DNA of 64,000 nucleotides from Closterium sp. NIES-65. Lineage: Eukaryota > Streptophyta > Zygnematophyceae > Desmidiales > Closteriaceae. Position numbers and translations under genes: made by a program. The notes beneath the pieces were generated by a model that was not told where the DNA came from, did no database searches, and saw only the letters and a program-made list of their open reading frames with translations. How positions within the stretch are numbered: the stretch's first letter is position 1; each line of letters opens with the position of its first letter. Shown here piece by piece: positions 1 through 64,000 of this stretch. The DNA lies in assembly GCA_948144175.1 (NCBI GenBank), contig CANXME010001990.1:1116001-1180000 (forward strand). Direction: 5' to 3'.

Positions 1-4
1 GACA

Positions 5-475
5 CTACAAGGCTTCAGGAGCAACGGAGGATGAAATTGAAGATGACCTACACAGCGAGCGGGTTGGAGGACCTCTCCCTGATGAATGTCGCGTCATCCG
101 TGCGCTGCCAGTAGAGTCTGGTGACATGCTGTTTACCGTTTGATCATCCACCTTGTGTTGGCGTAGGCTTAGCGAATCCTCTTCTAGCAGGAAGAGACTT
201 GGAGATTGCAGAAGCGGATCTTCGCAATGTACGACGGTTTGCAAGACCTGGAAGTCTAATGTATTAGAGACATTATCAGAAAAGACCAAACACCACACCC
301 GCGTCATGAGCATGTGAACAGTGGAGACAACGGAGGCGAATTCCTGGGCCAAGATGTAAGGGATGAGCAGATTGGCTGTGGGTCTCAGCTTGCAGAGCTC
401 GTCGGCCTTGGAACCGATATTGAGCTCGTCGTCTGAGTCATCCATGACCTCTTCTTCTAGGTCAGCAGATGCCAT
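5..475 (-). CDS. Hypothetical ORF, unrecognised
   Basis: An open frame of about 156 codons starts at the ATG read at 473-475 and ends at a stop near 5-7. It opens with an acidic stretch (EEEVMDDSDDE), has a hydrophobic middle and ends Ser/Arg-rich. I recognise no domain, signal peptide or retroelement motif. It lies outside every element I could delimit, so it could be an exon remnant of a host gene, a piece of another transposon, or chance. No splice structure or promoter is evident. Confidence is low because the frame is short and isolated. Confidence 0.15.
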   Translation of the reverse strand: MASADLEEEVMDDSDDELNIGSKADELCKLRPTANLLIPYILAQEFASVVSTVHMLMTRVWCLVFSDNVSNTLDFQVLQTVVHCEDPLLQSPSLFLLEEDSLSLRQHKVDDQTVNSMSPDSTGSARMTRHSSGRGPPTRSLCRSSSISSSVAPEAL

Positions 476-493
476 CTTGAGCTTATTTTCCAC

Positions 494-904
494 TGAATGG
501 CCAGAAGAGCCCGCTTCATTGTTGTTGATATTAGGATTGAGTTTATATTGCCCGCCTCATATTCCTCCTTCCCCTCATCTGCCTTGTCAGCAGAGTCCAA
601 CAGCTTGTGAACCAGTGTGTTTGAGTCAGGCATCGTAGACTACGTGATAACCTTGTGATATCCCTTCGAAGGCATCGTGCACTGATGACAGTTTGAAGAA
701 ACTGGCATTTGTGAAGGGACTGAGTCAGCGAGTGATGCTGAAGCACAATATATTGTTTTCTTAAGTAGTAAAAAAACGATGTATGCTGATGAGTTTTCTT
801 GTTGTTGATTCTGAGTTCCCGAGGTGGAGATCTTGGGAGAAGATGGTGTGGGACTTAATAGGGCCATCATAATAAAGTGTAGTCCAGTAGCCAATAGAAT
901 AACA
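494..904. other. Unassigned flank
   Basis: About 410 bases hold only short overlapping frames, no recognisable protein motif and no repeat shared with the rest of the window. It ends at TAACA (900-904), the left target-site copy of the solo LTR that follows. Confidence 0.4.
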
Positions 905-1038
905 TGTCAAATGTTATATCTGCTATATATGTTTAGGCTGTAGTGGGGTAGCCAATATGGGGTACAACCCACTTTAGGGTTTCATATTTGTACCCAACTC
1001 TTTCATAGTTTAATCATTTCTACTGCCAGATTCTAACA
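905..1038 (+). repeat. Solo LTR of the short-LTR copia family
   Basis: A 134-bp unit begins TGTCAAATG and ends TCTAACA. It contains the core shared by all short LTRs here: GTAGGCTRTAGTGGGGTAG, a GGGGTAC block, then GGGTTT and TTGTACCCAACT. The 5-bp direct repeat TAACA flanks it exactly (900-904 and 1039-1043). No internal retroelement sequence adjoins it. The likely origin is a full element whose two LTRs recombined and lost the interior. Its sequence is more diverged from the E7-E9 LTRs than those are from each other. Confidence 0.9.
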
Positions 1039-1043
1039 TAACA

Positions 1044-2390
1044 CACCTTGGGATCTGCTTCACAACTCAAAGAGCCTTAGGAATAGCCACATGGTTATAG
1101 TACAAGGCATTAAGAGAGATGGGTATGGTGCCTAAGACGCTTTTTCTAGTTGATCTGATTCTCCATAAATATAATCTGTTAGTCCACGACGATTTTCGAC
1201 AGAATTTGCCCTGACCTAGCGAATTTGAATCTGCTGATAGGCCGAAAGTCGAATCTGCTGTTTTGGTGTCGCCAGGGTGATTGTGACACGCGCTGTCTGT
1301 CCCATAGTCTTGATCTTGCCAATGGCCAACCAGAGTAGGCGACGTGCTCCGTAAAGCTGAAGGGACTCTGTGTCCAGACAGTTCACCATTGATTGGTCGG
1401 TCAAGGTTTCGGAAAAACACTGATCGACTAGACACAGAAATAATATATTTCTGATGTATCACAGGGACCCTTCGGGCCCGTCTGACGCATCAGGTGCCTT
1501 CAAATCCTAGTGAGGACCATACCTATTAGGTAGGCACAAAAATTATTCCGATCAGCACACATTGAAGAGCTGATTCCAAAACTTTTGTTTCTATAACCGC
1601 ATGCTAATAGGTCACTTGGAGCGAACGAGGTAAGCGATCCAATAAAAACCAAGGCAGTCTCGTAATTCAAGAAATGGACCCCTCCTCGTACCCATAAGAG
1701 GTCCCGCAATGTAATCACTATAAAGCTTTTGCAGTTGGAGGACGAATTGACGTGGTCACACAAAAAAAGCATGACATGTAATATTTGCATGCATGCGAAG
1801 TCCTAGCAAATGGTCCTGCGCATCATGAATCCAGTCTCGTGCCTGTACCCGCTTTGTTGAGTGGCTACTATACGTGCTGGTTCATGGGTGGGTGCAAGAC
1901 GGGTCCAAGGCTGGTCCACAGCTGGAACGTATTGCTCCCCTGCGGACTAGGCGAGAACCGACAGGAAGGGAATGTAACCATTTTGCAGGTTTCATCTCGT
2001 TCAACGAACCCCCGTGATATTTGACGCTACTACCGTCGTTAAACCTTGCAACATTGGTCGCGAATGGCCGTATAACGTTGCACACGAAACGGAATTGATT
2101 GGATTTTTTTTTTTAACCTGGTTTGCTTCAAAACACCGGCCAAAATGTACTCGTTCGTTTACCGTACGCACGGAAAAAAAAACAAAGCTTCTACCAAAAT
2201 CAAAATGGTTACACGCCCTAATGTACCATCCGCTAAAATAGGCGCGTAACCATTTTTTTTCTGAGCATTGAGGACAATTGAAGTGGTGCTTGAACATTTA
2301 AGTTGAAGGCGCGTAACCATTTTTATTCCGAGCTGACCGCCCTTTGGAAAAAAAAAAAAAAAAAAACGAAGTAGGAGGAAGTGCGGAAAA
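1044..2390. other. Unassigned region with coding-like fragment
   Basis: No gene can be assigned. On the minus strand, 1067-1462 and the overlapping frame 1216-1404 each stay open for 60-130 codons, and the shorter one reads like a decayed protein (LYGARRLLWLAIGKIKT), but I cannot place it in a family. 2100-2370 is rich in homopolymers: a T run near 2104, A runs near 2173, and an A tract of about 18 from 2348. 1882-2300 has overlapping open frames on both strands with no motif. Confidence 0.3.
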
Positions 2391-2515
2391 TAGTCGATTA
2401 TGGGAGAGCCTAGGCGCAGAGTTGCAAACCGGATACTTGTAAATCGAATACGGACTAGTTTGAAACCAGGTATTGGTATTTATAAAGATACAAAATTGAT
2501 TAATTGATTGATTAC
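2391..2515 (-). repeat. Direct repeat, probable left LTR remnant of E1
   Basis: This segment, from CGATTATGGGAGAGCC to the TTGATTAATTGATTGATTAC motif, recurs in the same orientation at about 18260-18412. The two copies bracket all the minus-strand pieces of E1, which is the arrangement expected of its LTRs. Similarity fades at the right end of each copy, and no clean TG...CA ends or TSD could be found. They may instead be two independent copies of another repeat. Confidence 0.45.
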
Positions 2516-3142
2516 AACAAAAACAACATGAACCTTAGAGAAGATAGTGACGTATGCAAGAACATTCTAGGAGAACATTGTTCATGCTAAAAGGTGTTGA
2601 ACCAAAACAAGCAAGCACCTACTCTAGTACGTGGTTCCAGGCTAAGACCGCTAAGTGAACATACCATCACGTGAAAATACCATCAGATGTTTTTTTACTC
2701 GCCCATAAGTAGTTGCGCAGGTTCTTGCAATACAAACAGTTGCACATACACGTTTGTGCAATGTCGTCAGTTCCCTTCAATCTGGTCCAATGTCGAATTG
2801 TGCATAGTGAAAGCAACAAAATTAAGGGTACCGAAGCTCCGGTATGCGGTATACAAAATCTCATCACATAGAGCTGCTACACGCATAATCGGGTGCGTGC
2901 ACAGCTTTGCCTCAACACTCCCCTGCCCTGTTCGTGCCTGGGCATCCAAGGAGTTAGCACACCACACAAAGCAAAAGGAAATAATAGAGTACAACATGGT
3001 GACGATCCTAATACCCGTCCGCGTGTTTCCGCACACGCATACTCACCGCACCAGCCATGTTGAAGAACATGGCACCTAATCATGCGCGTTATCGCGCTCG
3101 TCGTCTGCAATATTGACTTGCCCAATGGCGACTGAGCAGCGC
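2516..3142 (-). other. Possible 3' region of E1, no gene seen
   Basis: About 630 bases lie between the left repeat and the decayed RNase H of E1. Short frames occur on both strands but no motif is recognisable. By position it could be the rest of the 3' LTR and untranslated tail of E1; the sequence does not prove this. Confidence 0.3.
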
Positions 3143-5259
3143 TCAAGAGTCGGGGAATGTAGCGCCTTCATGAGATAGTCTGCGGATTGCTCGCTCGCCG
3201 TGATGTACGTAAGCACTAGTTTCTTGCACTTCACCATCTGCTACAGCCAGATGTACCACCTCTCCATGTGCTTGAGACTCCCCTTGAGCCCTAACCCTTC
3301 CGCAACCGCAATTGCAGAGGAGTTCTCCATCAAGATGCTGAAATTCGGCGAGTAGAAAGCGCAAACGGCGCGCCTCCTTGCCGGCCTCTGTTGCAGCAAT
3401 GTACTCGGATTCCGTTGAGGATAACGTCATGCACTTAATCCTCTAACTTTCCCACAAAATTGCAGCTCTGCCAAGCACAAAAACGCATCCGCTAGTACTG
3501 CTACTCGGTCACCCGCGTCATTGAAATTTGAATACCCCACCAGGCGCAGAGTATCCGGTCCACCACCAAACTCGAGGGCGAAGTCACGGGTGTTCACCAT
3601 GTACTCAATGCAGCGGTCCATCTCCCTCTAGTGCTGGTCACTGCGAAACGTCATCCCAAAGCCCAATTTGTTGCATGCATATGCAATGTCGAGATAGATC
3701 GTGGTCGTGGCAAACTAGAGCAAACCCACTTTGTGACGATACTCTTCCTCTTCATGAGCTTGGTGTTCCTTGTCATCAAATTTCAGGTCAGTATACGTAC
3801 CCACCGAGATAGGCGTTTTTGGGTAGCGACCTATCTGCTCTTCGTCCAGAAAATGGCGACGCAGTTTGTCCAAGTATGCACTTTGGTGCAGCCATAGCTT
3901 TCGCGCAAACCTGTTGCGCACAATCTCAACGCCTAAATACTTCTGCACGGAAGAGATTTCTCGCAGCTCAAATGAGTTTTGCAGAAGTTCACGCATCCCC
4001 TTCATCATTTCGAGGCTGCTACTCACGGCGAGCAAGTTGTCAACGTAGACAAGCAGCCAGCAAACCTACTCCTCCAGCACCGAACTTGAAGTAGAACACT
4101 TCGTCAACCTGAATCTTGCTCCACCCACCGCTAATCAGTACGCTATCCAGTGCCGAATACCAGAGAAGTGGACTCTGATTTAGTTTGTACAAGCTTTTCA
4201 GAAGCTTCCATGCGCGAGATGTACCATCCTTGTAGTGCGATGGCTTCTCCACGTAGACTACGCGATTCAGTGTGCTCTGCAGATATTCGTTTTTCATGTC
4301 CAACTGCATGAGATGCAGATCAAGTACCGTGGTGGCGGAGAGGAAAATGCGCAGCATAACGTAGCAGCCAAGCGACGCATACGTCTTGTCATAATCCGCG
4401 CCATAAATCTGCGTGAAACCTTTCACAAAAACACGTGCCTTTTCGCGGGCGACCGTGTCGTCGGCGTTGTATCTTGTCGTAAGAACCCACCAGTTCTTCA
4501 TGACATTGACGCCGCGCGGTCGTGGCGCCAGCTCCCATGTTCCATTGGCGAGGAGGCTTCGCATCTCTTCTTCCCTTGCTGCTTTCACCACCTTCCCCTT
4601 TCCAGCTCGCAAGCACTCTTCCTTGACGGTATACGTTGCGATATCTAACCGTTGTCCAGGGTCAGCGTGCATATTGCGATCCAGTTCGGACACACATTGG
4701 CCCATCGTTCTGGAGGCACACCAAAGTTTGAGCACGTGGAATGATGTGTCGGCTTCTTGACTCCACCACATCGCTCGAGGAGCTGTCTCCAAACAACTCC
4801 TTAGCATCATTGTTGGTTTCGTTGACGACCTCCACAACATCGCTCGATGAGCTGTCACTGATCTGCTTCCCTATCACTGGCTCCCCTGCTTGTTTTTGCC
4901 TACTAGGCACGCCAGTTTCAGGAGATGCAATAAGTCAACTGCCGACGATGTCGATATGCGGCACCGAGGGTGGCGCATCAAGGCTCCCCTCGTCATCATG
5001 GGCTGACGTGGATGGGTTGTCTGAGGTGGGACGAGAGAGTGACTCCATAGCCGGTAGCGGAGAGGAGATGAGCAGGCAAGGAGGAGGATGACGGAAAGTT
5101 GACAGGTACCACACGCGGGTAAACCGGTGGGAGGGTTGAGCGGGGGAGTGACGTGGGGACGTGCGGAGGTCCATGAGCTGAAGTCGGGGTATTGAGCAGA
5201 TCATCAATCTTATTGGCGAGGAGTTCGGGCGACACAGGCGATGACAGGTCCTTATGTGC
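3143..5259 (-). pseudogene. E1 copia RT-RNase H remnant
   Basis: Read on the minus strand from 5259 to 3143, four frames in succession give a copia reverse transcriptase and RNase H. The RT opening (LLANGTWELAPRPRGVNV...KARVFVKGFTQ) lies within 4858-4040. The catalytic box at 4036-4047 reads YVDN in place of YVDD. The RT thumb (SSVQKYLGVEIVR) lies in 4035-3715. RNase H follows, as GYSNFNDAGDR in 3621-3427 and LSSTESEYIAATEAGKEAR in 3430-3143. Frameshifts between frames and the Asp-to-Asn change in the catalytic pair mean it cannot be functional. The region 5259-4911 is a Pro/Ser-rich linker. It is cut at 5259 by E2 and resumes at 11722. Confidence 0.85.
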
Positions 5260-5264
5260 ACTTC

Positions 5265-6130
5265 TGTTAGAGACTAAGGACGGAGTCTACGAAGAAAAGG
5301 TGTCTAAATTTCACAAAAAACGTTGGCTTAGAATCCTGGACAGAAACGTTGAGTTCACAAGAAATGCCGTCGACGGAAAGTGCACGGTCAAAACTTCACC
5401 AAACTCAGATATATTGTAGCCCAAGTCCGTGGCTACAATTCCCAATTTGAATCGTACAATAAGGTGATGTATTTATTGAGTTATGAATTTCAGCGCACTA
5501 GGGGGAAAGCTGCCATAGAATCTTAACTCAAACACAATTGTCTCACAAGTTCACACAAGAAAGTTGGAGTAGCTAGATACCAGGTGGGAGGGAAGAGGAA
5601 GACAAGAGGGAAGGTCCCAAGAGATTTTCCAACCAAGGAAACCCCGTGCCACTCAATTCCCCTCTCTATATGCACCCCAACTTTGACCTTTATCACTTTC
5701 CCAACCCATGCCATCCACCTCACCAAGCTTGGCCACACTTGCCAACCTGGTTTGGCTCCTCCCAACCACTTGGCAGCATCTACAGTGATGTTGACGAGTT
5801 TCCCAACCCTCAAAAGTCTATACCCCTTATGGATTCAACCCCACAACTTCCCATAGTCACCACAACCAAATATAAAAAGCATACGAAATTCCAACGTTCG
5901 TAAGTTTCTTGTTCGTGCTCCGATTGAAGCGATACTTGGTTTGTCGGAAAGCTCTTGAGCAGAGGAGTCACTTCAGATATCTGCTCAAGCCAAATAACAT
6001 CCACACACACTCAGACAAACCAAACAACATCACACACAAATTCTTGCATACGCTCACACCACGCATGCAACGCACGAACATGTGATGGGAGGCAGACAGA
6101 CGTAAATGCAAGTGATAGCATCACATAACA
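5265..6130 (-). repeat. E2 3' LTR
   Basis: An 866-bp LTR; read on the minus strand it starts TGTTATGTGATGC and ends CTCTAACA. It matches 10850-11716 along its whole length with scattered substitutions and small indels. Neither LTR has an obvious coding region. Confidence 0.95.
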
Positions 6131-6187
6131 AACTCCCCCAGTGGCTGCCTACCATCATCCCACATGCCATAGCTCAAACATGCACCC

Positions 6188-7943
6188 TCAATGCACACTC
6201 ATCCCAGCAAGCTTCATGCCCTTCCAATGCTCAGATTCAGCCAAGCGCTTGGTGAGAATGTCAGCCGCCTGCTGATGGGTCTTCACAATCTCCAGTCGCA
6301 CCTCCTTGTTGAGGAGCCTCCTCTCCCAGTGCCACTTAGGCCTGATGGGCTTCGTCAGCCCATGAAGGCAAGCGTTCTTTGCAAACTTCACAGCCAACTA
6401 GCTGTCATTGAAAATCAAAGTTGGCTCCTTCTGGCACACTCCGATCTCCTCCAACAAACGCCTCAGCCACACTACCTCCTTTGCCCCATGATGCAGGGCC
6501 ATGTACTCTATCTCACACGAGGGCTGCCCCACCTTGTTCTGCTTCTTGCTGTGCCTGCTCACTGCACCACCTCCAAACAGGCACACATAGCCTCCAATGC
6601 TGGTGCCATCCGCCTTCACAGAGTTGAAGCTAGCGTTGGTGTAGCAGGTCAGGAGCATCTCCCCCTTGCTCAAATCAGAAGCACCCCGCTGCTGCCTTTG
6701 CCTCACAGCACTGTACTCAAAACCCACAGATGCAGTGGTGCTCACATAGCGGACCAACCTCTTGGCCGCTTCCAGCTGCTCATAACTGGGGCGTGAAACC
6801 ACACTCGCAGGCCTAGATGTAGCAAAGGAAATGTCTGGCCGCGTGTGGTTAGTCGCATAATTGAGTGCCCCCACCATGGAATGAAACAGCTTCCTGTTAC
6901 TCTCACCCACCACCTCCTCATCAGCACAGGGCTCCACAGTGAACCCCGAAGGCAGTGGGGTGGCTGGCTTTCCTCCATCTTGCAGCCCATACTTCTCAGC
7001 CAGCCCCTCACAATACTTCCTCTGGTGCAACTTTAACACTCCCTTGTCAAGGTCCCTCTCCACATGCATCCCTAGGTAATACTTCACATCTCCCATCTTC
7101 GAGCATTTGAACTGCATCTCTAGCATCTCCTCCACATGCTCAATCATTGCAAATGACTCAGAGAAGAGCAGGATGTCGTCCACATACACCAGGAGCATGA
7201 GAAACGGCTCTTTCTCTTGCAGCAGGAACAAGCTTTGATCACACTCGCTCTTCTTGAAACCCCATGCCAGTAGTGTCTCCTCTAACTTGTTTCTCCTCTA
7301 GCTTTAGGCCATAGATGGCCTTCTTCAGCCTGCACACCCTGCCGCTCCCATCATCCAAACCCTCAGGGTTGTAACATGTACAGCTCCTCCAGAATGATCC
7401 CATTGAGGAAGGCGGTGGTTATGTCCATCTAATTCACCCGCCATCCACGGCTTGCTGCCATTGCCAATGACACCCGCAGTGTTGTGACTTTCCGCACAAG
7501 AGCATAGAGCTCGTTAAAGTCCTTTCCCTTTGTCTGCTGAAACCCCTTAGCCACAAGCCTTGACTATTAGCGGGTCAGCGCCCCATCAGGTCCGTACTTG
7601 TGCCAAAAAATCAGCTTGGAAGAAATGGCCTTCTTCCCACGAGGCAGCTCACACAGCTCCCAAGTCTCATTCTCCAGCAGAGAGCCATACTCCTCCTTCA
7701 CACTCTGCTTCCACTTTTCAGCATCGGGCCCGCTAAATGCCTCAGCTAGCGTCGTGGGCTCAGGACGGCTGCCCAGTAGCAGTGTGCTATCTCTTCCTCA
7801 TCACACTGCTCAGCCACACTCCCAGCCCTTACTGCCTTTGGCTTGCCAAAGCTCAGATAGGTCAGCCGGTTAGGAGGTCCTAGGACGGTCAGCCGGACGT
7901 GCGGCACCTTGTGGAGCACCTTGCTGCATCTCTGCGGTTGCTG
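6188..7943 (-). pseudogene. E2 reverse transcriptase-RNase H, decayed
   Basis: On the minus strand 7943-7232 is the RT N-terminal part with several frameshifts and stops. The frame 7231-6398 is clean and holds YVDDILLFSES, the RT thumb (MGDVKYYLGMHVERD) and RNase H. RNase H catalytic residues are partly lost: the first Asp motif reads YTNASFN (Asp to Asn), while the Glu motif (SCEIEYMALHH) is kept. A TAG at 6400-6398 replaces a probable CAG codon (NDS*LAV). The same frame then continues to 6188 with the RNase H tail (HQQAADILTKRLAESEHWKG). The frame differs from that of gag-integrase, so at least one frameshift lies in 7943-7232. Confidence 0.85.
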
Positions 7944-10628
7944 CTACTGCTGTTGCTGCTCCTCCACCTCAGGTTCTCCCCCATCCTCAGTCACCCCAGA
8001 AATCTCCTCCTCTAAGACAGTGACCTGCACTTGCCTCGAAGGCCACTGCACCTCATCAGCCTTTATGATCAGCGGTGTAGTAGGAAGCTTGTGCTGCTGC
8101 TGCTGCTTCCACTCCTTGTAGTACAAGGACTCAAGGAACTTCACATCCCTTGACACAGTCAGCTGCTGGCTGGTCAAGTCCCAAATCAGCCAGCCCTTGT
8201 GATCCTTAGCAAGCCCCAAGTGCATAACCCATCTCCCAGAAGCTTCCAGTTTTCCCCTCCTCTCCTTAGGCACATGAAACACCACCATGCAGCCGAAGGC
8301 TCTCAGCATGTTGACTGCTGGTGCACTCCCATACCACTTGGTGTAGGGGACCCACTGCTTGTCCCCCACAGTCGCGAGCACCCTGTTCTTCACAAGGGCG
8401 ACCTGCCGCAGTACAGTCACCCAAAACGGATCCAGCAGCCCTGCACGCCTAAGGAGAGTGCGAGCACCTTCCTGCAGGGTCCGGTTGAACCGCTCAGTCA
8501 CGCCGTTCTGCTGAGGGTTGTAGGGCACTGTGAGCTGATGCTGGATCCCCTTCTTCTTGAGCACCGTCTCAAAATCAGCGCCAATGAACTCTCCCCCATT
8601 GTCTGTGCGGATCACCTTCACCTTGTGTCCGCTCTCCCTTTGAGCTCTCGGCATCCACTCCTTGAGAACGGTCGCTGCCACCTCCCCCTTAGTCTTCAGA
8701 GGGTACACCCACACCGCACACGTGTGGTCGTCCACAATGGTCAAGAAGTAGCGGCTGCCCGAGAGAGAAGGGGCCCTCATGGGGCCCACCACGTCCATGT
8801 GCACAAGTGCAAGTGGAGCCTTCGTTGGCCCCGTGCTGCTGCTGAAGGGAAACTTCGTGATCTTGGTCTCATGGCATGTAGGGCAGCTCCCAATCTCCTT
8901 TGCTGCTCCCTTCACCTCCAACCCCTTCAAGCTCCCATCCTTCACTAACTTCTGCAACATAGGAATGTTGATGTGACACAACCTCTCGTGCCATGTCTCC
9001 CAGTCGGCATCAATATTCCCAGATAAAGCCTTTGCCCCTGTAGCGGTTGCATCCACACCAGCAAGCACCTCACCATGTGGCTGCTGTGAGTGCAACACCT
9101 TCTTGACTACATCCAGGGCCCTTCCAATTGGTGCAATCTCCTCTCCTCCCGCAGCTGTTTTAGTCGTTGCCGCTGCTGCTACCGTTGCTGGTGGTTTCCC
9201 ATTCCTAGTAATAATGGACAGCTGTCAGAGGTCCTTGATGCAGCAGCTCTTCTCCTCCAAATCCCACAGCAGCAACTTCCCAAGCTTTGCACGGCAGCTG
9301 GTTGGGCCGAAAGTCCCTTTGGCCTTGCTTTTCTGCAGCCGGCGCATAGAGAGGAGGTTACCGGATAAACCTTCTACCACCAACACATTCCCCAGCCCCA
9401 CAAGCCCCCCATTGGCTCCCATGACCTTGGCATTCCCAACACCAATCACAGGGAGCAAACCACCTGAAGCGGCAGCCACAAACTTGATCTTCCCAGGGTG
9501 TTTTACCTTGTCAAGCAAATCTGCCCATGGGATCATGTGACTTGTGCAACCTGAATCTATCACCCAGTGGGTGAGGGGGTGCATCACAACCTTCCCAACT
9601 GAACCCACATCACCCCCACTCCCTTTCGCATCCTCAACTATGAGGAACATCCCAGGGTCGGCTTTACCTTGTACACCATCACCTTGTGCACCTGAACCTT
9701 GAACAGCGCCACCTCGTGCACGTTCACCACTTGACGGCTTCATGCCTGGGGGTGCCCATCCCTCAGGCCGGCTAAAACACTTGAACCACGGGTGTCCAGC
9801 CTTCTTGCGGTACCAGCAAGCTCCCTCCATTCGAGTGCTCCCCCTGCCTCCAGAGCTCCCATGCCCCTCGTTGTAGTCACCTCGGCCTCTCCTTCTGCCA
9901 AACCCTCTCCCACGGCCTCGGCCTCTCCCTCCCCCTCTTCCTCTGCTGCCTCCTACAGCTCCATATCCCTCAGCAGTTTTGTTGGCAGCACCACCTCTCG
10001 TGTGGCGCCTGCGGAAGTCCTCCTGCAAGATCTGATGCCGTAGCCACTCTGGCGACCACTTGTCCTGCTGAGCGTTGAGGGTGGGGATGAGGTTGTCCCA
10101 TGAGTTTTCGAGCACCGAGATGATCTTGGTGCACTGTTGCATCTCCGACACCTTGCTGCCCGCCGCAGCCATCCTCACATAGGTGTCCTTGATTTTGTCA
10201 AGGACCAGCTTCACATCGTCTCCCGATTGCATGGAGAGGGCAGCCAGCTCCTTCTCCAACACAATCACCATCGGCAGCGTGTTGGGCTCAACCACGTCGC
10301 GTAGCAGCTTTCACGCCTTCGGTCCCGAATCATCGAGCTCCACCAAATCCTTGATGTGCTGGAACATGTCGTTGTTGGCCGATTGTAGAATCAGGTTGTA
10401 CAGCACCGCGCTATTCTCAATCCACCGATTGCGGCCATCTCCTTCCTCGGGCATCTTCTCCTCTACCATAGCCATTTTCAGCAGCTTGTAGCGCTTGAAG
10501 GCGCTCCTCATCCGCCCACTCCATTCCTCATAGTTGGAGCCATCTAATGCCTCAATCTTGGATGGCGGCGGCTCACTCTTCTTCTCAGGTGCTTCTCCAC
10601 TCCCTTGACTGATCTCCTCTACTCCCAA
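7944..10628 (-). pseudogene. E2 gag-protease-integrase
   Basis: A single minus-strand frame runs from about 10628 to 7944. Gag (SNYEEWSGRMRSAFKRYKLL...HIKDLVELDDSGPKA) meets a TGA at 10313-10311, where the family has Trp. It continues through an Arg/Gly-rich segment to a zinc knuckle in which the second Cys is Arg (CWYRKKAGHPWFKC). Protease has the DSG box (WVIDSGCTSHM). A second TGA lies at 9227-9225, at the same site as in E3. Integrase follows: His/Cys finger (WHERLCHINIP...CPTCHETK), HMDVVGPM, RTDNGGEF and NPQQNGVTERF, the D,D35E residues. A TAG at 7946-7944 lies in a Gln run. The family's usual first ATG is ATC here, so the start may be lost. Confidence 0.9.
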
Positions 10629-10849
10629 TCAGAGGTTTCAGCTCCCCCTTTTGCTGGTCACAATGTAGATCAACACAATCTTCACAAGTATCGGCGCCAA
10701 CGAAATTTCGACAGAGTTTCCCCTTAGCGGAAGTCACACCCAACCTACAGAACTCCACTTAGGCACGCCCACAGGCCATGGTGGGTCTAGGGGGGTCTTC
10801 ACACTTCGGTAGACTACCCACAAGGTCCTTATTCTGCTTGTATACCACC

Positions 10850-11716
10850 TGTTAGAGACTAAAGACGGAGTCTACGAAGATTAGGTGTCTAAATTTCACA
10901 AAAAACGTTGGCTTAGAATCCTGGACAAAAATGTCGAGTTCACAAGAAACGCCGTTGACGAAAAGTGCACTGTCAAAACTTTTCACGAAACTCAGATATG
11001 TTGTAGCCGTAGTCTGTGGCTACACCTCCCAATTTTAATCGTACAATAAGGTGATGTATTTCTTGAGTTATGAATTTCGGCGCACTAGGGGGTAAGCTGC
11101 CATAGAATCTTAACTCAAACACAATTGTCTCACAAGTTCACACAAGAAAGTTGGAGTAGCTAGATACCAGGTGGGAGGGAAGAGGAGGACAAGAGGGAAG
11201 GTCCAAAGAGAGTCCCAACCAAGGAAACCCCATGCCACACAATTCCTTTCTCTATAGGCACCCCAACTTTGACCTTTGTCAATTTCCCAACCCATGCCAT
11301 CCACCTCACCCAACTTGACCACACTTGCCAACCTGGTTTGGCTCCTCCCAACCACTTGGCAGCATCTACAGTGATGTTGACGAATTTCCCAACCCCCAAA
11401 AGTCTATACCCCTTATGGAGTCAACCCCACAACTTCCCATAGTCACCACAACCAAATATCAAAAGCATACGAACTTCCAACGTTCGTAACTTTCTTGTTC
11501 GTGCTCCGATTGAAGCGATACTTGGTTCGTCGGAAAGCTCTTGAGCAGAGGAGTCACTTCAGATATCTGCTCAAGCCAAATAACATTCACACACACTCGG
11601 AAAAACCAAACCACATCAAACACAAATTCTTGGACACGCTCACACCACGCATGCAACGCACGAACATGTGATGGGAGGCAGACAGACATGAATGCAAGTG
11701 ATAGCATCACATAACA
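10850..11716 (-). repeat. E2 5' LTR
   Basis: An 867-bp LTR, the partner of 5265-6130. Its inner edge (10850) adjoins a degenerate primer site: read on the minus strand, GGTGGTATACAAGC follows the terminal CTAACA, against TTGGTATCAGAGC in E3. The outer edge is followed by the TSD ACTTC. Confidence 0.95.
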
Positions 11717-11721
11717 ACTTC

Positions 11722-12846
11722 CTGGTTCACACTCGTCATCTAGCAACTGTGTTTCATAAGATATCATCTCCATAGTCATAACGATGCGGTTTGCAGCGAG
11801 ATCCAGCACCTCCCAACATTTGCTCACGAGAGAAACGCCAAGATGAAGACCCCAACTGGCTTTCGGCGCAAGCTTCCCTCCGCGCTGATGTTGTTGGACC
11901 ATGTATTGCACCACGCAACCCCACGCTCAGGCCATGGTGAGGTCCGGCATCGTTTTGTACATCAGCGTATACGGTGTTGCTCCCGAAGGCAGGGATGCGT
12001 GCTCAATGTTGTTGCGCACCCTCACAGCTTGGCGAAGTGGAAGGTGCCACCAATGGTGTGGCAGGTGCTTATGCAGAAGCATTGTCCGCACCGCTTTGAC
12101 AAATGTGTGCATTTCACGTTCAGCCATACCATTCTGCTGCAGAGTATACGGACATGTCAGATGAACAATGCCGTGCTTGGTCGAGGAAGGCGGTGAAATT
12201 GCTACCTAATAAATTCCCTCCACAATCAGACCAAATCATCTTCACCATCAGCTTGCTTTGTTGCTCCACCATCATCAGCCACTTTTCAAATTTCTCCGAA
12301 GCGTCACTCTTCCTCGTGAGAGAATACGTCTACACGAAGCGCGTTTTGCGGTCTTTCATAAAAGAAAGTAGCAACTCCTGTCCTTTGCAGGAACTTGAAA
12401 GGGTCTGCAAACTTCGATGTGCACAACGTCCAATGCGTTTTCGGGTTCAGAACCTTGGTCGGGGAAAGTATGCCAAACTAACTTACCGCCCACGCAAGAA
12501 ATGCATACCAGGTCCGCGCCAGACGATGACAAAATCTCCAAACCAGCTGTTGCGCTGTGTGCAGCTATGCGTTTTGTTGTATCGATGCCTGCGTGCACAA
12601 GTCGATGATGCTATCGTCCGACGACTTCGTAGGCGATGCAATCGTCCACAGTTCGACCATTTTCGTCGGCGCGGCGTCGACTGCGACGAACACGGGCGGA
12701 GGTCGATGCAAAGAACACGGCCAGTGTAGCGCGCTTGTCCGAGAACAGCTCCCTGAACAAAGATAATAAGTAGTGTGCAAAATTATGTTGTGTGCAATTG
12801 CAATATGCGGTTGCGCTTTCGTGTTTCCCCATCTCCAGGTCCGTCA
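11722..12846 (-). pseudogene. E1 integrase remnant between E2 and E3
   Basis: Minus-strand frames give, in coding order, a region upstream of integrase (12840-12611), the zinc finger and start of the core (CISCVGGKLVWHTFP, then VVHIEVCRPF, where the first catalytic Asp is Glu) within 12598-12356, the end of the core (AVRTMLLHKHLPHHWWHLPLRQ) within 12127-11927, and the C-terminal SH3-like part (SWGLHLGVSLVSKCWEVLDL) within 11914-11722. Stops and frameshifts separate them. This piece joins 5259 on one side and 17375 on the other once E2 and E3 are removed, which shows that E1 is older than both. Confidence 0.85.
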
Positions 12847-13252
12847 TGTTAGGTGATGCTATCATTTGCATTCACGTCTGTGTGCTTTCCATCATATGTT
12901 CGTGCGTTGCATGCGTGGTATGAGCGTGTGCAAGAATTCGTGTTTGGCATGGTTTGGATTTCCTGAGTGTGTGTGAATGTTATTTGGCTTGATAGAGCTT
13001 TACGTCGAGCCAAGTATAGCTTCAAACGGAGCACGAACAAGAAAGTTACGAACATTTGAAGTTTGTATGCTTTTGATATTTGGTTGTGGTGGCTAGGGCT
13101 ACAACATATCTGAGTTTGGTGAAGTTTTGACGGTGAACTTTTCGTCGATGGCGTTTCTTGTGAACTTGAGTTTTCCGTCCAGAAATTGAGACCAACTATT
13201 TTGAGAAATTTAGGTCCATAATCTTCATAGACCTCGTCCTTAGTTTCTAACA
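12847..13252 (+). repeat. E3 5' LTR, internally deleted
   Basis: It starts TGTTAGGTGATGC and ends TTTCTAACA. At 406 bp it is less than half the length of its partner: both ends match the 3' LTR, but about 435 bp corresponding to roughly 16775-17215 are absent. The join lies near 13093, in GGTTGTGGTGGCTAGGGC. Confidence 0.92.
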
Positions 13253-13254
13253 AT

Positions 13255-13266
13255 TGGTATCAGAGC
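13255..13266 (+). promoter_or_regulatory. E3 primer-binding site (initiator-Met tRNA type)
   Basis: TGGTATCAGAGC lies two bases inside the 5' LTR. It is the standard 12-base match to the 3' end of plant initiator methionine tRNA used by copia elements. Confidence 0.9.
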
Positions 13267-13487
13267 TTATTAAGGACCTTGTGGGGAGTCTACTGAAGTG
13301 TGAAGACCATCCTAGACCCACCATGGCCTGTGGGCGGGCCTAAGTGGAGTTCTGGAGGTTGGATGTGACTTCCGCTAAGGGGAAACTCTGCCGAAATTTC
13401 GTTGGCGCAGACACTTGTGGAAATTGTGTGGGACTTCGGTGTGGACAGCAAAGGGGGAGCTGGAACCTGTGATTGGGAGAAGAGGGG

Positions 13488-14874
13488 ATGAGTCAAGGGA
13501 GTGTAGAAGCAGCCGAGAAGAGGAGTGAGCCGTCACCATCCAAGGTTGAGGCGTTGGATGGCTCCAACTACGAGGAATGGAGCGAGCGGATGAGGAGCGT
13601 CTTCAAGCGCTACAAGCTGCTGAAACTTGCGATGGGAGAAGACAAAATGCCCGAGAAAGGAGATGCTTGGGAGCGGTGGATCAAGCGGAGCACGGTGTTG
13701 TTCGAACTCATCTTGCAATTGGTGAACAACGATATGTTCCAGCACATCAAGGATTTGGTGGAGCTCGATGATTCGGGACCGAAGGCGTGGAAGCTGCTGC
13801 GCGACGTGATACAACCCAACACGCTGCCAATGACGATTGTGTTGGAGAAGGAGCTGGCTGCCCTCTCCATGCACCGGGTTATGATGTAAAGCCGGTCCTT
13901 GACAAGATCAAGGACACCTATGCGAGGATGGCAGCGGGAGGCAGCAAGGTGTCGGAGATGCAACAGTGCACCAAGATCATCTCGCTGCTTGACAACACAT
14001 GGGACAACCTCATCCCCAACCTCAACGTTCAGCAGGACAAGTGGACGCCTGAGTGGCTACGGCAGCAAATCGTGCAGGAGGACTTCCGCAGGCGCCACAC
14101 AGGAGGTGGTGCTGCCAACAAAACTGCTGAGGGGTATGGAGCTGTAGGAGGCAGCAAAGGAAGAGGGGGAGGGAGAGGCCGAGGCCGTGGGAGAGGCTTT
14201 GGCAGAGGGAGAGGCCGAGGTGACTACAACGAGGGGTATGGGAGCTCTGGTGGCAAGGGGACACCCAAATGGAGGGTGCATGCTGGTACTGCAAGAAGGC
14301 TGGACACCCATGGTTCAAGTGTTTTAGTCAGCCTAAGGGATGGGCGCCCCGAGGCATGAAGCCGCCAAGTGGTGAACGTGCACGAGGTGGCGCTGTTCAA
14401 GGTTCAGGTGCACAAGGTGATGGTGCACAAGGTAAAGCCGACCCTTGGATGTTCCTCATGGTTGAGGATGTGCAAGGGAGTGGGGGTGATGTGGGTTCAG
14501 TTGGGAAGGTTGTGATGCACCCCCTCACCCACTGGGTGATCGATTCAGGTTGCACAAGTCACATGACCCCACGGGCAGATTTGTTTGACTAGGTAAAACC
14601 CCCTGGGAAGATCAAGTTTGTGGCTGCCGTTTCAGGTGGTTTGCTCCCTGTGATTGGTGTTGGGAATGCAAAGGTTATGGAAGCTAATGGGGGGCTTGTG
14701 GGGCGGGAGAATGTGCTATTGGTTGAAGGTTTATTCGCTAACCTCCTCTCTGTGCGCCGGCTGCAGAAAAGCAACGCCAAAGTTACATTCAGCCCAACCA
14801 GCTGCCGTGCAAAGCTTGGGAAGTTGCTGCTGTGGGATTTGGAGGGGAAGAGCTGCTGCATCAAGGACGTCTGA
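13488..14874 (+). pseudogene. E3 gag-protease
   Basis: Gag starts at the ATG 13488 (MSQGSVEAAEKRSEP) and keeps the capsid-like segment (SNYEEWSERMRSVFKRYKLL). A frameshift near 13870-13890 moves it to a second frame (VLDKIKDTYARMAAGGSKVSE) with an Arg/Gly repeat, and another near 14265 moves it to a third. The third holds an intact zinc knuckle, CWYCKKAGHPWFKC (C-x2-C-x4-H-x4-C), and the protease box WVIDSGCTSHMTPR. A TAG at 14590-14592 interrupts the protease. The frame ends at the TGA 14872-14874 that E2 shares. Confidence 0.88.
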
Positions 14875-16341
14875 CAGCTGTCCATTATTACTAGGAATGG
14901 GAAACCACCAGCAACGGTAGCGGCAGCGGCAACGACTAAAACAACTGCGGGAGGAGAGGAGATTGCACCAATTGGTAGGGCCCTGGATGTAGTCAAGAAG
15001 GTGTTGCAGTCAGAGCAGCCACATGGTGAGGTGCTTGCTGGTGTGGATGCAACCGCTGCATGGGCAAAGGCTTCATCTGGGAATATTGATGCCGATTGGG
15101 AGACATGGCACGCGAGGTTGTGTCACATCAACATTCCTATGCTGCAGAAGTTAGTGAAGGATGGGAGCTTGAAGGGGTTGGAGGTGAAGGGAGCAGCAAA
15201 GGAGATTGGGAGCTGCCCTACATGCCTTGAGACCAAGATCACGAAGTTTCCCTTCAGCAGCAGCACGGGGCCAACAAAGGCTCCACTTGCACTTGTGCAC
15301 ATGGACGTGGTGGGCCCCATGAGGGCCCCTTCTCTCTCGAGCAGCCGCTACTTCTTGACCATTGTAGACGACCACACGTGTGAGGTGTGGGTGTACCCTC
15401 TAAAGACTAAGAGGGAGGTGGCAGCGACTGTTCTCAAGGAGTGGATGCCGAGAGCTCAAAGGGAGAGCGGACACAAGGTGAAGGTGATCCGCACAGACAA
15501 TGGGGGAGAGTTCATTGGCGCTGATTTTGAGACGGTGCTCAAGAAGAAGGGGATCCAGCATCAGCTCACAGTGCCCTACAACCCTCAGCAGAACGGCGTG
15601 ACTGAGCGGTTCAACCGGACCCTGCAAGAAGGTGCTTGCTCTCTCCTTGGGCGCGCAGGGCTGCTGGATCCGTTTTGGGTGACTGCACTGCGGCAGGTCG
15701 CCCTTGTGAAGAATAGGGTGCTGGCGACTGTGGGGAAGAAGCAGTGCGTCCCCTACACCAAGTGGTCTGGGAGTGCAAGAGCTGTGAACATGCTGAGAGC
15801 CTTTGGGTGCATGGTGGTGTTTCATGTGCCTAAGGAGAAGAGGGGAAAACGGGAGGCTTCTGGGAGATGGGGTGTGCACTTGGGGATTGCTAGGGATCAC
15901 AAGGGCTGGTTGATATGGGACTTGACCAGCCAACAGTTGACTGTGTCAAGGGATGTGAAGTTTCTTGAGTCCTTTTACTATAAGGAGTGGCAGCAATAGC
16001 AGAAAATGGTTCCTACTACACCGCTGATCATTGAGGCTAATGAGGTGCAGCAGCCTTTGAGGCAAGTGCAGGTCACTGTCTTAGAGGAGGAGATTTCTGG
16101 GGTGACTGAGGATGGGGGAGAACCTGAGGTGGAGGAGCAGCACCAGCAGCAGCAAGATGCTCCACCACGAGCCCAACGTCCGTCTGACCATCCTAGGAGG
16201 GATGTTTGCCCTCCTGCTAGGCTAACCTATACGAGCCGTGGCACGCCAAGTGTGGTACCGGCTGGAAGTGTGGCTGAGCATATTGATGGGGATGCGATAG
16301 CCTACTGCTATGGGGCTCTATTGAGAGGTTGGGGAGCTTAA
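14875..16341 (+). pseudogene. E3 integrase and truncated linker
   Basis: Beyond the TGA the same frame stays open to 15999. It encodes the integrase zinc finger (WHARLCHINIP...CPTCLETK), HMDVVGPM, the second Asp in RTDNGGEF and the Glu in NPQQNGVTERF (D,D35E complete), and the C-terminal part (GWLIWDLTSQQLTVSRDVKF). After TAG at 15997-15999, 16006-16341 carries the acidic Gln-rich linker and then runs straight into the extreme 3' end of the element. The RT domain is absent. Confidence 0.88.
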
Positions 16342-16528
16342 CGCCATCAGACAGAGGTTGCGAAAGAGTGCTGCAGATTTGGGCATAAGGAAGATGTTCG
16401 GTTGCTCGTTGGGATGAGTGATGGAAGAAGATTGGAAGGGAATGAAGCTTGATATGATGAGTGTGCATTGTGGGTGCATGCTTGTGTTATGGCATGTGGG
16501 ATGATGGTAGGCAGCCAGAGGGGGAGTT

Positions 16529-17369
16529 TGTTATGTGATGCTATCATTTGCATTCACGTCTGTCTGCCTCCCATCATATGTTCGTGTGTTGCATGCATGG
16601 TGTGAGCGTGTGCAATAATTCGTGTTTGGCATGGTTTGGATTTCTTGAGTGTGTGTGAATGTTATTTGGCTTGAGAGAGCTTTCCGTCGAGCCAAGTATT
16701 GCTTAAAACGGAGCACGAACAAGAAAATTACAAACATTTGAAGTTCATATGATTTTGATATTTGGTTGTGGTGACTTTGTGAATTTGCGGGTTGACTCCA
16801 TAAGGGGTACAGACTTTGGGGGGTTGGAAAATTCGTCCCCATCACTGTAGATGCTGCCAAGTGGTTGGGAGGAGCCAAACCAGGTTGGCAAGTGTGGCCA
16901 AGTTGGGCAAGGTGGATGGCATGGGTTGGAAAGTGACAAAAGTAAAACTGGGGTTCCTAGAGGGAAGGGATTTGGTGTGCTTATGAGGTTTCCTTGGTTG
17001 GGGACTCTCTTGGGACCTTTCCTCTCATCCTCCTCATCCCCTCCTACCTGGTTAATTGCTACTCTTACATCCTTGTGTGGTAATTGTGAAAATTGTGAGA
17101 TTCTTATTATTGAGTTAAGTTCTCATGGCAGCATACCCCCCTGTGCGCCGAAATTTATAAGTCAACAAATACTTTATCATACGATTCAAATTGGGAACTG
17201 TAACTACAGACTATGGCTACAACATATCTGAGTTTGGTGAAGTTTTGACGGTGAAATTTTTGTTGACGGCGTTTATTGTGAACTCGACTTTCTGTCCAGA
17301 AATTGAGACCAACGATTTTGAGAAATTTAGGGCCATAATCTTCATAGACCTCGTCCTTAGTTTCTAGCA
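16529..17369 (+). repeat. E3 3' LTR
   Basis: 841 bp, starting TGTTATGTGATGC after the polypurine tract and ending TTTCTAGCA (family consensus CTAACA). It matches the E2 LTRs in reverse orientation. Confidence 0.93.
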
Positions 17370-17374
17370 CATCA

Positions 17375-18259
17375 ACCGTTGCTCCAGCTGGCTGATGTAA
17401 AGGTCATCCGTTGCCTTGTAGGTCTTCATAATGAATTGCCAAGCTTGAAAACCAGTGACCACCCAAATACGGCGGGGCTTTAATGAAACGACACGCGAGC
17501 AACACGTTGACATGACCATAAACGTCAACCGTTGTGCGTAATGAAACTGTGCGCAACGCTCAACAACCTATTCAGGCGACATCTCCACCGAGCTGTCAAC
17601 AAACTTCTTCGACTGCGCGATATCCAACTACGGCTGAATAGATTGGACCCACAATGTAAAATCATGACGCCCTTCAAGCAGTTTCAGCACGACGATTTGT
17701 CTAGCGAGAACTTGAAGTATCAGTTTTCAGGAGGGATGCCACCATCTCGTATAGCTAACGCATTTGCCGTTCAGGAGGGTGCGCTACCACTTTGTCGTGC
17801 AGAGTTGCGAGGACCGTGCACGTCACTACGTGCACTTGTTGCGGTGGCTGACCGAAGGACTTGCGCTTGCGTTCCACCGACGCTCGTAGTGTTCACTCTG
17901 ACAGGGCCTTGTTGCCATCGTTATTGACGTTGTTGCTGTCAGAACATTGTAGCTTAGTTGCCTTCACCACGGGAGACGCGGACTCACTTTCTACCTCAGC
18001 GCGAGGAGGTGGGTGATCGCGAGCCCACTTTGCACGAGCTCCTTCGATCATCAGCTCTAGATCCTCGGCGCCAATTTCGCCACCATTATGGCACTCCCTC
18101 AAAGCAATCACCTGCGCTTGCATATCCTTGACTTCTGCAGCGGCGCCCTCGCCAGCCATGCGGAATCGAAGAGATTACTGGCCCTAGGTTGACAGCTACG
18201 TCCATCGTATACAAGGCGATCTGAAGTTCGCGTAAGCGTCCACGCTCACCGCACCATGC
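17375..18259 (-). pseudogene. Probable E1 gag remnant
   Basis: By position this is the 5' coding part of E1. Minus-strand frames include an Ala/Glu-rich stretch (MAGEGAAAEVKDMQAQVIALRE, 18159-17893) and, near 17460-17375, a fragment like the copia gag helix (WQFIMKTYKATDDLYISQLE). Stops are frequent and the fit to a gag domain is weak, so the call rests mainly on its place between the E1 integrase and the right-hand repeat. Confidence 0.5.
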
Positions 18260-18412
18260 AAAGAATAGGCGATTATGGGAGAGCCTAGGCGCAGAGTTGC
18301 AAACTGGATATTTGTAAACCAAATACGGACTTTCTCGATACTGGTATTTACCATGTGCTTCGTATTCAGCAACTAAAGAATCAAAATTGATTAATTGATT
18401 GATTACAACAGA
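18260..18412 (-). repeat. Direct repeat, probable right LTR remnant of E1
   Basis: The counterpart of 2391-2515 (GGGAGAGCCTAGGCGCAGAG, ending in TTGATTAATTGATTGATTAC). It has one extra segment of about 25 bases in the middle. Ends are not clear. Confidence 0.45.
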
Positions 18413-18789
18413 AACTGAAAGAATCCGCCTCTGTTATAATTGACGCCACAGAGTCTACTTGGCGAGTTAAGGGCAGAGCCTAGGATCAATCTAACGGGCT
18501 CCGAGCAAGGAATTCGTAGCTATTGGGATAACTGAAATCGCCCAAAAAATGAGAGAGCAATAGTTGTTCATATAAGTCTGGGTACAACCTACGAACTGAG
18601 AACGAACTCTCTAGAATTTGCTCTCTAGTTTTATAGCTAAAACACAAGTAGAATTGTAACATCGAACCGCGTGCAACTCGACTGAAATTTGGACTTAGGA
18701 TTGCGTCCAACTTCCGCGACGTCCGCGTTCATAATTTTGGACTTTGCCGGGTTCGTTTCTCCACGCCAAAATCTTGTGTTACAGGAAAT
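18413..18789. other. Unassigned junction upstream of E4
   Basis: About 380 bases with no recognisable gene. It contains GCAGAGCCTAGGATC (18475-18489), which resembles part of the E1 repeat. It joins the E4 leader without any E4-family LTR, so E4 lost its 5' end here. A weak primer-like TTGGTTGGTACGAAC lies near 18789. Confidence 0.3.
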
Positions 18790-18824
18790 TGGTTGGTACG
18801 AACTCCGGAGGTGCTAGTGGCGAG

Positions 18825-21800
18825 ATGGATAGAAGTAGAGAGGCTGGAGAGCAGGGGGGAGTTGCTGGTGGAGGAGTGGGGACTCACCAACCAGCCAACC
18901 CTACGCTACCTACGTCTACTACACCATCTCCAACAACCGTGGATCCCGTGAAGGCGTTCTCTATTGAGAAATCCATGGGGGAGGACTACGAGCACTGGAG
19001 CTTCCGCATGAGGCTGATGTACACCCAATTTAAGCTATTGAATCTGGTGGAGGGGAAGGAGAAGATGCCGGAGGCCGCGGAGCTGAAAGGAGCGTGGATG
19101 AAGCGATCGTTCGATGCGTACATGCTCATGGTGCAAGCGGTTGGCGGACGACAACTTGACCACATCAAGGACCTCTTGGATGATCCAGAGTGTGGCCCCA
19201 AGGCTTGGAGGAAGCTTATGGATGTGCACTCACCGACACATGCTACCGGCATCGTGCTACTCGCGCGGCGACTGCGCGACATCAAGTTCGTTGATGGAGA
19301 GCCGATGCAACCGGTGTTGGATGAGATGTGGGACATCTTCACGAAGCTCCAAGGAGGCGGTGTGGTGTACCCGGAGCTCGTGCAATGCGTGGAGATTGTG
19401 ATACGGCTGCCGGAGTCGTGGTCTGCCCTAGCGATCAACCTCAACTCCCAACAACCCCAATGGAGCGTGGATTACATTCGCGCCCGCATCCTAGCGGAGG
19501 ACTTGCGGCGGCGGAGTGTGGAGCGCTCGGAGGAGGGGGCTGGCTATGGAGTTGGAGGTGGAAAGAGTGGCTTCAAGAAGAAGTGGAAGGGCAAAAAAAA
19601 GGACAACCCTAAGGAGGATGGCGGCGGGGGTCAAGGGGAGGTGTGGTTCTACTGCAAGAAGCGCAGACATCGTTGGCGGAAGTGCTACCAACGACCCAAG
19701 GATTGGACCCCACCTTCATTGAGCAACCTGCATGGTGGCAAGAGGAGTGGGGGAGTCATGGGAGCTAGTGGAGAGGAGAAGGAGGAGGAGAAAGGCGGCA
19801 AATCTGAGGAGCGGAAGGCCGGGTTCTTCTTTTTCGTGAACGAAGGCGCAACCGACCTCGCTATGGCTGCCAAGGTTCTCCTACACCCCCTCACCCATTG
19901 GGTGATTGACTCGGGAAGCTCCTGGCACATGACTCCTCGTGCGGACCTACTCGATGAGATTCAGCCCGCACCTATCTCTACGGTCACATCCGCGACGGGC
20001 GCCAAGGCCAAGGTCATGGGCATGGGATGCGCCAAGTTCATGGGAGCGGATGGAGAGCTCGTGAGGCTGAAGAATGTGCTGTGGGTGCCGGACTTGTGCG
20101 CGAACCTGATTTCTACTGGCCGGTTGGGAGATGCGGGTGTGAACACCGAGACGATTGGCTCGGAGCGCTATCGTGCTTACAACGATGAGCGCCTCATTTG
20201 GGACCTGCAGTGGAAGGGAGATATCCACAAGCGGATGTGGCAGATTCCGGTCCTCCCTTGGCGGAAATCGGGCAAGGCGGCAGCGGCGGCATCTATGGAG
20301 GAGAGTGTCACCGAGGAGGAGCAGCAAGGTGTGCAAGGAGAGGAGCTGATTGGAGGAAGCGCGGCGGTGAAGGCGTCGGCTACCTCGGGCCAAGCGGATT
20401 GGGAGACTTAGCATCGGCGGCTCGCACACGTGGTTGTTTCAACACTGGAGGTGATGCATAAGGAGAAGTGCGTGCATGGGCTGCAACTGCAAGGAGATGG
20501 CGCTCACTATGGCAGCTGCGAGGCGTGTATGCAAAACAAGTTTGCGCGGTTCCCGTTTCCACGTGCGGAGGGATCAGCGAAGGCGCCGCTGGAGGTGGTG
20601 CACATGGACCTGGTGGGTCCTATGAGGACTGAGGGGACTGGGGGAGTGCTTTACTTCCTTACCATGGTGGACGAATGGAGCCGTTTCACGTGGGCGCGTC
20701 CCTTGTCCAAGAAGAGTGATGCTGCAGCGGCGATCAAGGAGGATTGGTTGCCGATGGTGGAGCGGCAAGCGATGTGGCTGGTGAAGGTGCTGAGGAGCGA
20801 CCGAGGTGGAGAGTTCCTTGGATCGGAATTCACCAAGTTCCTCAAGAGAAATGGCATCCGACATCAGCTGACCTGCCCTGGAACACCGCAGCAGAACGGC
20901 ATTGCTGAGCGTGCCAACCGGACTATTGGCGAGGCGGCTAAGACCTTGTTGGGGGCTGCTGGGATGCCCTACAAGTTCTGGCCTGATGCCGTTCGCCATG
21001 TCATCACGGTCAAGAACAGGGTCTTGACTCATGTTGGCGACAAGCATTGGGTGCCGTACGAGCGTTGGCTTGGGAAGAAGCCATCCATTGACATGCTGCG
21101 GGTATGGGGCTGCATGGGGCTTGTGATGGTGCCTAAGGAGCAGAGGCACAAGCTGGAAGTTGCTGCTGTGTGGGCTGTCCATCTTGGGATGGCTCCTGAC
21201 TCGAAGGGGTGGCTGATGTGGGACCCCTAGAGCAAGAGGACGCTCGTCAGTCGTGGCGTCAAGTTTGTGGAGGACGTCATGTACAAGGATTGACAGCAGC
21301 AGCAGCAGGTGCGGATTGGCTTGCGTTTGCAGGAGATTGAGCGGTCTGCAGTGGAGGAGGTTCAGCTGCACCTTGAGGATCTCCCTGGGTCAGAGCTGAC
21401 CAGTGACCACACTGGCGGTGGTGAGCAGCAAGTTTCTGGTCCTGCTGGAGAGGAGGGGTTGGAGGATGAGTCGGCACGTGTGGACTCACCAACTCAGCCC
21501 GAGCTTGCTGCAAACGCCAAGGTCACCAAGAGGAGTGTGCAGAGAGGAGCTTCACCACATGGGCAGCAGATTGCAACCCGCGAGAAGAGAGTGGTAGCAG
21601 CACCCTCAAGGCTGAAGTATAGCCGTTTGGGAGGACCCAAGCAAGGTGCCATGGTGGTTCAGGCGGATGAGGGGGAGGATGAGGAGAAGGCGTTCTGTTT
21701 CTTCACACCCTTGCCTAGAGAACCAGCCACAGTGGAGGAGGCACTCAGTGGACCCCAGAAGGAGGAGTGGAAGGCTGCCATGGATGCGGAGTTCAACAGT

Positions 21801-23309
21801 CTCATTGAGAATGGGACTTGGGAGCTTGTTGATTTACCCGAGGGGCGACGGCCGATCAGCAGCAAGTGGGTCTTCAAGGTGAAGAGTGGAGCTGATGGTG
21901 CGTTGGAGCGGTTCAAGAGCCGCTTGGTCGCCAAGGGGTTTCAGCAGAAAGAGAAGGTCGACTTTGGAGAGATATTCGCTCCCGTTACTAAGCCACTAAC
22001 ACTGAGGACTTTGATGGCTGGCGCAGCTGTGAAGGGATGGCACGTGAAGCAGATGGATATCACCACTGCGTTCCTCAATGGAATACTGCTGGAGGATATC
22101 TACATGGCGCAGCCCGACAGCTATGAGGATGGGACCAGCCGGGTATGCAAGCTTAAGAAGGCCATCTATGGCCTTAAGCAAGCGCCCAGGTGCTGGTACG
22201 AGAAGCTGGAGGAGGTGCTGCTGGGTGGAGGCTTCAAGACGTCCCAGGCGGAGCACAGCTTGTTTCTGCTTGGAGAGGGGGAGCAGCTGCTTTTGCTGCT
22301 GGTGTATGTCGATGACATACTGCTGTTCTCACCTTCCATGGAGCAGATTGAGAGGACACAGAAGCTGCTGATGGACAACTTCAAGTGCAAGATGCTGGGG
22401 GATGTCCACTACTACTTGGGGCTGCAGATCGAGAGGGATGTTGAGAGGAGGTGGCTGAAGGTGCATCAGTCACACTACATCTCTGGTGTCATGGAGCGGT
22501 ATGGTGTGACTGGGGGTTGCACTCTGATGACACCGTTCCTTGCGGGCTTCAAACTGAAGAAGGCAGCTGAGGAGGATGATGTACTCGAGGATGAGCAGCA
22601 AAATGAGTACCAATCACTCATTGGGAGTGTGATGTATGCAGCTGTGCATACGCGACCTGATGCTTCATTCGGAGTGGGGCAGTTGGCCAGAGTTGTGCAG
22701 CGGCCCACTGAGGAGCAGTTGGAGGTGGCAAAGCGCTTGGTGCGCTACCTTGGATCAACGGCATCTGGTGGTGTTCAGTTTTCAGCTGGCGGCCAGCTGA
22801 AACAGATTGGAGCAGATGGGGTCACGCCTGGAACCTTGAAGCTGTCGTGCTTCACCGACGCCACATGGGCCTCAGAGGATGAGGATCAGTCATCGATTGG
22901 CGGCTTTGTGTGCATGGTCGGAGGTGGACCAGTGAGCTGGAGGTCCAAGAAGCAGAGTGAGATTGCTAAGTCTTCCGGAGAGGCAGAGTACATGGCGATG
23001 TACCATGCCATCAAGGAGATCGTGCTCCTGAGGAAGCTGCTGGAGGACATGGGAGCGGAACAGGAGGGACCTACACCACTTTTCTCCGACAGCAAGGCTG
23101 CTATTGGCATGGCAAATAATCCTATCCTCAATGGGCTGAACAAGCACATGAAGATTAAGTGGCATTGGGTGAGGCAGATGGTGAAGGAGGGGATTGTTGA
23201 GCTTCACCATGTGAAGGCTAGCAAGCAGGCGGCAGATTTTCTCACCAAGAGACTTCCCGAGAGCGCACATTGGAAGTGTGCTAAGATGTGTGGCATGGCA
23301 TTGCACTAG
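18825..23309 (+). pseudogene. E4 gag-pol polyprotein with three nonsense codons
   Basis: One frame of 1495 codons is interrupted only by TAG at 20409-20411, TAG at 21228-21230 and TGA at 21291-21293. The start is the ATG 18825 (MDRSREAGEQG). Residues are counted from there. Gag has EHWSFRMRLMYTQFKLL, and its knuckle has lost the first Cys (WFYCKKRRHRWRKC). Protease D362-S-G. Integrase finger (HRRLAHV...CEACMQNK) follows the first stop; catalytic D595, D659 and E695 have D,D35E spacing. RT is complete with YVDD at 1161-1164. RNase H has CFTDATWAS, SSGEAEYMAMYH and FSDSKAA. Two of the stops replace Trp in related copies and one probably replaces Gln, all single transitions. Otherwise the protein looks functional. 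Confidence 0.93.
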
Positions 23310-23409
23310 TGTGGGCAGCAGTGTCATGAGTGCACGTGTAATTGTGTGCATGAGAGTTAGCATTTGTGTGAATATATGTGCATGCAGTCCGTTAGTCTGA
23401 GGGGGAGTT

Positions 23410-24146
23410 TGTTGGATGCACGTCATTCTGAGTGCATGTCATTCTGAGTGCATGTCATCCTAACGTCCTGCCGAGTGCTCGTGCTATTTGTGCTTGCATG
23501 ATTTGCATGAGCATATGTCATTATGCATGGCTGTTGGATATTGTCATCTCTGTGTTTTTCTCCAAGTATAAATGCTTGATCATGCAGGAGAAATCCAGAG
23601 CTTTCCAACGATACCAAGATCGCCTTATTCCGACCAAGATCGCCCAAGTTACAAGATTTCCAAGACTTGGATTTCTTATTACCTTTTGGGGTTATATCTA
23701 ATATGGGTGATTACTTGGGACATGACTATAAAGGGATCTTTGGTTGGGTGGTTAGGGAAGGCAACTTTGACTTTTGGATTGGGGTGGCTAGAAGTTTCTA
23801 GCATGGGTTGCAAATGTTGCAACACCTAGGCAAAATCCTTCTAGATTGGATTTTGCATGTGACACCTCAAGGACCTCATGATGAGGGTTGCATCCTTGCT
23901 GCTAGGAAGGTTCCTACCATCCTTCCCTAGCTCTTGGAGAACCCCTTCCCTCTCATGGTTCTCTTGGAGGTTCCCAACTCCAACTTCCTATGCCCACATG
24001 GTTCTCACTCTCTAGACCATCTTAACGACTGATTCAACTTGGAGATGATAGCTAAGCCTAAGGCGCACAATCCTACCGAGCGGATTTGCGTTTAGTTGAG
24101 TAATGAGTTCGTCGTAAGTTCTCAAAGTAACAGATCCTGAACAACA
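23410..24146 (+). repeat. E4 3' LTR
   Basis: 737 bp, beginning TGTTGGATGCACG and ending CCTGAACAACA, with a 5-base inverted terminal match (TGTTG/CAACA). The ends are set by comparison with the solo copy at 38030-38801, whose TSD is exact. A near-tandem repeat of GTCATTCTGAGTGCAT occurs just inside the left end. Confidence 0.92.
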
Positions 24147-24309
24147 ACATGTGTTGCTAAATACTAGCTAAAAAGAACAAACGATGAAACGGTGACATGT
24201 TGCGTACTAGTCTATCCTTGCGTAATTACAGGCCATCGAACGCACAAACAAGCGTCACATGCTGTGTAGTTGTGCGAATGAGTTTAAACAAGATCCTATG
24301 GCAATGTAC

Positions 24310-24348
<39 letters not shown>

Positions 24349-24423
24349 ATTCAAACGATGAAACAGTGACATGTTGCGTACTAGCCTATCCTTGTGTAGT
24401 TTCATAACATCGAACGCACAAAC
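24147..24423 (+). repeat. Satellite block A (about 181-bp monomer)
   Basis: About one and a half monomers of the same satellite as at 31069-33816. Anchor words are GACATGTTGCGTACT, CTATCCTTG, CGAACGCACAAAC and GTTGTGCGAATGAG. The middle of one monomer is replaced by an A tract (24315-24347). The block ends with CAAAC (24419-24423), the E5 target site. Confidence 0.88.
24315..24347 (+). repeat. Poly(A) tract of 33 bases inside the satellite
   Basis: An uninterrupted run of A lies in a satellite monomer at the place where other monomers read GAAATACCTGAATGTGTG...GCTAAAAAAGAC. It looks like expansion of the short A run in that segment together with a deletion. It is not the tail of a non-LTR element, since satellite sequence continues in phase on both sides. 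Confidence 0.8.
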
Positions 24424-24539
24424 TGTCAAACTTATATGATCTAGCCTGTGTAGGCTGTAGCGGGTTAGATAAAATTCTAGGGTTTCAAATTTGTATCACT
24501 TCATTCCTTAGTCATTCCATCCTCGTTCTAATCTTCACA
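24424..24539 (+). repeat. E5 5' LTR
   Basis: 116 bp, TGTCAAACTTATATG to ATCTTCACA. Compared with its partner it lacks about 12 bases (CTAAGGGGTACA) after GGGTTAGATA. Confidence 0.93.
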
Positions 24540-24551
24540 TGTTATCAGAGC
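24540..24551 (+). promoter_or_regulatory. E5 primer-binding site
   Basis: TGTTATCAGAGC adjoins the LTR directly and is the initiator-Met type with one mismatch. It is followed by a hairpin, GTTCCC-TAGT-GGGAAC (24554-24569). Confidence 0.88.
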
Positions 24552-24569
24552 AGGTTCCCTAGTGGGAAC

Positions 24570-25430
24570 GCTTCCTAGGGCCCACCACTTAAATTCGATA
24601 AAAATAAAAATTTCTGCCCGGAGCGCGAGTCGCCTTTGCCCGAGGCGCGCCGCGTGGGCCGCCCTCCCGTCGCGTCGCGCCCTCTTAGAGGCTCCTCTCA
24701 CGGCCCCTCGCGTCCCCTCAGCGGCCCTGTCGCTGCCCTTAGCGGCCCCGTCGCCGCCCTTTGCGGCCCTCTTGCCGCCCTTGCGGCCCCGTCGCCGCCC
24801 TCAGCGGCCCCGTAGCCGCCCGCAGCAGCCCCGTCGCCGCCCCTCGCGGCCCCGTCGCCGCCCATTGCGGCCCTCTTGCCGCCCTTGCGGCCCCGTCGCC
24901 GCCCTCAGCGGCCCCGAAGGGCCCCTTCGCGGCCCTGACGCCGCCCGTTGCGGCCCCGTCGCCGCCCGCTGCGGCCCCGTCGCCGCCCTTCGCGGTCGTC
25001 CGCGGCCCCACTCGGCCCCTCGTGGCCCCCACCCCCCCCCCCCTCGTGGCCCCCCTCGCGGCCCCTTAGCGGCCTTGTTGCCGCCCTTCGCGGCCCCTCC
25101 CGGCCCCTTCCCAGCCCCAGAAGCAGTAGCGGCCACTTCTGCCGTGCAGCCGCCGCCGCTGCCAACTGCAGCCGCCGCCACTGCCGGCCACCGCTGCCGA
25201 CGTCGCCACCGCCGCTACCGCCCCGGCCCTGCCGCTGCCGCAACAGCCGCCGTCGAGCCGCCGCCATTGCCACTGTCGATCCGCCGCGGCGGTCGAGCCG
25301 CCACCGTCGAGCCGCCATTATCGAGCCGCCACCGCCGAGCCGTCGCCGCTGTCGAGCCGCCGCCGCTGTCGAGCCGCCGCCGCTTTCGAGCTGCCGCTGC
25401 CGTTGAGCCCCAGCCGCAGCTGGACTCTTC
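24570..25430 (+). repeat. E5 GC-rich repetitive leader
   Basis: About 860 bases made of imperfect short repeats around GCGGCCCCGTCGCCGCCC (about 15-18 bases each), followed by GTCGAGCCGCCGCCGCT units. Long open frames cross it on both strands (for example 24562-25794) only because stop codons are rare in such sequence; their products are Pro/Arg/Ala low-complexity. It occupies the place of the untranslated leader between primer site and gag. Confidence 0.85.
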
Positions 25431-25535
25431 CCTTCTCGCCACTGGTGAGCACTGTTCTGCTGCTACTGCTCTTTCTACTTATCCTGCTGCTTCTACTGCT
25501 ACTGCTCTTTCTAGCGTTACTGTTGCACATGGCTT

Positions 25536-25800
25536 GACCAGATGCAGCTCCAGCACCGTCCGCGTGAGTCTCTCACGCCCCAACACCTTCGTTAATGGTA
25601 CGCTAGTTGGGGTTGTCGGGGTAGCCGTGCTGTTACTGCTACTACTGCGGCTACTACTCCTACTGCTACTCCTGGCGGTGACCAGCTGCAGCTCCGGCAA
25701 CGTCCGCGTCAGTCCCTCCCGGCCCACCAGCTTCGTGAGTGGTACGCTAGGTGGGGTTGTCGGGGAGGCCTTAGTGGGAGTCGTTCTGGAGTGAGTAGTT
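25536..25800 (+). repeat. Tandem duplication of about 144 bp in E5
   Basis: GACCAGATGCAGCTCCAGCA (from 25536) and GACCAGCTGCAGCTCCGGCA (from 25680) start two copies of the segment that encodes the Gln-rich/QQLREWY region before the Cys/His motif. The first ends near 25623 in GTTGTCGGGG and is followed by a CTACTGCTACTG spacer. The gag capsid that should precede it is absent. Confidence 0.75.
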
Positions 25801-26189
25801 TGGGAGCTTCTTGTCGTGCCCAGGTGCAGCCTTGCGGGACTCTTGGTCACACAGAGTCCTGCTGCTTCGCCCGTTTGAGCGACGCTTGGCGTACAGTGTT
25901 TGGCGACGACGCTGAGCTCCCCTCCTGGTAGGAGCTACTTAGGCAGAGGGTAGACATCTTTACTCTATACTATGATGCTCTTCTCACTGCAATGTATGCA
26001 TTGACTACTAGTGCTGAGGGTGTCTCTCACCTATGTGTGCCGCCTGACCCAGGTATTCCGTCTCCTGCTCTAGGAGCTGGTGAGGCTGCTGCTCTAGGTG
26101 CTCGTGCGTCTCCTGCTCCAGGTGCTAGTGAGTCTCCTGCTTGAGGTGCTGGCGAGTCTGCTCTCTCTAGTGCAGCGCCTGGTGCGGTC

Positions 26190-29100
26190 GTACACACCTT
26201 CACCCTTGACTCAGGTGCTTCCCGCTCCTTCTTTTGAGACCGCACCACGCTTACGCCGCTAAGTCGGCCAGTGGCGGTCTCCCTGGCAGACCCCTCTAGG
26301 GGTCTTGTCCTTGCCCACTTCTCCACTGTTCTATCGTGTCCGGCGGCCCCTTCTGGCACCCTGTCGGGTCTTTACAAACTTGGTGAGTGGTGCTGACCTT
26401 CAGGATGGAGGGGTTCCCCAGTTCACTCCTGCGAGTCAGCGAGTGACCCACTGTACCTGTGCTCGGACGGGCCGTCACTTGGCCACGTTTACCCGTCAGC
26501 CTGGGTCGAGCCTCTACACACTGACTACTGAGTCTCCTCCATTCGCTGAGTCACCTCAGGTAGCCGCGTCGGGTCAGGTGTGTTCTGCGGCGTCCAGGCT
26601 TGGTCTTGAGTCTGCCCCCTGCTCGTGTCGTCTCCTGTCTCACTAGACTCTCCTCTAGCACCACCGCCTTGGTCACCCCTCCCTACCTCGTCTTTGAGGC
26701 ATGGCCTCCCGTATCCTTGTCTCTGGTATCCCCCGGTCCCTCCCTCCCCTTCGTCCGGGGCCTGCCCCCACCTGCGTTCCCCGCGTCGAGGGACGGCAGC
26801 GCGCTGCTCCTCAGTTCTCCAAGTTTCCTTCGACAGAGGCTCCGCTGCAGACGCTTCACATGGTTGTGTGGGGCCCAGCCCGCGTCCGTGGAAAGGGTCA
26901 CGAGCGTTACTTCTTGCTACTGGTTGACGACTACTCGCGTTACACCGCAGTCTTCCCCTTGCGCAGCAAGGGTGAGGTCACTGAGGTGTTGATCGCCTAG
27001 ATCCGCGCAGCTCGTCTCCAGCTCAGAGAGAGTTTCAGCTCGTACTTTCCTGTTCTGCGTCTGCACGCTGACAGAGGCGAAGAGTTCTCCTCTGACCTTC
27101 TGCGAGCCTTCTTTCGTGCACGAGGCATCCGCCAGACCTTCACGCTTCCGGACTCTCCGCAGCAAAATGGGATTGCTGAGCGCCGCATTGGCATGGTCAT
27201 GGACGTCGCTCGTACGTCCATTGTCCGTGAGGCTGCCCCCCATTTTCTGTGACCGTTTGCGGTTCGGTACGTGGCGCATCAGATCAACCTTCAGCCCCGG
27301 GTCTCCATGCCGAAGACCTCCCCTGCTTTGCTGTGGACGGGGAAGGTTGGCGATGCGTCTGCGTTCCGTGTCTAGGGATCTTGGGCGTTTGTCCGCGACT
27401 TGTCTGCGGACAAGCTGTCCCCTCGTGCTCTTCCGTGCGTCTTCCTTGGCTTCCCCCCTGACGCGCCGGGCTGGCAGTTCTACCACCCCACCTCACGCCG
27501 TGTTCTGTCCTCCTAGGACGTCACGTTTGACGAGTCGGTTCCCTACTACCGTCTCTTCCCCTACCGCACTGCTTCTCTCCCCCCCCCCCCCCGCCACTCT
27601 TCCTTACGCCAGGTCCCCCTCCGGAAGACCCCCCCCCCCCTCAAGGTCCTGCCCCCTCAGGTGTGTCTCACGTAGACGCAGTTGACCCTATCGAGGTAGC
27701 TATTAACACTGGTGCTACTAGGGTTGCTGAGCGTGCGGGTGCTGGGTCTGGGGGTGCTGACTCTGGGGGTGCTGAGCCTGGGGGTGCTGAGCCTAGGGGT
27801 GCTACGCCTGGGGGTGCTGAGCCTGGAGGTGCTGACTCTGGGGGTGCTGTGCCTGGGGGTGCTGAGCCTGGGGGTGCTACGCCTGGGGGTGCTGCGCCAG
27901 AGGGTGCTGAGCCTGAGGGTGCTGCGTCTGGGGGTGCGGAGTCTGAGGGTACTAGACCTACTCGTGTGGCATCTGGCGGTGCTGGGCTCGGAGGTTCTTC
28001 GGGTACTTCGTCCCGGCGGGAGCTACTCTCTCCACACGAGCTGCGCGAGTGGTTTGCTCAGCGCTGGAGGCGAGCTGCTGGAGCTGGAGGTGGTGCGGGT
28101 GCTGGAGGTTTTGCTGCTGCTGAGGGTGCTGGTGCCGCGGGTCCAGGAGGTGCTCGTACTGGGAGTACAAGAGCTGCTGGGCCTGCGGGTGCTTCTCGTA
28201 CTGGAGCTGGTGGTGTTGCGGGCGTCGGTGCTACCGAGGGTGCTGGAGCTGGAGCTGGTGAGGGTGTTGGCTCTGAGGGTGCCTCTCGTGCTGGTGCCTC
28301 TGAGGGTACTGGAGTTGGCGGTGCTAGAGGTGGGGTGCTACTGGAGCTGGTGCTGTCGTTGGGGGTGCTGGTGCGGGAGCTGCTGGTGGTGCTGGAGGTG
28401 GGGGTGCTGCTGGCGCTAATGCTATCATTCGGGGTGCTGGTGCTGTCCCTTCTAGTGCTGGTGGTGCTGAGCGGCCGCGGCCGTACTTCGTTCCGCTCCT
28501 TGAGCAGGTTCTTGGTCTTCCACCCTCTGCTAGTCCGGCTCCTCCCTTCGAGGGTCCACCGCCTGTCCAGTCCGAGTCACAGTTACAGCCTACCTCTCCT
28601 CTGCCTGCTCCTTCGCCCTACACTGGACCTACTGGAGGTCTTGCTGAGCGTCGTGAGCCTGCGTCTCGTCCTGCGTCCCCTGTCCCTACTGCTCGCACTA
28701 GTGGTCATGGTTCACGTCAGTGTCCTCCCCCTGTCCTCGGCACGCACCGGATGTCTCTGCGTCCTTCCACTGCTCCGCTGCGTGCCCCTTTGCCTTCTCC
28801 TCCTGAGTCCTCTCTTCCTGTTCTTGCTGACCTGGAGTCGGACTCCCTTTGTGCTGCCAGTCCTATTGTCATGCGTCTCCTTGCTACTGTCGTCACTGAC
28901 CCTTCCTTTGAGTCGCTGCTGCGTCAGCCTAAGTTTCTAAGCTTCTCAACTTTGCTTCTCGCTCTCGCCTAGACTACGCTACTAGTCTTGTCGCTGAGTC
29001 TGAGTCTGTCTTTCCTCCGACCGTCGGGGGTGAGTGTGCCCTTGGCACGGACGTCATTGAGAACAGGCAGAAGGAGTTCCAGTGCATTGCTACTGCTTCA

Positions 29101-30722
29101 CCTCATCTCGTGTCCATGCTGCTTGCCCCTGAGGGAGACCCGGATGCACCAGACATCCCGACTCTGCGCTCTTACGTAGAGGCAATAGAGATTCCCTACT
29201 CCTCTCAGTGGAAGGCACCCATGGATGCAGAGATGGCTTCCTGGAAGTCCACAGGCACCTACGTCGACGAGGTTCCCCCTCCTGGGGCGAACATCGTCAC
29301 TGGCATGTGGATTTTAAGGGTGAAGCGGCCGCCGGGTTCTACGCCTGTCTTCAAGGCGCGTTACGTGGCTCGTGGCTTCAGTCAGCTGCAGGGAGTTGAC
29401 TACTTTCAGACCTTCTCTCCCACCCCGGAGATGACCACTCTTCGGGTAGTGCTGCACATAGCTTCTCACCGTGACTACGAGCTACACTCTCTTGACTTCA
29501 GCACAGCTTTCTTGCAGGGCAGCCTGCACGAGGAGATCTGGCTGCGCCGCCCACCTGGCTTCACTGGGTCTTTTCCTCCAGGTACCCAGTGGAGCCTCTG
29601 GCGGCCACTCTACGGTCTCCGCGAGGCACCTCGTGAGTGGCACGACACACTGAGGACTACACTTGCGGCTCTTGGGTTTGCTCCTTCTACTGCCGACCCG
29701 TCACTGTTTCTGCGCACCGACACTTTCTTTGTAGCTGCTCTACATCAACGACTTGGTCTTTGCCACAGCTGACACTGCTGGACTCGCCCACGTGAAGTCT
29801 GAGCTGCAGAAGAGACACACGTGCACAGTCGAGGGTGAACTGCGTAGCTACCTTGGCTTGTAGATCACCTGGGACAGAGCACGCCGCACCATTACCCTGA
29901 CTCAGCCATACATGGTGCAGCAGGTCGTCCAGCGCTTCGGCTTCACGTACTCCTCGCCTAAGGCCACTCCTCTGTCTACTCGCCACTTGCTCTTAGCTCT
30001 GCCTTCCGATGAGTCCATAGAGTCTAGTGGCCCGTACCCAGAGCTTGTTGGCTGCCTCATGTACTTGATGACCTGCATCGACCTGACCTTGCATACCCTC
30101 TTAGCATTCTGGCATGCTATGTTGCTCCTGGGAAACACAGACCAGAGCACATGGCTGCAGCAAAGAGGGTGTTGCGCTACTTGTGCAGTACGTCGGGCAT
30201 GGGGCTTCTGCTTGGAGGGCGGAGTCCAATGGTCCTCACTGGTCACGCAGACGCTTCTTGGGCTGACGACCAGACTACGCAGCGGTCGTCACAGGGTTAC
30301 ACCTTCAGCCTTGGTTCCGGCTCTGTTTCGTGGCGGTCTACCCGCTCGTCTTCTGTTCTCGGCTGCAGTTGTGAGGCTGAGATCTAGCAGAGGCCATGGC
30401 TGCACAGGAGCTACGCTGGCTCACCTACCTGCTGACTGACCTTGGAGAGCCGCCTTGTTCTCCTCCAGTTCTGTATGTAGACAACAAGGCCATGCTGGCC
30501 TTGTGTCGGGAGCACAGACTGGAGCACAGAAGGAAGCACATCGCTCTTCGCTACTTCCTTGCTCGTGAGCTTCAGCAGCGCGGTCAGCTGCGCCTTGCTT
30601 ACGTGGCCTCTGAGGCCAACACTGCTGATATCTTTACCAAGGCACTTGCGCCTTGTGACCATCAGCGCTTCTGTACTCTGTTAGGTCTTGTACCTACCTT
30701 GCCTCACTTGCTCACTTCTTGA
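26190..30722 (+). pseudogene. E5 protease-integrase-RT-RNase H, broken
   Basis: Protease (HTFTLDSGASRSFF then a stop) lies near 26195-26240. Integrase runs from about 26640 to 27540, with HADRGEEFSS for the second Asp motif and DSPQQNGIAERRI. The linker of Gly-Gly-Ala-Glu-Pro repeats is at 27730-27960. RT starts near 29110 (EIPYSSQWKAPMDAEMASW). The catalytic box near 29741 reads YIND in place of YVDD. RNase H covers about 30150-30722 with HADASWADD, CEAEI followed by a stop, and YVDNKAMLALC. More than ten stops or frameshifts interrupt the frame. It cannot make a functional RT. Confidence 0.9.
27730..27960 (+). repeat. E5 15-bp minisatellite in the integrase-RT linker
   Basis: About 15 imperfect copies of a 15-base unit, consensus GGTGCTGAGCCTGGG, encoding Gly-Ala-Glu-Pro-Gly repeats. 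The same array occurs in E6-E9. Confidence 0.88.
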
Positions 30723-30940
30723 CCTTGCTTGTACTGTTACATATATATATTTATATATCTGCTCTTGCTTATTTAGCGTTATATATATGTGTGTACTCAT
30801 GCATGTGAACTAGCCTTGTGGCCTTGACCTTGTGCTCAGAATGTGTGGTGGCGTTGTGATCCACCCTGAGCTTGCTTTGCCTTGCTTTGCTTGACTGGTC
30901 TTGTGACCCCTTGTTCTCCCCCACTTTGCCTTTGGGGGTG

Positions 30941-31068
30941 TGTTAGACTTATATGATCTAGCCTGTGTAGGCTAGAGCGGGTTAGATACTAAGGGGTACA
31001 CAATTCTAGGGTTTCATATTTGTATCACTTCATTCCTTAGTTATTCCATCCTCGTTCTAATCTTCACA
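30941..31068 (+). repeat. E5 3' LTR
   Basis: 128 bp, TGTTAGACTTATATG to ATCTTCACA, followed by the TSD CAAAC. It is preceded by the family's short purine-rich GGGGGTG. Confidence 0.93.
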
Positions 31069-33198
31069 CAAACAAGCATCACATGCTGTACAGTTGTGTA
31101 AATGAGTTCAAACAAGTTCCTACTTAAATGCAATTGATTGAAATACCTGAATGTGTGAAGAAATGGTGCGAAAAATAACAACAAGACGTTCAAACGGTGA
31201 AATGTTGCGTACTGGCCTATCCTTGCACAGTTTCAGGCCATCGAAGGCACGAACAAGCGTCACGAGCTGCGCATTTGTGCAAATTAACTCAAACCAGTTC
31301 CTCTTGCATTGTAATTGAATGAACTACCTAATTGTTTGAAAAAAACGTGCTAAAAAGGACATCCAGACGATGAAACCGTGACATGTTGCGTACTGGCCTA
31401 ACCTTGCACAGTTTCAGGTCATCAAACGCAAAAACAAGCGTCATGTGCTGCATAGTTGTGCGAATTAACTCAAACCAGTTCCTAGGGCAAGGTAATTGAG
31501 TGAAATAACTGATTATGTGAAGAAATGGGGTTAAAAAAGACAACTAGATGATGAAACGGTGACATGTTGCGTATTGGCCTATCCTTGCAGAGGCTCAGGT
31601 CATCAAACGCACAAACAAGCGTCACGTGCTGCGTAGTTGTGCAAATTATCTCAAACCAGTTCCTATGGCAATGTAATTGAGTGAACTAACGGACTGTGTG
31701 AATAAATGGGGCTAAACAAGTCAACTAGATGATGAAACAGTGACATGTTACGTACTGGGCTATCCTTGCACAGTTTCAAGTCATCAAACACACAAACTAG
31801 CGTCACGTGTTGCGTAGTTGTGCGAATTGACTTAAGCAAGTGGATATGGCAAGGTAATTTATTTAAATACCTGAATTTGTGAATAATTGGTGCTAAAAAA
31901 GACAACCAGATGATGAAACGGTGACATGTTGCATAATGGCCTACCCTTGCACAGTTTCAGGCCAGCAAATGCACAAACAAGCGCCACCTGCTGCATAGTT
32001 GTGTGAACGAGGTCAAACCAGTTTCTTCGGCTAGGAAATAGGATGTAATAGGTAAATGGGTGAGAAAAAGAGGTTAAAAGAACACCCAGATGTTGAAACA
32101 CTAACATGTTGAGCACAAGCCTATCCTTGCACAGTTCCAGGCCAGCAAATGCACAAACAAGCGCCACGTGCTGCGTATTTGTGCGAATGAGATCAAACCA
32201 GTTCATATGGCTAGGAGATAGGATGTACTAGGGAACTGTATGAAGAAATAGAGGTAAACTTAACACCGAGACGTTGAAACAGTAGTATGTTACGCACATG
32301 CCCATCCTTGCACAAATTCAAGTTAGCAAACGCACGAACATGCGCCACGTGCTGCATAGTTGTGCGAACGAGGTCAAAGCAGTTCTTATGGCTAGAAAAT
32401 AGGATTTAGTAGAGAACTGTTTGAAGAAATAGTGCTAAAAAAGGCATCCATACATTGGCGAGCTGACATGTTGCGCACAGGCCTATCCTTGCACAGATTC
32501 AGGCCAGCAAACGCACAAACATGCGCCACGTGCTGCGTAGTTGTGCGAACGAGGTCAAACCAGTTCCTATGGCTATGGAATAGGATTTAGTAGGGAAGAG
32601 TGTGAAGAAATAGTGCTAGAAAAGGCATCCAGACGTTGGCGAGCTGACATGTTGCGCACAGGCCTATCCTTGCACAGATTCAAGCCAGCAAACGCACAAA
32701 CATGCGCTACGTGCTGCGTAGTTGTGCGAAAGAGGTCAAACCAGTTTCTATGGCTAGAAATTAGGATGTAGAAGAGAAATGTGTGAATAAATAGTGCTAA
32801 ACAAGGCATCCAGACGTTGGCGCGCTGACATGTTGTGCAGGCGCCTATCCTTGCACAGATTCAGGCCAGCAAACGCACAAACATGCGCCACGTGCTGTGT
32901 AGTTGTGCGAGCGAGGTCAAAACAGTTCCTATGGCTAGGGAATAGAATGTTGTAGGAAACAGTGTGAAGAAATAGCGCTAAACAATGCATCCTGACGTTC
33001 GCGAGCTGACATGTTGCACACAGGCCTATCCTTGCACAGATTCAGGCCAGCAAACGCACAAACAAACATCACGTGTTGCGTAGTGGTGCAAATTAACTCA
33101 AACCAGTTCCTATGGCAAGGTAATTGACTGAAATACCTGAATGTGTGAAGAATTTGTACTAAAATAGATAGCCAGACAATGAAACGGTGACATGTTGC
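31069..33198 (+). repeat. Satellite block B (left part), about 181-bp monomers
   Basis: About 12 head-to-tail monomers. The word CATGTTG or its variants recurs near 31200, 31382, 31563, 31744, 31925, 32105, 32287, 32467, 32648, 32829, 33010 and 33191, giving a period of 180-182 bases. Two monomer classes alternate in blocks: one with AATTAACTCAAACCAGTTCC and GATGAAACGGTGAC, the other with GAACGAGGTCAAACCAG and GACGTTGGCGAGCTGAC. Frames of 60-110 codons on the minus strand are by-products of the repeat. Confidence 0.95.
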
Positions 33199-33324
33199 TG
33201 TCAGAAACAATAAGTGGTTGAACTAAGAAAAGTTGGAGTACAAGTAGCAAACCCTAGATTTGTGTACCCCCTAAAGGCTAACCCACTATAGCCTACACAA
33301 CAATAACAGATATAGTGTTTGACA
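33199..33324 (-). repeat. Solo LTR of the short-LTR family in the satellite
   Basis: 126 bp, reading TGTCAAACACTATATC to GTTTCTGACA on the minus strand. It is flanked by GTTGC (33194-33198 and 33325-33329); removing it restores the satellite word CATGTTGCGTACTGG. It contains the family core (TGTAGGCTATAGTGGGTTAG). Confidence 0.95.
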
Positions 33325-33816
33325 GTTGCGTACTGGCCTATCCTTGCACAGTTTCAGGCCATCGAACGCACAAACAAGCGTCACGTGCTACGTAGTTGTG
33401 AAATTAACTCAAACCAGTTCCTACGGCGAGGTAATTGATTGAACTACCTGAATGTGTGGAGAAATGGTGCTAAAAATGACAACAATATGATAAAGCTATG
33501 GTATGTTACGTACTCGCCTATCCTTGCACAATTTCAGGCCATCAAACAAACAAACAAGCGCTACGTGCTCCTAAGTTGTGCGAATGAACTAAAACCAGTA
33601 CCTATGGCAAAGTGATTGGTTGAAATACCTGAATGTGTGGAGAAATGGTGCTAAAAAACACAATCTGATTATGAAACTGTGACAAGTTGCGTACTGGCCT
33701 ATCCTCGCGCAGTTTCAGGCCATCGAACACACAAACAAGCGTCACGTGCTGCGTAGTAGTGCGAACGAGCTCAAACAAGTTTTTATGGCAAGGTAATCGA
33801 TCGGAATACCTGATTC
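33325..33816 (+). repeat. Satellite block B (right part)
   Basis: Nearly three more monomers in phase with the left part after removal of the solo LTR (anchors near 33502 and 33682, period 180). It stops at 33816 where E6 begins. Confidence 0.93.
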
Positions 33817-33944
33817 TGTCAAACATTATATATGTTATAGTTCTGTAGGCTATAGTGGGTTTAGCCTTAGGGGGTACACAATTCTAGGTTTTCCTACTTG
33901 TACTCTCAATCTTCCTAATTCAATCACTCCTTCTCATTCTAACA
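33817..33944 (+). repeat. E6 5' LTR
   Basis: 128 bp, TGTCAAACATTATATATG to CATTCTAACA. It is followed by a primer-like TTGCATCAGGAGCC (33945-33958), a diverged form of the initiator-Met site. Confidence 0.93.
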
Positions 33945-33959
33945 TTGCATCAGGAGCCT

Positions 33960-34500
33960 AGGTTAGGAACCTAGGACCATGTGTTACTAAAGGCCCGTCC
34001 TTCCGCTAGCGCCCTCGAGCGCCTTCTCACTTTAGCGCCCTCGCGCGCCTCGCTGTCCGTGCGCCCTCGCGCGCCTCGCTGTCTCGTTGCGTAGCCCATT
34101 AGAAGCCCGAGCGCGGCCCGTTTTTTGCCCGCACGCGGCCTCGTTTTTCCCCACGCAGCTCGTTAGCCGCCCTCGCGTGGCCTCCTTCTAGTGCGCGCGA
34201 CCCCCCCCCCCCCTAGCCGCCCACGCCGTCAACGTAGCCCGCCTTGGCCTCGCGCGGCCCCTAGAGCAGCTCGCCAGCTGCCCGTCGACCGGCGCGCGCC
34301 GCCACCTCGCCCTTGCAGGCCACCGCCCGTGCGTAGGTCGTCGCCCACGGGTAGGCCACAGCCAGCCCGTAGGCCGCCACCTCGACCCGCGCGCCGGCCC
34401 ACCCTCTCTGCCGAGCCGCGCCGCGCAGTCCTGCCCGAGCCGCGCCGCCCGAGTCGCGCCGCCCTGACCGAGCCGCGACGCCCCACCTGCAGCAACTGCT
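33960..34500 (+). repeat. E6 GC-rich leader
   Basis: A leader of GC-rich short repeats (CGCCCTCGCGCGCCTCGC, then GCCGCGCCGCCC units). It is shorter than in E5 and E7-E9. Antisense and sense frames over it encode only low-complexity Arg/Pro/Ala. Confidence 0.8.
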
Positions 34501-34584
34501 GTTCCTGTTCCTGCTGTTACAGCTGTCCTTACTACTACAGCTGCTCCTGCTACTGCTCTTACTGCTACTGCTACTACTGCCACT

Positions 34585-37500
34585 ATGGCTACACCGACAG
34601 TTCTCTCTTTCGATGCTGAGGGCCGTCCTCTCCAGTTTGATATCTGGCTCGACAATCTCCACCTCTTCCTCCAGATCACTGCTAAGGATGATGTCTCGCT
34701 GTATGACCATGCGTCTAGAACTGCTCTAGCACCTCCTGACACTTCTGACAGTACAGCTCGCTCCCACTGGCAGACTCGTGACGCCCACGCTCGCCTAGCC
34801 ATTCGCAGCCTCCTGCCGTTAGATGAGCGCACACACTTCGGCCAGCATAAGACTACTAAGGCGCTGTACGATGCAGTCGTCGCTCGCTACTCCTTGCCTG
34901 CCTCTGCTACGATAGGCCGTCTCTCGCTGCCCTATCTTTTCCCCGACCTCCCCGCCTTTCCCACAGTCGCTGACCTCATTACCCACCTCCGCACTAATGA
35001 CACTCGCTACCGCGCCGCCCTTCCTGCTGAGTTCCTCGCCAAGAATCCCCCCCCGATGTACCTCTTCTCTACCACCTAGTCACTCGTCTCCCTGACTCTC
35101 TTCGCACAGTCAGGGACCACTTTCTCGCCCTCTGCCCAACCGAGCTCACCATTGACCTCCTCGAGAAGCATCTGCTTGCAGCTGAGTCTAGCATAGTTGC
35201 TGTAGGTGCCTCTCGTGGCGACCCCCGCACGCCCTTCTTTGACGGGTGTTTCCCTCCCCCCCTTCTCCCCTCGGTTGCCTCTACTGCCGCTGTCGACTTC
35301 CTTGGTGCTGAGGAAGTTGGGGCTGCGTCTGCTCCTAGCTGGAGGCGCAAGGGCGGCAAGGGCAAGGGGGGCAAGGGTGGTAGTGGTGCTAGCGGGGGGG
35401 GGGGTGGAGGTGGAGGTGGAGGTGGCAGCGGTGGGGGCGGTGGGGGTGATGGCGGTGGTGGGGGTGGTAGCGGGGCTGCGGGGGTGGGTGGCAGCGGCGG
35501 GGGTGGTGGCGGCAGTGGTGGTGGAGGAGGCTGGGGTAAAGGTGGTGGTGGTGGAGGCAGTGGGCATGGGGGTGGCAGCTCGGGTGGTGATCGGGGTGGA
35601 CTGGCGCAGTGTGGAGGCTCGGGTGGTGTCCAGCGCCAGCACCAGCGTCTTCGAGAGACCCCGTCGTCCCAGCAGCTTCGTGAGTGGTACTCTTGGCATG
35701 GGGGGTCTGGGGGCGGGGGTACCTGCACGTATGTCATCCGCACAGGTGACCGCGCTGGTCTGACGTGTGGGAGGTTCCACACGCCACAGCACTGCTTCTT
35801 CCGTCTCGACGACGCCTGGCGTGCACAGTTCTCTGAGGCCTCTGAGCTGCCCCGCTGGTATGATCTGCTTAAAAAGAACATTGATCTCTTTGCACTTGAC
35901 TTTGATGTTATCCTTGAGCCATGTATGCATTGACTATTAGTGTTGAGGGTGACTGTTACTTGTGTGTGCCACCAGACCCACGCATTGCAACCAGTCAGGC
36001 TGCCGCTCTAGGTGCCAGTGTGTCTGCTGCCCCAGGTCCTAGTGAGGCTGCTGCTCTAGGTGCAGGTGTGTCTGCTGCGTCAGGTACTTGTGAGTCTGCG
36101 CTTTCAGGTACTGCATCCACTGAGGCACTGCACACCTTCACACTGGACTCTGGTGCTTCTCGCTGTTTCTTTCGCGACCGCACTGCCCTAGAGCAGCTCC
36201 CTAGGCCGGTTGCTGTTTCCCTTGCTGACCCCTACGGGGGTCCGGCCCTTGCGACCTCCACCACTGCCCTCCCTTGTCCTGCTGTCCCGTCTGGTACCCT
36301 GTCGAGCCTTTACCTCCCCTCATTCTCTATGAACTTGGTGGCGGGTTCCGCGCTCCAAGATACGGGTGTTCACCAGTTCACCCCTGCCTACGAGCGTGTG
36401 ACACAGTGCACGTGTGCCCACACGGGTCGACACCTGGCTACCTTCACTCGGCAGCTGGGGTCCGACTTGTACACACTGACCACTAAGTCCCTCAGGTAGC
36501 GGCGTCTGCGTCTGCGTCGGGTCAGTTGTCCGCCCCCTGCTCGTGTCGCACCCTATCGCACCGGACGATCCTCTGGCACAACCGCCTTGGGCACCCTTCG
36601 ATGCAGCGCCTTCGTGGCATGCACTCCCGTTACCTTGTCTCTGGTCTCCCCAGGTCACTCCCTCCCCTGCCACCGTCCCCTGCCCCTCCTTGCCTTCCCT
36701 ATGTCGAGGGGCGGCAGCATGCCACCCCTCACTCCTCTGAGTTTCCCCCGACGGAGGCCCCTCTGCAGACCCTGCACATGGATGTATGGGGCCCAGCCCG
36801 CGTCCGTGGACAGGGAGGGGAGCGCTACTTCCTTCTGGTAGTTGACGACTACACGTGTTACACCACGGTCTTCCCCTTGCGCACTAAGGGAGAGGTCCCT
36901 GCTGTTTTGATCCCTTGGATCTGCGCTACCCGTCTCCAGCTGGAGAAGCGCTTTCGCACGGACCTTCTCGTCCTGCGACTCCACTTTGACAGAGGTGGTG
37001 AGTTTTCCTCCGGTCTCTTGGAGACCTTCTATCAGGGGGAGGGCATTCGCCAGACGTTCACGCTTCCGGCCTCTCCTCAGCAGAATGGGGTTGCTGAGCG
37101 CTGCATTGGCTTGGTCATGGAGGTCGCTCGTACCTCCTTGGTCCATGCTGCTGCCCCCCATTTTCTGTGGCCATTTGTGGTCCGGTATGCCGCGCATCAG
37201 CTCAACCTCTTGCCCCGTGTCTCCGTTCCGGAGACCTCGCCAACGCTGCGTTGGACGGGAGAGGTTGGGGATGCGTCTGTGTTCCGGGTCTGGGGATCTT
37301 GTGCCTTTGTCCGTGATACGTCCGCGAACAAGCTCTCCGCTTGTGCTGCTCCCTGTGTCTTCCTTGGCTTTGTCCCTGACGCGCCTAGCTGGCAGTTTTA
37401 CCACCCCACCTCGCACCGGGTCTTCGCCTCTCAGGACGTCACTTTTGACGAGTCGAACCCCTTCTACCGTCTCTTCCCCTACCGCACTGCCCCGCTCCCC

Positions 37501-37644
37501 CCCCCCGCCGCTCTTCCTCATGCCAGGTGCTGCTTTGGTAGACCCTATGCCTCCCCAGGGTCTTGCTCCCTCAGGTGTTTCCCAGGTAGATCCGGTCAAA
37601 ACTGTCGAGGTAGCTGTCGACTCTGGTCCTCCGCGAGGTACTGA
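34585..37644 (+). pseudogene. E6 gag-protease-integrase
   Basis: Gag starts at ATG 34585 (MATPTVLSFDAEGRPLQFDIW), as in E8 and E9. A frameshift near 35055-35060, in a C run, ends the first frame; gag continues to 35930 with a Gly-rich tract (35390-35600) and the Cys/His motif CTYVIRTGDRAGLTCG...H....C. Protease (HTFTLDSGASRCFF) is in 35921-36499, and another shift leads to integrase in 36526-37644. The zinc finger has a Tyr for its last Cys (PPCLPYVEG). The catalytic motifs HMDVWGPA, HFDRGGEF and SPQQNGVAERC are kept. Confidence 0.9.
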
Positions 37645-38029
37645 GCGTGCTGAGCCTGACCGTGCTGGGCCTGGTGGTGCTGGGTATGGGGGTACTGAGA
37701 CTGGGGCTGCTGAGCCTGGGGGTGTGGAGACTGAGGGTGCTGAGGCTGGGGATGCAGAGACTATGGGTGCTGAGCCTGGGGGTGCAGAGACTCGGGGTGC
37801 TGAGCCTGGGGGTGCATAGACTGCGGGTGCTGAGCCTGGGGGTGCTGTCCCTAGGGGTGCTGAGTCTAGAGGTCCTGAGCCTGGGGGTACTACGCCTGGG
37901 GGCGCTCTCTCTTCTCAGCAGTTGCGTGAGTGGTACTCTCGGTACTGTCGCCGCCTCCGTGGTGCTACTGGAGCTGGAGCTGAGGGCGCTGTACCTACTG
38001 GAGGTGGTGTTGCTACTGACCCTAGGGTC
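37645..38029 (+). repeat. E6 integrase-RT linker minisatellite
   Basis: Imperfect copies of the 15-base GGTGCTGAGCCTGGG unit from about 37665 to 37905, followed by the conserved LREWY-like segment (CAGTTGCGTGAGTGGTACTC). The nested solo LTR interrupts the linker at 38030. Confidence 0.85.
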
Positions 38030-38801
38030 TGTTGTTCAGGATCCGTCACTTTGAGAGCTTACGACGAACTCATTACCCAACTAAACGCAAATCTGCTCAA
38101 TAGGATTGTGGGCCTTAGGCTTAGCTACCATCTCCAAGTTGAATCAGTCGTTAAGATGGTATAGAGAGTGAGAACCATATAAAAACGTCCAACAACCGCA
38201 TGACTAGAATGGTAGAAGAAGTACAAACATTAGGGCATAGAAAGTTGGAGTTGGGGACTCCAAGAGAACCATGAGAGAGAAGGGGTTCTCCAAGAGCTAG
38301 GGAAGGATGGTAGGAACCTTCCTAGAAGCAAGGATGCAACCCTCATCATGAGGTCCTTGAGGTGTCACATGCAAAATCCAATCTAGTTGGATTTTGCCTA
38401 GGTGTTGCAACATTTGCAACCCATGCTAGAAACTTCTAGCCACCCCAATCCAAAAGTCAAAGTTGCCTTCCCTAACCACCCAACCAAAGATCCCTTTATA
38501 GTCATGTCCCAAGTAATCACTCAAATTAGATATAACCCCAAAAGGTAATAAGAAATCCAAGTCTTGGAAATCTTGTAACTTGGGCGATCTTGGTCGGAAT
38601 AAGGCGATCTTGGTATCGTTGGAAAGCTCTGGATTTCTCCTGCATGATCAAGCATTAAGACTTGGAGAGAAACACAGAGATGACAATATCCAACAGCCAT
38701 GCATAATGACATATGCTCATCCAAATCATGCAAGCACAAATAGCACGAGCACTCGGCAGGACGTTAGGATGAGATGCACTCAGAATGACGTGCATCCAAC
38801 A
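38030..38801 (-). repeat. Solo LTR of the E4 family, nested in E6
   Basis: 772 bp reading TGTTGGATGCACG to ...TGAACAACA on the minus strand, homologous to the E4 3' LTR over its length. The TSD GGGTC lies at 38025-38029 and 38802-38806. It shows that the E4 family was active after E6 had inserted. Confidence 0.95.
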
Positions 38802-38806
38802 GGGTC

Positions 38807-40800
38807 GGCACCGGAGGTGCAGGAGCCACTGGTCCTGGAGGTGCTGCTGGTGTTGCTGGGGGTACTGGAGGTGCTGGTGCTACTGGAGGTATTAGAGCTG
38901 CTGGTGGTGCTGCAGGAGTTGGAGCTGCTGCTGGAGGTTCTAGTGCTGTCTCTACTGGTTCTGGAGGCACTACACGGCCGCGACCGTACTTCGTTTCACT
39001 CCTCCAGCAGGTTCTTGGTCAGCCGCCTCCTCCTTGTCCTGCTCCCTCCTTAGATTGTCCTCCGCTTGTCCAGTCGCAGTCACAGCTACCGCCTGCCTCG
39101 CCACTTCCTGGTCCTTCTCTCTACACTGGACCGACATGCGGTCTTACAGAGCGTCGTGTGCCTGAGTCTCGTCCTGTGTCGCCTGAGTCTCGTCCTGTGT
39201 CGCCTGTTCTTGCTGCTCGTACTGGTCGCCGTGCTCTGCGTGAGCGTCCTCCACCTGTCCCTGGCACACACTAGATGACTCTGCGTCCTTCCACATCCAC
39301 TGCGTGTCCCTCTGCCGTCTCCTCCTGCGTCCTTTCTTCCTGTCCTTGCTGACCCGGAGTCTGACCGGGTTCGTGCTGCCAGTCCTACTATCACGCGTCT
39401 CCTGGCCACTGCTGTCACTAACCCTTCCTTTGAGTCTGCTGCTGCGTCTTCCCTAGTTGTCGAGCTTGTCGACTTTACAACTCGCTGTCGTCTAGACTAC
39501 GCCGCGAGTCTTGTTGCTGAGTCTGAGTCTGTCTGTCCTCCATCCGTCGGGGGTGAGTGTGCTCTAGGCACGGACGTCCTTGAGGACAGACAGGAGGACC
39601 TTGAGTGTCTTACAGCCGTTGCGCCTCATCTCGTGTCCATGCTACTTGCCCATCGCGGGAGAGTAATCCTCTCATTGGCAGTCAGCCATGGACGCAAAGA
39701 TGGCCTCCTGGTAGTCCACTGGCACTTACCTCGATGAGGTTCCCCCTCCCGGGGCGAACATCATCACTGGCATGTGGATTTTCAGGGTGAAGCGGCCGCC
39801 AGGTTCTCCACCTGTCTTCAAGGCTCGTTACGTTGCGCGAGGCTTCAGTCAGCGAGAGGGAGTAGACTTCTTTCAGACCTTCTCCCCCACCCTAAGATGA
39901 CCACTCTTCGGGTGCTACTGCACGTTGCCGCTCAGCGTTACTACGAGCTTCACTCTCTTGACTTCAGCACAGCGTTCTTGCAGGGCAGCCTACACGAGGA
40001 GATCTGGCTGTGCCGCCCTCCTGGCTTCACTGGGTCGTTTCCCCCTAGTACCCTGTGGAGCCTCCGGTGGCCGGTCTACGGTCTCGGTCAGGCGCCGCGT
40101 GAGTGGCACGACACACTGAGGACTACTTTTGCGGCTCTTGGGTTCGCGCCTTCTACTGCTGACCCGTCGCTGTTTCTGCGCACCGACACGTCGCTGCCGC
40201 TGTTCTACATCCTCGTGTACGTCGACGACTTGGTCTTTGCCACTACTGACACTAAGGCTCTCGCCCACGTGAAGTCGAAGCTGTAGAAGAGACACAGGTG
40301 CACAGACCTGGGTGAACTGCGCAGCTACCTTGGCTTGCAGATCACCCGGGACAGAGCACGCCGCACCATCACACTGACTCAGTCACACATGGTGCAGCAG
40401 GTTCTTCAGCGCTTCGGCTTCACCTGGTCCTCAGCACAGGCCACTCCTCTGGCTACAGGTCACTCGCTCCCAGCTCCGCCTTTGGATGAGTCCGTTGAGC
40501 CGAGTGGTCCTTACCCAGAGCTAGTTGGCTTCCTCATGTACCTGATGACGTGCACTTGTCTTGACCTAGCATACCCTCTTGGCCTTCTGGCCCGCTACGT
40601 GGCTCCTGGCAGGCACCGAAAGGTGCTATGGGATGCTGCTAAGAGGGTACTCTGCTACTTGCCAGTACATCAGCTACTTTGCTGTCGTCACAGGGCTACA
40701 CCTTCAGTCTTGGCTCTGGCTCTGTCTCTTGGCGTTCTACACGCTCGTCTTCAGTTCTCAGCTCCAGTTGTGAGGCTGAGATCTACGCCAAGGCTACACA
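38807..40800 (+). pseudogene. E6 linker end, RT and truncated RNase H
   Basis: After the solo LTR the linker resumes (Gly/Ala-rich, then the RPRPYFVPLL-like segment near 38970). The region before RT (39300-39660) has lost bases and contains stops. RT runs from about 39700 to 40650: WIFRVKRPPGSPPVFKARYVARGF is recognisable with shifts, YVDD lies near 40218, and the thumb follows in 40335-40620. RNase H breaks at about 40660, skips the first Asp motif, keeps RSSSVLSSSCEAEIYA and then joins the 3' LTR lead-in. Confidence 0.88.
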
Positions 40801-40824
40801 GGAGTTACATTGCCTATGGGGGTG

Positions 40825-40938
40825 TGTCAAACATTATATATGTTATAGTTCTGTAGGCTATAGTGGGTTTAGCCTTAGGGGGCACACAATTCTAGGTTTT
40901 CCTATTTGTACTCTCAATCGTCCTAGTTCAATCACTCC
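40825..40938 (+). repeat. E6 3' LTR, end deleted
   Basis: It starts TGTCAAACATTATATATG and matches the 5' LTR to CAATCACTCC, where it is cut. The remaining TTCTCATTCTAACA is replaced by satellite. About 21 bases of satellite are missing at the same point. Confidence 0.9.
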
Positions 40939-41885
40939 AAGTCATCTAGATGATGAAACTGTGACATGTTGCGTACTGGCCTATCCTTGCACAGTTTCAG
41001 GTCATAAAACGCACAAACAAGCGTCACGTGTTGCGTAGTTGTGCAAATTAACTTAAATGAGTTGCTATGGCAAGGTAATTGATTGAAATACCTGAAAGTT
41101 TGAATAATAGGTGCTAAAAAAGACAACCAGATGATGAAACAGTGACATGTTGCATAATGGCCTATCCTTGCACAGTTTCAGGCCAGCAAATGCACAAACA
41201 AGCGCCACCTGCTGCGCAGTTGTGTGAACGAGGTCAAACCAGTGTCTTTGGCTAGGAAATAGGATGTAATAGGGAACTGTATGAAGAAATAGTGGTAAAA
41301 TCAACACCCACACGTTGAAACAGTAGTATGTTGCGCACATGCCCATCCTTGCATAGATTCACGCCAGCAAACGCACGAACATGCGCCACGTGCTGCGTAG
41401 TTGGGCAAATGAGGTCAAAGCAGTTCCTATGGCTAGAAAAAAGGATGTAGTTGAGAACTGTTTGAAGAAATAGTGCTAAAAAAGGCATCCATACGTTGGC
41501 AAGCTGACATGTTGCGAAGAGGCCTATCCTTGCACAGATTCAGGCCAGCAAACGCACAAACATGCGCCACGTGCTGCATAGTTGTGCGAACGATGTCAAA
41601 CCAGTTCCTATGGCTAGGGAATAGGATGTAGTAGGGAAGAGTGTGAAGAAATAGTGCTAGAAAAGGCATCCAGACGTTGGTGAGTTGACATGTTGCGCAC
41701 AGGCCTATCCTTCCACAGATTCAAGCCAGCAAACGCACAAACTTGCGCTACGTGCTGCGTAGTTGTGCGCACAAGGTCAAACCAGTTTCTATGGCTAGAA
41801 AACAGGATGCAGTAGAGAGAACAATGTGAAGAAGTAGTGCTAAAAAAGGCATCCGAACGTTGGCGAGCTGACATGTTGCGCAGGC
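40939..41885 (+). repeat. Satellite block C
   Basis: About five monomers with anchors at 40965, 41146, 41327, 41508, 41689 and 41872, a period of exactly 181 for four steps. The monomers repeat the order seen in block B from about 31744 onward, with one monomer missing (see findings). Satellite similarity ends near 41885. Confidence 0.93.
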
Positions 41886-41944
41886 GTGTGAGATTACGAC
41901 GGCTTATGCTGGCTTTGCTAGCTTGCCTAGACTTTATTTTGCTA
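41886..41944. other. Non-satellite spacer and E7 left target
   Basis: About 55 bases without similarity to satellite or elements, ending in TGCTA (41940-41944), the left copy of the E7 target site. Confidence 0.5.
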
Positions 41945-42069
41945 TGTCAGATTTATATGACTTAGCTGCTGTAGGCTATAGTGGGGTAGCACATATGGGG
42001 TAGAGCTTTCTAGGGTTTTTACTTGTACCCAACTTTCCCTTAGTCATTTCATTCTCGTTCAATTTCACG
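41945..42069 (+). repeat. E7 5' LTR
   Basis: 125 bp, TGTCAGATTTATATG to ATTTCACG (the terminal CA has become CG). The primer site TGGTATAGAGC follows at 42070-42080, one base shorter than the standard TGGTATCAGAGC. Confidence 0.93.
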
Positions 42070-42119
42070 TGGTATAGAGCAGGCTCCCCTGTGGGAACTG
42101 TTGCTAGGGCCCACCGATT

Positions 42120-42870
42120 TTTTTCCTACCCGGAGCGCGCTCAGCCTCTGCCCGAGTCGCCCTCCCCTCTCACGACCCTGTCGCGCCGCCCTTACGACCT
42201 TGTCGCGCCGCCTTAGCGGCCTCGTCGCGTCGCGCCTCCCTAGCGGCCCCGTGGAGTCGCCCTTGCGACCCCGTCAAACCGCCCTCGCGGCCCCATCACG
42301 TCGCGCCGCCCTCACGGCCTCGTTGCGCCGCTGTAGCGGCCCCGTTCCGCCACCCTCGCAGCCTCGTCGCGTAGCGCCGCCCTTGCGGCCCTTTCGCGCC
42401 GCCCTCGCAGCCTCTTCGAGCCGCCCTAGCGACCCCTCCACGCCGCCCTCGCGGGCCCGTCGCCTACCCTTGCGGCCCCGGCGCCGCTCTTCCGGCCCCG
42501 GCGCCGCCTCTCCTGGCCCCGTCGCCCCACCCTTGCGACCCCGCGGCCCCACCCTTAAGGCGCCGGTCGCCACCCTTCGTGGCCCCGCCGCCGCCCTCAG
42601 CGGCCTCGTCGATGCCCCACCTGGCCCCGCCGTCGTCCCTTCAGTTGCCGTGCCACCCTCCGCAGCCCCGCCGTCACCACCGAGCCGCCGGCGCCGCTGA
42701 GCCGCCGTTGCCGCTGTGCTGCCAAGCCGCCGCTGATGCCGAGCCGCCCGAGCCGCCCGAGCTGTCGAGCCGCCGCTGCTGCCACCCACCCGAGCCGCCC
42801 GAGCCGCCGAGCTGCCGAGCTGCAGTTGCTGCCAAGCCGCCAAGCCGCCCGAGCCGCCCTGTCCGGTAAG
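42120..42870 (+). repeat. E7 GC-rich leader
   Basis: About 750 bases of degenerate CGCCCTCGCGGCCCCGTCGC-type repeats passing into CCGAGCCGCCCGAGC units. Open frames of 150-200 codons on both strands are artefacts of composition. Confidence 0.85.
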
Positions 42871-42933
42871 AGCGGCACCTCTACCACTGCGCTGCCCTTA
42901 GCCTACTGCTTGCGCTGCTAGTCTACTGCTGTC

Positions 42934-44820
42934 ACGGCTACCCCCAGTGTCTTCGCTTTTGACGCTGAGGGTCGGGCCATTGACTTTGACGTCTGGGTAG
43001 AAGACCTGCAGCTTTTCCTACAGTGCGATAGAGCAGACGGTCTCTCCCTCTTTGACCTCAAATCTGGTGCCTCTCCTGCCCCTACTGCTGATGCTGACGC
43101 CACTGTTCGCTCACACTGGGCCACACGCGATGCTGCTGCACGTCTTGCTGTGCGTCGCCACTTGCCTACCTCTGAGCGTGCGCACTTTAGCCAGTACAAG
43201 AGTGCTAGGACCTTGTACGACGCTGTAGTTGCACGCTAATCTTCCCCTGCCAGTGCTTCACTTAGCCGCCTCATCCTGCCGTACCTCTTCCTTGACCTCG
43301 CAGCTTTTCCCACAGTCGCTGACCTCATAACGCACCTTCGCACTAATGACATTCGCTACCGCACTGCCCTTCCCGCTGAGTTCTGCGCCAAGAACCCCCC
43401 CCTCCCCTATGTACATCACCCTCAACTACATAGTCACCCGGCTCCCTGACACCCTTCGCTTGGTCTGGGACCACTTTCTCTCTGTTTGCCCCACCACCCT
43501 CACCGTTGCCCTCCTTGAGGAGCACCTCCTAGCAGCATAGTCGCTATAGGAGCCTCTCGTGGTGACCCTCGTGCCCCTGTCTTTGAGGGGTGCTCCCCCT
43601 CTCCTCTCTTGCCCTCTGTTGCCTCTGCTACTGCGGCCAACCTCGTTGGTCTTGAGTCAGTCGGTGCGGCGTCTGCCCCTAGCGGGAGACGCCGCACTAG
43701 CAAGGGCAAGGAGGGCAGGGGCGCTGGAGGAGCTAGCAGGGGCGGTGGAGGCGGCGGTGGAGGCGGCGGAGGGGGTGGGGGTGGCGGTGAGGGTGGTGGC
43801 GGGGGTGGGGGTGTCAGTGGCGGCAGTGGAGGCGGAGGCGGCGGCAGCAGTGGCGGTGGGAGCGGAGGTGGCAGAGGTGGCGGCATTGGAGGAGGCGGCG
43901 GCGGAGGAGGTGGAGCTGGTCGGGGTGGCGCTGCGCAGAGGGTCGGCTCTGGTGGTGGTCAGCGCCAGCACCTGTAGCTCACTCGTGACATCCCCCCCCC
44001 TCAGCAGCTCTGTGAGTGGTACGCTGCACGCCAGCGGGGTGGGGGTACTGGTCCGTGCACGTACGTCCTACGCACCGGCGACCGCGCGGGTGAGCCGTGC
44101 AGGGGTGCGCACTCCACCTAGCGCTGCTTTGGCCGCCTGATAGACGCTTGGCGTCACTAGTTCTCTGAGGTCACTGAGATCCCTCGCTGGGGCGAGCTGT
44201 CTAGGGCGGGAGTAGCTATCTTTGACCTTGACTTTGATGCTATTCTTGCTGCCATGTATGCTGTGACTATTAGTGATGAGGGTGACTGTTACCGGGGTGT
44301 TTTCCGCCTGACCCGGGCATTGAGACTGCTGCTCTAGGTACTGGTGAGGCTGCTGCTCTAGGTACTAGCGAGGCTGCTACTCTAGGTGCCATTGCGTCTG
44401 CTTCTTCAGGTGCTGGTGAGTCTTCTCTCTCAGGTACTGCGCCGGCTCCGGCCTCCCACACCTTCACCCTTGACTCGGGGGCTTCTCGCTCCTTTCGAGA
44501 CCGCACCACACTCACGCCGCTTGGTCGGCCAGTTGCAGTCTCTCTCGCGAACTCCTCTAGGGGTCCTGTCCTTGCTCACTTCTCCACTGTCCTCCCGTGT
44601 CCGCCGGACCCCTCTGGAACCTTGTCTGGTCTTTACCTCCCCTTGTTCTCTATGAACTTGGTGAGTGGTGCTGACCAACAGGATGTTGGGGCTCACCAGT
44701 TCACTCCTGCGAGCCAGCGAGTGACCCACTGCACGGACGCTCGGACGGGCCGACACTTGGCCACGTTTACACGTCGGCCGGGGTCGAGCCTGTACACACT
44801 GACCAGTGAGTCTCCTCCAA
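42934..44820 (+). pseudogene. E7 gag-protease
   Basis: The conserved gag start codon is ACG (42934-42936) instead of ATG; the next residues (ATPSVFAFDAEGRAIDFDVW) fit E8 and E9. A TAA near 43237 replaces Tyr, and a frameshift follows near 43405 in a C run. A Gly-rich tract of about 75 residues (43735-43930) precedes the Cys/His motif CTYVLRTGDRAGEPC...H....C, which contains a stop between H and C. Protease (HTFTLDSGASRSF) is in 44455-44520 with a small deletion after the box. Confidence 0.9.
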
Positions 44821-44899
44821 TCACTGCGTCTGATCAGGCAGCTGCGTTGGGTCAGGTGTTTGCGGCAGGGTCCAGGTCGGGTCCGGAGTCTGCCCCCTG

Positions 44900-47800
44900 C
44901 TCGTGTCACCTCCTGTCTCACAAGACTCTCCTTTGGCACCACCGCCTTGGTCACCCCTCCCTGCTTCGTCTCCGAAGCATGGCCTCCCGTGTCCTTGTCT
45001 CTGGTCTTCCCCGGTCCCTCCCTCCCCTTCCTCCGGGGCCTGGCCCTACCTGCGTCCCCTGTGTCGAGGGGCCACAGCGTGCTGCCCCTCACTCCTCTCA
45101 GTTTCCTCCGACAGAGGCCCCGCTGCAGACGCTTCACATGGACGTGTGGGGCCCGGCCCGCGTCCTTGGACAGGGTCACGAGCGCTACTTCCTGCTGGTG
45201 GTTGACGACTAATCGCGTTACACCACAGTCTTCCCCTTGCACAGCAAGGGTGATGTCACTGAGGTGTTGATCGACTGGATCCGCGCAGCTCGTCTCCAGC
45301 TCAGGAAGAGTTTCGGCTCGGACTTTCCTGTTCTGCGTCTGCACTCTGACAGAGGCGGAGAGTTCTCCTCTGGCCTTCTACGAGCCTACTGTCATGCACG
45401 AGGCATCCGCCACACCTTCACGGTTGGGGACTCTCCGCAGCAAAATGGGATTGCTGAGCGCCGCATTGGCATGGTCATGGACGTCGCCCGTACGTCCATG
45501 ATGCATGCGGCTGCCCCCCATTTTCTGTGGCCGTTTGCGGTTCGGTACGCGGCGCTTCAGATCAACCTTCAGCCCAGGGTCTCCATGCCGGAGACTTCCC
45601 GAGCTTTGCTGTGGCAGGGAAGGGTGGCGATACGTCTGCGTTCCGTGTCTGGGGATCTCGGGCGTTTGTCCGCGACTTGTCTGCGGACAAGGTGTCCCCT
45701 CGTGCTGCTCCCTTCGTCTTCCTTGGCTTCCCCCCTGACGCGCCAAGGTGGCAGTTCTACCATCCCACCTCTCGCCGTGTTCTATTCTTCCAGGACGTCA
45801 CGTTTGATGAGTCGGTCCCCTACTACCGTCTCTTCCCCTACCGCACTCCGTCCCTCCCCCCGCCACCGCTCTTCCTTGTGCCAGGTCCCCCCCCGGTAGA
45901 CCCCCTTCCCGCTCAGGGTCCTGCCCCTTCACGTGTGTCCCAAGTAGAAGCAGTCGAGCCTGTGGAGGTCCCTTGTGACTCTGGTGCTGCTGGGGATGCT
46001 GAGCCTGGGGGTGCTGACTCTAGGGGTGCTGAGCGTGTGGGTGCTACGCGTGGGGGTACTGAGCCTAGGGGTGCTGAGTTTGAGGGTGCTGCGACTAGGG
46101 GTGCTCAGGGTGGGAGTGCTGAGTCTAGGGGTACTGAGCCTGGGGGTGCTACGACTGGGGGTGCTGAGCCTGGGGGTGCTACGCCTGGAGGTGCTGAGCC
46201 TGGGTGTGCGGAGCCTGAGGGAGCTGGGCTTGCTCGTGTGGCGTCTGGCGGTGCTGGGCCTGGGGGTTCTCCGGGTGCTTTGTCTCGACGGGAGCCACTC
46301 TCTCCACAGGAGGTGCGTGAATGGTTTGCCTGGCGCTTGAGGCGTGCTGCTGGAGCTGGAGGTTCTTCGGCTGCTGAGGGTGCTAGTGCCATGGGTCCCG
46401 GAGGTGCTCGTACTAGGAGTACTGGAGCTGCTGGTCCTGCAAGTACTAGTGGAGCTGGAGCCACTGCGTCTTCTCGTAGTCCAGCTGGAGGTGGAGCTGC
46501 TGAGGGTGTTGGCGTTGACGGTACTGGAGGCGGTCCTGCTGGGGGTGCTACTGGTGCAGCTGGAGGTCCTGGAGCTACTGGAGCTGCTGGGGGTACTAGA
46601 GCTGGAGGTGCTACTGGCGCTAGTGCTATGGCTGGGGGTGCTGGTGCTGACCGTGCTGTGACTGGAGACGTTGCGCCGCCTCGGCCGTACTTCGTTCCGC
46701 TCCTTGAGCAGGTTCTTGGTCTCCCGCCTTCTACTGGTCCTCCTCCTCCCTTAGAGTGTCCACAGCCTGTCCCGTTACACCCGGCCTCCCCACTGCCTGC
46801 TCCGTCTCCCTACACTGGTCCTACTAGAGGTCTTGCTGAGCGTCGTGAGCCTTCGTCTCGTCGTGCGTTGCCTGTCCGTGCTGCTCGCGCTAGTGGTCGT
46901 GGTTCGCGTCCGCGTCCTCCCCCTATGCCCGGCACGCACCAAATGTCTCTCCGTCCGTCCACTACTCCTCTGCGTGCCCCTTTGCCTTCTCCTCCTGAGT
47001 CCTCTCTTCCTGCTCTTGCTGACCCAGAGTCGGACTCCCTTCGTGCTGCCAGTCCGACTGTCACGCGTCTCCTGGCTACTGTTGTTACTAACCCTTCCTT
47101 TGAGTCCACTGCTGCGTCTGCCCTAGTTGCTGAGCCCGTCGACTTTGCTGCTCGCTGTCGTCTAGACTACGCTGCTAGTCTTGTCGCTGAGTCTGAGTCT
47201 GTCTGTCCTCCGTCCGTCGGGGGTGAGTGTGCCCTTGGCACGGACGTTCTTGAGGACAGGCAGGAGGAGGTCCAGTGTTTGGCTGCTGCTTCACCTCATC
47301 TCGTGTCCGTACTGCTTACCCCTGAGGGAGACCCGGATGCATTTGACATCCGGACTCCGCGCTCTTACGCGGAGACGATAGAGGGTCCCTAATCCTCCAA
47401 GTGGCAGGTAGCTATGGATGCAAAGATGGCTTCTTGGAAGTCCACAGGCACCTACGTTGACGAGGTTCCCCCGCGTGGGGCCAACATCGTCAGTGGCATG
47501 TGGATTTTAAGGGTGAAGCGGCCTGGGTTCTACGCCTGTCTTCAAGGCGCGTTACGTGGCTCGTGGCTTCAGTCAGCTGCAGGGAGTTGACTACTTTCAG
47601 ACCTTCTCTCCCACCCCGGAGATGACCACTCTTCGGGTAGTGCTGCACATAGCTGCTCACCGTGACTACGAGCTACACTCTCTTGACTTCAGCACAGCTT
47701 TCTTGCAGGGCAGCCTGCACGAGGAGATCTGGCTGCGCCGCCCACTTGGCTTCACTGGGACTTTTCCTCCTAGCACCTAGTGGAGCCTCCGGCGGCCAGT

Positions 47801-48925
47801 CTACGGTCTCCGCAAGGCACCGCGTGAGTGGCACGACACACTAAAGACTACGCTTGCGGCTCTTGGGTTTGCTCCTTCTACTGCCGACCCGTCGCTGTTT
47901 CTGCGCACCAACACTTCTTTGCCGCCGTTCTACATCCTCGTGTACGTCGACGACTTGGTCTTTGCTATTGCTGACATTGCTCGACTCGCCCACGTAAAGT
48001 CCGGGCTGCAGAAGAGACACATGTGCACAGACCTGGGTGAACTGCGCAGGTACCTTGGCCTGGAGATCACCCGGGACAGAGCACGCCGCACCATTACCCT
48101 GACTCAGTCACACATGGTGTAGCAGGTCCTTCAACGCTTCGGCTTCACGTACTCCTCGCCTCAGGCCACTCCTCTGCCTACTCGCCACTCGCTCTTTGCT
48201 CTGCCTTCGGATGAGTCCGTAGAGTTGAGTGGCCCGTACCCAGAGCTTGTTGGCTGCCTCATGTACCTGATGACCTGCACACGACCTGACCTTGCATACC
48301 CTCTTAGCATTCTCGCACGCTATGTTACTCTGGGAGACACAGACCGGAGCACATGGCTGCAGCGAAGAAGGTGTTGCGCTACTTGTGCAGTACGTTGGGC
48401 ATGGGGCTTGTGCTTGGAGGGCAGTGTCCAGTGGTCCTCACTGGGCACGCAGACGCTTCTTGGGCTGACGACCAGGCTACGCAGCGGTCGTCACAGGGTT
48501 ACACCTTCAGCCTTGGTTCCGGCTCTGTTTCGTGGCGGGCTACCCGCTCGTCTTCTGTTCTCGGCTCCAGTTGTGAGGCTGAGATCTACGCAGGGGCCAT
48601 GGCTGCACAGGAGCTTCGCTGGCTCACCTACCTGCTGACTGACCTCGGAGAGCCGCCTCATTCTCCTCCAGTGTTGTACGTAGACAACAAGGCCATGCTG
48701 GCCTTGTGTCGGGAGCAGAGACTGGAGCACAAAACGAAGCACATTGCTCTTCGCTACTTCCTTACTCGTGAGCTACAGCAGCGTGGTCAGCTGCGTCTTG
48801 CGTACATGGCCTCTGAGGCCAAGACTGCTGATATCTTCACCAAGGCACTTGCGCCTTGTGATCATCAGCGCTTCTGTACTCAGCTGGGTCTTGTGTCTAC
48901 CTTGCCTCACTTACTCACCTCTTGA
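44900..48925 (+). pseudogene. E7 integrase-linker-RT-RNase H
   Basis: The integrase finger (HRLGHPSLLRLRSM...CVPCVEG) and first Asp (HMDVWGPA) end at a TAA near 45211 (a Tyr codon in relatives). The core continues in 45237-45640 with HSDRGGEFSS and SPQQNGIAERRI, then shifts frame. 45527-47392 carries the integrase C-terminus, linker and RT start, ending at a TAA (Tyr in relatives). RT continues in 47400-48120 with a 2-base gap near 47525, a TAG at 47778-47780 and an intact YVDD near 47942. A TAG at 48120 (Gln in relatives) and a frameshift precede RNase H. RNase H (48353-48925) itself looks complete, with HADASWADD, SSCEAEIYA and YVDNKAMLALC. Confidence 0.9.
45980..46260 (+). repeat. E7 linker minisatellite
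   Basis: About 18 copies of the 15-base GGTGCTGAGCCTGGG-type unit, in frame with integrase and RT, encoding Gly-Ala-Glu-Pro-Gly variants. Confidence 0.88.
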
Positions 48926-49132
48926 CCTTGTTTGTACTGTTACATATATATATACACCTGCTCTTGCTTGTTTAGCCTTATATATATATGTAATCTTGCA
49001 TGTGAACTGGCCTTGTGGCCTTGAACTTGTGCTCGGAATGTGTGGTGACGTTGTGATTCACCCTGAGCTTGCTTTGCTTTGCTTGACTGGTCTTGTGACC
49101 CCTTGTTCTCCCCCACTTTGCCTATGGGGGTG

Positions 49133-49257
49133 TGTCAGATTTATATGACTTTGCTGCTGTAGGCTATAGTGGGGTAGCACATATGGGGTACAGCTTTCTA
49201 GGGTTTGTTCTTGTACCCAACTTTCCCTTAGTCATTTCATTCTCGTTCAATTTCACA
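49133..49257 (+). repeat. E7 3' LTR
   Basis: 125 bp, TGTCAGATTTATATG to ATTTCACA, preceded by ATGGGGGTG and followed by TSD TGCTA. Confidence 0.94.
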
Positions 49258-49262
49258 TGCTA

Positions 49263-49362
49263 TTACTAGCTTTGGTTTTTTTTATCATGCATAGATATGT
49301 TTGATTTCCTAGGTTAGTGGCATTCCTATACTTTATTATAGTTATAGCACCGAACCAGGTTA
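49263..49362. other. Spacer between E7 and E8
   Basis: 100 bases of AT-rich unique-looking sequence with no feature except a T run near 49275. It ends with GGTTA (49358-49362), the left E8 target copy. Confidence 0.5.
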
Positions 49363-49498
49363 TGTGAAACAAGTGAACAGGAATGTCTGAACTATGAATG
49401 AAGGCAGTACAAATATGAAACCCTAACTGGGTTGTACCCCCTATGGGATACCCCACTACAGCCTACACAATAGTATAAGCTATAGATATGTTCTGACA
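49363..49498 (-). repeat. E8 3' LTR
   Basis: 136 bp; read on the minus strand it starts TGTCAGAACATATC and ends TTGTTTCACA. The family's CCTATGGGGGTG precedes it in the element. Confidence 0.96.
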
Positions 49499-49715
49499 CA
49501 CCCCCATAGGCAAAGTGGGGGAGAACAAGGGGTCACAAGACCAGTCAAGCAAAGCAAAGCAAAGCAAGCTCGGGGTGGATCACAAAGTCACCACACAGTC
49601 CGAGCACAAGAGCAGGGCCAGAGGCCAGTTCACATGCAGGAGTACAGACATATATATATATATAAAACTAGACAAGCAAGAGCAGGTATATATATATGTC
49701 ACAGTACAAGTAAAG

Positions 49716-52178
49716 TCAAGAGGAGAGCAAGTGAGGCAAGACAGGCACAAGACCCAGCTGGGTGCAGAGGCGCTGATGGTCACAAGGCGCGAGTGCCTTG
49801 GTGAACACATCAGCAGTGTTGGCCTCAGAGGCCACGTACGCAAGCCGCAACTGTCCACGCTGCTGCAGCTCACGAGCAAGGAAGTAGCGAAGAGCAATGT
49901 GCTTCGTTCTGTGCTCCAGACGCTGCTCTCGACACAAGGCCAGCATGGCCTTGTTGTCTACGTACAGCACTGGAGGAGAACGAGGCGGCTCTCCAAGGTC
50001 AGTCAGCAGGTAGGTGAGCCAGCGAAGCTCCTGTGCAGCCATGGCCCCAGCGTAGATCTCAGCCTCACAACTCGAGCTGAGAACCGAAGACGAGCGAGTA
50101 GCCCGCCACGAAACAGAGCCGGAACCAAGACTGAAGGTGTAACCCTGTGACGACCGCTGCGTAGCCTGGTCGTCAGCCCAAGAAGCGTCAGCGTGCCTTG
50201 TAAGGACCACTGGACTGCGCCCTCCAAGCACTAGCCCCATGCCCGACGTACTGCACAGGTAGCGCAACACCCTCTTCGCTGCAGCCATGTGCTCTGGTCG
50301 GTGTCTCCCAGGAGCAACATAGCGTGCAAGAATGCTCAGAGGGTATGCAAGGTCAGGTCGTGTGCAGGTCATCAGGTACATGAGGCAGCCAACAAGCTCT
50401 GGGTACGGGCCACTCGACTCTACGGACTCATCCGAAGGCAGAGCTGAGAGCGAGTGGCGAGTAGACAGAGGAGTGGCCTGAGGCGAGGAGTACGTGAAGC
50501 CGAAGCGCTGAAGGACCTGCTGCACCATGTGTGACTGAGTCAAGGTAATGGTGCGGCGTGCTCTGTCCCGAGTGATCTGCAAGCCAAGGTAGCTGCGCAG
50601 TTCACCCAGGTCTGTGCACGTGTGTCTCTTCAGCAGCTCGGACTTCACGTAGGCGAGTCCAGCAGTGTCCGCTATGGCAAAGACCAAGTCGTCGACGTAC
50701 ACGAGGATGTAGAACGGCGGCAGAGAAGTGTCGGTGCGCAGAAACAGCGACGGGTCGGCAGTAGAAGGAGCAAACCCAAGAGCCGCAAGCGTAGTCCTCA
50801 GTGTGTCGTGCCACTCACGCGGTGCCTGGCGGAGACCGTAGACTGGCCGACGGAGGCTCCACTGGGTGCCAGGAGGGAAAGTCCCAGTGAAGCCAGGTGG
50901 ACGGCGCAGCCAGATCTCCTCGTGCAGGCTACCCTGCAGGAACGCAGTGCTGAAGTCGAGAGAGTGAAGCTCGTAATCGCGCTGAGCGGCTATGTGCAGC
51001 AGCACCCGAAGAGTGGTCATCTTCGGGGTGGGAGAGAAGGTCTGAAAGTAGTCAACTCCCTGCCGCTGACTGAAGCCACGAGCAACGTACCGCGCCTTGA
51101 AGACAGGTGGAGAGCCCGGCGGCCGCTTCACCCTGAAGATCCACATGCCACTGACGATGTTCGCCCCAGGAGGGGGAACTGCGTCAACGTAGGTGCCTGT
51201 GGACTTCCAGGAAGCCATCTCTGCATCCATAGCTGCCTGCCACTGAGACGAGTAGGGACCCTCTACGGCCTCCGCGTAAGAGCGCGGAGTCGGGATGTCT
51301 AGTGCATCCGGGTCTCCCTCAGGAGCAAGCAGTACAGACGCGAGATGAGGTGAAGCAGCCGCCAGACACAGTAACTCCTCCTGCCTGTCCTCTAGGACGT
51401 CTGTGCCAAGAGCACAGTCACCCCCGACGGACAGAGGACAGTCAGACGCTGACTTAGCAACAAGACTAGCAGCGTAGTCCAGACGACAGCGAGCAGCAAA
51501 GTCGACGAGCTCAGCGACAAGGGCAGACGCAGCAGTGGACTCAAACGAGGGGTCAGTGACGACAGTAGCAAGGAGACGCGTGACAGTAGGACTGGCAGCA
51601 CGAAGAGAGTCCGACTCAGGGTCGGCAAGCGCAAGAAGAGAGGACTCAGGAGGAGAAGGCAAAGGGGCACGCAGAGGAGCAGTGGACGGACGCAGAGACA
51701 TTCGGTGCGTGCCAGGGATAGGAGGAGGACGCTGACGCGAACCGTGACCACTAGTGCGAGCAGCACGAACAGGCGACGCAGGGCGAGACGCAGGCTCACG
51801 ACGCTCAGCAAGACCTCCAGTAGGACCAGTGTAAGGAGAGGGAGCAGGCAGTGGAGAGGAAGGCTCCAAGAGGGACTGCGACTGGACAGGCTGTGGACAC
51901 TCTACCGGAGGAGAAAGACCAAGAACCTGCTGTAGGAGCGGAACGAAGTACGGCCGAGGCCGCGCGGCAACTCCAGACTCAGCAGGGACAGCACCAGCAC
52001 CCTCAGCGACAGCACCAGCGCCATCAACACCTCCAGCGGCACCAGTAGTAGAACCACCGCCGGGACAGACAGCAGTAGTCTCAGCACCAACACCCTCAGG
52101 AGCTCCTGCTCCAGGAGTACCCGCAGACCCAGCAGCTCCGGGACCGGCAGCACCAGCACCCTCGACGGTCGAAGAAGC
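49716..52178 (-). CDS. E8 RT-RNase H part of the polyprotein
   Basis: This is the part of the E8 frame beyond the TGA at 52181-52179, in the same frame as gag-integrase. Residues are numbered from the gag ATG at 55655. It begins with the rest of the Gly/Ala/Pro linker (103 codons before the first Met at 51869), then RPRPYFVPLLQQVLG, a Pro/Arg-rich stretch and RT (YSSQWQAAMDAEMASWKSTG) with YVDD at residues 1653-1656. RNase H has HADASWADD, SSCEAEIYAGAM and YVDNKAMLALC. It ends at TGA 49716. All catalytic residues are present. Whether it is made depends on readthrough or on the stop being a private mutation. Confidence 0.92.
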   Translation of the reverse strand, partial: ASSTVEGAGAAGPGAAGSAGTPGAGAPEGVGAETTAVCPGGGSTTGAAGGVDGAGAVAEGAGAVPAESGVAARPRPYFVPLLQQVLGLSPPVECPQPVQSQSLLEPSSPLPAPSPYTGPTGGLAERREPASRPASPVRAARTSGHGSRQRPPPIPGTHRMSLRPSTAPLRAPLPSPPESSLLALADPESDSLRAASPTVTRLLATVVTDPSFESTAASALVAELVDFAARCRLDYAASLVAKSASDCPLSVGGDCALGTDVLEDRQEELLCLAAASPHLASVLLAPEGDPDALDIPTPRSYAEAVEGPYSSQWQAAMDAEMASWKSTGTYVDAVPPPGANIVSGMWIFRVKRPPGSPPVFKARYVARGFSQRQGVDYFQTFSPTPKMTTLRVLLHIAAQRDYELHSLDFSTAFLQGSLHEEIWLRRPPGFTGTFPPGTQWSLRRPVYGLRQAPREWHDTLRTTLAALGFAPSTADPSLFLRTDTSLPPFYILVYVDDLVFAIADTAGLAYVKSELLKRHTCTDLGELRSYLGLQITRDRARRTITLTQSHMVQQVLQRFGFTYSSPQATPLSTRHSLSALPSDESVESSGPYPELVGCLMYLMTCTRPDLAYPLSILARYVAPGRHRPEHMAAAKRVLRYLCSTSGMGLVLGGRSPVVLTRHADASWADDQATQRSSQGYTFSLGSGSVSWRATRSSSVLSSSCEAEIYAGAMAAQELRWLTYLLTDLGEPPRSPPVLYVDNKAMLALCREQRLEHRTKHIALRYFLARELQQRGQLRLAYVASEANTADVFTKALAPCDHQRLCTQLGLVPVLPHLLSS

Positions 52179-55100
52179 TCAAGCTCCAGCAGCACGCCTC
52201 CAGCGGCGAGCAAACCACTCGCGCAGCTCCTGTGGAGAGAGGGGCTCCCGGCGAGACGCAGCAGCAGGAGAAACCCCAGGCTCAACAGCTCCAGACGTAG
52301 CACCCCCAGGCTCAGCAACTCCAGACTCAGTACCCCCCGACCCAGCACCTCCAGGCACCGTACCCCCCGGCTCAGCACCCCCAGGCTCAGCACCCTCCGC
52401 AGTAGCACTCCCAGGCTCAGCACCCTCCGCAGTAGCACTCCCAGGCCCACCACCCCCAGGCTCAGCACCCCCCGTAGCAGCACCTCCAGGCTCGGCACCC
52501 CCGCGCACAGCACCCCCAGAGTCAGCACCCCCAGGCTCAGCACCTGCAGCAGCACCAGAGTCACCAGTAACCTCGACCGGGTCAACAGCGTCTACCTGGG
52601 ACACACCTGAGGGGGCAGGAACCTGAGGGGGGAGGGGGTCTACCGGGGGGGGAACTGGCACAAGGAAGTCCGACGGAGGGGGGAGGGAAGGAGTGCGGTA
52701 GGGGAAGAGGCGGTAGAAGGGGACTGACTCGTCGAACGTGACGTCCTGGGAGGACAGAACACTACGAGAGGAGGGGTGGTAAAACTGCCACCCGGGAGCG
52801 TCTGTGGGGAAGCCAAGGAAGACACAGGGAGCAGCACGAGGGGACAGCTTGTCCACAGACAAGTCGCGGACAAACGCCCGAGATCCCCAGACACGGAACG
52901 CCGACGCATCGCCAACCTTCCCCGTCCACAGCAAAGCTGGGGAGGTCTCCGGTCGGGAGACTCTGGGCTGAAGGTTGATCTGATGCGCGGCGTACCGAAC
53001 CGCAAACGGCCACAGAAAATGGGGGGCAGCCGCATGCACCATGCACGTACGGGCGACGTCCATGACAATGCCGATGCGGCGCTCAGCAATCCCATTCTGC
53101 TGTGGAGAGTCCGGAAGCGTGAAGGTCTGGCGGATGCCTCGTGCCCGACAGTAGGCTCGCAGAAGGTCGGAGGAGAACTCTCCGCCTCTGTCCGAATGCA
53201 GACGCAGAACAGGAAAGTCCGAGCCGAAGCTCCGCCTGAGGTGGAGACGAGCTGCGCGGATCCAGTCGATCAACACCTCAGTGACCTCACCCTTGCTGCG
53301 CAAGAGGAAGACTGTGGTGTAACGCGAGTAGTCGTCAACCACCAGCAGGAAGTAGCGCTCGTGACCCTGTCCACGGACGCGGGCTGGGCCCCACACGTCC
53401 ATGTGAAGCGTGTGCATCAAGGCCTCCGTCGGAGGGAACGGAGAGGAGTGAGGGGTAGCCCGCAGGCGACCCTCGACACAGGGGACACAGGGAGGGCCAG
53501 GCCCCGGAGGAAGGGGAGGGAGGGACCGGGGAAGGCCAGAGACAAGAAGGCGAGAGGCCATGCCCCGGAGACGAGGCAGGGAGGGGTGACCCATCCTGTG
53601 GTGCCACAGGAGGGTCTCGTGGGACAGGAGGCGACACGAGCAGGGGGCAGACTCAGGACCAGACCTGGACGCTGCAGCAAACACCTGACCCGACGCAGCT
53701 ACCTGACCAGACGCAGGAGAAGGAGACGGAACAGTGAGTGTGTACAGGCTCAACCCTGGACCACGTGTGAATGTGGTCAGGTATCGACCTGTGTCTGCGT
53801 CCGTGCAGTGGGTGACTCGTCGGGGCGCAGGGGTGAACTGGTCAACCCCTGCATCCTGTAGGTCAGCACCCGCCACCAAGTTCGTAGAGAACGAGGGGAG
53901 GTAGAGACCGGACAGGGCGCCAGACAGGACCGCAGGGCACGGCAGGACTGTGGAGTAGCGAGCCAGAACAGGACCCCCGGAGGGGTCTGCCAAGGAGACC
54001 GCCACTGGCCGACTAAGCGGCGTGAGTGTGGTGCGGTCTCGAAAGAAGGAGCGAGACGCCCCGGAGTCAAGAGTGAAAGTGAGAGAGGGTGAAGTCGACA
54101 CAGTACCTGAGAGGGCAGACTCACCAGCACCTGAGGACTCAGACTCACTGGCACCTAGAGCAACAGCCTCACCAGCACCTGGAGCAGCAGCCTCAACAGC
54201 ACCTAGAGCCGCAGTACCAATGCCCGGGTCGGGCGGGAAACACCGGTAACAGTCACTCTCCTCACTAATAGTCACAGCATACATAGCAGCAAGAATAGCA
54301 TCAAAGTCAAGATCAAAGATAGCTACTCCAGCCCTAGACAGCTGGTCCCAGCGAGGGATCTCAGAGGCGTCAGGAAACTGGCGGCGCCAAGCGTCAGTCA
54401 GGCGGCCGAAGCAACGCTGGGCGGAGTGTGGACCACCACACTGCTCACCCGCACGCTCGCCAGTGCGCAGGACGTAAGTGCACGGACCAGTACCCCCACC
54501 CCGCTGACGCGCAGAGTACCACTCACGGAGCTGCTGCGGGGAGAGGGTCTCCTGACCACGCTGCTGCTGCTGGCGCTGACCACCACCGGAGCCACTCCTC
54601 CTCGGCGCGCCACGACCTCCGCCGCCTTCTCCGCCGCCTCCTCCGCCGCCGCCGCCACCACCTCCACCGCCACCGCCACTCCCACCGTCGCCGCCGCCAC
54701 CGCCGCCTCCGCCTCCACCCCCACTACCACCGCCGCTGCCGCCCCCGCCTCCACTGCCTCCGCCGACACCTCCACTCCCGCCACTACTCCCGCTACCACC
54801 CTCACCTCCGCCGCTGCCTCTACCTCCGCCTCCACCGCCCCCGCCGCCTCCACCACCGCCCCTGCCCCCCTTGCTCTTGCCAGAGCGACGTCTCCCGCTG
54901 GGGGCAGACGCCGCTCCGACCGACTCAAAACCAACCAGGTCGACCGTAGCAGCAGAGGCGACAGAGGGCAGGAGGGGGGAGGGGGAACACCCCTCAAAGA
55001 TGGGGGTGCGCGGGTCACCACGAGAGGCCCCTACAGCGAGAATGCTCTTCTCGGCTGCGAGGAGGGACTTCTCGAGGATCTCGACAGTGAGAGTGGTGGG

Positions 55101-55655
55101 GGAGACTGCGAGTAGGTCGTCCGTGACTCCGCGAAGGGAGTCAGGGAGGCGGGTGACAATGTAGTAGAGAGTGAAGTACTTGGGGGGGGGGGGGTTCTTG
55201 GCGCAGAACTCAGCAGGAAGTGCAGCGCGGAAGCGAGCGTCACTAGTGCGCAGGTGGGTAATGAGGTCGGCGACTGTGGCAAAAGCAGCAAGGTCGGGAA
55301 AGAGGTACGGTAGCATGAGGCGGCTCAGTGCAGCAGTGGCAGGGGTGGAGTAACGTGCGATAACGGCGTCGTACAAGGTCTTAGCACTCTTGTACGACCC
55401 AAAGTGCGCACGCTCAGCGGGAGGGAGGTGGCGACGCACAGCAAGACGTGCAGCAGCATCGCGTGTGGCCCACTGTGAGCGAACAGTGGCATCCTCAGTA
55501 GCAGCAGGGGCGGGAGAGGCACCAGAAGTGAGATCAAAGAGAGAGAGTCCGTCAGCTCTGTCGCACTGTAGGAAAAGCAGTAGGTCGTGTACCCACACGT
55601 CAAAGTCAATGGCTCTGCCCTCAGCGTCAAAGGCGAGGACACTGGGGGTAGCCAT
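52179..55655 (-). CDS. E8 gag-protease-integrase, ends at nonsense codon
   Basis: It starts at the ATG read at 55655 (MATPSVLAFDAEGRAIDFDVW), a start conserved in E6 and E9; the frame is open upstream but the leader is not conserved there. Order: capsid-like domain (about residues 1-240), Gly-rich tract, QQLREWY, Cys/His motif CTYVLRTGERAGEQC...H....C, protease D530-S-G, integrase finger (HHRMGHPSLPRL...CVPC), catalytic D753, D822 and E858 (D,D35E), a C-terminal SH3-like part (RVWGSRAFVRD...CVFLGFPTDAPGWQF) and the repetitive linker. It stops at TGA 52181-52179 (residue 1159), where relatives have Gly (GGA), a G-to-T change. The frame continues unchanged beyond it. Confidence 0.93.
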   Translation of the reverse strand: MATPSVLAFDAEGRAIDFDVWVHDLLLFLQCDRADGLSLFDLTSGASPAPAATEDATVRSQWATRDAAARLAVRRHLPPAERAHFGSYKSAKTLYDAVIARYSTPATAALSRLMLPYLFPDLAAFATVADLITHLRTSDARFRAALPAEFCAKNPPPPKYFTLYYIVTRLPDSLRGVTDDLLAVSPTTLTVEILEKSLLAAEKSILAVGASRGDPRTPIFEGCSPSPLLPSVASAATVDLVGFESVGAASAPSGRRRSGKSKGGRGGGGGGGGGGGGGRGSGGGEGGSGSSGGSGGVGGGSGGGGGSGGGSGGGGGGGGGGGDGGSGGGGGGGGGGGGGGGGEGGGGRGAPRRSGSGGGQRQQQQRGQETLSPQQLREWYSARQRGGGTGPCTYVLRTGERAGEQCGGPHSAQRCFGRLTDAWRRQFPDASEIPRWDQLSRAGVAIFDLDFDAILAAMYAVTISEESDCYRCFPPDPGIGTAALGAVEAAAPGAGEAVALGASESESSGAGESALSGTVSTSPSLTFTLDSGASRSFFRDRTTLTPLSRPVAVSLADPSGGPVLARYSTVLPCPAVLSGALSGLYLPSFSTNLVAGADLQDAGVDQFTPAPRRVTHCTDADTGRYLTTFTRGPGLSLYTLTVPSPSPASGQVAASGQVFAAASRSGPESAPCSCRLLSHETLLWHHRMGHPSLPRLRGMASRLLVSGLPRSLPPLPPGPGPPCVPCVEGRLRATPHSSPFPPTEALMHTLHMDVWGPARVRGQGHERYFLLVVDDYSRYTTVFLLRSKGEVTEVLIDWIRAARLHLRRSFGSDFPVLRLHSDRGGEFSSDLLRAYCRARGIRQTFTLPDSPQQNGIAERRIGIVMDVARTCMVHAAAPHFLWPFAVRYAAHQINLQPRVSRPETSPALLWTGKVGDASAFRVWGSRAFVRDLSVDKLSPRAAPCVFLGFPTDAPGWQFYHPSSRSVLSSQDVTFDESVPFYRLFPYRTPSLPPPSDFLVPVPPPVDPLPPQVPAPSGVSQVDAVDPVEVTGDSGAAAGAEPGGADSGGAVRGGAEPGGAATGGAEPGGGGPGSATAEGAEPGSATAEGAEPGGAEPGGTVPGGAGSGGTESGVAEPGGATSGAVEPGVSPAAASRREPLSPQELREWFARRWRRAAGA
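52260..52560 (-). repeat. E8 linker minisatellite
   Basis: About 20 imperfect copies of the 15-base unit (on the plus strand CCCAGGCTCAGCACC). Some copies are grouped in longer units, for example GAGCCTGGGAGTGCTACTGC repeated twice (52390-52440 region). Confidence 0.88.
54590..54870 (-). repeat. E8 Gly-rich tract in gag
   Basis: An imperfect GGCGGTGGAGGC-type trinucleotide/hexanucleotide repeat encoding about 90 mostly Gly residues with some Ser, between capsid and Cys/His motif. Equivalent tracts lie at 35390-35600 (E6), 43735-43930 (E7) and 58600-58850 (E9). Opposite-strand frames read as Pro or Ala/Thr-rich proteins and are not genes. Confidence 0.85.
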
Positions 55656-55709
55656 GACAGCAGTAGAGAGAGGGCAGTGCGCAGAGTAAAGCTCAGTGCT
55701 CACCAGACA

Positions 55710-56520
55710 GGGCAGTGCAGGGAGGGCTCGGGCGGCTCGGGCGGCTCGACTGCTGGGCGGCTCGGGCGACTCGGCGGCTCGGGCGGCTCGCGCGGCACTG
55801 CAGCTGGGGCGGCTCGGCTGCTGGGGCGGCTCGGCTGCTGGGGCGGCTCGGCTGCTGGGGCGGTTCGGCAGCTGGGGCGGCTCGGCGGCTGGGGCGGCTC
55901 GGCTGCTGGGGCGGCTCTGCTGCTGGGGCGGCTCGGCCGGGAGATGCAGGGGCGGGGCCGTCAGGTGCAGCGGCGGGCCGGCAGGTGCAGTGGCGGGTCG
56001 ACCGGTGCAGCGGCGAGTCGGCAGGTGCAGCGGCGGGGCCGTAGGGTGCAGCGGCGGGCAGGTAGGTGCAGCGGCGGGGCCGTCAGGTGAAGCGGCGGGC
56101 CGCTGGGTGCAGCGGCGGGCCGTAGGGTGCAGTGGCGGGCCGGCAGGCGCAGCGGCGGGGCCGTCAGGTGAGGCGGCGGGCCGTAGGGTGCAGCAGCGGG
56201 CCGTAGGGTGCAGCGGCGGGCCGTCAGGTGCAGCGGCGGGCGGGCAGGGCCGCGTCAGAGCCGGCGGCGGGGCCGCGTCAGTGGAGGCAGCGGGGCCGCG
56301 TCAAGCAGGCGGCGGGGCCGCGACGAAGCGGGCGGCAGGGCCGCGTCAGAGCCGGCGGCGGGGCCGCGTCAGTGGAGGCGGCGGGGCCGCGTCAGTGGAG
56401 GCGGCGGGGCCGCGTCAGTGGAGGCGGCGGGGCCGCGTCAAGCAGGCTGCGGGGCCGCGATCAGGAGGGGCAGCGGGGCCACGAGGGAAATGGCGGCCCG
56501 AGGGGTCGCTAAAAAAAATG
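55710..56520 (-). repeat. E8 GC-rich repetitive leader
   Basis: About 800 bases in three blocks (plus-strand reading): GGGCGGCTCGGCTGCTGG units of about 18 bases (55720-55940), GTGCAGCGGCGGGCCG units (55960-56260), and GGCGGCGGGGCCGCGTCAGT units (56270-56480). Long plus-strand frames across it (for example 55696-56595) are composition artefacts. Confidence 0.87.
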
Positions 56521-56579
56521 CGCGCCTCGGGGCGCGCTTCGGTGGGCCCTAAAAAAAAACCGGTCCTTAGGAAGGACCC

Positions 56580-56590
56580 GCTCTATACCA
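56580..56590 (-). promoter_or_regulatory. E8 primer-binding site, shortened
   Basis: TGGTATAGAGC on the minus strand directly follows the 5' LTR. It lacks the C of the standard TGGTATCAGAGC, as in E7 and E9. Confidence 0.85.
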
Positions 56591-56726
56591 GGTGAAACAA
56601 GTGAACAGGAATGTCTGAACTATGAATGAAGGCAGTACAAATATGAAACCCTAACTGGGTTGTACCCCCTATGGGATACCCCACTACAGCCTACACAATA
56701 GTATAAGCTATAGATATGTTCTGACA
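56591..56726 (-). repeat. E8 5' LTR
   Basis: 136 bp, differing from the 3' LTR only at its last base (plus-strand 56591 is G rather than T). The TSD GGTTA follows on the right. Confidence 0.96.
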
Positions 56727-56732
56727 GGTTAC

Positions 56733-56862
56733 TGTCAGATTATTATAGCTGATGCATGTTTGTAGGCTATAGTGGGGTAGCACATATGGGGTACAGTTTG
56801 CTAGGGTTGTATTTGTACCCAACTCTGACTTAGTCAATTCATTCCTGTTCATTCCTTTCACA
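56733..56862 (+). repeat. E9 5' LTR
   Basis: 130 bp, TGTCAGATTATTATAGC to CCTTTCACA. It contains the family core GTAGGCTATAGTGGGGTAGC and GGGGTAC. Confidence 0.95.
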
Positions 56863-56890
56863 TGGTATAGAGCGGGTTCCCTGTGGGAAC
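56863..56890 (+). promoter_or_regulatory. E9 primer-binding site and adjacent hairpin
   Basis: TGGTATAGAGC (56863-56873) adjoins the LTR. Three bases on, GTTCCC (56876-56881) and GGGAAC (56885-56890) form a perfect 6-bp stem with a TGT loop. Confidence 0.82.
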
Positions 56891-56929
56891 TTCGCCTAGG
56901 GCCCACCGAAGCGCGCCCCGAGGCGCGCG

Positions 56930-57770
56930 ATCCTTTTTTTTAGCGACCCCCCCGAGTCGCCCTTCCCCTGCGGCCCCGCCGCCCTTCGTTCGCGGCCCCG
57001 CCGTCCAGTCGCGGCCCCGCCCTTACGTCGCGGCCCCGCCCTTACGTCGCGGCCCCGCCACTAAGTCGCGGCCCCGCCACTAAGACGCGGCCCCGCCACC
57101 CAGTCGCGGCCCCGCCGCCTACTCGGACGCGGCCCCGCCGCCTGCTAAGACGCGGCCCCGCCGCCTGCTAAGAAGCGGCCTCCGCCGCCTGCAGACGCCG
57201 CGGCCTCCGCCGCCTGCTCAGCCGCGACCCCGCCGCCCGCTACGACGCGGCCTCCGCCGCCTGCTCAGCCGCGGCCCCGCCGCCCTCTACGACGCGGCCT
57301 CTGCCGCCTGCTCAGCCGCGGCCCTGCCGCCTCCTACGACGCGGCCCCGCAGCCTGCTCAGCCGCGGGTGCTTCCAGCGGCCCTCCGCTGCATCCTGACG
57401 GCCCGCCGCTGCACCCTGCGGCCCCGCCACTGCGCCTGTCCCGGCTCCGCCACTGCACCCTGACGGCCCCGCCGTCCCCTGTCTCGGCCCCACCGCTGCA
57501 CCCTGACGGCCCCGCCGTCCCTTGTCCCGGCCCCGCCACTACACTGCAGCCGAGCCGCCCAGCAGCAGCCGAGCCGCCCAGCAGCAGCCGAGCCGCCCAG
57601 CAGCAGCCGAACCGCCCAGCAGCAGCCGAGCCGCCCAGCAGCAGCCGAGCCGCCCGGTACCTGAGCCGCCCGAGCCGCCCGAGCCGCCCGAGCCGCCCGA
57701 GTCGCCCGAGCCGCCCGAGCCGCCCGAGCCGCCCGAGCAGCCCGAGCCGCCTGCTGCTGACCTACCCGAC
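56930..57770 (+). repeat. E9 GC-rich repetitive leader
   Basis: It has GCGGCCCCGCC-type units (56970-57370), a less regular part, then six copies of a 19-base unit CAGCCGAGCCGCCCAGCAG (57546-57655) and about ten copies of GAGCCGCCC (57663-57750). The frame is open from 57522 into gag, but its upstream part is low-complexity and not conserved, so I take ATG 57804 as the start. Confidence 0.87.
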
Positions 57771-57803
57771 TCTCCCATCCCGGTGAGACTTTCAGCTGCT
57801 GCC

Positions 57804-58895
57804 ATGGCCACCCCCAATGTTCTCACTTTTGACGCTGAGGGGAGGGCCATTGACTTTGCCGTCTGGATCGAGGACCTGCAGCTGTACTTACTGTGTGATG
57901 CGGTAGATGAGGTCTCTCTCTTTGACTTTGTCTCTGGCGCTGTCCCTGCCCCGCCTGCTGATGCTGACTCTGCCGTTCGCTCCAAGTGGGCGATCCGCGA
58001 TGCTGCTGCACGTCTTGCTGTGCGTCGCCACCTCCCTTCCTCTGAGCGTGCCCACTTTAGTCAGTGCAAGACCGCTCAGGCCTTGTACGACGCTGTAGTT
58101 GCGCGCTACTCCTCCCCTTCCTCCGCTACCCTTAGCCGCCTCATGCTACCGTTTCTCTTCCCTGACCTCGCTTCCTTTCCGACTGTCGCTGACCTCGTTA
58201 CCCACCTCCGCGCTAGTGACACCCGCTACCGCGCTGCCCTTCCTGCTGAGTTCCGCGCTGCGAACCCTCCTCCCATGTACATCACTCTCTACTTTCTCGT
58301 CACCCGTCTCCCTGAGTCCCTTCGTGTCGTTAGGGACCAGTTTCTCTCTGTCTGTCCCACCACTCTCACTGTCGACCTCCTTGAGGAGTCCCTGCTAGCG
58401 GCTGAGAAGAGTATTGTCGCTGTAGGGGCCTCTCGGGGTGACCCTCGCACCCCCATCTTTGAGGGGTGTGGTCCCTCCCCCCTGCTGCCCTCTGTCGCCT
58501 CTGCCGCTGCGGCCGACCTCGTTGGTTTTGAGTCGGTCGGCGCGGCGTCTGCCCCCAGTGGCAGACGCCGCACTGGCAAGGGCAAGGGGGGCAAGGGAGC
58601 GGGTGGAGCCAGAGGGGGCGGTGGAGGAGGCGGTGGGGGTGGAGGAGGGAGTGGGGGTGGCGGGGGGGGTGGTGGCGGGAGTGGAGGTAGTAGTGGCGGC
58701 GGTGGAGGCGGAGGTGGCGGCGGAGGTGGTAGCGGAGGAGGCGGTGGGAGCGGTGGGAGCGACGGTCCTGGTGGGGGAGGTGGCGGTGGCGATGGGGGTG
58801 GCGGTGGAGGCGGGGGTGGCGGTGGAGGAGGGGGTCGGAGTGGCTCGTCCCAGCGGAGCAGCTCTGGGGGTGGTCAGCGCCAGCAGCAGCAGTAG
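57804..58895 (+). CDS. E9 gag
   Basis: 363 codons from ATG 57804 to TAG 58893-58895. The start matches E6 and E8 (MATPNVLTFDAEGRAIDF). Residues 1 to about 235 form the copia-type capsid-like helical domain (WAIRDAAARLAVRRHLPSSERAHF, ALYDAVVARYSSPS). A basic GRRRTGKGKGGKG segment follows, then about 85 mostly Gly residues and a Gln run. The TAG falls in the Gln run (CAG CAG TAG CAG CAG), and the same frame continues into pol. It either ends gag or is a nonsense mutation of CAG. Confidence 0.9.
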   Translation: MATPNVLTFDAEGRAIDFAVWIEDLQLYLLCDAVDEVSLFDFVSGAVPAPPADADSAVRSKWAIRDAAARLAVRRHLPSSERAHFSQCKTAQALYDAVVARYSSPSSATLSRLMLPFLFPDLASFPTVADLVTHLRASDTRYRAALPAEFRAANPPPMYITLYFLVTRLPESLRVVRDQFLSVCPTTLTVDLLEESLLAAEKSIVAVGASRGDPRTPIFEGCGPSPLLPSVASAAAADLVGFESVGAASAPSGRRRTGKGKGGKGAGGARGGGGGGGGGGGGSGGGGGGGGGSGGSSGGGGGGGGGGGGSGGGGGSGGSDGPGGGGGGGDGGGGGGGGGGGGGGRSGSSQRSSSGGGQRQQQQ

Positions 58896-61800
58896 CAGCA
58901 GCCGCAGCAGCAGCCGCAGCAGCAGCAGCGCTCTCGCACCGTCCCCGGCCCTCAGCAGCTCCGTGAGTGGTACTTGCAGCGTCAGCGCGGTGGTGCGCTT
59001 GGTCCCTGCCCCTACGTTCTTCGCACTGGTGACCGTGCAGGGGAGAGGTGTGGAGGCGCCCACACAGCCCGTCGCTGCTTTGGCCGCCTGACCGACGCCT
59101 GGCGTCAGCAGTTTCCGGAGGCCGCTGAGATCCCCCGCTGGGGAGAGCTGTCTAGGGCTGGTGTAGCTATTTATGATCTTGATTTTGATGCTATTCTCTC
59201 TGCTATGTATGCTGTGACTGGTAGTGATGAGGATGACTGTTACCGGTGTTTCCCGCCCGACCCGGGCATTGATACTGCCGCGTCAGGTACTAGTGAGGCT
59301 GCTGCTCTAGGTGCTAGTGCGTCTGTGCTTTCAGGTACTGGTGAGTCCGCCCTCTCAGGTACTGTGTCGGCTTCGGCCTCTCACACCTTCACCCTTGACT
59401 CTGGAGCGTCTCGCTCCTTCTTTAGGGACCGCACCACTCTCACGCCGCTGAGTCGGCCTGTTGCGGTGTCCCTGGCGGACCCCTCTGGGGGGCCTGTCCT
59501 GTCTCGCTTCTCCACTGTCCTCCCGTGTCCGGCGGCCCCCTCTGGCACCCTGACTGGTCTCTACCTCCCCTCGTTCTCGACGAACTTGGTGAGTGGTGCT
59601 GACCTCCAGGATGCAGGTGTCCACCAGTTCACCCCTGCTCGTCAGCGGGTGACCCACTGTACGGAGGCGGATACAGGTCGCCACCTGGCTACGTTTACAC
59701 GTCGGCCGGGGTCGAGCCTGTACACACTGACCACTGCTTCTCCTCCAGGTACTGCGTCTGGTAGGGCCCCTTCGTCTGGTCAGGTGTTTGCTGCAGCGTC
59801 CAGGTCTGGTCCTGAGTCTGCCCCTTGTTCGTGTCGTCGTCTGTCTCACGAGACCCTCCTCTGGCACCACCGCCTTGGCCACCCCTCTCTGCTTCGGCTC
59901 AGAGGCATGGCCTCGCGGGTCCTTGTGTCTGGTCTTCCCCGGTCCCTCCCTCCCCTTCCTCCGGGCCCTGGCCCTGCCTGTGTCCCCTGTGTCGAGGGGC
60001 GCCAGCGTGCTGCCCCTCACTCCTCCCAGTTTCCTCCGACAGAGGCCCCGTTGCAGACGCTTCACATGGACGTGTGGGGCCCAGCCCGCGTCCGTGGACA
60101 GGGTCAGGAGCGCTACTTCCTGCTGGTGGTTGACGACTACTCGCGTTACACCACAGTCTTCCCCTTGCGCAGCAAGGGTGAGGTCACTCAGGTGTTGATC
60201 GACTGGATCCGCGCAGCTCGTCTTCAGCTTCGGAGAAGCTTTGGCTCTGACTTCCCTGTCTTGCGTCTGCACTCGGACAGAGGCGGAGAGTTCTCCTCTG
60301 CCCTCCTGAGTGCCTACTGTCGTGTGCGAGGCATCCGTCAGACCTTCATGCTTCCAAACTCACCACAGCAGAATGGGATCGCTGAGCGCCGCATTGGCAT
60401 GGTCATGGACGTCGCTCGTACGTCCATGATGCATGCGGCTGCTCCCCATTTTCTGTGGCCGTTTGCGGTCAGGTACGCTGCGCACCAGATCAACCTCCAC
60501 CCCAGGGTCTCTCGACCGGAGACCTCCCCAGCTCTGTTGTGGACGGGGAAGGTTGGCGATGCGTCGGCGTTCCGGGTCTGGGGATCTCGTGCTTCTCCCT
60601 GCGTCTTCCTCGGGTTCCCCCCCGACGCCCCTGGGTGGCAGTTTTACCACCCCACCTCTCGACGTGTTCTGTCCTCCCAGGACGTCACGTTCGACGAGTC
60701 GGTACCCTACTACCGCCTCTTCCCCTACCGCACTCCGTCCCTCCCCCCACCCCCGCTCTTCTTGGTACCAGGTCCCCCCCCAGTAGTCCCCCTCCCCCCT
60801 CAGGGTCCTGCCCCTTCAGGTGTGTCTCAGGTAGACGCGGTCGAGCCTGTCGAGGTCACTGGTGACTCTGGTGCTGCTGCGGGAGCTGAGCCTGGGGGTG
60901 CGGAGTCTAGGGGTGCTGAGCCTGGGGGTGCTGAGCCTGGGGGTGCGGAGTCTGGGGGTGCTGGGCCTGGGGGTGCTGAGCCTGGGGGTGCTGTGCCTGG
61001 GGGTGCTGAGCCTGGGGGTGCTGTGCCTGGGGGTGCTGTGTCTGGGGGTACTGAGCCTGGGGGTGCTGAGCCTTGGGGTGCTGAGCCTGGAGGTGCCGAG
61101 CCTGGAGGTGCTGTGCCTGGGGGTGCTTCGTCTCGCCGGGAGCCGCTCTCTCCACAGGAGCTGCGTGAGTGGTTTGCCCGGCGCTGGAGGCGTGCCGCTG
61201 GTGCTGGTGGTTCTTCGGCTGCGGAGGGCGCTGCTGCCACGCGACCTGGCGGTGCTCGTCCTGTGGGTGCTGGAGCTGCTGGGTCTGAGGGTTCTCCTGG
61301 AGCTGGTCCTGCTGAGGACGTTGGCGCTGAGCCTGCGGTTGGTGGTCCGACTGACGGTGCTCCTGGTGCTGCTGCTGGAGGTTCTGGAGCTTCTGGTGGT
61401 TCTGCTGGAGGTGCTGCTGGAGTGGGTGCTCCGGCCGGAGCTGCTGGTTCTGTTCCTGCTGTTTCTGGCGTCGCCGCGCGGTCTCGACCGTACTTCGTTC
61501 CGCTCCTGGAGCAGGTTCTTGGTCTTGCTCCTCCTCCTCCTCCCTTAGAGGGTCCGCACCCAGTCCGGTCACAGCCACAGCTAGAGCCTGCCTCCCCTTT
61601 GCCTGCTCCTTCTCCCTACGCTGGTCCGACTGGAGGCCTTACAGAGCGACGTGAGCCTGCGTCTCGTCCTGCGTCGCCTGTTCGTACTGAGCGCGCTAGT
61701 GGTCGCGGGTCGCGTCAGCGTCCTCCTCCTGTCCCTGGCACGCACCGGATGTCACTGCGTCCGTCCACTGCTCCTCTGCGTGCCCCTTTGCCTTCTCCTC

Positions 61801-63734
61801 CTGCTTCCTCTCTTCCTGCTCTTGCCGACCCGGAGTCGGACTCTCTTCGTGCTGCCAGTCCTACTGTCACGCGTCTCCTTGCTACTGCTGTCACTGACCC
61901 TTCCTTCGAGTCGTCTGCTGCGTCTGCCCTTGTCACTGAGCTTGTCGACTTTGCTGCGCGCTGTCGTCTAGACTACGCTGCTCGTCTTGTCGCTGAGTCA
62001 GAGTCCGCCTGTCCTCCGTCCGTCGGGGGTGAGTGTGCCCTTGGCACGGACGTCCTAGAGGACAGGCAGGAGGAGTTCCAGTGTCTAGCCGCTGCTTCAC
62101 CTCGTCTCGCGTCTGTACTGCTAGCCCCTGAGGGAGACCCGGATGCACTAGACATCCCGACTCCGCGTTCTTACGCGGAGGCCGTAGAGGGTCCCTACTC
62201 CTCTCAGTGGCAGGCAGCTATGGATGCAGAGATGGCTTCCTGGAAGTCCACAGGCACCTACGTTGACGCGGTTCCCCCTCCTGGGGCGAACATCGTCAGT
62301 GGCATGTGGATCTTCAGGGTGAAGCGGCCGCCGGGCTCGCCGCCTGTCTTCAAGGCGCGTTACGTGGCTCGTGGCTTCAGTCAGCGGCAGGGAGTTGACT
62401 ACTTTCAGACCTTCTCTCCCACCCCGAAGATGACCACTCTTCGGGTGCTGCTGCACATTGCCGCTCAGCGCGACTATGAGCTTCACTCTCTCGACTTCAG
62501 CACTGCGTTCCTGCAGGGTAGCCTGCACGAGGAGATCTGGCTGCGCCGTCCGCCTGGCTTCACTGGGACTTTCCCTCCTGGCACCCAGTGGAGCCTCCGA
62601 CGGCCAGTCTACGGTCTCCGCCAGGCACCGCGTGAGTGGCACGACACACTGAGGACTACGCTTGCGGCTCTTGGGTTTGCTCCTTCTACTGCTGACCCGT
62701 CGCTGTTTCTTCGCACCGACACTTCCCTGCCGCCGTTCTACATCCTCGTGTACGTCGACGACTTGGTCTTTGCCACAGCGGACACTGCTGGACTAGCCTA
62801 CGTGAAGTCCGAGCTGCTGAAGAGACACACGTGCACAGACGTGGGTGAACTGCGCAGCTACCTTGGCTTGCAGATCACTCGGGACAGAGCACGCCGCACC
62901 ATTACCCTGACTCAGTCACACATGGTGCAGCAGGTCCTTCAGCGCTTCGGCTTCACGTACTCCTCGCCTCAGGCCACTCCTCTGCCTACTCGCCACTCAC
63001 TCTCAGCTCTGCCTTCGGATGAGTCCGTAGAGTCGAGTGGTCCGTATGCAGAGCTTGTTGGCTGCCTCATGTACCTGATGACCTGCACACGACCTGACCT
63101 TGCATACCCTCTGAGCATCCTTGCACGCTATGTTGCTCCTGGGAGACATCGACCAGAGCACATGGCTGCAGCGAAGAGGGTATTGCGCTACCTGTGCAGT
63201 ACGTCGGGCATGGGGCTAGTGCTTGGAGGGCGGAGTCCAGTGGTCCTTACTGGGCACGCAGACGCTTCTTGGGCTGACGACCAGGCTACGCAGCGGTCGT
63301 CACAGGGTTACACCTTCAGCCTTGGTTCCGGCTCTGTCTCGTGGCGGTCTACTCGCTCGTCTTCGGTTCTCGGCTCCAGTTGTGAGGCTGAGATCTACGC
63401 CGGGGCCATGGCTGCACAGGAGCTTCGCTGGCTCACCTACCTGCTGACTGACCTTGGAGAGCTGCCTCGTTCTCCTCCAGTGCTGTACGTAGACAACAAG
63501 GCCATGTTGGCCTTGTGTCGAGAGCAGCGCTTGGAGCACAGAACGAAGCACATTGCTCTCCGCTACTTCCTTGCTCGTGAGCTGCAGCAGCGTGGTCAGT
63601 TGCGACTTGCTTACGTGGCCTCTGAGGCCAACACTGCTGATGTGTTCACCAAGGCACTTGCGCCTTGCGACCATCAGCGCTTTTGTACCCAGCTGGGTCT
63701 TGTACCTGTCTTGCCTCACTTGCTCTCTTCTTGA
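58896..63734 (+). CDS. E9 pol: Cys/His motif, protease, integrase, RT, RNase H
   Basis: In frame with gag beyond the TAG. Residues are counted from codon 58974. The Cys/His motif is C12, C26, H30, C35. Protease D142-S-G. The integrase finger is H298/H303 with C336-x2-C339; catalytic D366, D435 and E471 have exact D,D35E spacing. A 14-residue in-frame gap near 60590, against E8, shortens the integrase C-terminal part (GSRAS-PCVFLGF). A Gly-Ala-Glu-Pro linker follows, then RT with YVDD at 1260-1263 and RNase H with D1430, E1471 and D1507. It ends at TGA 63732-63734. All catalytic residues are present. No ATG lies at the start, so expression needs readthrough of the TAG or an unbroken source copy. 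Confidence 0.93.
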   Translation, partial: QQPQQQPQQQQRSRTVPGPQQLREWYLQRQRGGALGPCPYVLRTGDRAGERCGGAHTARRCFGRLTDAWRQQFPEAAEIPRWGELSRAGVAIYDLDFDAILSAMYAVTGSDEDDCYRCFPPDPGIDTAASGTSEAAALGASASVLSGTGESALSGTVSASASHTFTLDSGASRSFFRDRTTLTPLSRPVAVSLADPSGGPVLSRFSTVLPCPAAPSGTLTGLYLPSFSTNLVSGADLQDAGVHQFTPARQRVTHCTEADTGRHLATFTRRPGSSLYTLTTASPPGTASGRAPSSGQVFAAASRSGPESAPCSCRRLSHETLLWHHRLGHPSLLRLRGMASRVLVSGLPRSLPPLPPGPGPACVPCVEGRQRAAPHSSQFPPTEAPLQTLHMDVWGPARVRGQGQERYFLLVVDDYSRYTTVFPLRSKGEVTQVLIDWIRAARLQLRRSFGSDFPVLRLHSDRGGEFSSALLSAYCRVRGIRQTFMLPNSPQQNGIAERRIGMVMDVARTSMMHAAAPHFLWPFAVRYAAHQINLHPRVSRPETSPALLWTGKVGDASAFRVWGSRASPCVFLGFPPDAPGWQFYHPTSRRVLSSQDVTFDESVPYYRLFPYRTPSLPPPPLFLVPGPPPVVPLPPQGPAPSGVSQVDAVEPVEVTGDSGAAAGAEPGGAESRGAEPGGAEPGGAESGGAGPGGAEPGGAVPGGAEPGGAVPGGAVSGGTEPGGAEPWGAEPGGAEPGGAVPGGASSRREPLSPQELREWFARRWRRAAGAGGSSAAEGAAATRPGGARPVGAGAAGSEGSPGAGPAEDVGAEPAVGGPTDGAPGAAAGGSGASGGSAGGAAGVGAPAGAAGSVPAVSGVAARSRPYFVPLLEQVLGLAPPPPPLEGPHPVRSQPQLEPASPLPAPSPYAGPTGGLTERREPASRPASPVRTERASGRGSRQRPPPVPGTHRMSLRPSTAPLRAPLPSPPASSLPALADPESDSLRAASPTVTRLLATAVTDPSFESSAASALVTELVDFAARCRLDYAARLVAESESACPPSVGGECALGTDVLEDRQEEFQCLAAASPRLASVLLAPEGDPDALDIPTPRSYAEAVEGPYSSQWQAAMDAEMASWKSTGTYVDAVPPPGANIVSGMWIFRVKRPPGSPPVFKARYVARGFSQRQGVDYFQTFSPTPKMTTLRVLLHIAAQRDYELHSLDFSTAFLQGSLHEEIWLRRPPGFTGTFPPGTQWSLRRPVYGLRQAPREWHDTLRTTLAALGFAPSTADPSLFLRTDTSLPPFYILVYVDDLVFATADTAGLAYVKSELLKRHTCTDVGELRSYLGLQITRDRARRTITLTQSHMVQQVLQRFGFTYSSPQATPLPTRHSLSALPSDESVESSGPYAELVGCLMYLMTCTRPDLAYPLSILARYVAPGRHRPEHMAAAKRVLRYLCSTSGMGLVLGGRSPVVLTGHADASWADDQATQRSSQGYTFSLGSGSVSWRSTRSSSVLGSSCEAEIYAGAMAAQELRWLTYLLTDLGELPRSPPVLYVDNKAMLALCREQRLEHRTKHIALRYFLARELQQRGQLRLAYVASEANTADVFTKALAPCDHQRFCTQLGLVPVLPHLLSS
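60885..61130 (+). repeat. E9 linker minisatellite
   Basis: About 16 copies of GGTGCTGAGCCTGGG-type 15-base units, the most regular array in the window. The antisense frame gives a His/Pro/Gln repeat and is not a gene. Confidence 0.9.
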
Positions 63735-63938
63735 CTTTACTTGTACTTTGACATATATATACCTGCTCTTGCTTGTCTAGTTTTATATATATGTCTGTAC
63801 TCCTGCATGTGAACTGGCCTCTGGCCTTGCTCTTGTGCTCGGACTGTGTGGTGACTTTGTGATCCACCCTGAGCTTGCTTTGCTTTGCTTGACTGGTCTT
63901 GTGACCCCTTGTTCTCCCCCACTTTGTCTATGGGGGTG
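63735..63938 (+). other. E9 3' untranslated tail
   Basis: An AT tract (ACATATATATACC, TTTTATATATATG), then GTGAACTGGCC and TGCTTTGCTTGACTGG, ending in CTATGGGGGTG just before the 3' LTR. The same tail occurs in E5, E7 and (inverted) E8. The purine-rich stretch before the LTR is short compared with E3 and E4. Confidence 0.75.
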
Positions 63939-64000
63939 TGTCAGATTATTATAGCTGATGCATGTTTGTAGGCTATAGTGGGGTAGCACATATGGGGTAC
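63939..64000 (+). repeat. E9 3' LTR (partial)
   Basis: The first 62 bases, identical to 56733-56794. The remainder lies beyond the window. Confidence 0.94.

Follow-up and report, generated by a model that had tools for sequence, protein, structure and literature searches.

A 181-bp satellite of Closterium sp. NIES-65 as a probable internal tandem array of PlavakaB-type DNA transposons, with a local duplication of about eleven monomers

A 181-bp satellite interrupted by Copia-type elements

The locus studied here raises the question of whether an ordered 181-bp satellite belongs to a centromere or to some other kind of carrier. The original prediction, made on the 64,000-nucleotide window analysed in this work (positions 1,116,001 to 1,180,000 of contig CANXME010001990.1), proposed an 11-monomer higher-order repeat in a centromeric or pericentromeric setting. 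Contigs of the assembly are labelled C plus a number below, the contig of the window being C1692 and the copy that it holds the window copy (W). TRF confirmed the satellite, with a 181-bp tandem repeat at 31067-33198, 33320-33813 and 40939-41882, and a monomer HMM placed all satellite units on the plus strand and added about 1.5 units at 24160-24418. This block A (24160..24418, plus strand), in which HMM and sequence show the final portion of a monomer together with a diverged monomer that has a poly-A inside it, is the left end of the satellite within the window. Block B (31069..33198, plus strand; TRF and HMM) holds monomers 1 to 12, the last in its first part. Its monomers 5 to 12a (31793..33198, plus strand), colinear with blocks C and R, are the first part of copy 1 of a duplicated block, and the remainder of that copy, monomers 12b, 13, 14 and 15a, lies at 33325..33816 on the plus strand, where B13, B14 and B15a pair with R5, R6 and R7. 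Block C (40939..41888, plus strand) starts copy 2 and reads, in order, a partial 2/3/4-like monomer, then 5, 6/7, 8, 9 and a partial 9/10-like monomer. The satellite restarts at C1692:1180536, 536 bases beyond the window edge, after three Copia-type elements (E7, E8 and E9) and other sequence. This array just beyond the right edge, block R (C1692:1180536-1181755; L009:536-1755), carries monomers 9 to 15a and is followed by a transposon right arm ending at C1692:1182368.

As predicted, Copia-type LTR elements sit inside the array. E5 (24424..31068, plus strand) separates blocks A and B, with a 5-bp target-site duplication (TSD) CAAAC and LTRs identical at 110/116 positions, and a solo LTR (33199..33324, minus strand; TSD GTTGC) lies within monomer 12. 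The monomers that this solo LTR interrupts are contiguous in C708, which thus preserves the empty site. E6 (33817..40938, plus strand; LTRs 110/114 identical) occupies the junction of the two copies, has no TSD, and its 3′ LTR is short by about 14 bases. To the right of block C follow E7 (41945..49257, plus strand; TSD TGCTA, LTRs 125/131 identical), E8 (49363..56726, minus strand; TSD GGTTA, LTRs 135/135 identical) and E9 (56733..64000, plus strand), which reaches the window edge; the TSDs of E7 and E8 were read by eye. Related Copia ORFs contain RVT_2 and rve domains. The LTR identities of E5 to E8 (94.8, 96.5, 95.4 and 100%), a rough measure at about 115-135 bases each, suggest that these elements inserted at about the time of the duplication or later, its two copies being about 5% apart. 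A Copia query gave no match in viral_contigs, satellite patterns gave none in viral_contigs or genome_contigs, blastn gave none in plasmids and phages, and the window contained no Rfam families or tRNAs.

A run of about eleven monomers present twice

Alignment of block C with block B bore out the predicted repetition of monomer order. C1 corresponded to B5 (165/181), C3 to B8 (169/181) and C4 to B9 (174/181), while the partial C5 tied between B10 and B9 (124/144 each) and was placed, weakly, by B10 in the tree. The second monomer, C2 (41195..41375, plus strand), was a hybrid, B6-like to about column 78 (columns 1-78, 94.9% to B6) and then B7-like (columns 79-181, 89.3% to B7), so the monomer that block C had been predicted to lack is accounted for by a 6/7 fusion, as unequal exchange would leave. 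When the counterparts were replaced by random partners from the same subfamily, 0 of 5000 draws scored higher than block C and 9 tied.

The array beyond the window extended this order. Block R matched B9 to B15 in order at 95.0, 95.0, 95.0, 95.6, 96.0, 93.9 and 94.1%, the seventh R monomer falling to 90.1% against B15 over the full matched length, and the colinearity of B and R was reached by none of 5000 random draws. Monomers 5-15 hence occur twice, once in B and once in C plus R. Overall, duplicate monomers agreed at 1741/1854 positions (93.9%), whereas adjacent monomers averaged 80.8% identity. In an IQ-TREE tree of 39 monomers, seven pairs were well supported (B5-C1, B8-C3, B10-R2, B11-R3, B12-R4, B13-R5 and B14-R6), B9-C4 and B7-C2 received weaker support, and R1 fell near B9 and was not paired with B9 alone. 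Monomers 11-14 of C708 were outgroups to their four B/R pairs, which places the duplication after the split from C708.

These data define what remains of the 11-monomer higher-order repeat: a block of about 11 monomers is indeed present twice, and its copies are more alike than neighbouring monomers are, whereas a regular unit reiterated through the array was not found. There are two copies only; the monomer offset, in logical monomers, drifts, being 11 for C1, 10 for C3-C5 and 12 for R1-R7; and monomers 1-4 are unrepeated. Mean identity peaked at 86.2% for lag 12, while lags 11 and 10 gave 81.9% and 80.9%, respectively. The spacing of about 1990 satellite bases (11 × 181), on which the original prediction had leaned, was recovered by arithmetic at about 1989 bases, but it is weak evidence because phase alone forces a multiple of 181. 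In view of the unrepeated monomers 1-4 and the drifting offset, the duplicated block is a local two-copy duplication that looks like a minimal higher-order repeat.

Monomers 12-15 were no closer to monomers 1-4 (80.26%) than to random class mates (mean 80.32%). This mismatch, together with the missing TSD of E6, had been considered as a refutation of the 11-mer, a view overturned by the R array beyond the window; the mismatch itself stands.

Arms, termini and transposase of the array-bearing elements

A 532-base query gave at least 144 scored matches on at least 27 contigs of the 874,075,685-base assembly, counts that are lower bounds with 40 of 382 candidates scored. In the loci examined, the satellite forms dispersed short arrays, the longest uninterrupted one having 17 units; the contigs are not placed on chromosomes. 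These loci had common flanks on both sides of the array, at 70-99% identity. The right arms of three subfamilies ended at one homologous point, in ..TGATG or ..CGATG, and beyond it the 17 downstream flanks compared comprised 14 distinct sequences; three pairs had identical flanks (C708/C1808, C1617/C325 and C1449/C1954), and a stretch at 73% identity was common to the flanks of C1450 and C1809, though its offset differed between them. Between copies at different sites, right arms were 98.2-99.8% identical: C2129 and C1566 agreed at 561/562 positions and C1617 and C957 at 98.2%, and each leads into unrelated DNA. A query with the C2129 right arm gave 42 matches, 39 of which reached query base 562; as the query ends at this base, they show only that homology reaches the terminus, and the stop point itself was defined by the locus alignments and the flank comparison. 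Of the 27 satellite contigs, one of which (C2354) entered by its satellite match alone, 23 carried a right arm or terminus, 17 by the right-arm query and 6 by terminus reading. Part of the right arm only was present in C180 and C852, and in C1965 no terminus was found in the 1.2 kb examined. The left arms differed strongly between subfamilies, having only short stretches in common.

Both ends were read in four elements, namely C70 (10,678 bp, TSD GC), C2188 (11,379 bp, TSD CT), C2129 (5,991 bp, TSD TG, ambiguous because the element sits in a 34-bp minisatellite) and C708 (12,992 bp including inserted DNA, TSD GA, its left end chosen by its inverted repeat). By simple arithmetic, chance alone would give a 2-bp TSD in all four about one time in 65,000. 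A sister subfamily (C70, C2188 and C2129) has termini CATCG..CGATG, a five-base inverted match, and C708 has CATCA..TGATG at its two ends within a 14-bp terminal inverted repeat (CATCAGAAAATTGT); right ends in TGATG were also read in the window copy, C1617, C957 and C325. A Helitron was dropped as a candidate, since the bases after the 3′ end vary and the termini are inverted with TSDs. A segmental duplication with conserved flanking genes was likewise rejected: five arm ORFs contained no Pfam domain above the cut-offs, and the flanks past the termini could not be aligned.

The near-identical copies C70 and C2188, which hold 5 and 7 satellite units, respectively, contain minus-strand ORFs with the Plavaka transposase domain PF18759 (E-values 3.7e-22 and 1.5e-15, covering profile positions 38-322 of 325; two ORFs of locus L051, at 79.4 and 57.7 bits against a cut-off of 26.3). 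Between these two copies and C2129 only the outer ends are common (left, 498 aligned bases at 81.9%; right, 205 at 90.2%). A Protein Data Bank search with one transposase piece returned no match. The element ends had been read before they were compared with the signature of PlavakaB families, which in the available text of PMC12730594 have CATCA..TGATG termini and TSDs of 2 or 3 bp. The PF18759 domain, CATCA..TGATG termini, 2-bp TSDs and copies at different sites found here agree with an assignment to PlavakaB.

In the window copy, the right arm was 92.1% identical to that of C1808 and its terminus lay at L009:2368, 2.4 kb beyond the window. Its left arm was not found within the window, and when the C708 left arm served as query with its outer 657 bases, none of the 8 matches lay on C1692. 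With the left arm absent from both the window and C1692, the window copy appears to be left-truncated or disrupted. No PF18759 domain was detected in it. Tested as an element by its two termini, the window copy thus showed the right one and not the left, and on the side of the left arm it fails half of the test.

Higher-order organization was also seen at other loci. C1862 and C2129 contained a lag-3 higher-order repeat at 97-100% identity, and C1450 contained blocks four monomers apart at 98-99%; C218, an apparent allele of C1450, had 12 units against 16. No 9-mers common to the monomers were enriched in the element ends, where the right end of C70 reached 3, equal to the shuffle maximum, so a role of the array as a transposase binding site gained no support; the array may be a passenger.

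Origin of the duplication and relation to known elements

The results led us to conclude, with high though not full confidence, that the 181-bp satellite is an internal tandem array of PlavakaB-type DNA transposons and that the duplication is local to one copy, where it probably arose by unequal exchange. This conclusion draws on the directly observed common arms, sharp termini, 2-bp TSDs, near-identical copies at different sites and transposase domain. Each cut-and-paste element would consist of a left arm, a head-to-tail 181-bp array and a right arm; longer copies also encode the Plavaka transposase beside the array, and shorter copies would probably be moved by it. The window array would belong to one copy without a left arm, cut up by Copia elements, within which monomers 5-15 were tandemly duplicated. 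We infer that a near-register exchange between monomers 15 and 4 may have produced the duplication, that a further exchange between 6 and 7 may have caused the fusion and the loss of one monomer, and that an exchange between 10 and 8 may have caused a gain, with monomers 9 and 10 repeated. The 15 × 4 exchange is the least certain of the three because the 3′ LTR of E6 is cut short; as E6 also lacks a TSD, another rearrangement could have brought the two sides together.

It is this broken right end of E6 that gives weight to an alternative which we regard as unlikely yet still worth reckoning with, namely that the second copy either is a transposon in its own right or arrived as an array through ectopic recombination between copies, no unequal exchange having occurred within one element and E6 marking the join. 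The C708 array ends at monomer position 87 of its last unit, close to the E6 start here (position 85), and C708 and C1808 have the block once, which would fit such a join. On the other side, B and R resemble each other more than either resembles C708, and no second left or right arm was found between the copies. Moreover, both junctions are nearly in phase, as monomer 15 stops at position 85 and the satellite resumes at 107 across E6, and monomer 20 stops at 144 and it resumes at 148 across E7 to E9. Local duplication within one element is therefore preferred. That the doubling is an assembly error or the product of collapsed haplotypes seems scarcely credible: the assembly does contain near-identical, allelic-looking contigs, but B is about 5% different from R, some monomers are hybrids, and different Copia insertions lie between the copies on one and the same contig.

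With regard to the array itself, the strong differences between the arms of the subfamilies could mean that an old satellite entered, or was captured by, transposons several times independently and is not ancestral to the element. This is improbable, as the array lies between homologous arms in the same orientation and position wherever subfamilies were compared, and it occurs in both long and short copies. Similarly improbable, and slightly more so, is a centromeric or pericentromeric satellite built as an 11-monomer higher-order repeat, to which the transposon arms would be incidental. Such a setting would suit a 181-bp unit close to nucleosome length, an ordered block in two copies at about 94-95% identity and dense Copia insertions, but it is at odds with the short arrays on at least 27 contigs, with the common arms and termini around them, with the presence of the array inside transposase-bearing copies and with an 11-mer that does not extend to monomers 1-4. 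With 40 of 382 candidates scored, a long array may lie elsewhere in the assembly. The centromeric setting originally proposed is thus unsupported for a satellite that is dispersed and carried by a DNA transposon family, and the monomer doubling gives no evidence of a centromere. Since the satellite is the built-in array of a scattered transposon family, the doubling looks like local copying inside one element.

Transposon-borne satellites are of a known kind, as indicated by the portions of PMC4079207 and PMC7320549 available. The elements described here resemble fungal PlavakaB in their Plavaka transposase domain, CATCA..TGATG-type termini and 2-bp TSDs, and they differ in their internal 181-bp array, the term "tandem repeat" being absent from the available text of PMC12730594; a further difference is that four ORFs scanned here contained no TET/JBP gene. 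The EnSpm-Plavaka elements of the green alga Auxenochlorella likewise represent Plavaka-type transposons outside fungi and are apparently active, although no internal satellite and no termini are given in the portion of PMC12633428 available. Tetris, a foldback transposon of Drosophila virilis, carries a variable number of ~220-bp tandem repeats (TIR-220), and its allelic copies differ by one repeat, which was ascribed to unequal crossing-over; the repeats of Galileo and Tetris have been proposed as transposase binding sites (available text of PMC4079207). In that text, however, the Tetris repeats are situated within long terminal inverted repeats, and no transposase was found, whereas the element here has one central array beside a transposase gene. 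In Chenopodium, the CACTA-like transposon Jozin is also linked to satellite arrays (CficCl-61-40), whose monomers of ~40 bp, against 181 bp here, derive from a tnp2 fragment according to the available part of PMC7320549. In the literature searched, we found no description of a PlavakaB-type carrier whose central 181-bp array gives rise to several kinds of higher-order repeat.

A broader proposal, which we offer as a tentative possibility, is that non-fungal PlavakaB elements are mobile satellite carriers that seed arrays, each of which builds its own higher-order repeats, of 3 monomers in C1862 and C2129 and of about 11 here. If this were true and the array served transposition or chromatin, the satellite would be self-moving, and the birth of higher-order repeats could be watched copy by copy. 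The same 181-bp unit occurs both in copies that bear a transposase and in shorter ones, and insertions could be dated by copies that are identical or nearly so although they lie at different sites, which would let arrays of unequal age be compared directly. Higher-order repeats that formed outside centromeres, independently of one another but from a single starting array, would bear on whether centromere function is needed for their formation. PlavakaB-type elements with internal arrays would also be extended to a large and possibly non-fungal genome. Within the 181-bp unit, the best conserved 16 bases are at positions 19-34.

Higher-order repeats and insertion sites in other arrays

Among the arrays of the 181-bp satellite on other contigs of the assembly, two, in the loci L029 (contig C1862) and L028 (contig C2129), were found to carry three-monomer higher-order repeats (97-100%), and the array of L030 (contig C1450) showed a four-monomer offset. 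The site on C2129 recurred on contigs C1659 and C965, and the three contigs look as if they were three assembled haplotypes. The C2129 element is enclosed by a 34-bp minisatellite (L028:1540-1790 and 7781-7920). At L051, which holds Plavaka transposase ORFs (PF18759) beside an array, a 272-aa ORF lies on the minus strand between the array and these ORFs (L051:155-970), and a Pfam search with it returned nothing above cut-off.

Copia-type elements in and beside the array

The two LTRs of the Copia-type element E8 (49363-56726, minus strand) are identical (135/135), which indicates that its insertion is very recent. The 5′ regions of the Copia-type elements contain GC-rich minisatellites (55725-57751), whose units are about 17-23 bases long. 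The Copia-type element E6 contains an inserted solo LTR, roughly 770 bp long (38030-38801, minus strand; TSD GGGTC). A related LTR, at 23410-24146, appears to be the 3′ LTR of a further Copia-type element, whose ORFs lie at 18744-23309; self-comparison of the window revealed no 5′ LTR partner for it.

Repeats in the left part of the window

A segment of about 0.87 kb at 5264-6131 recurs at 10849-11717 (93.8%); a further copy, at 16528-17369, is inverted, and the copies together span 5264-17369. The region 7771-11012 is repeated in inverted orientation at 13093-16316 (89.9%).
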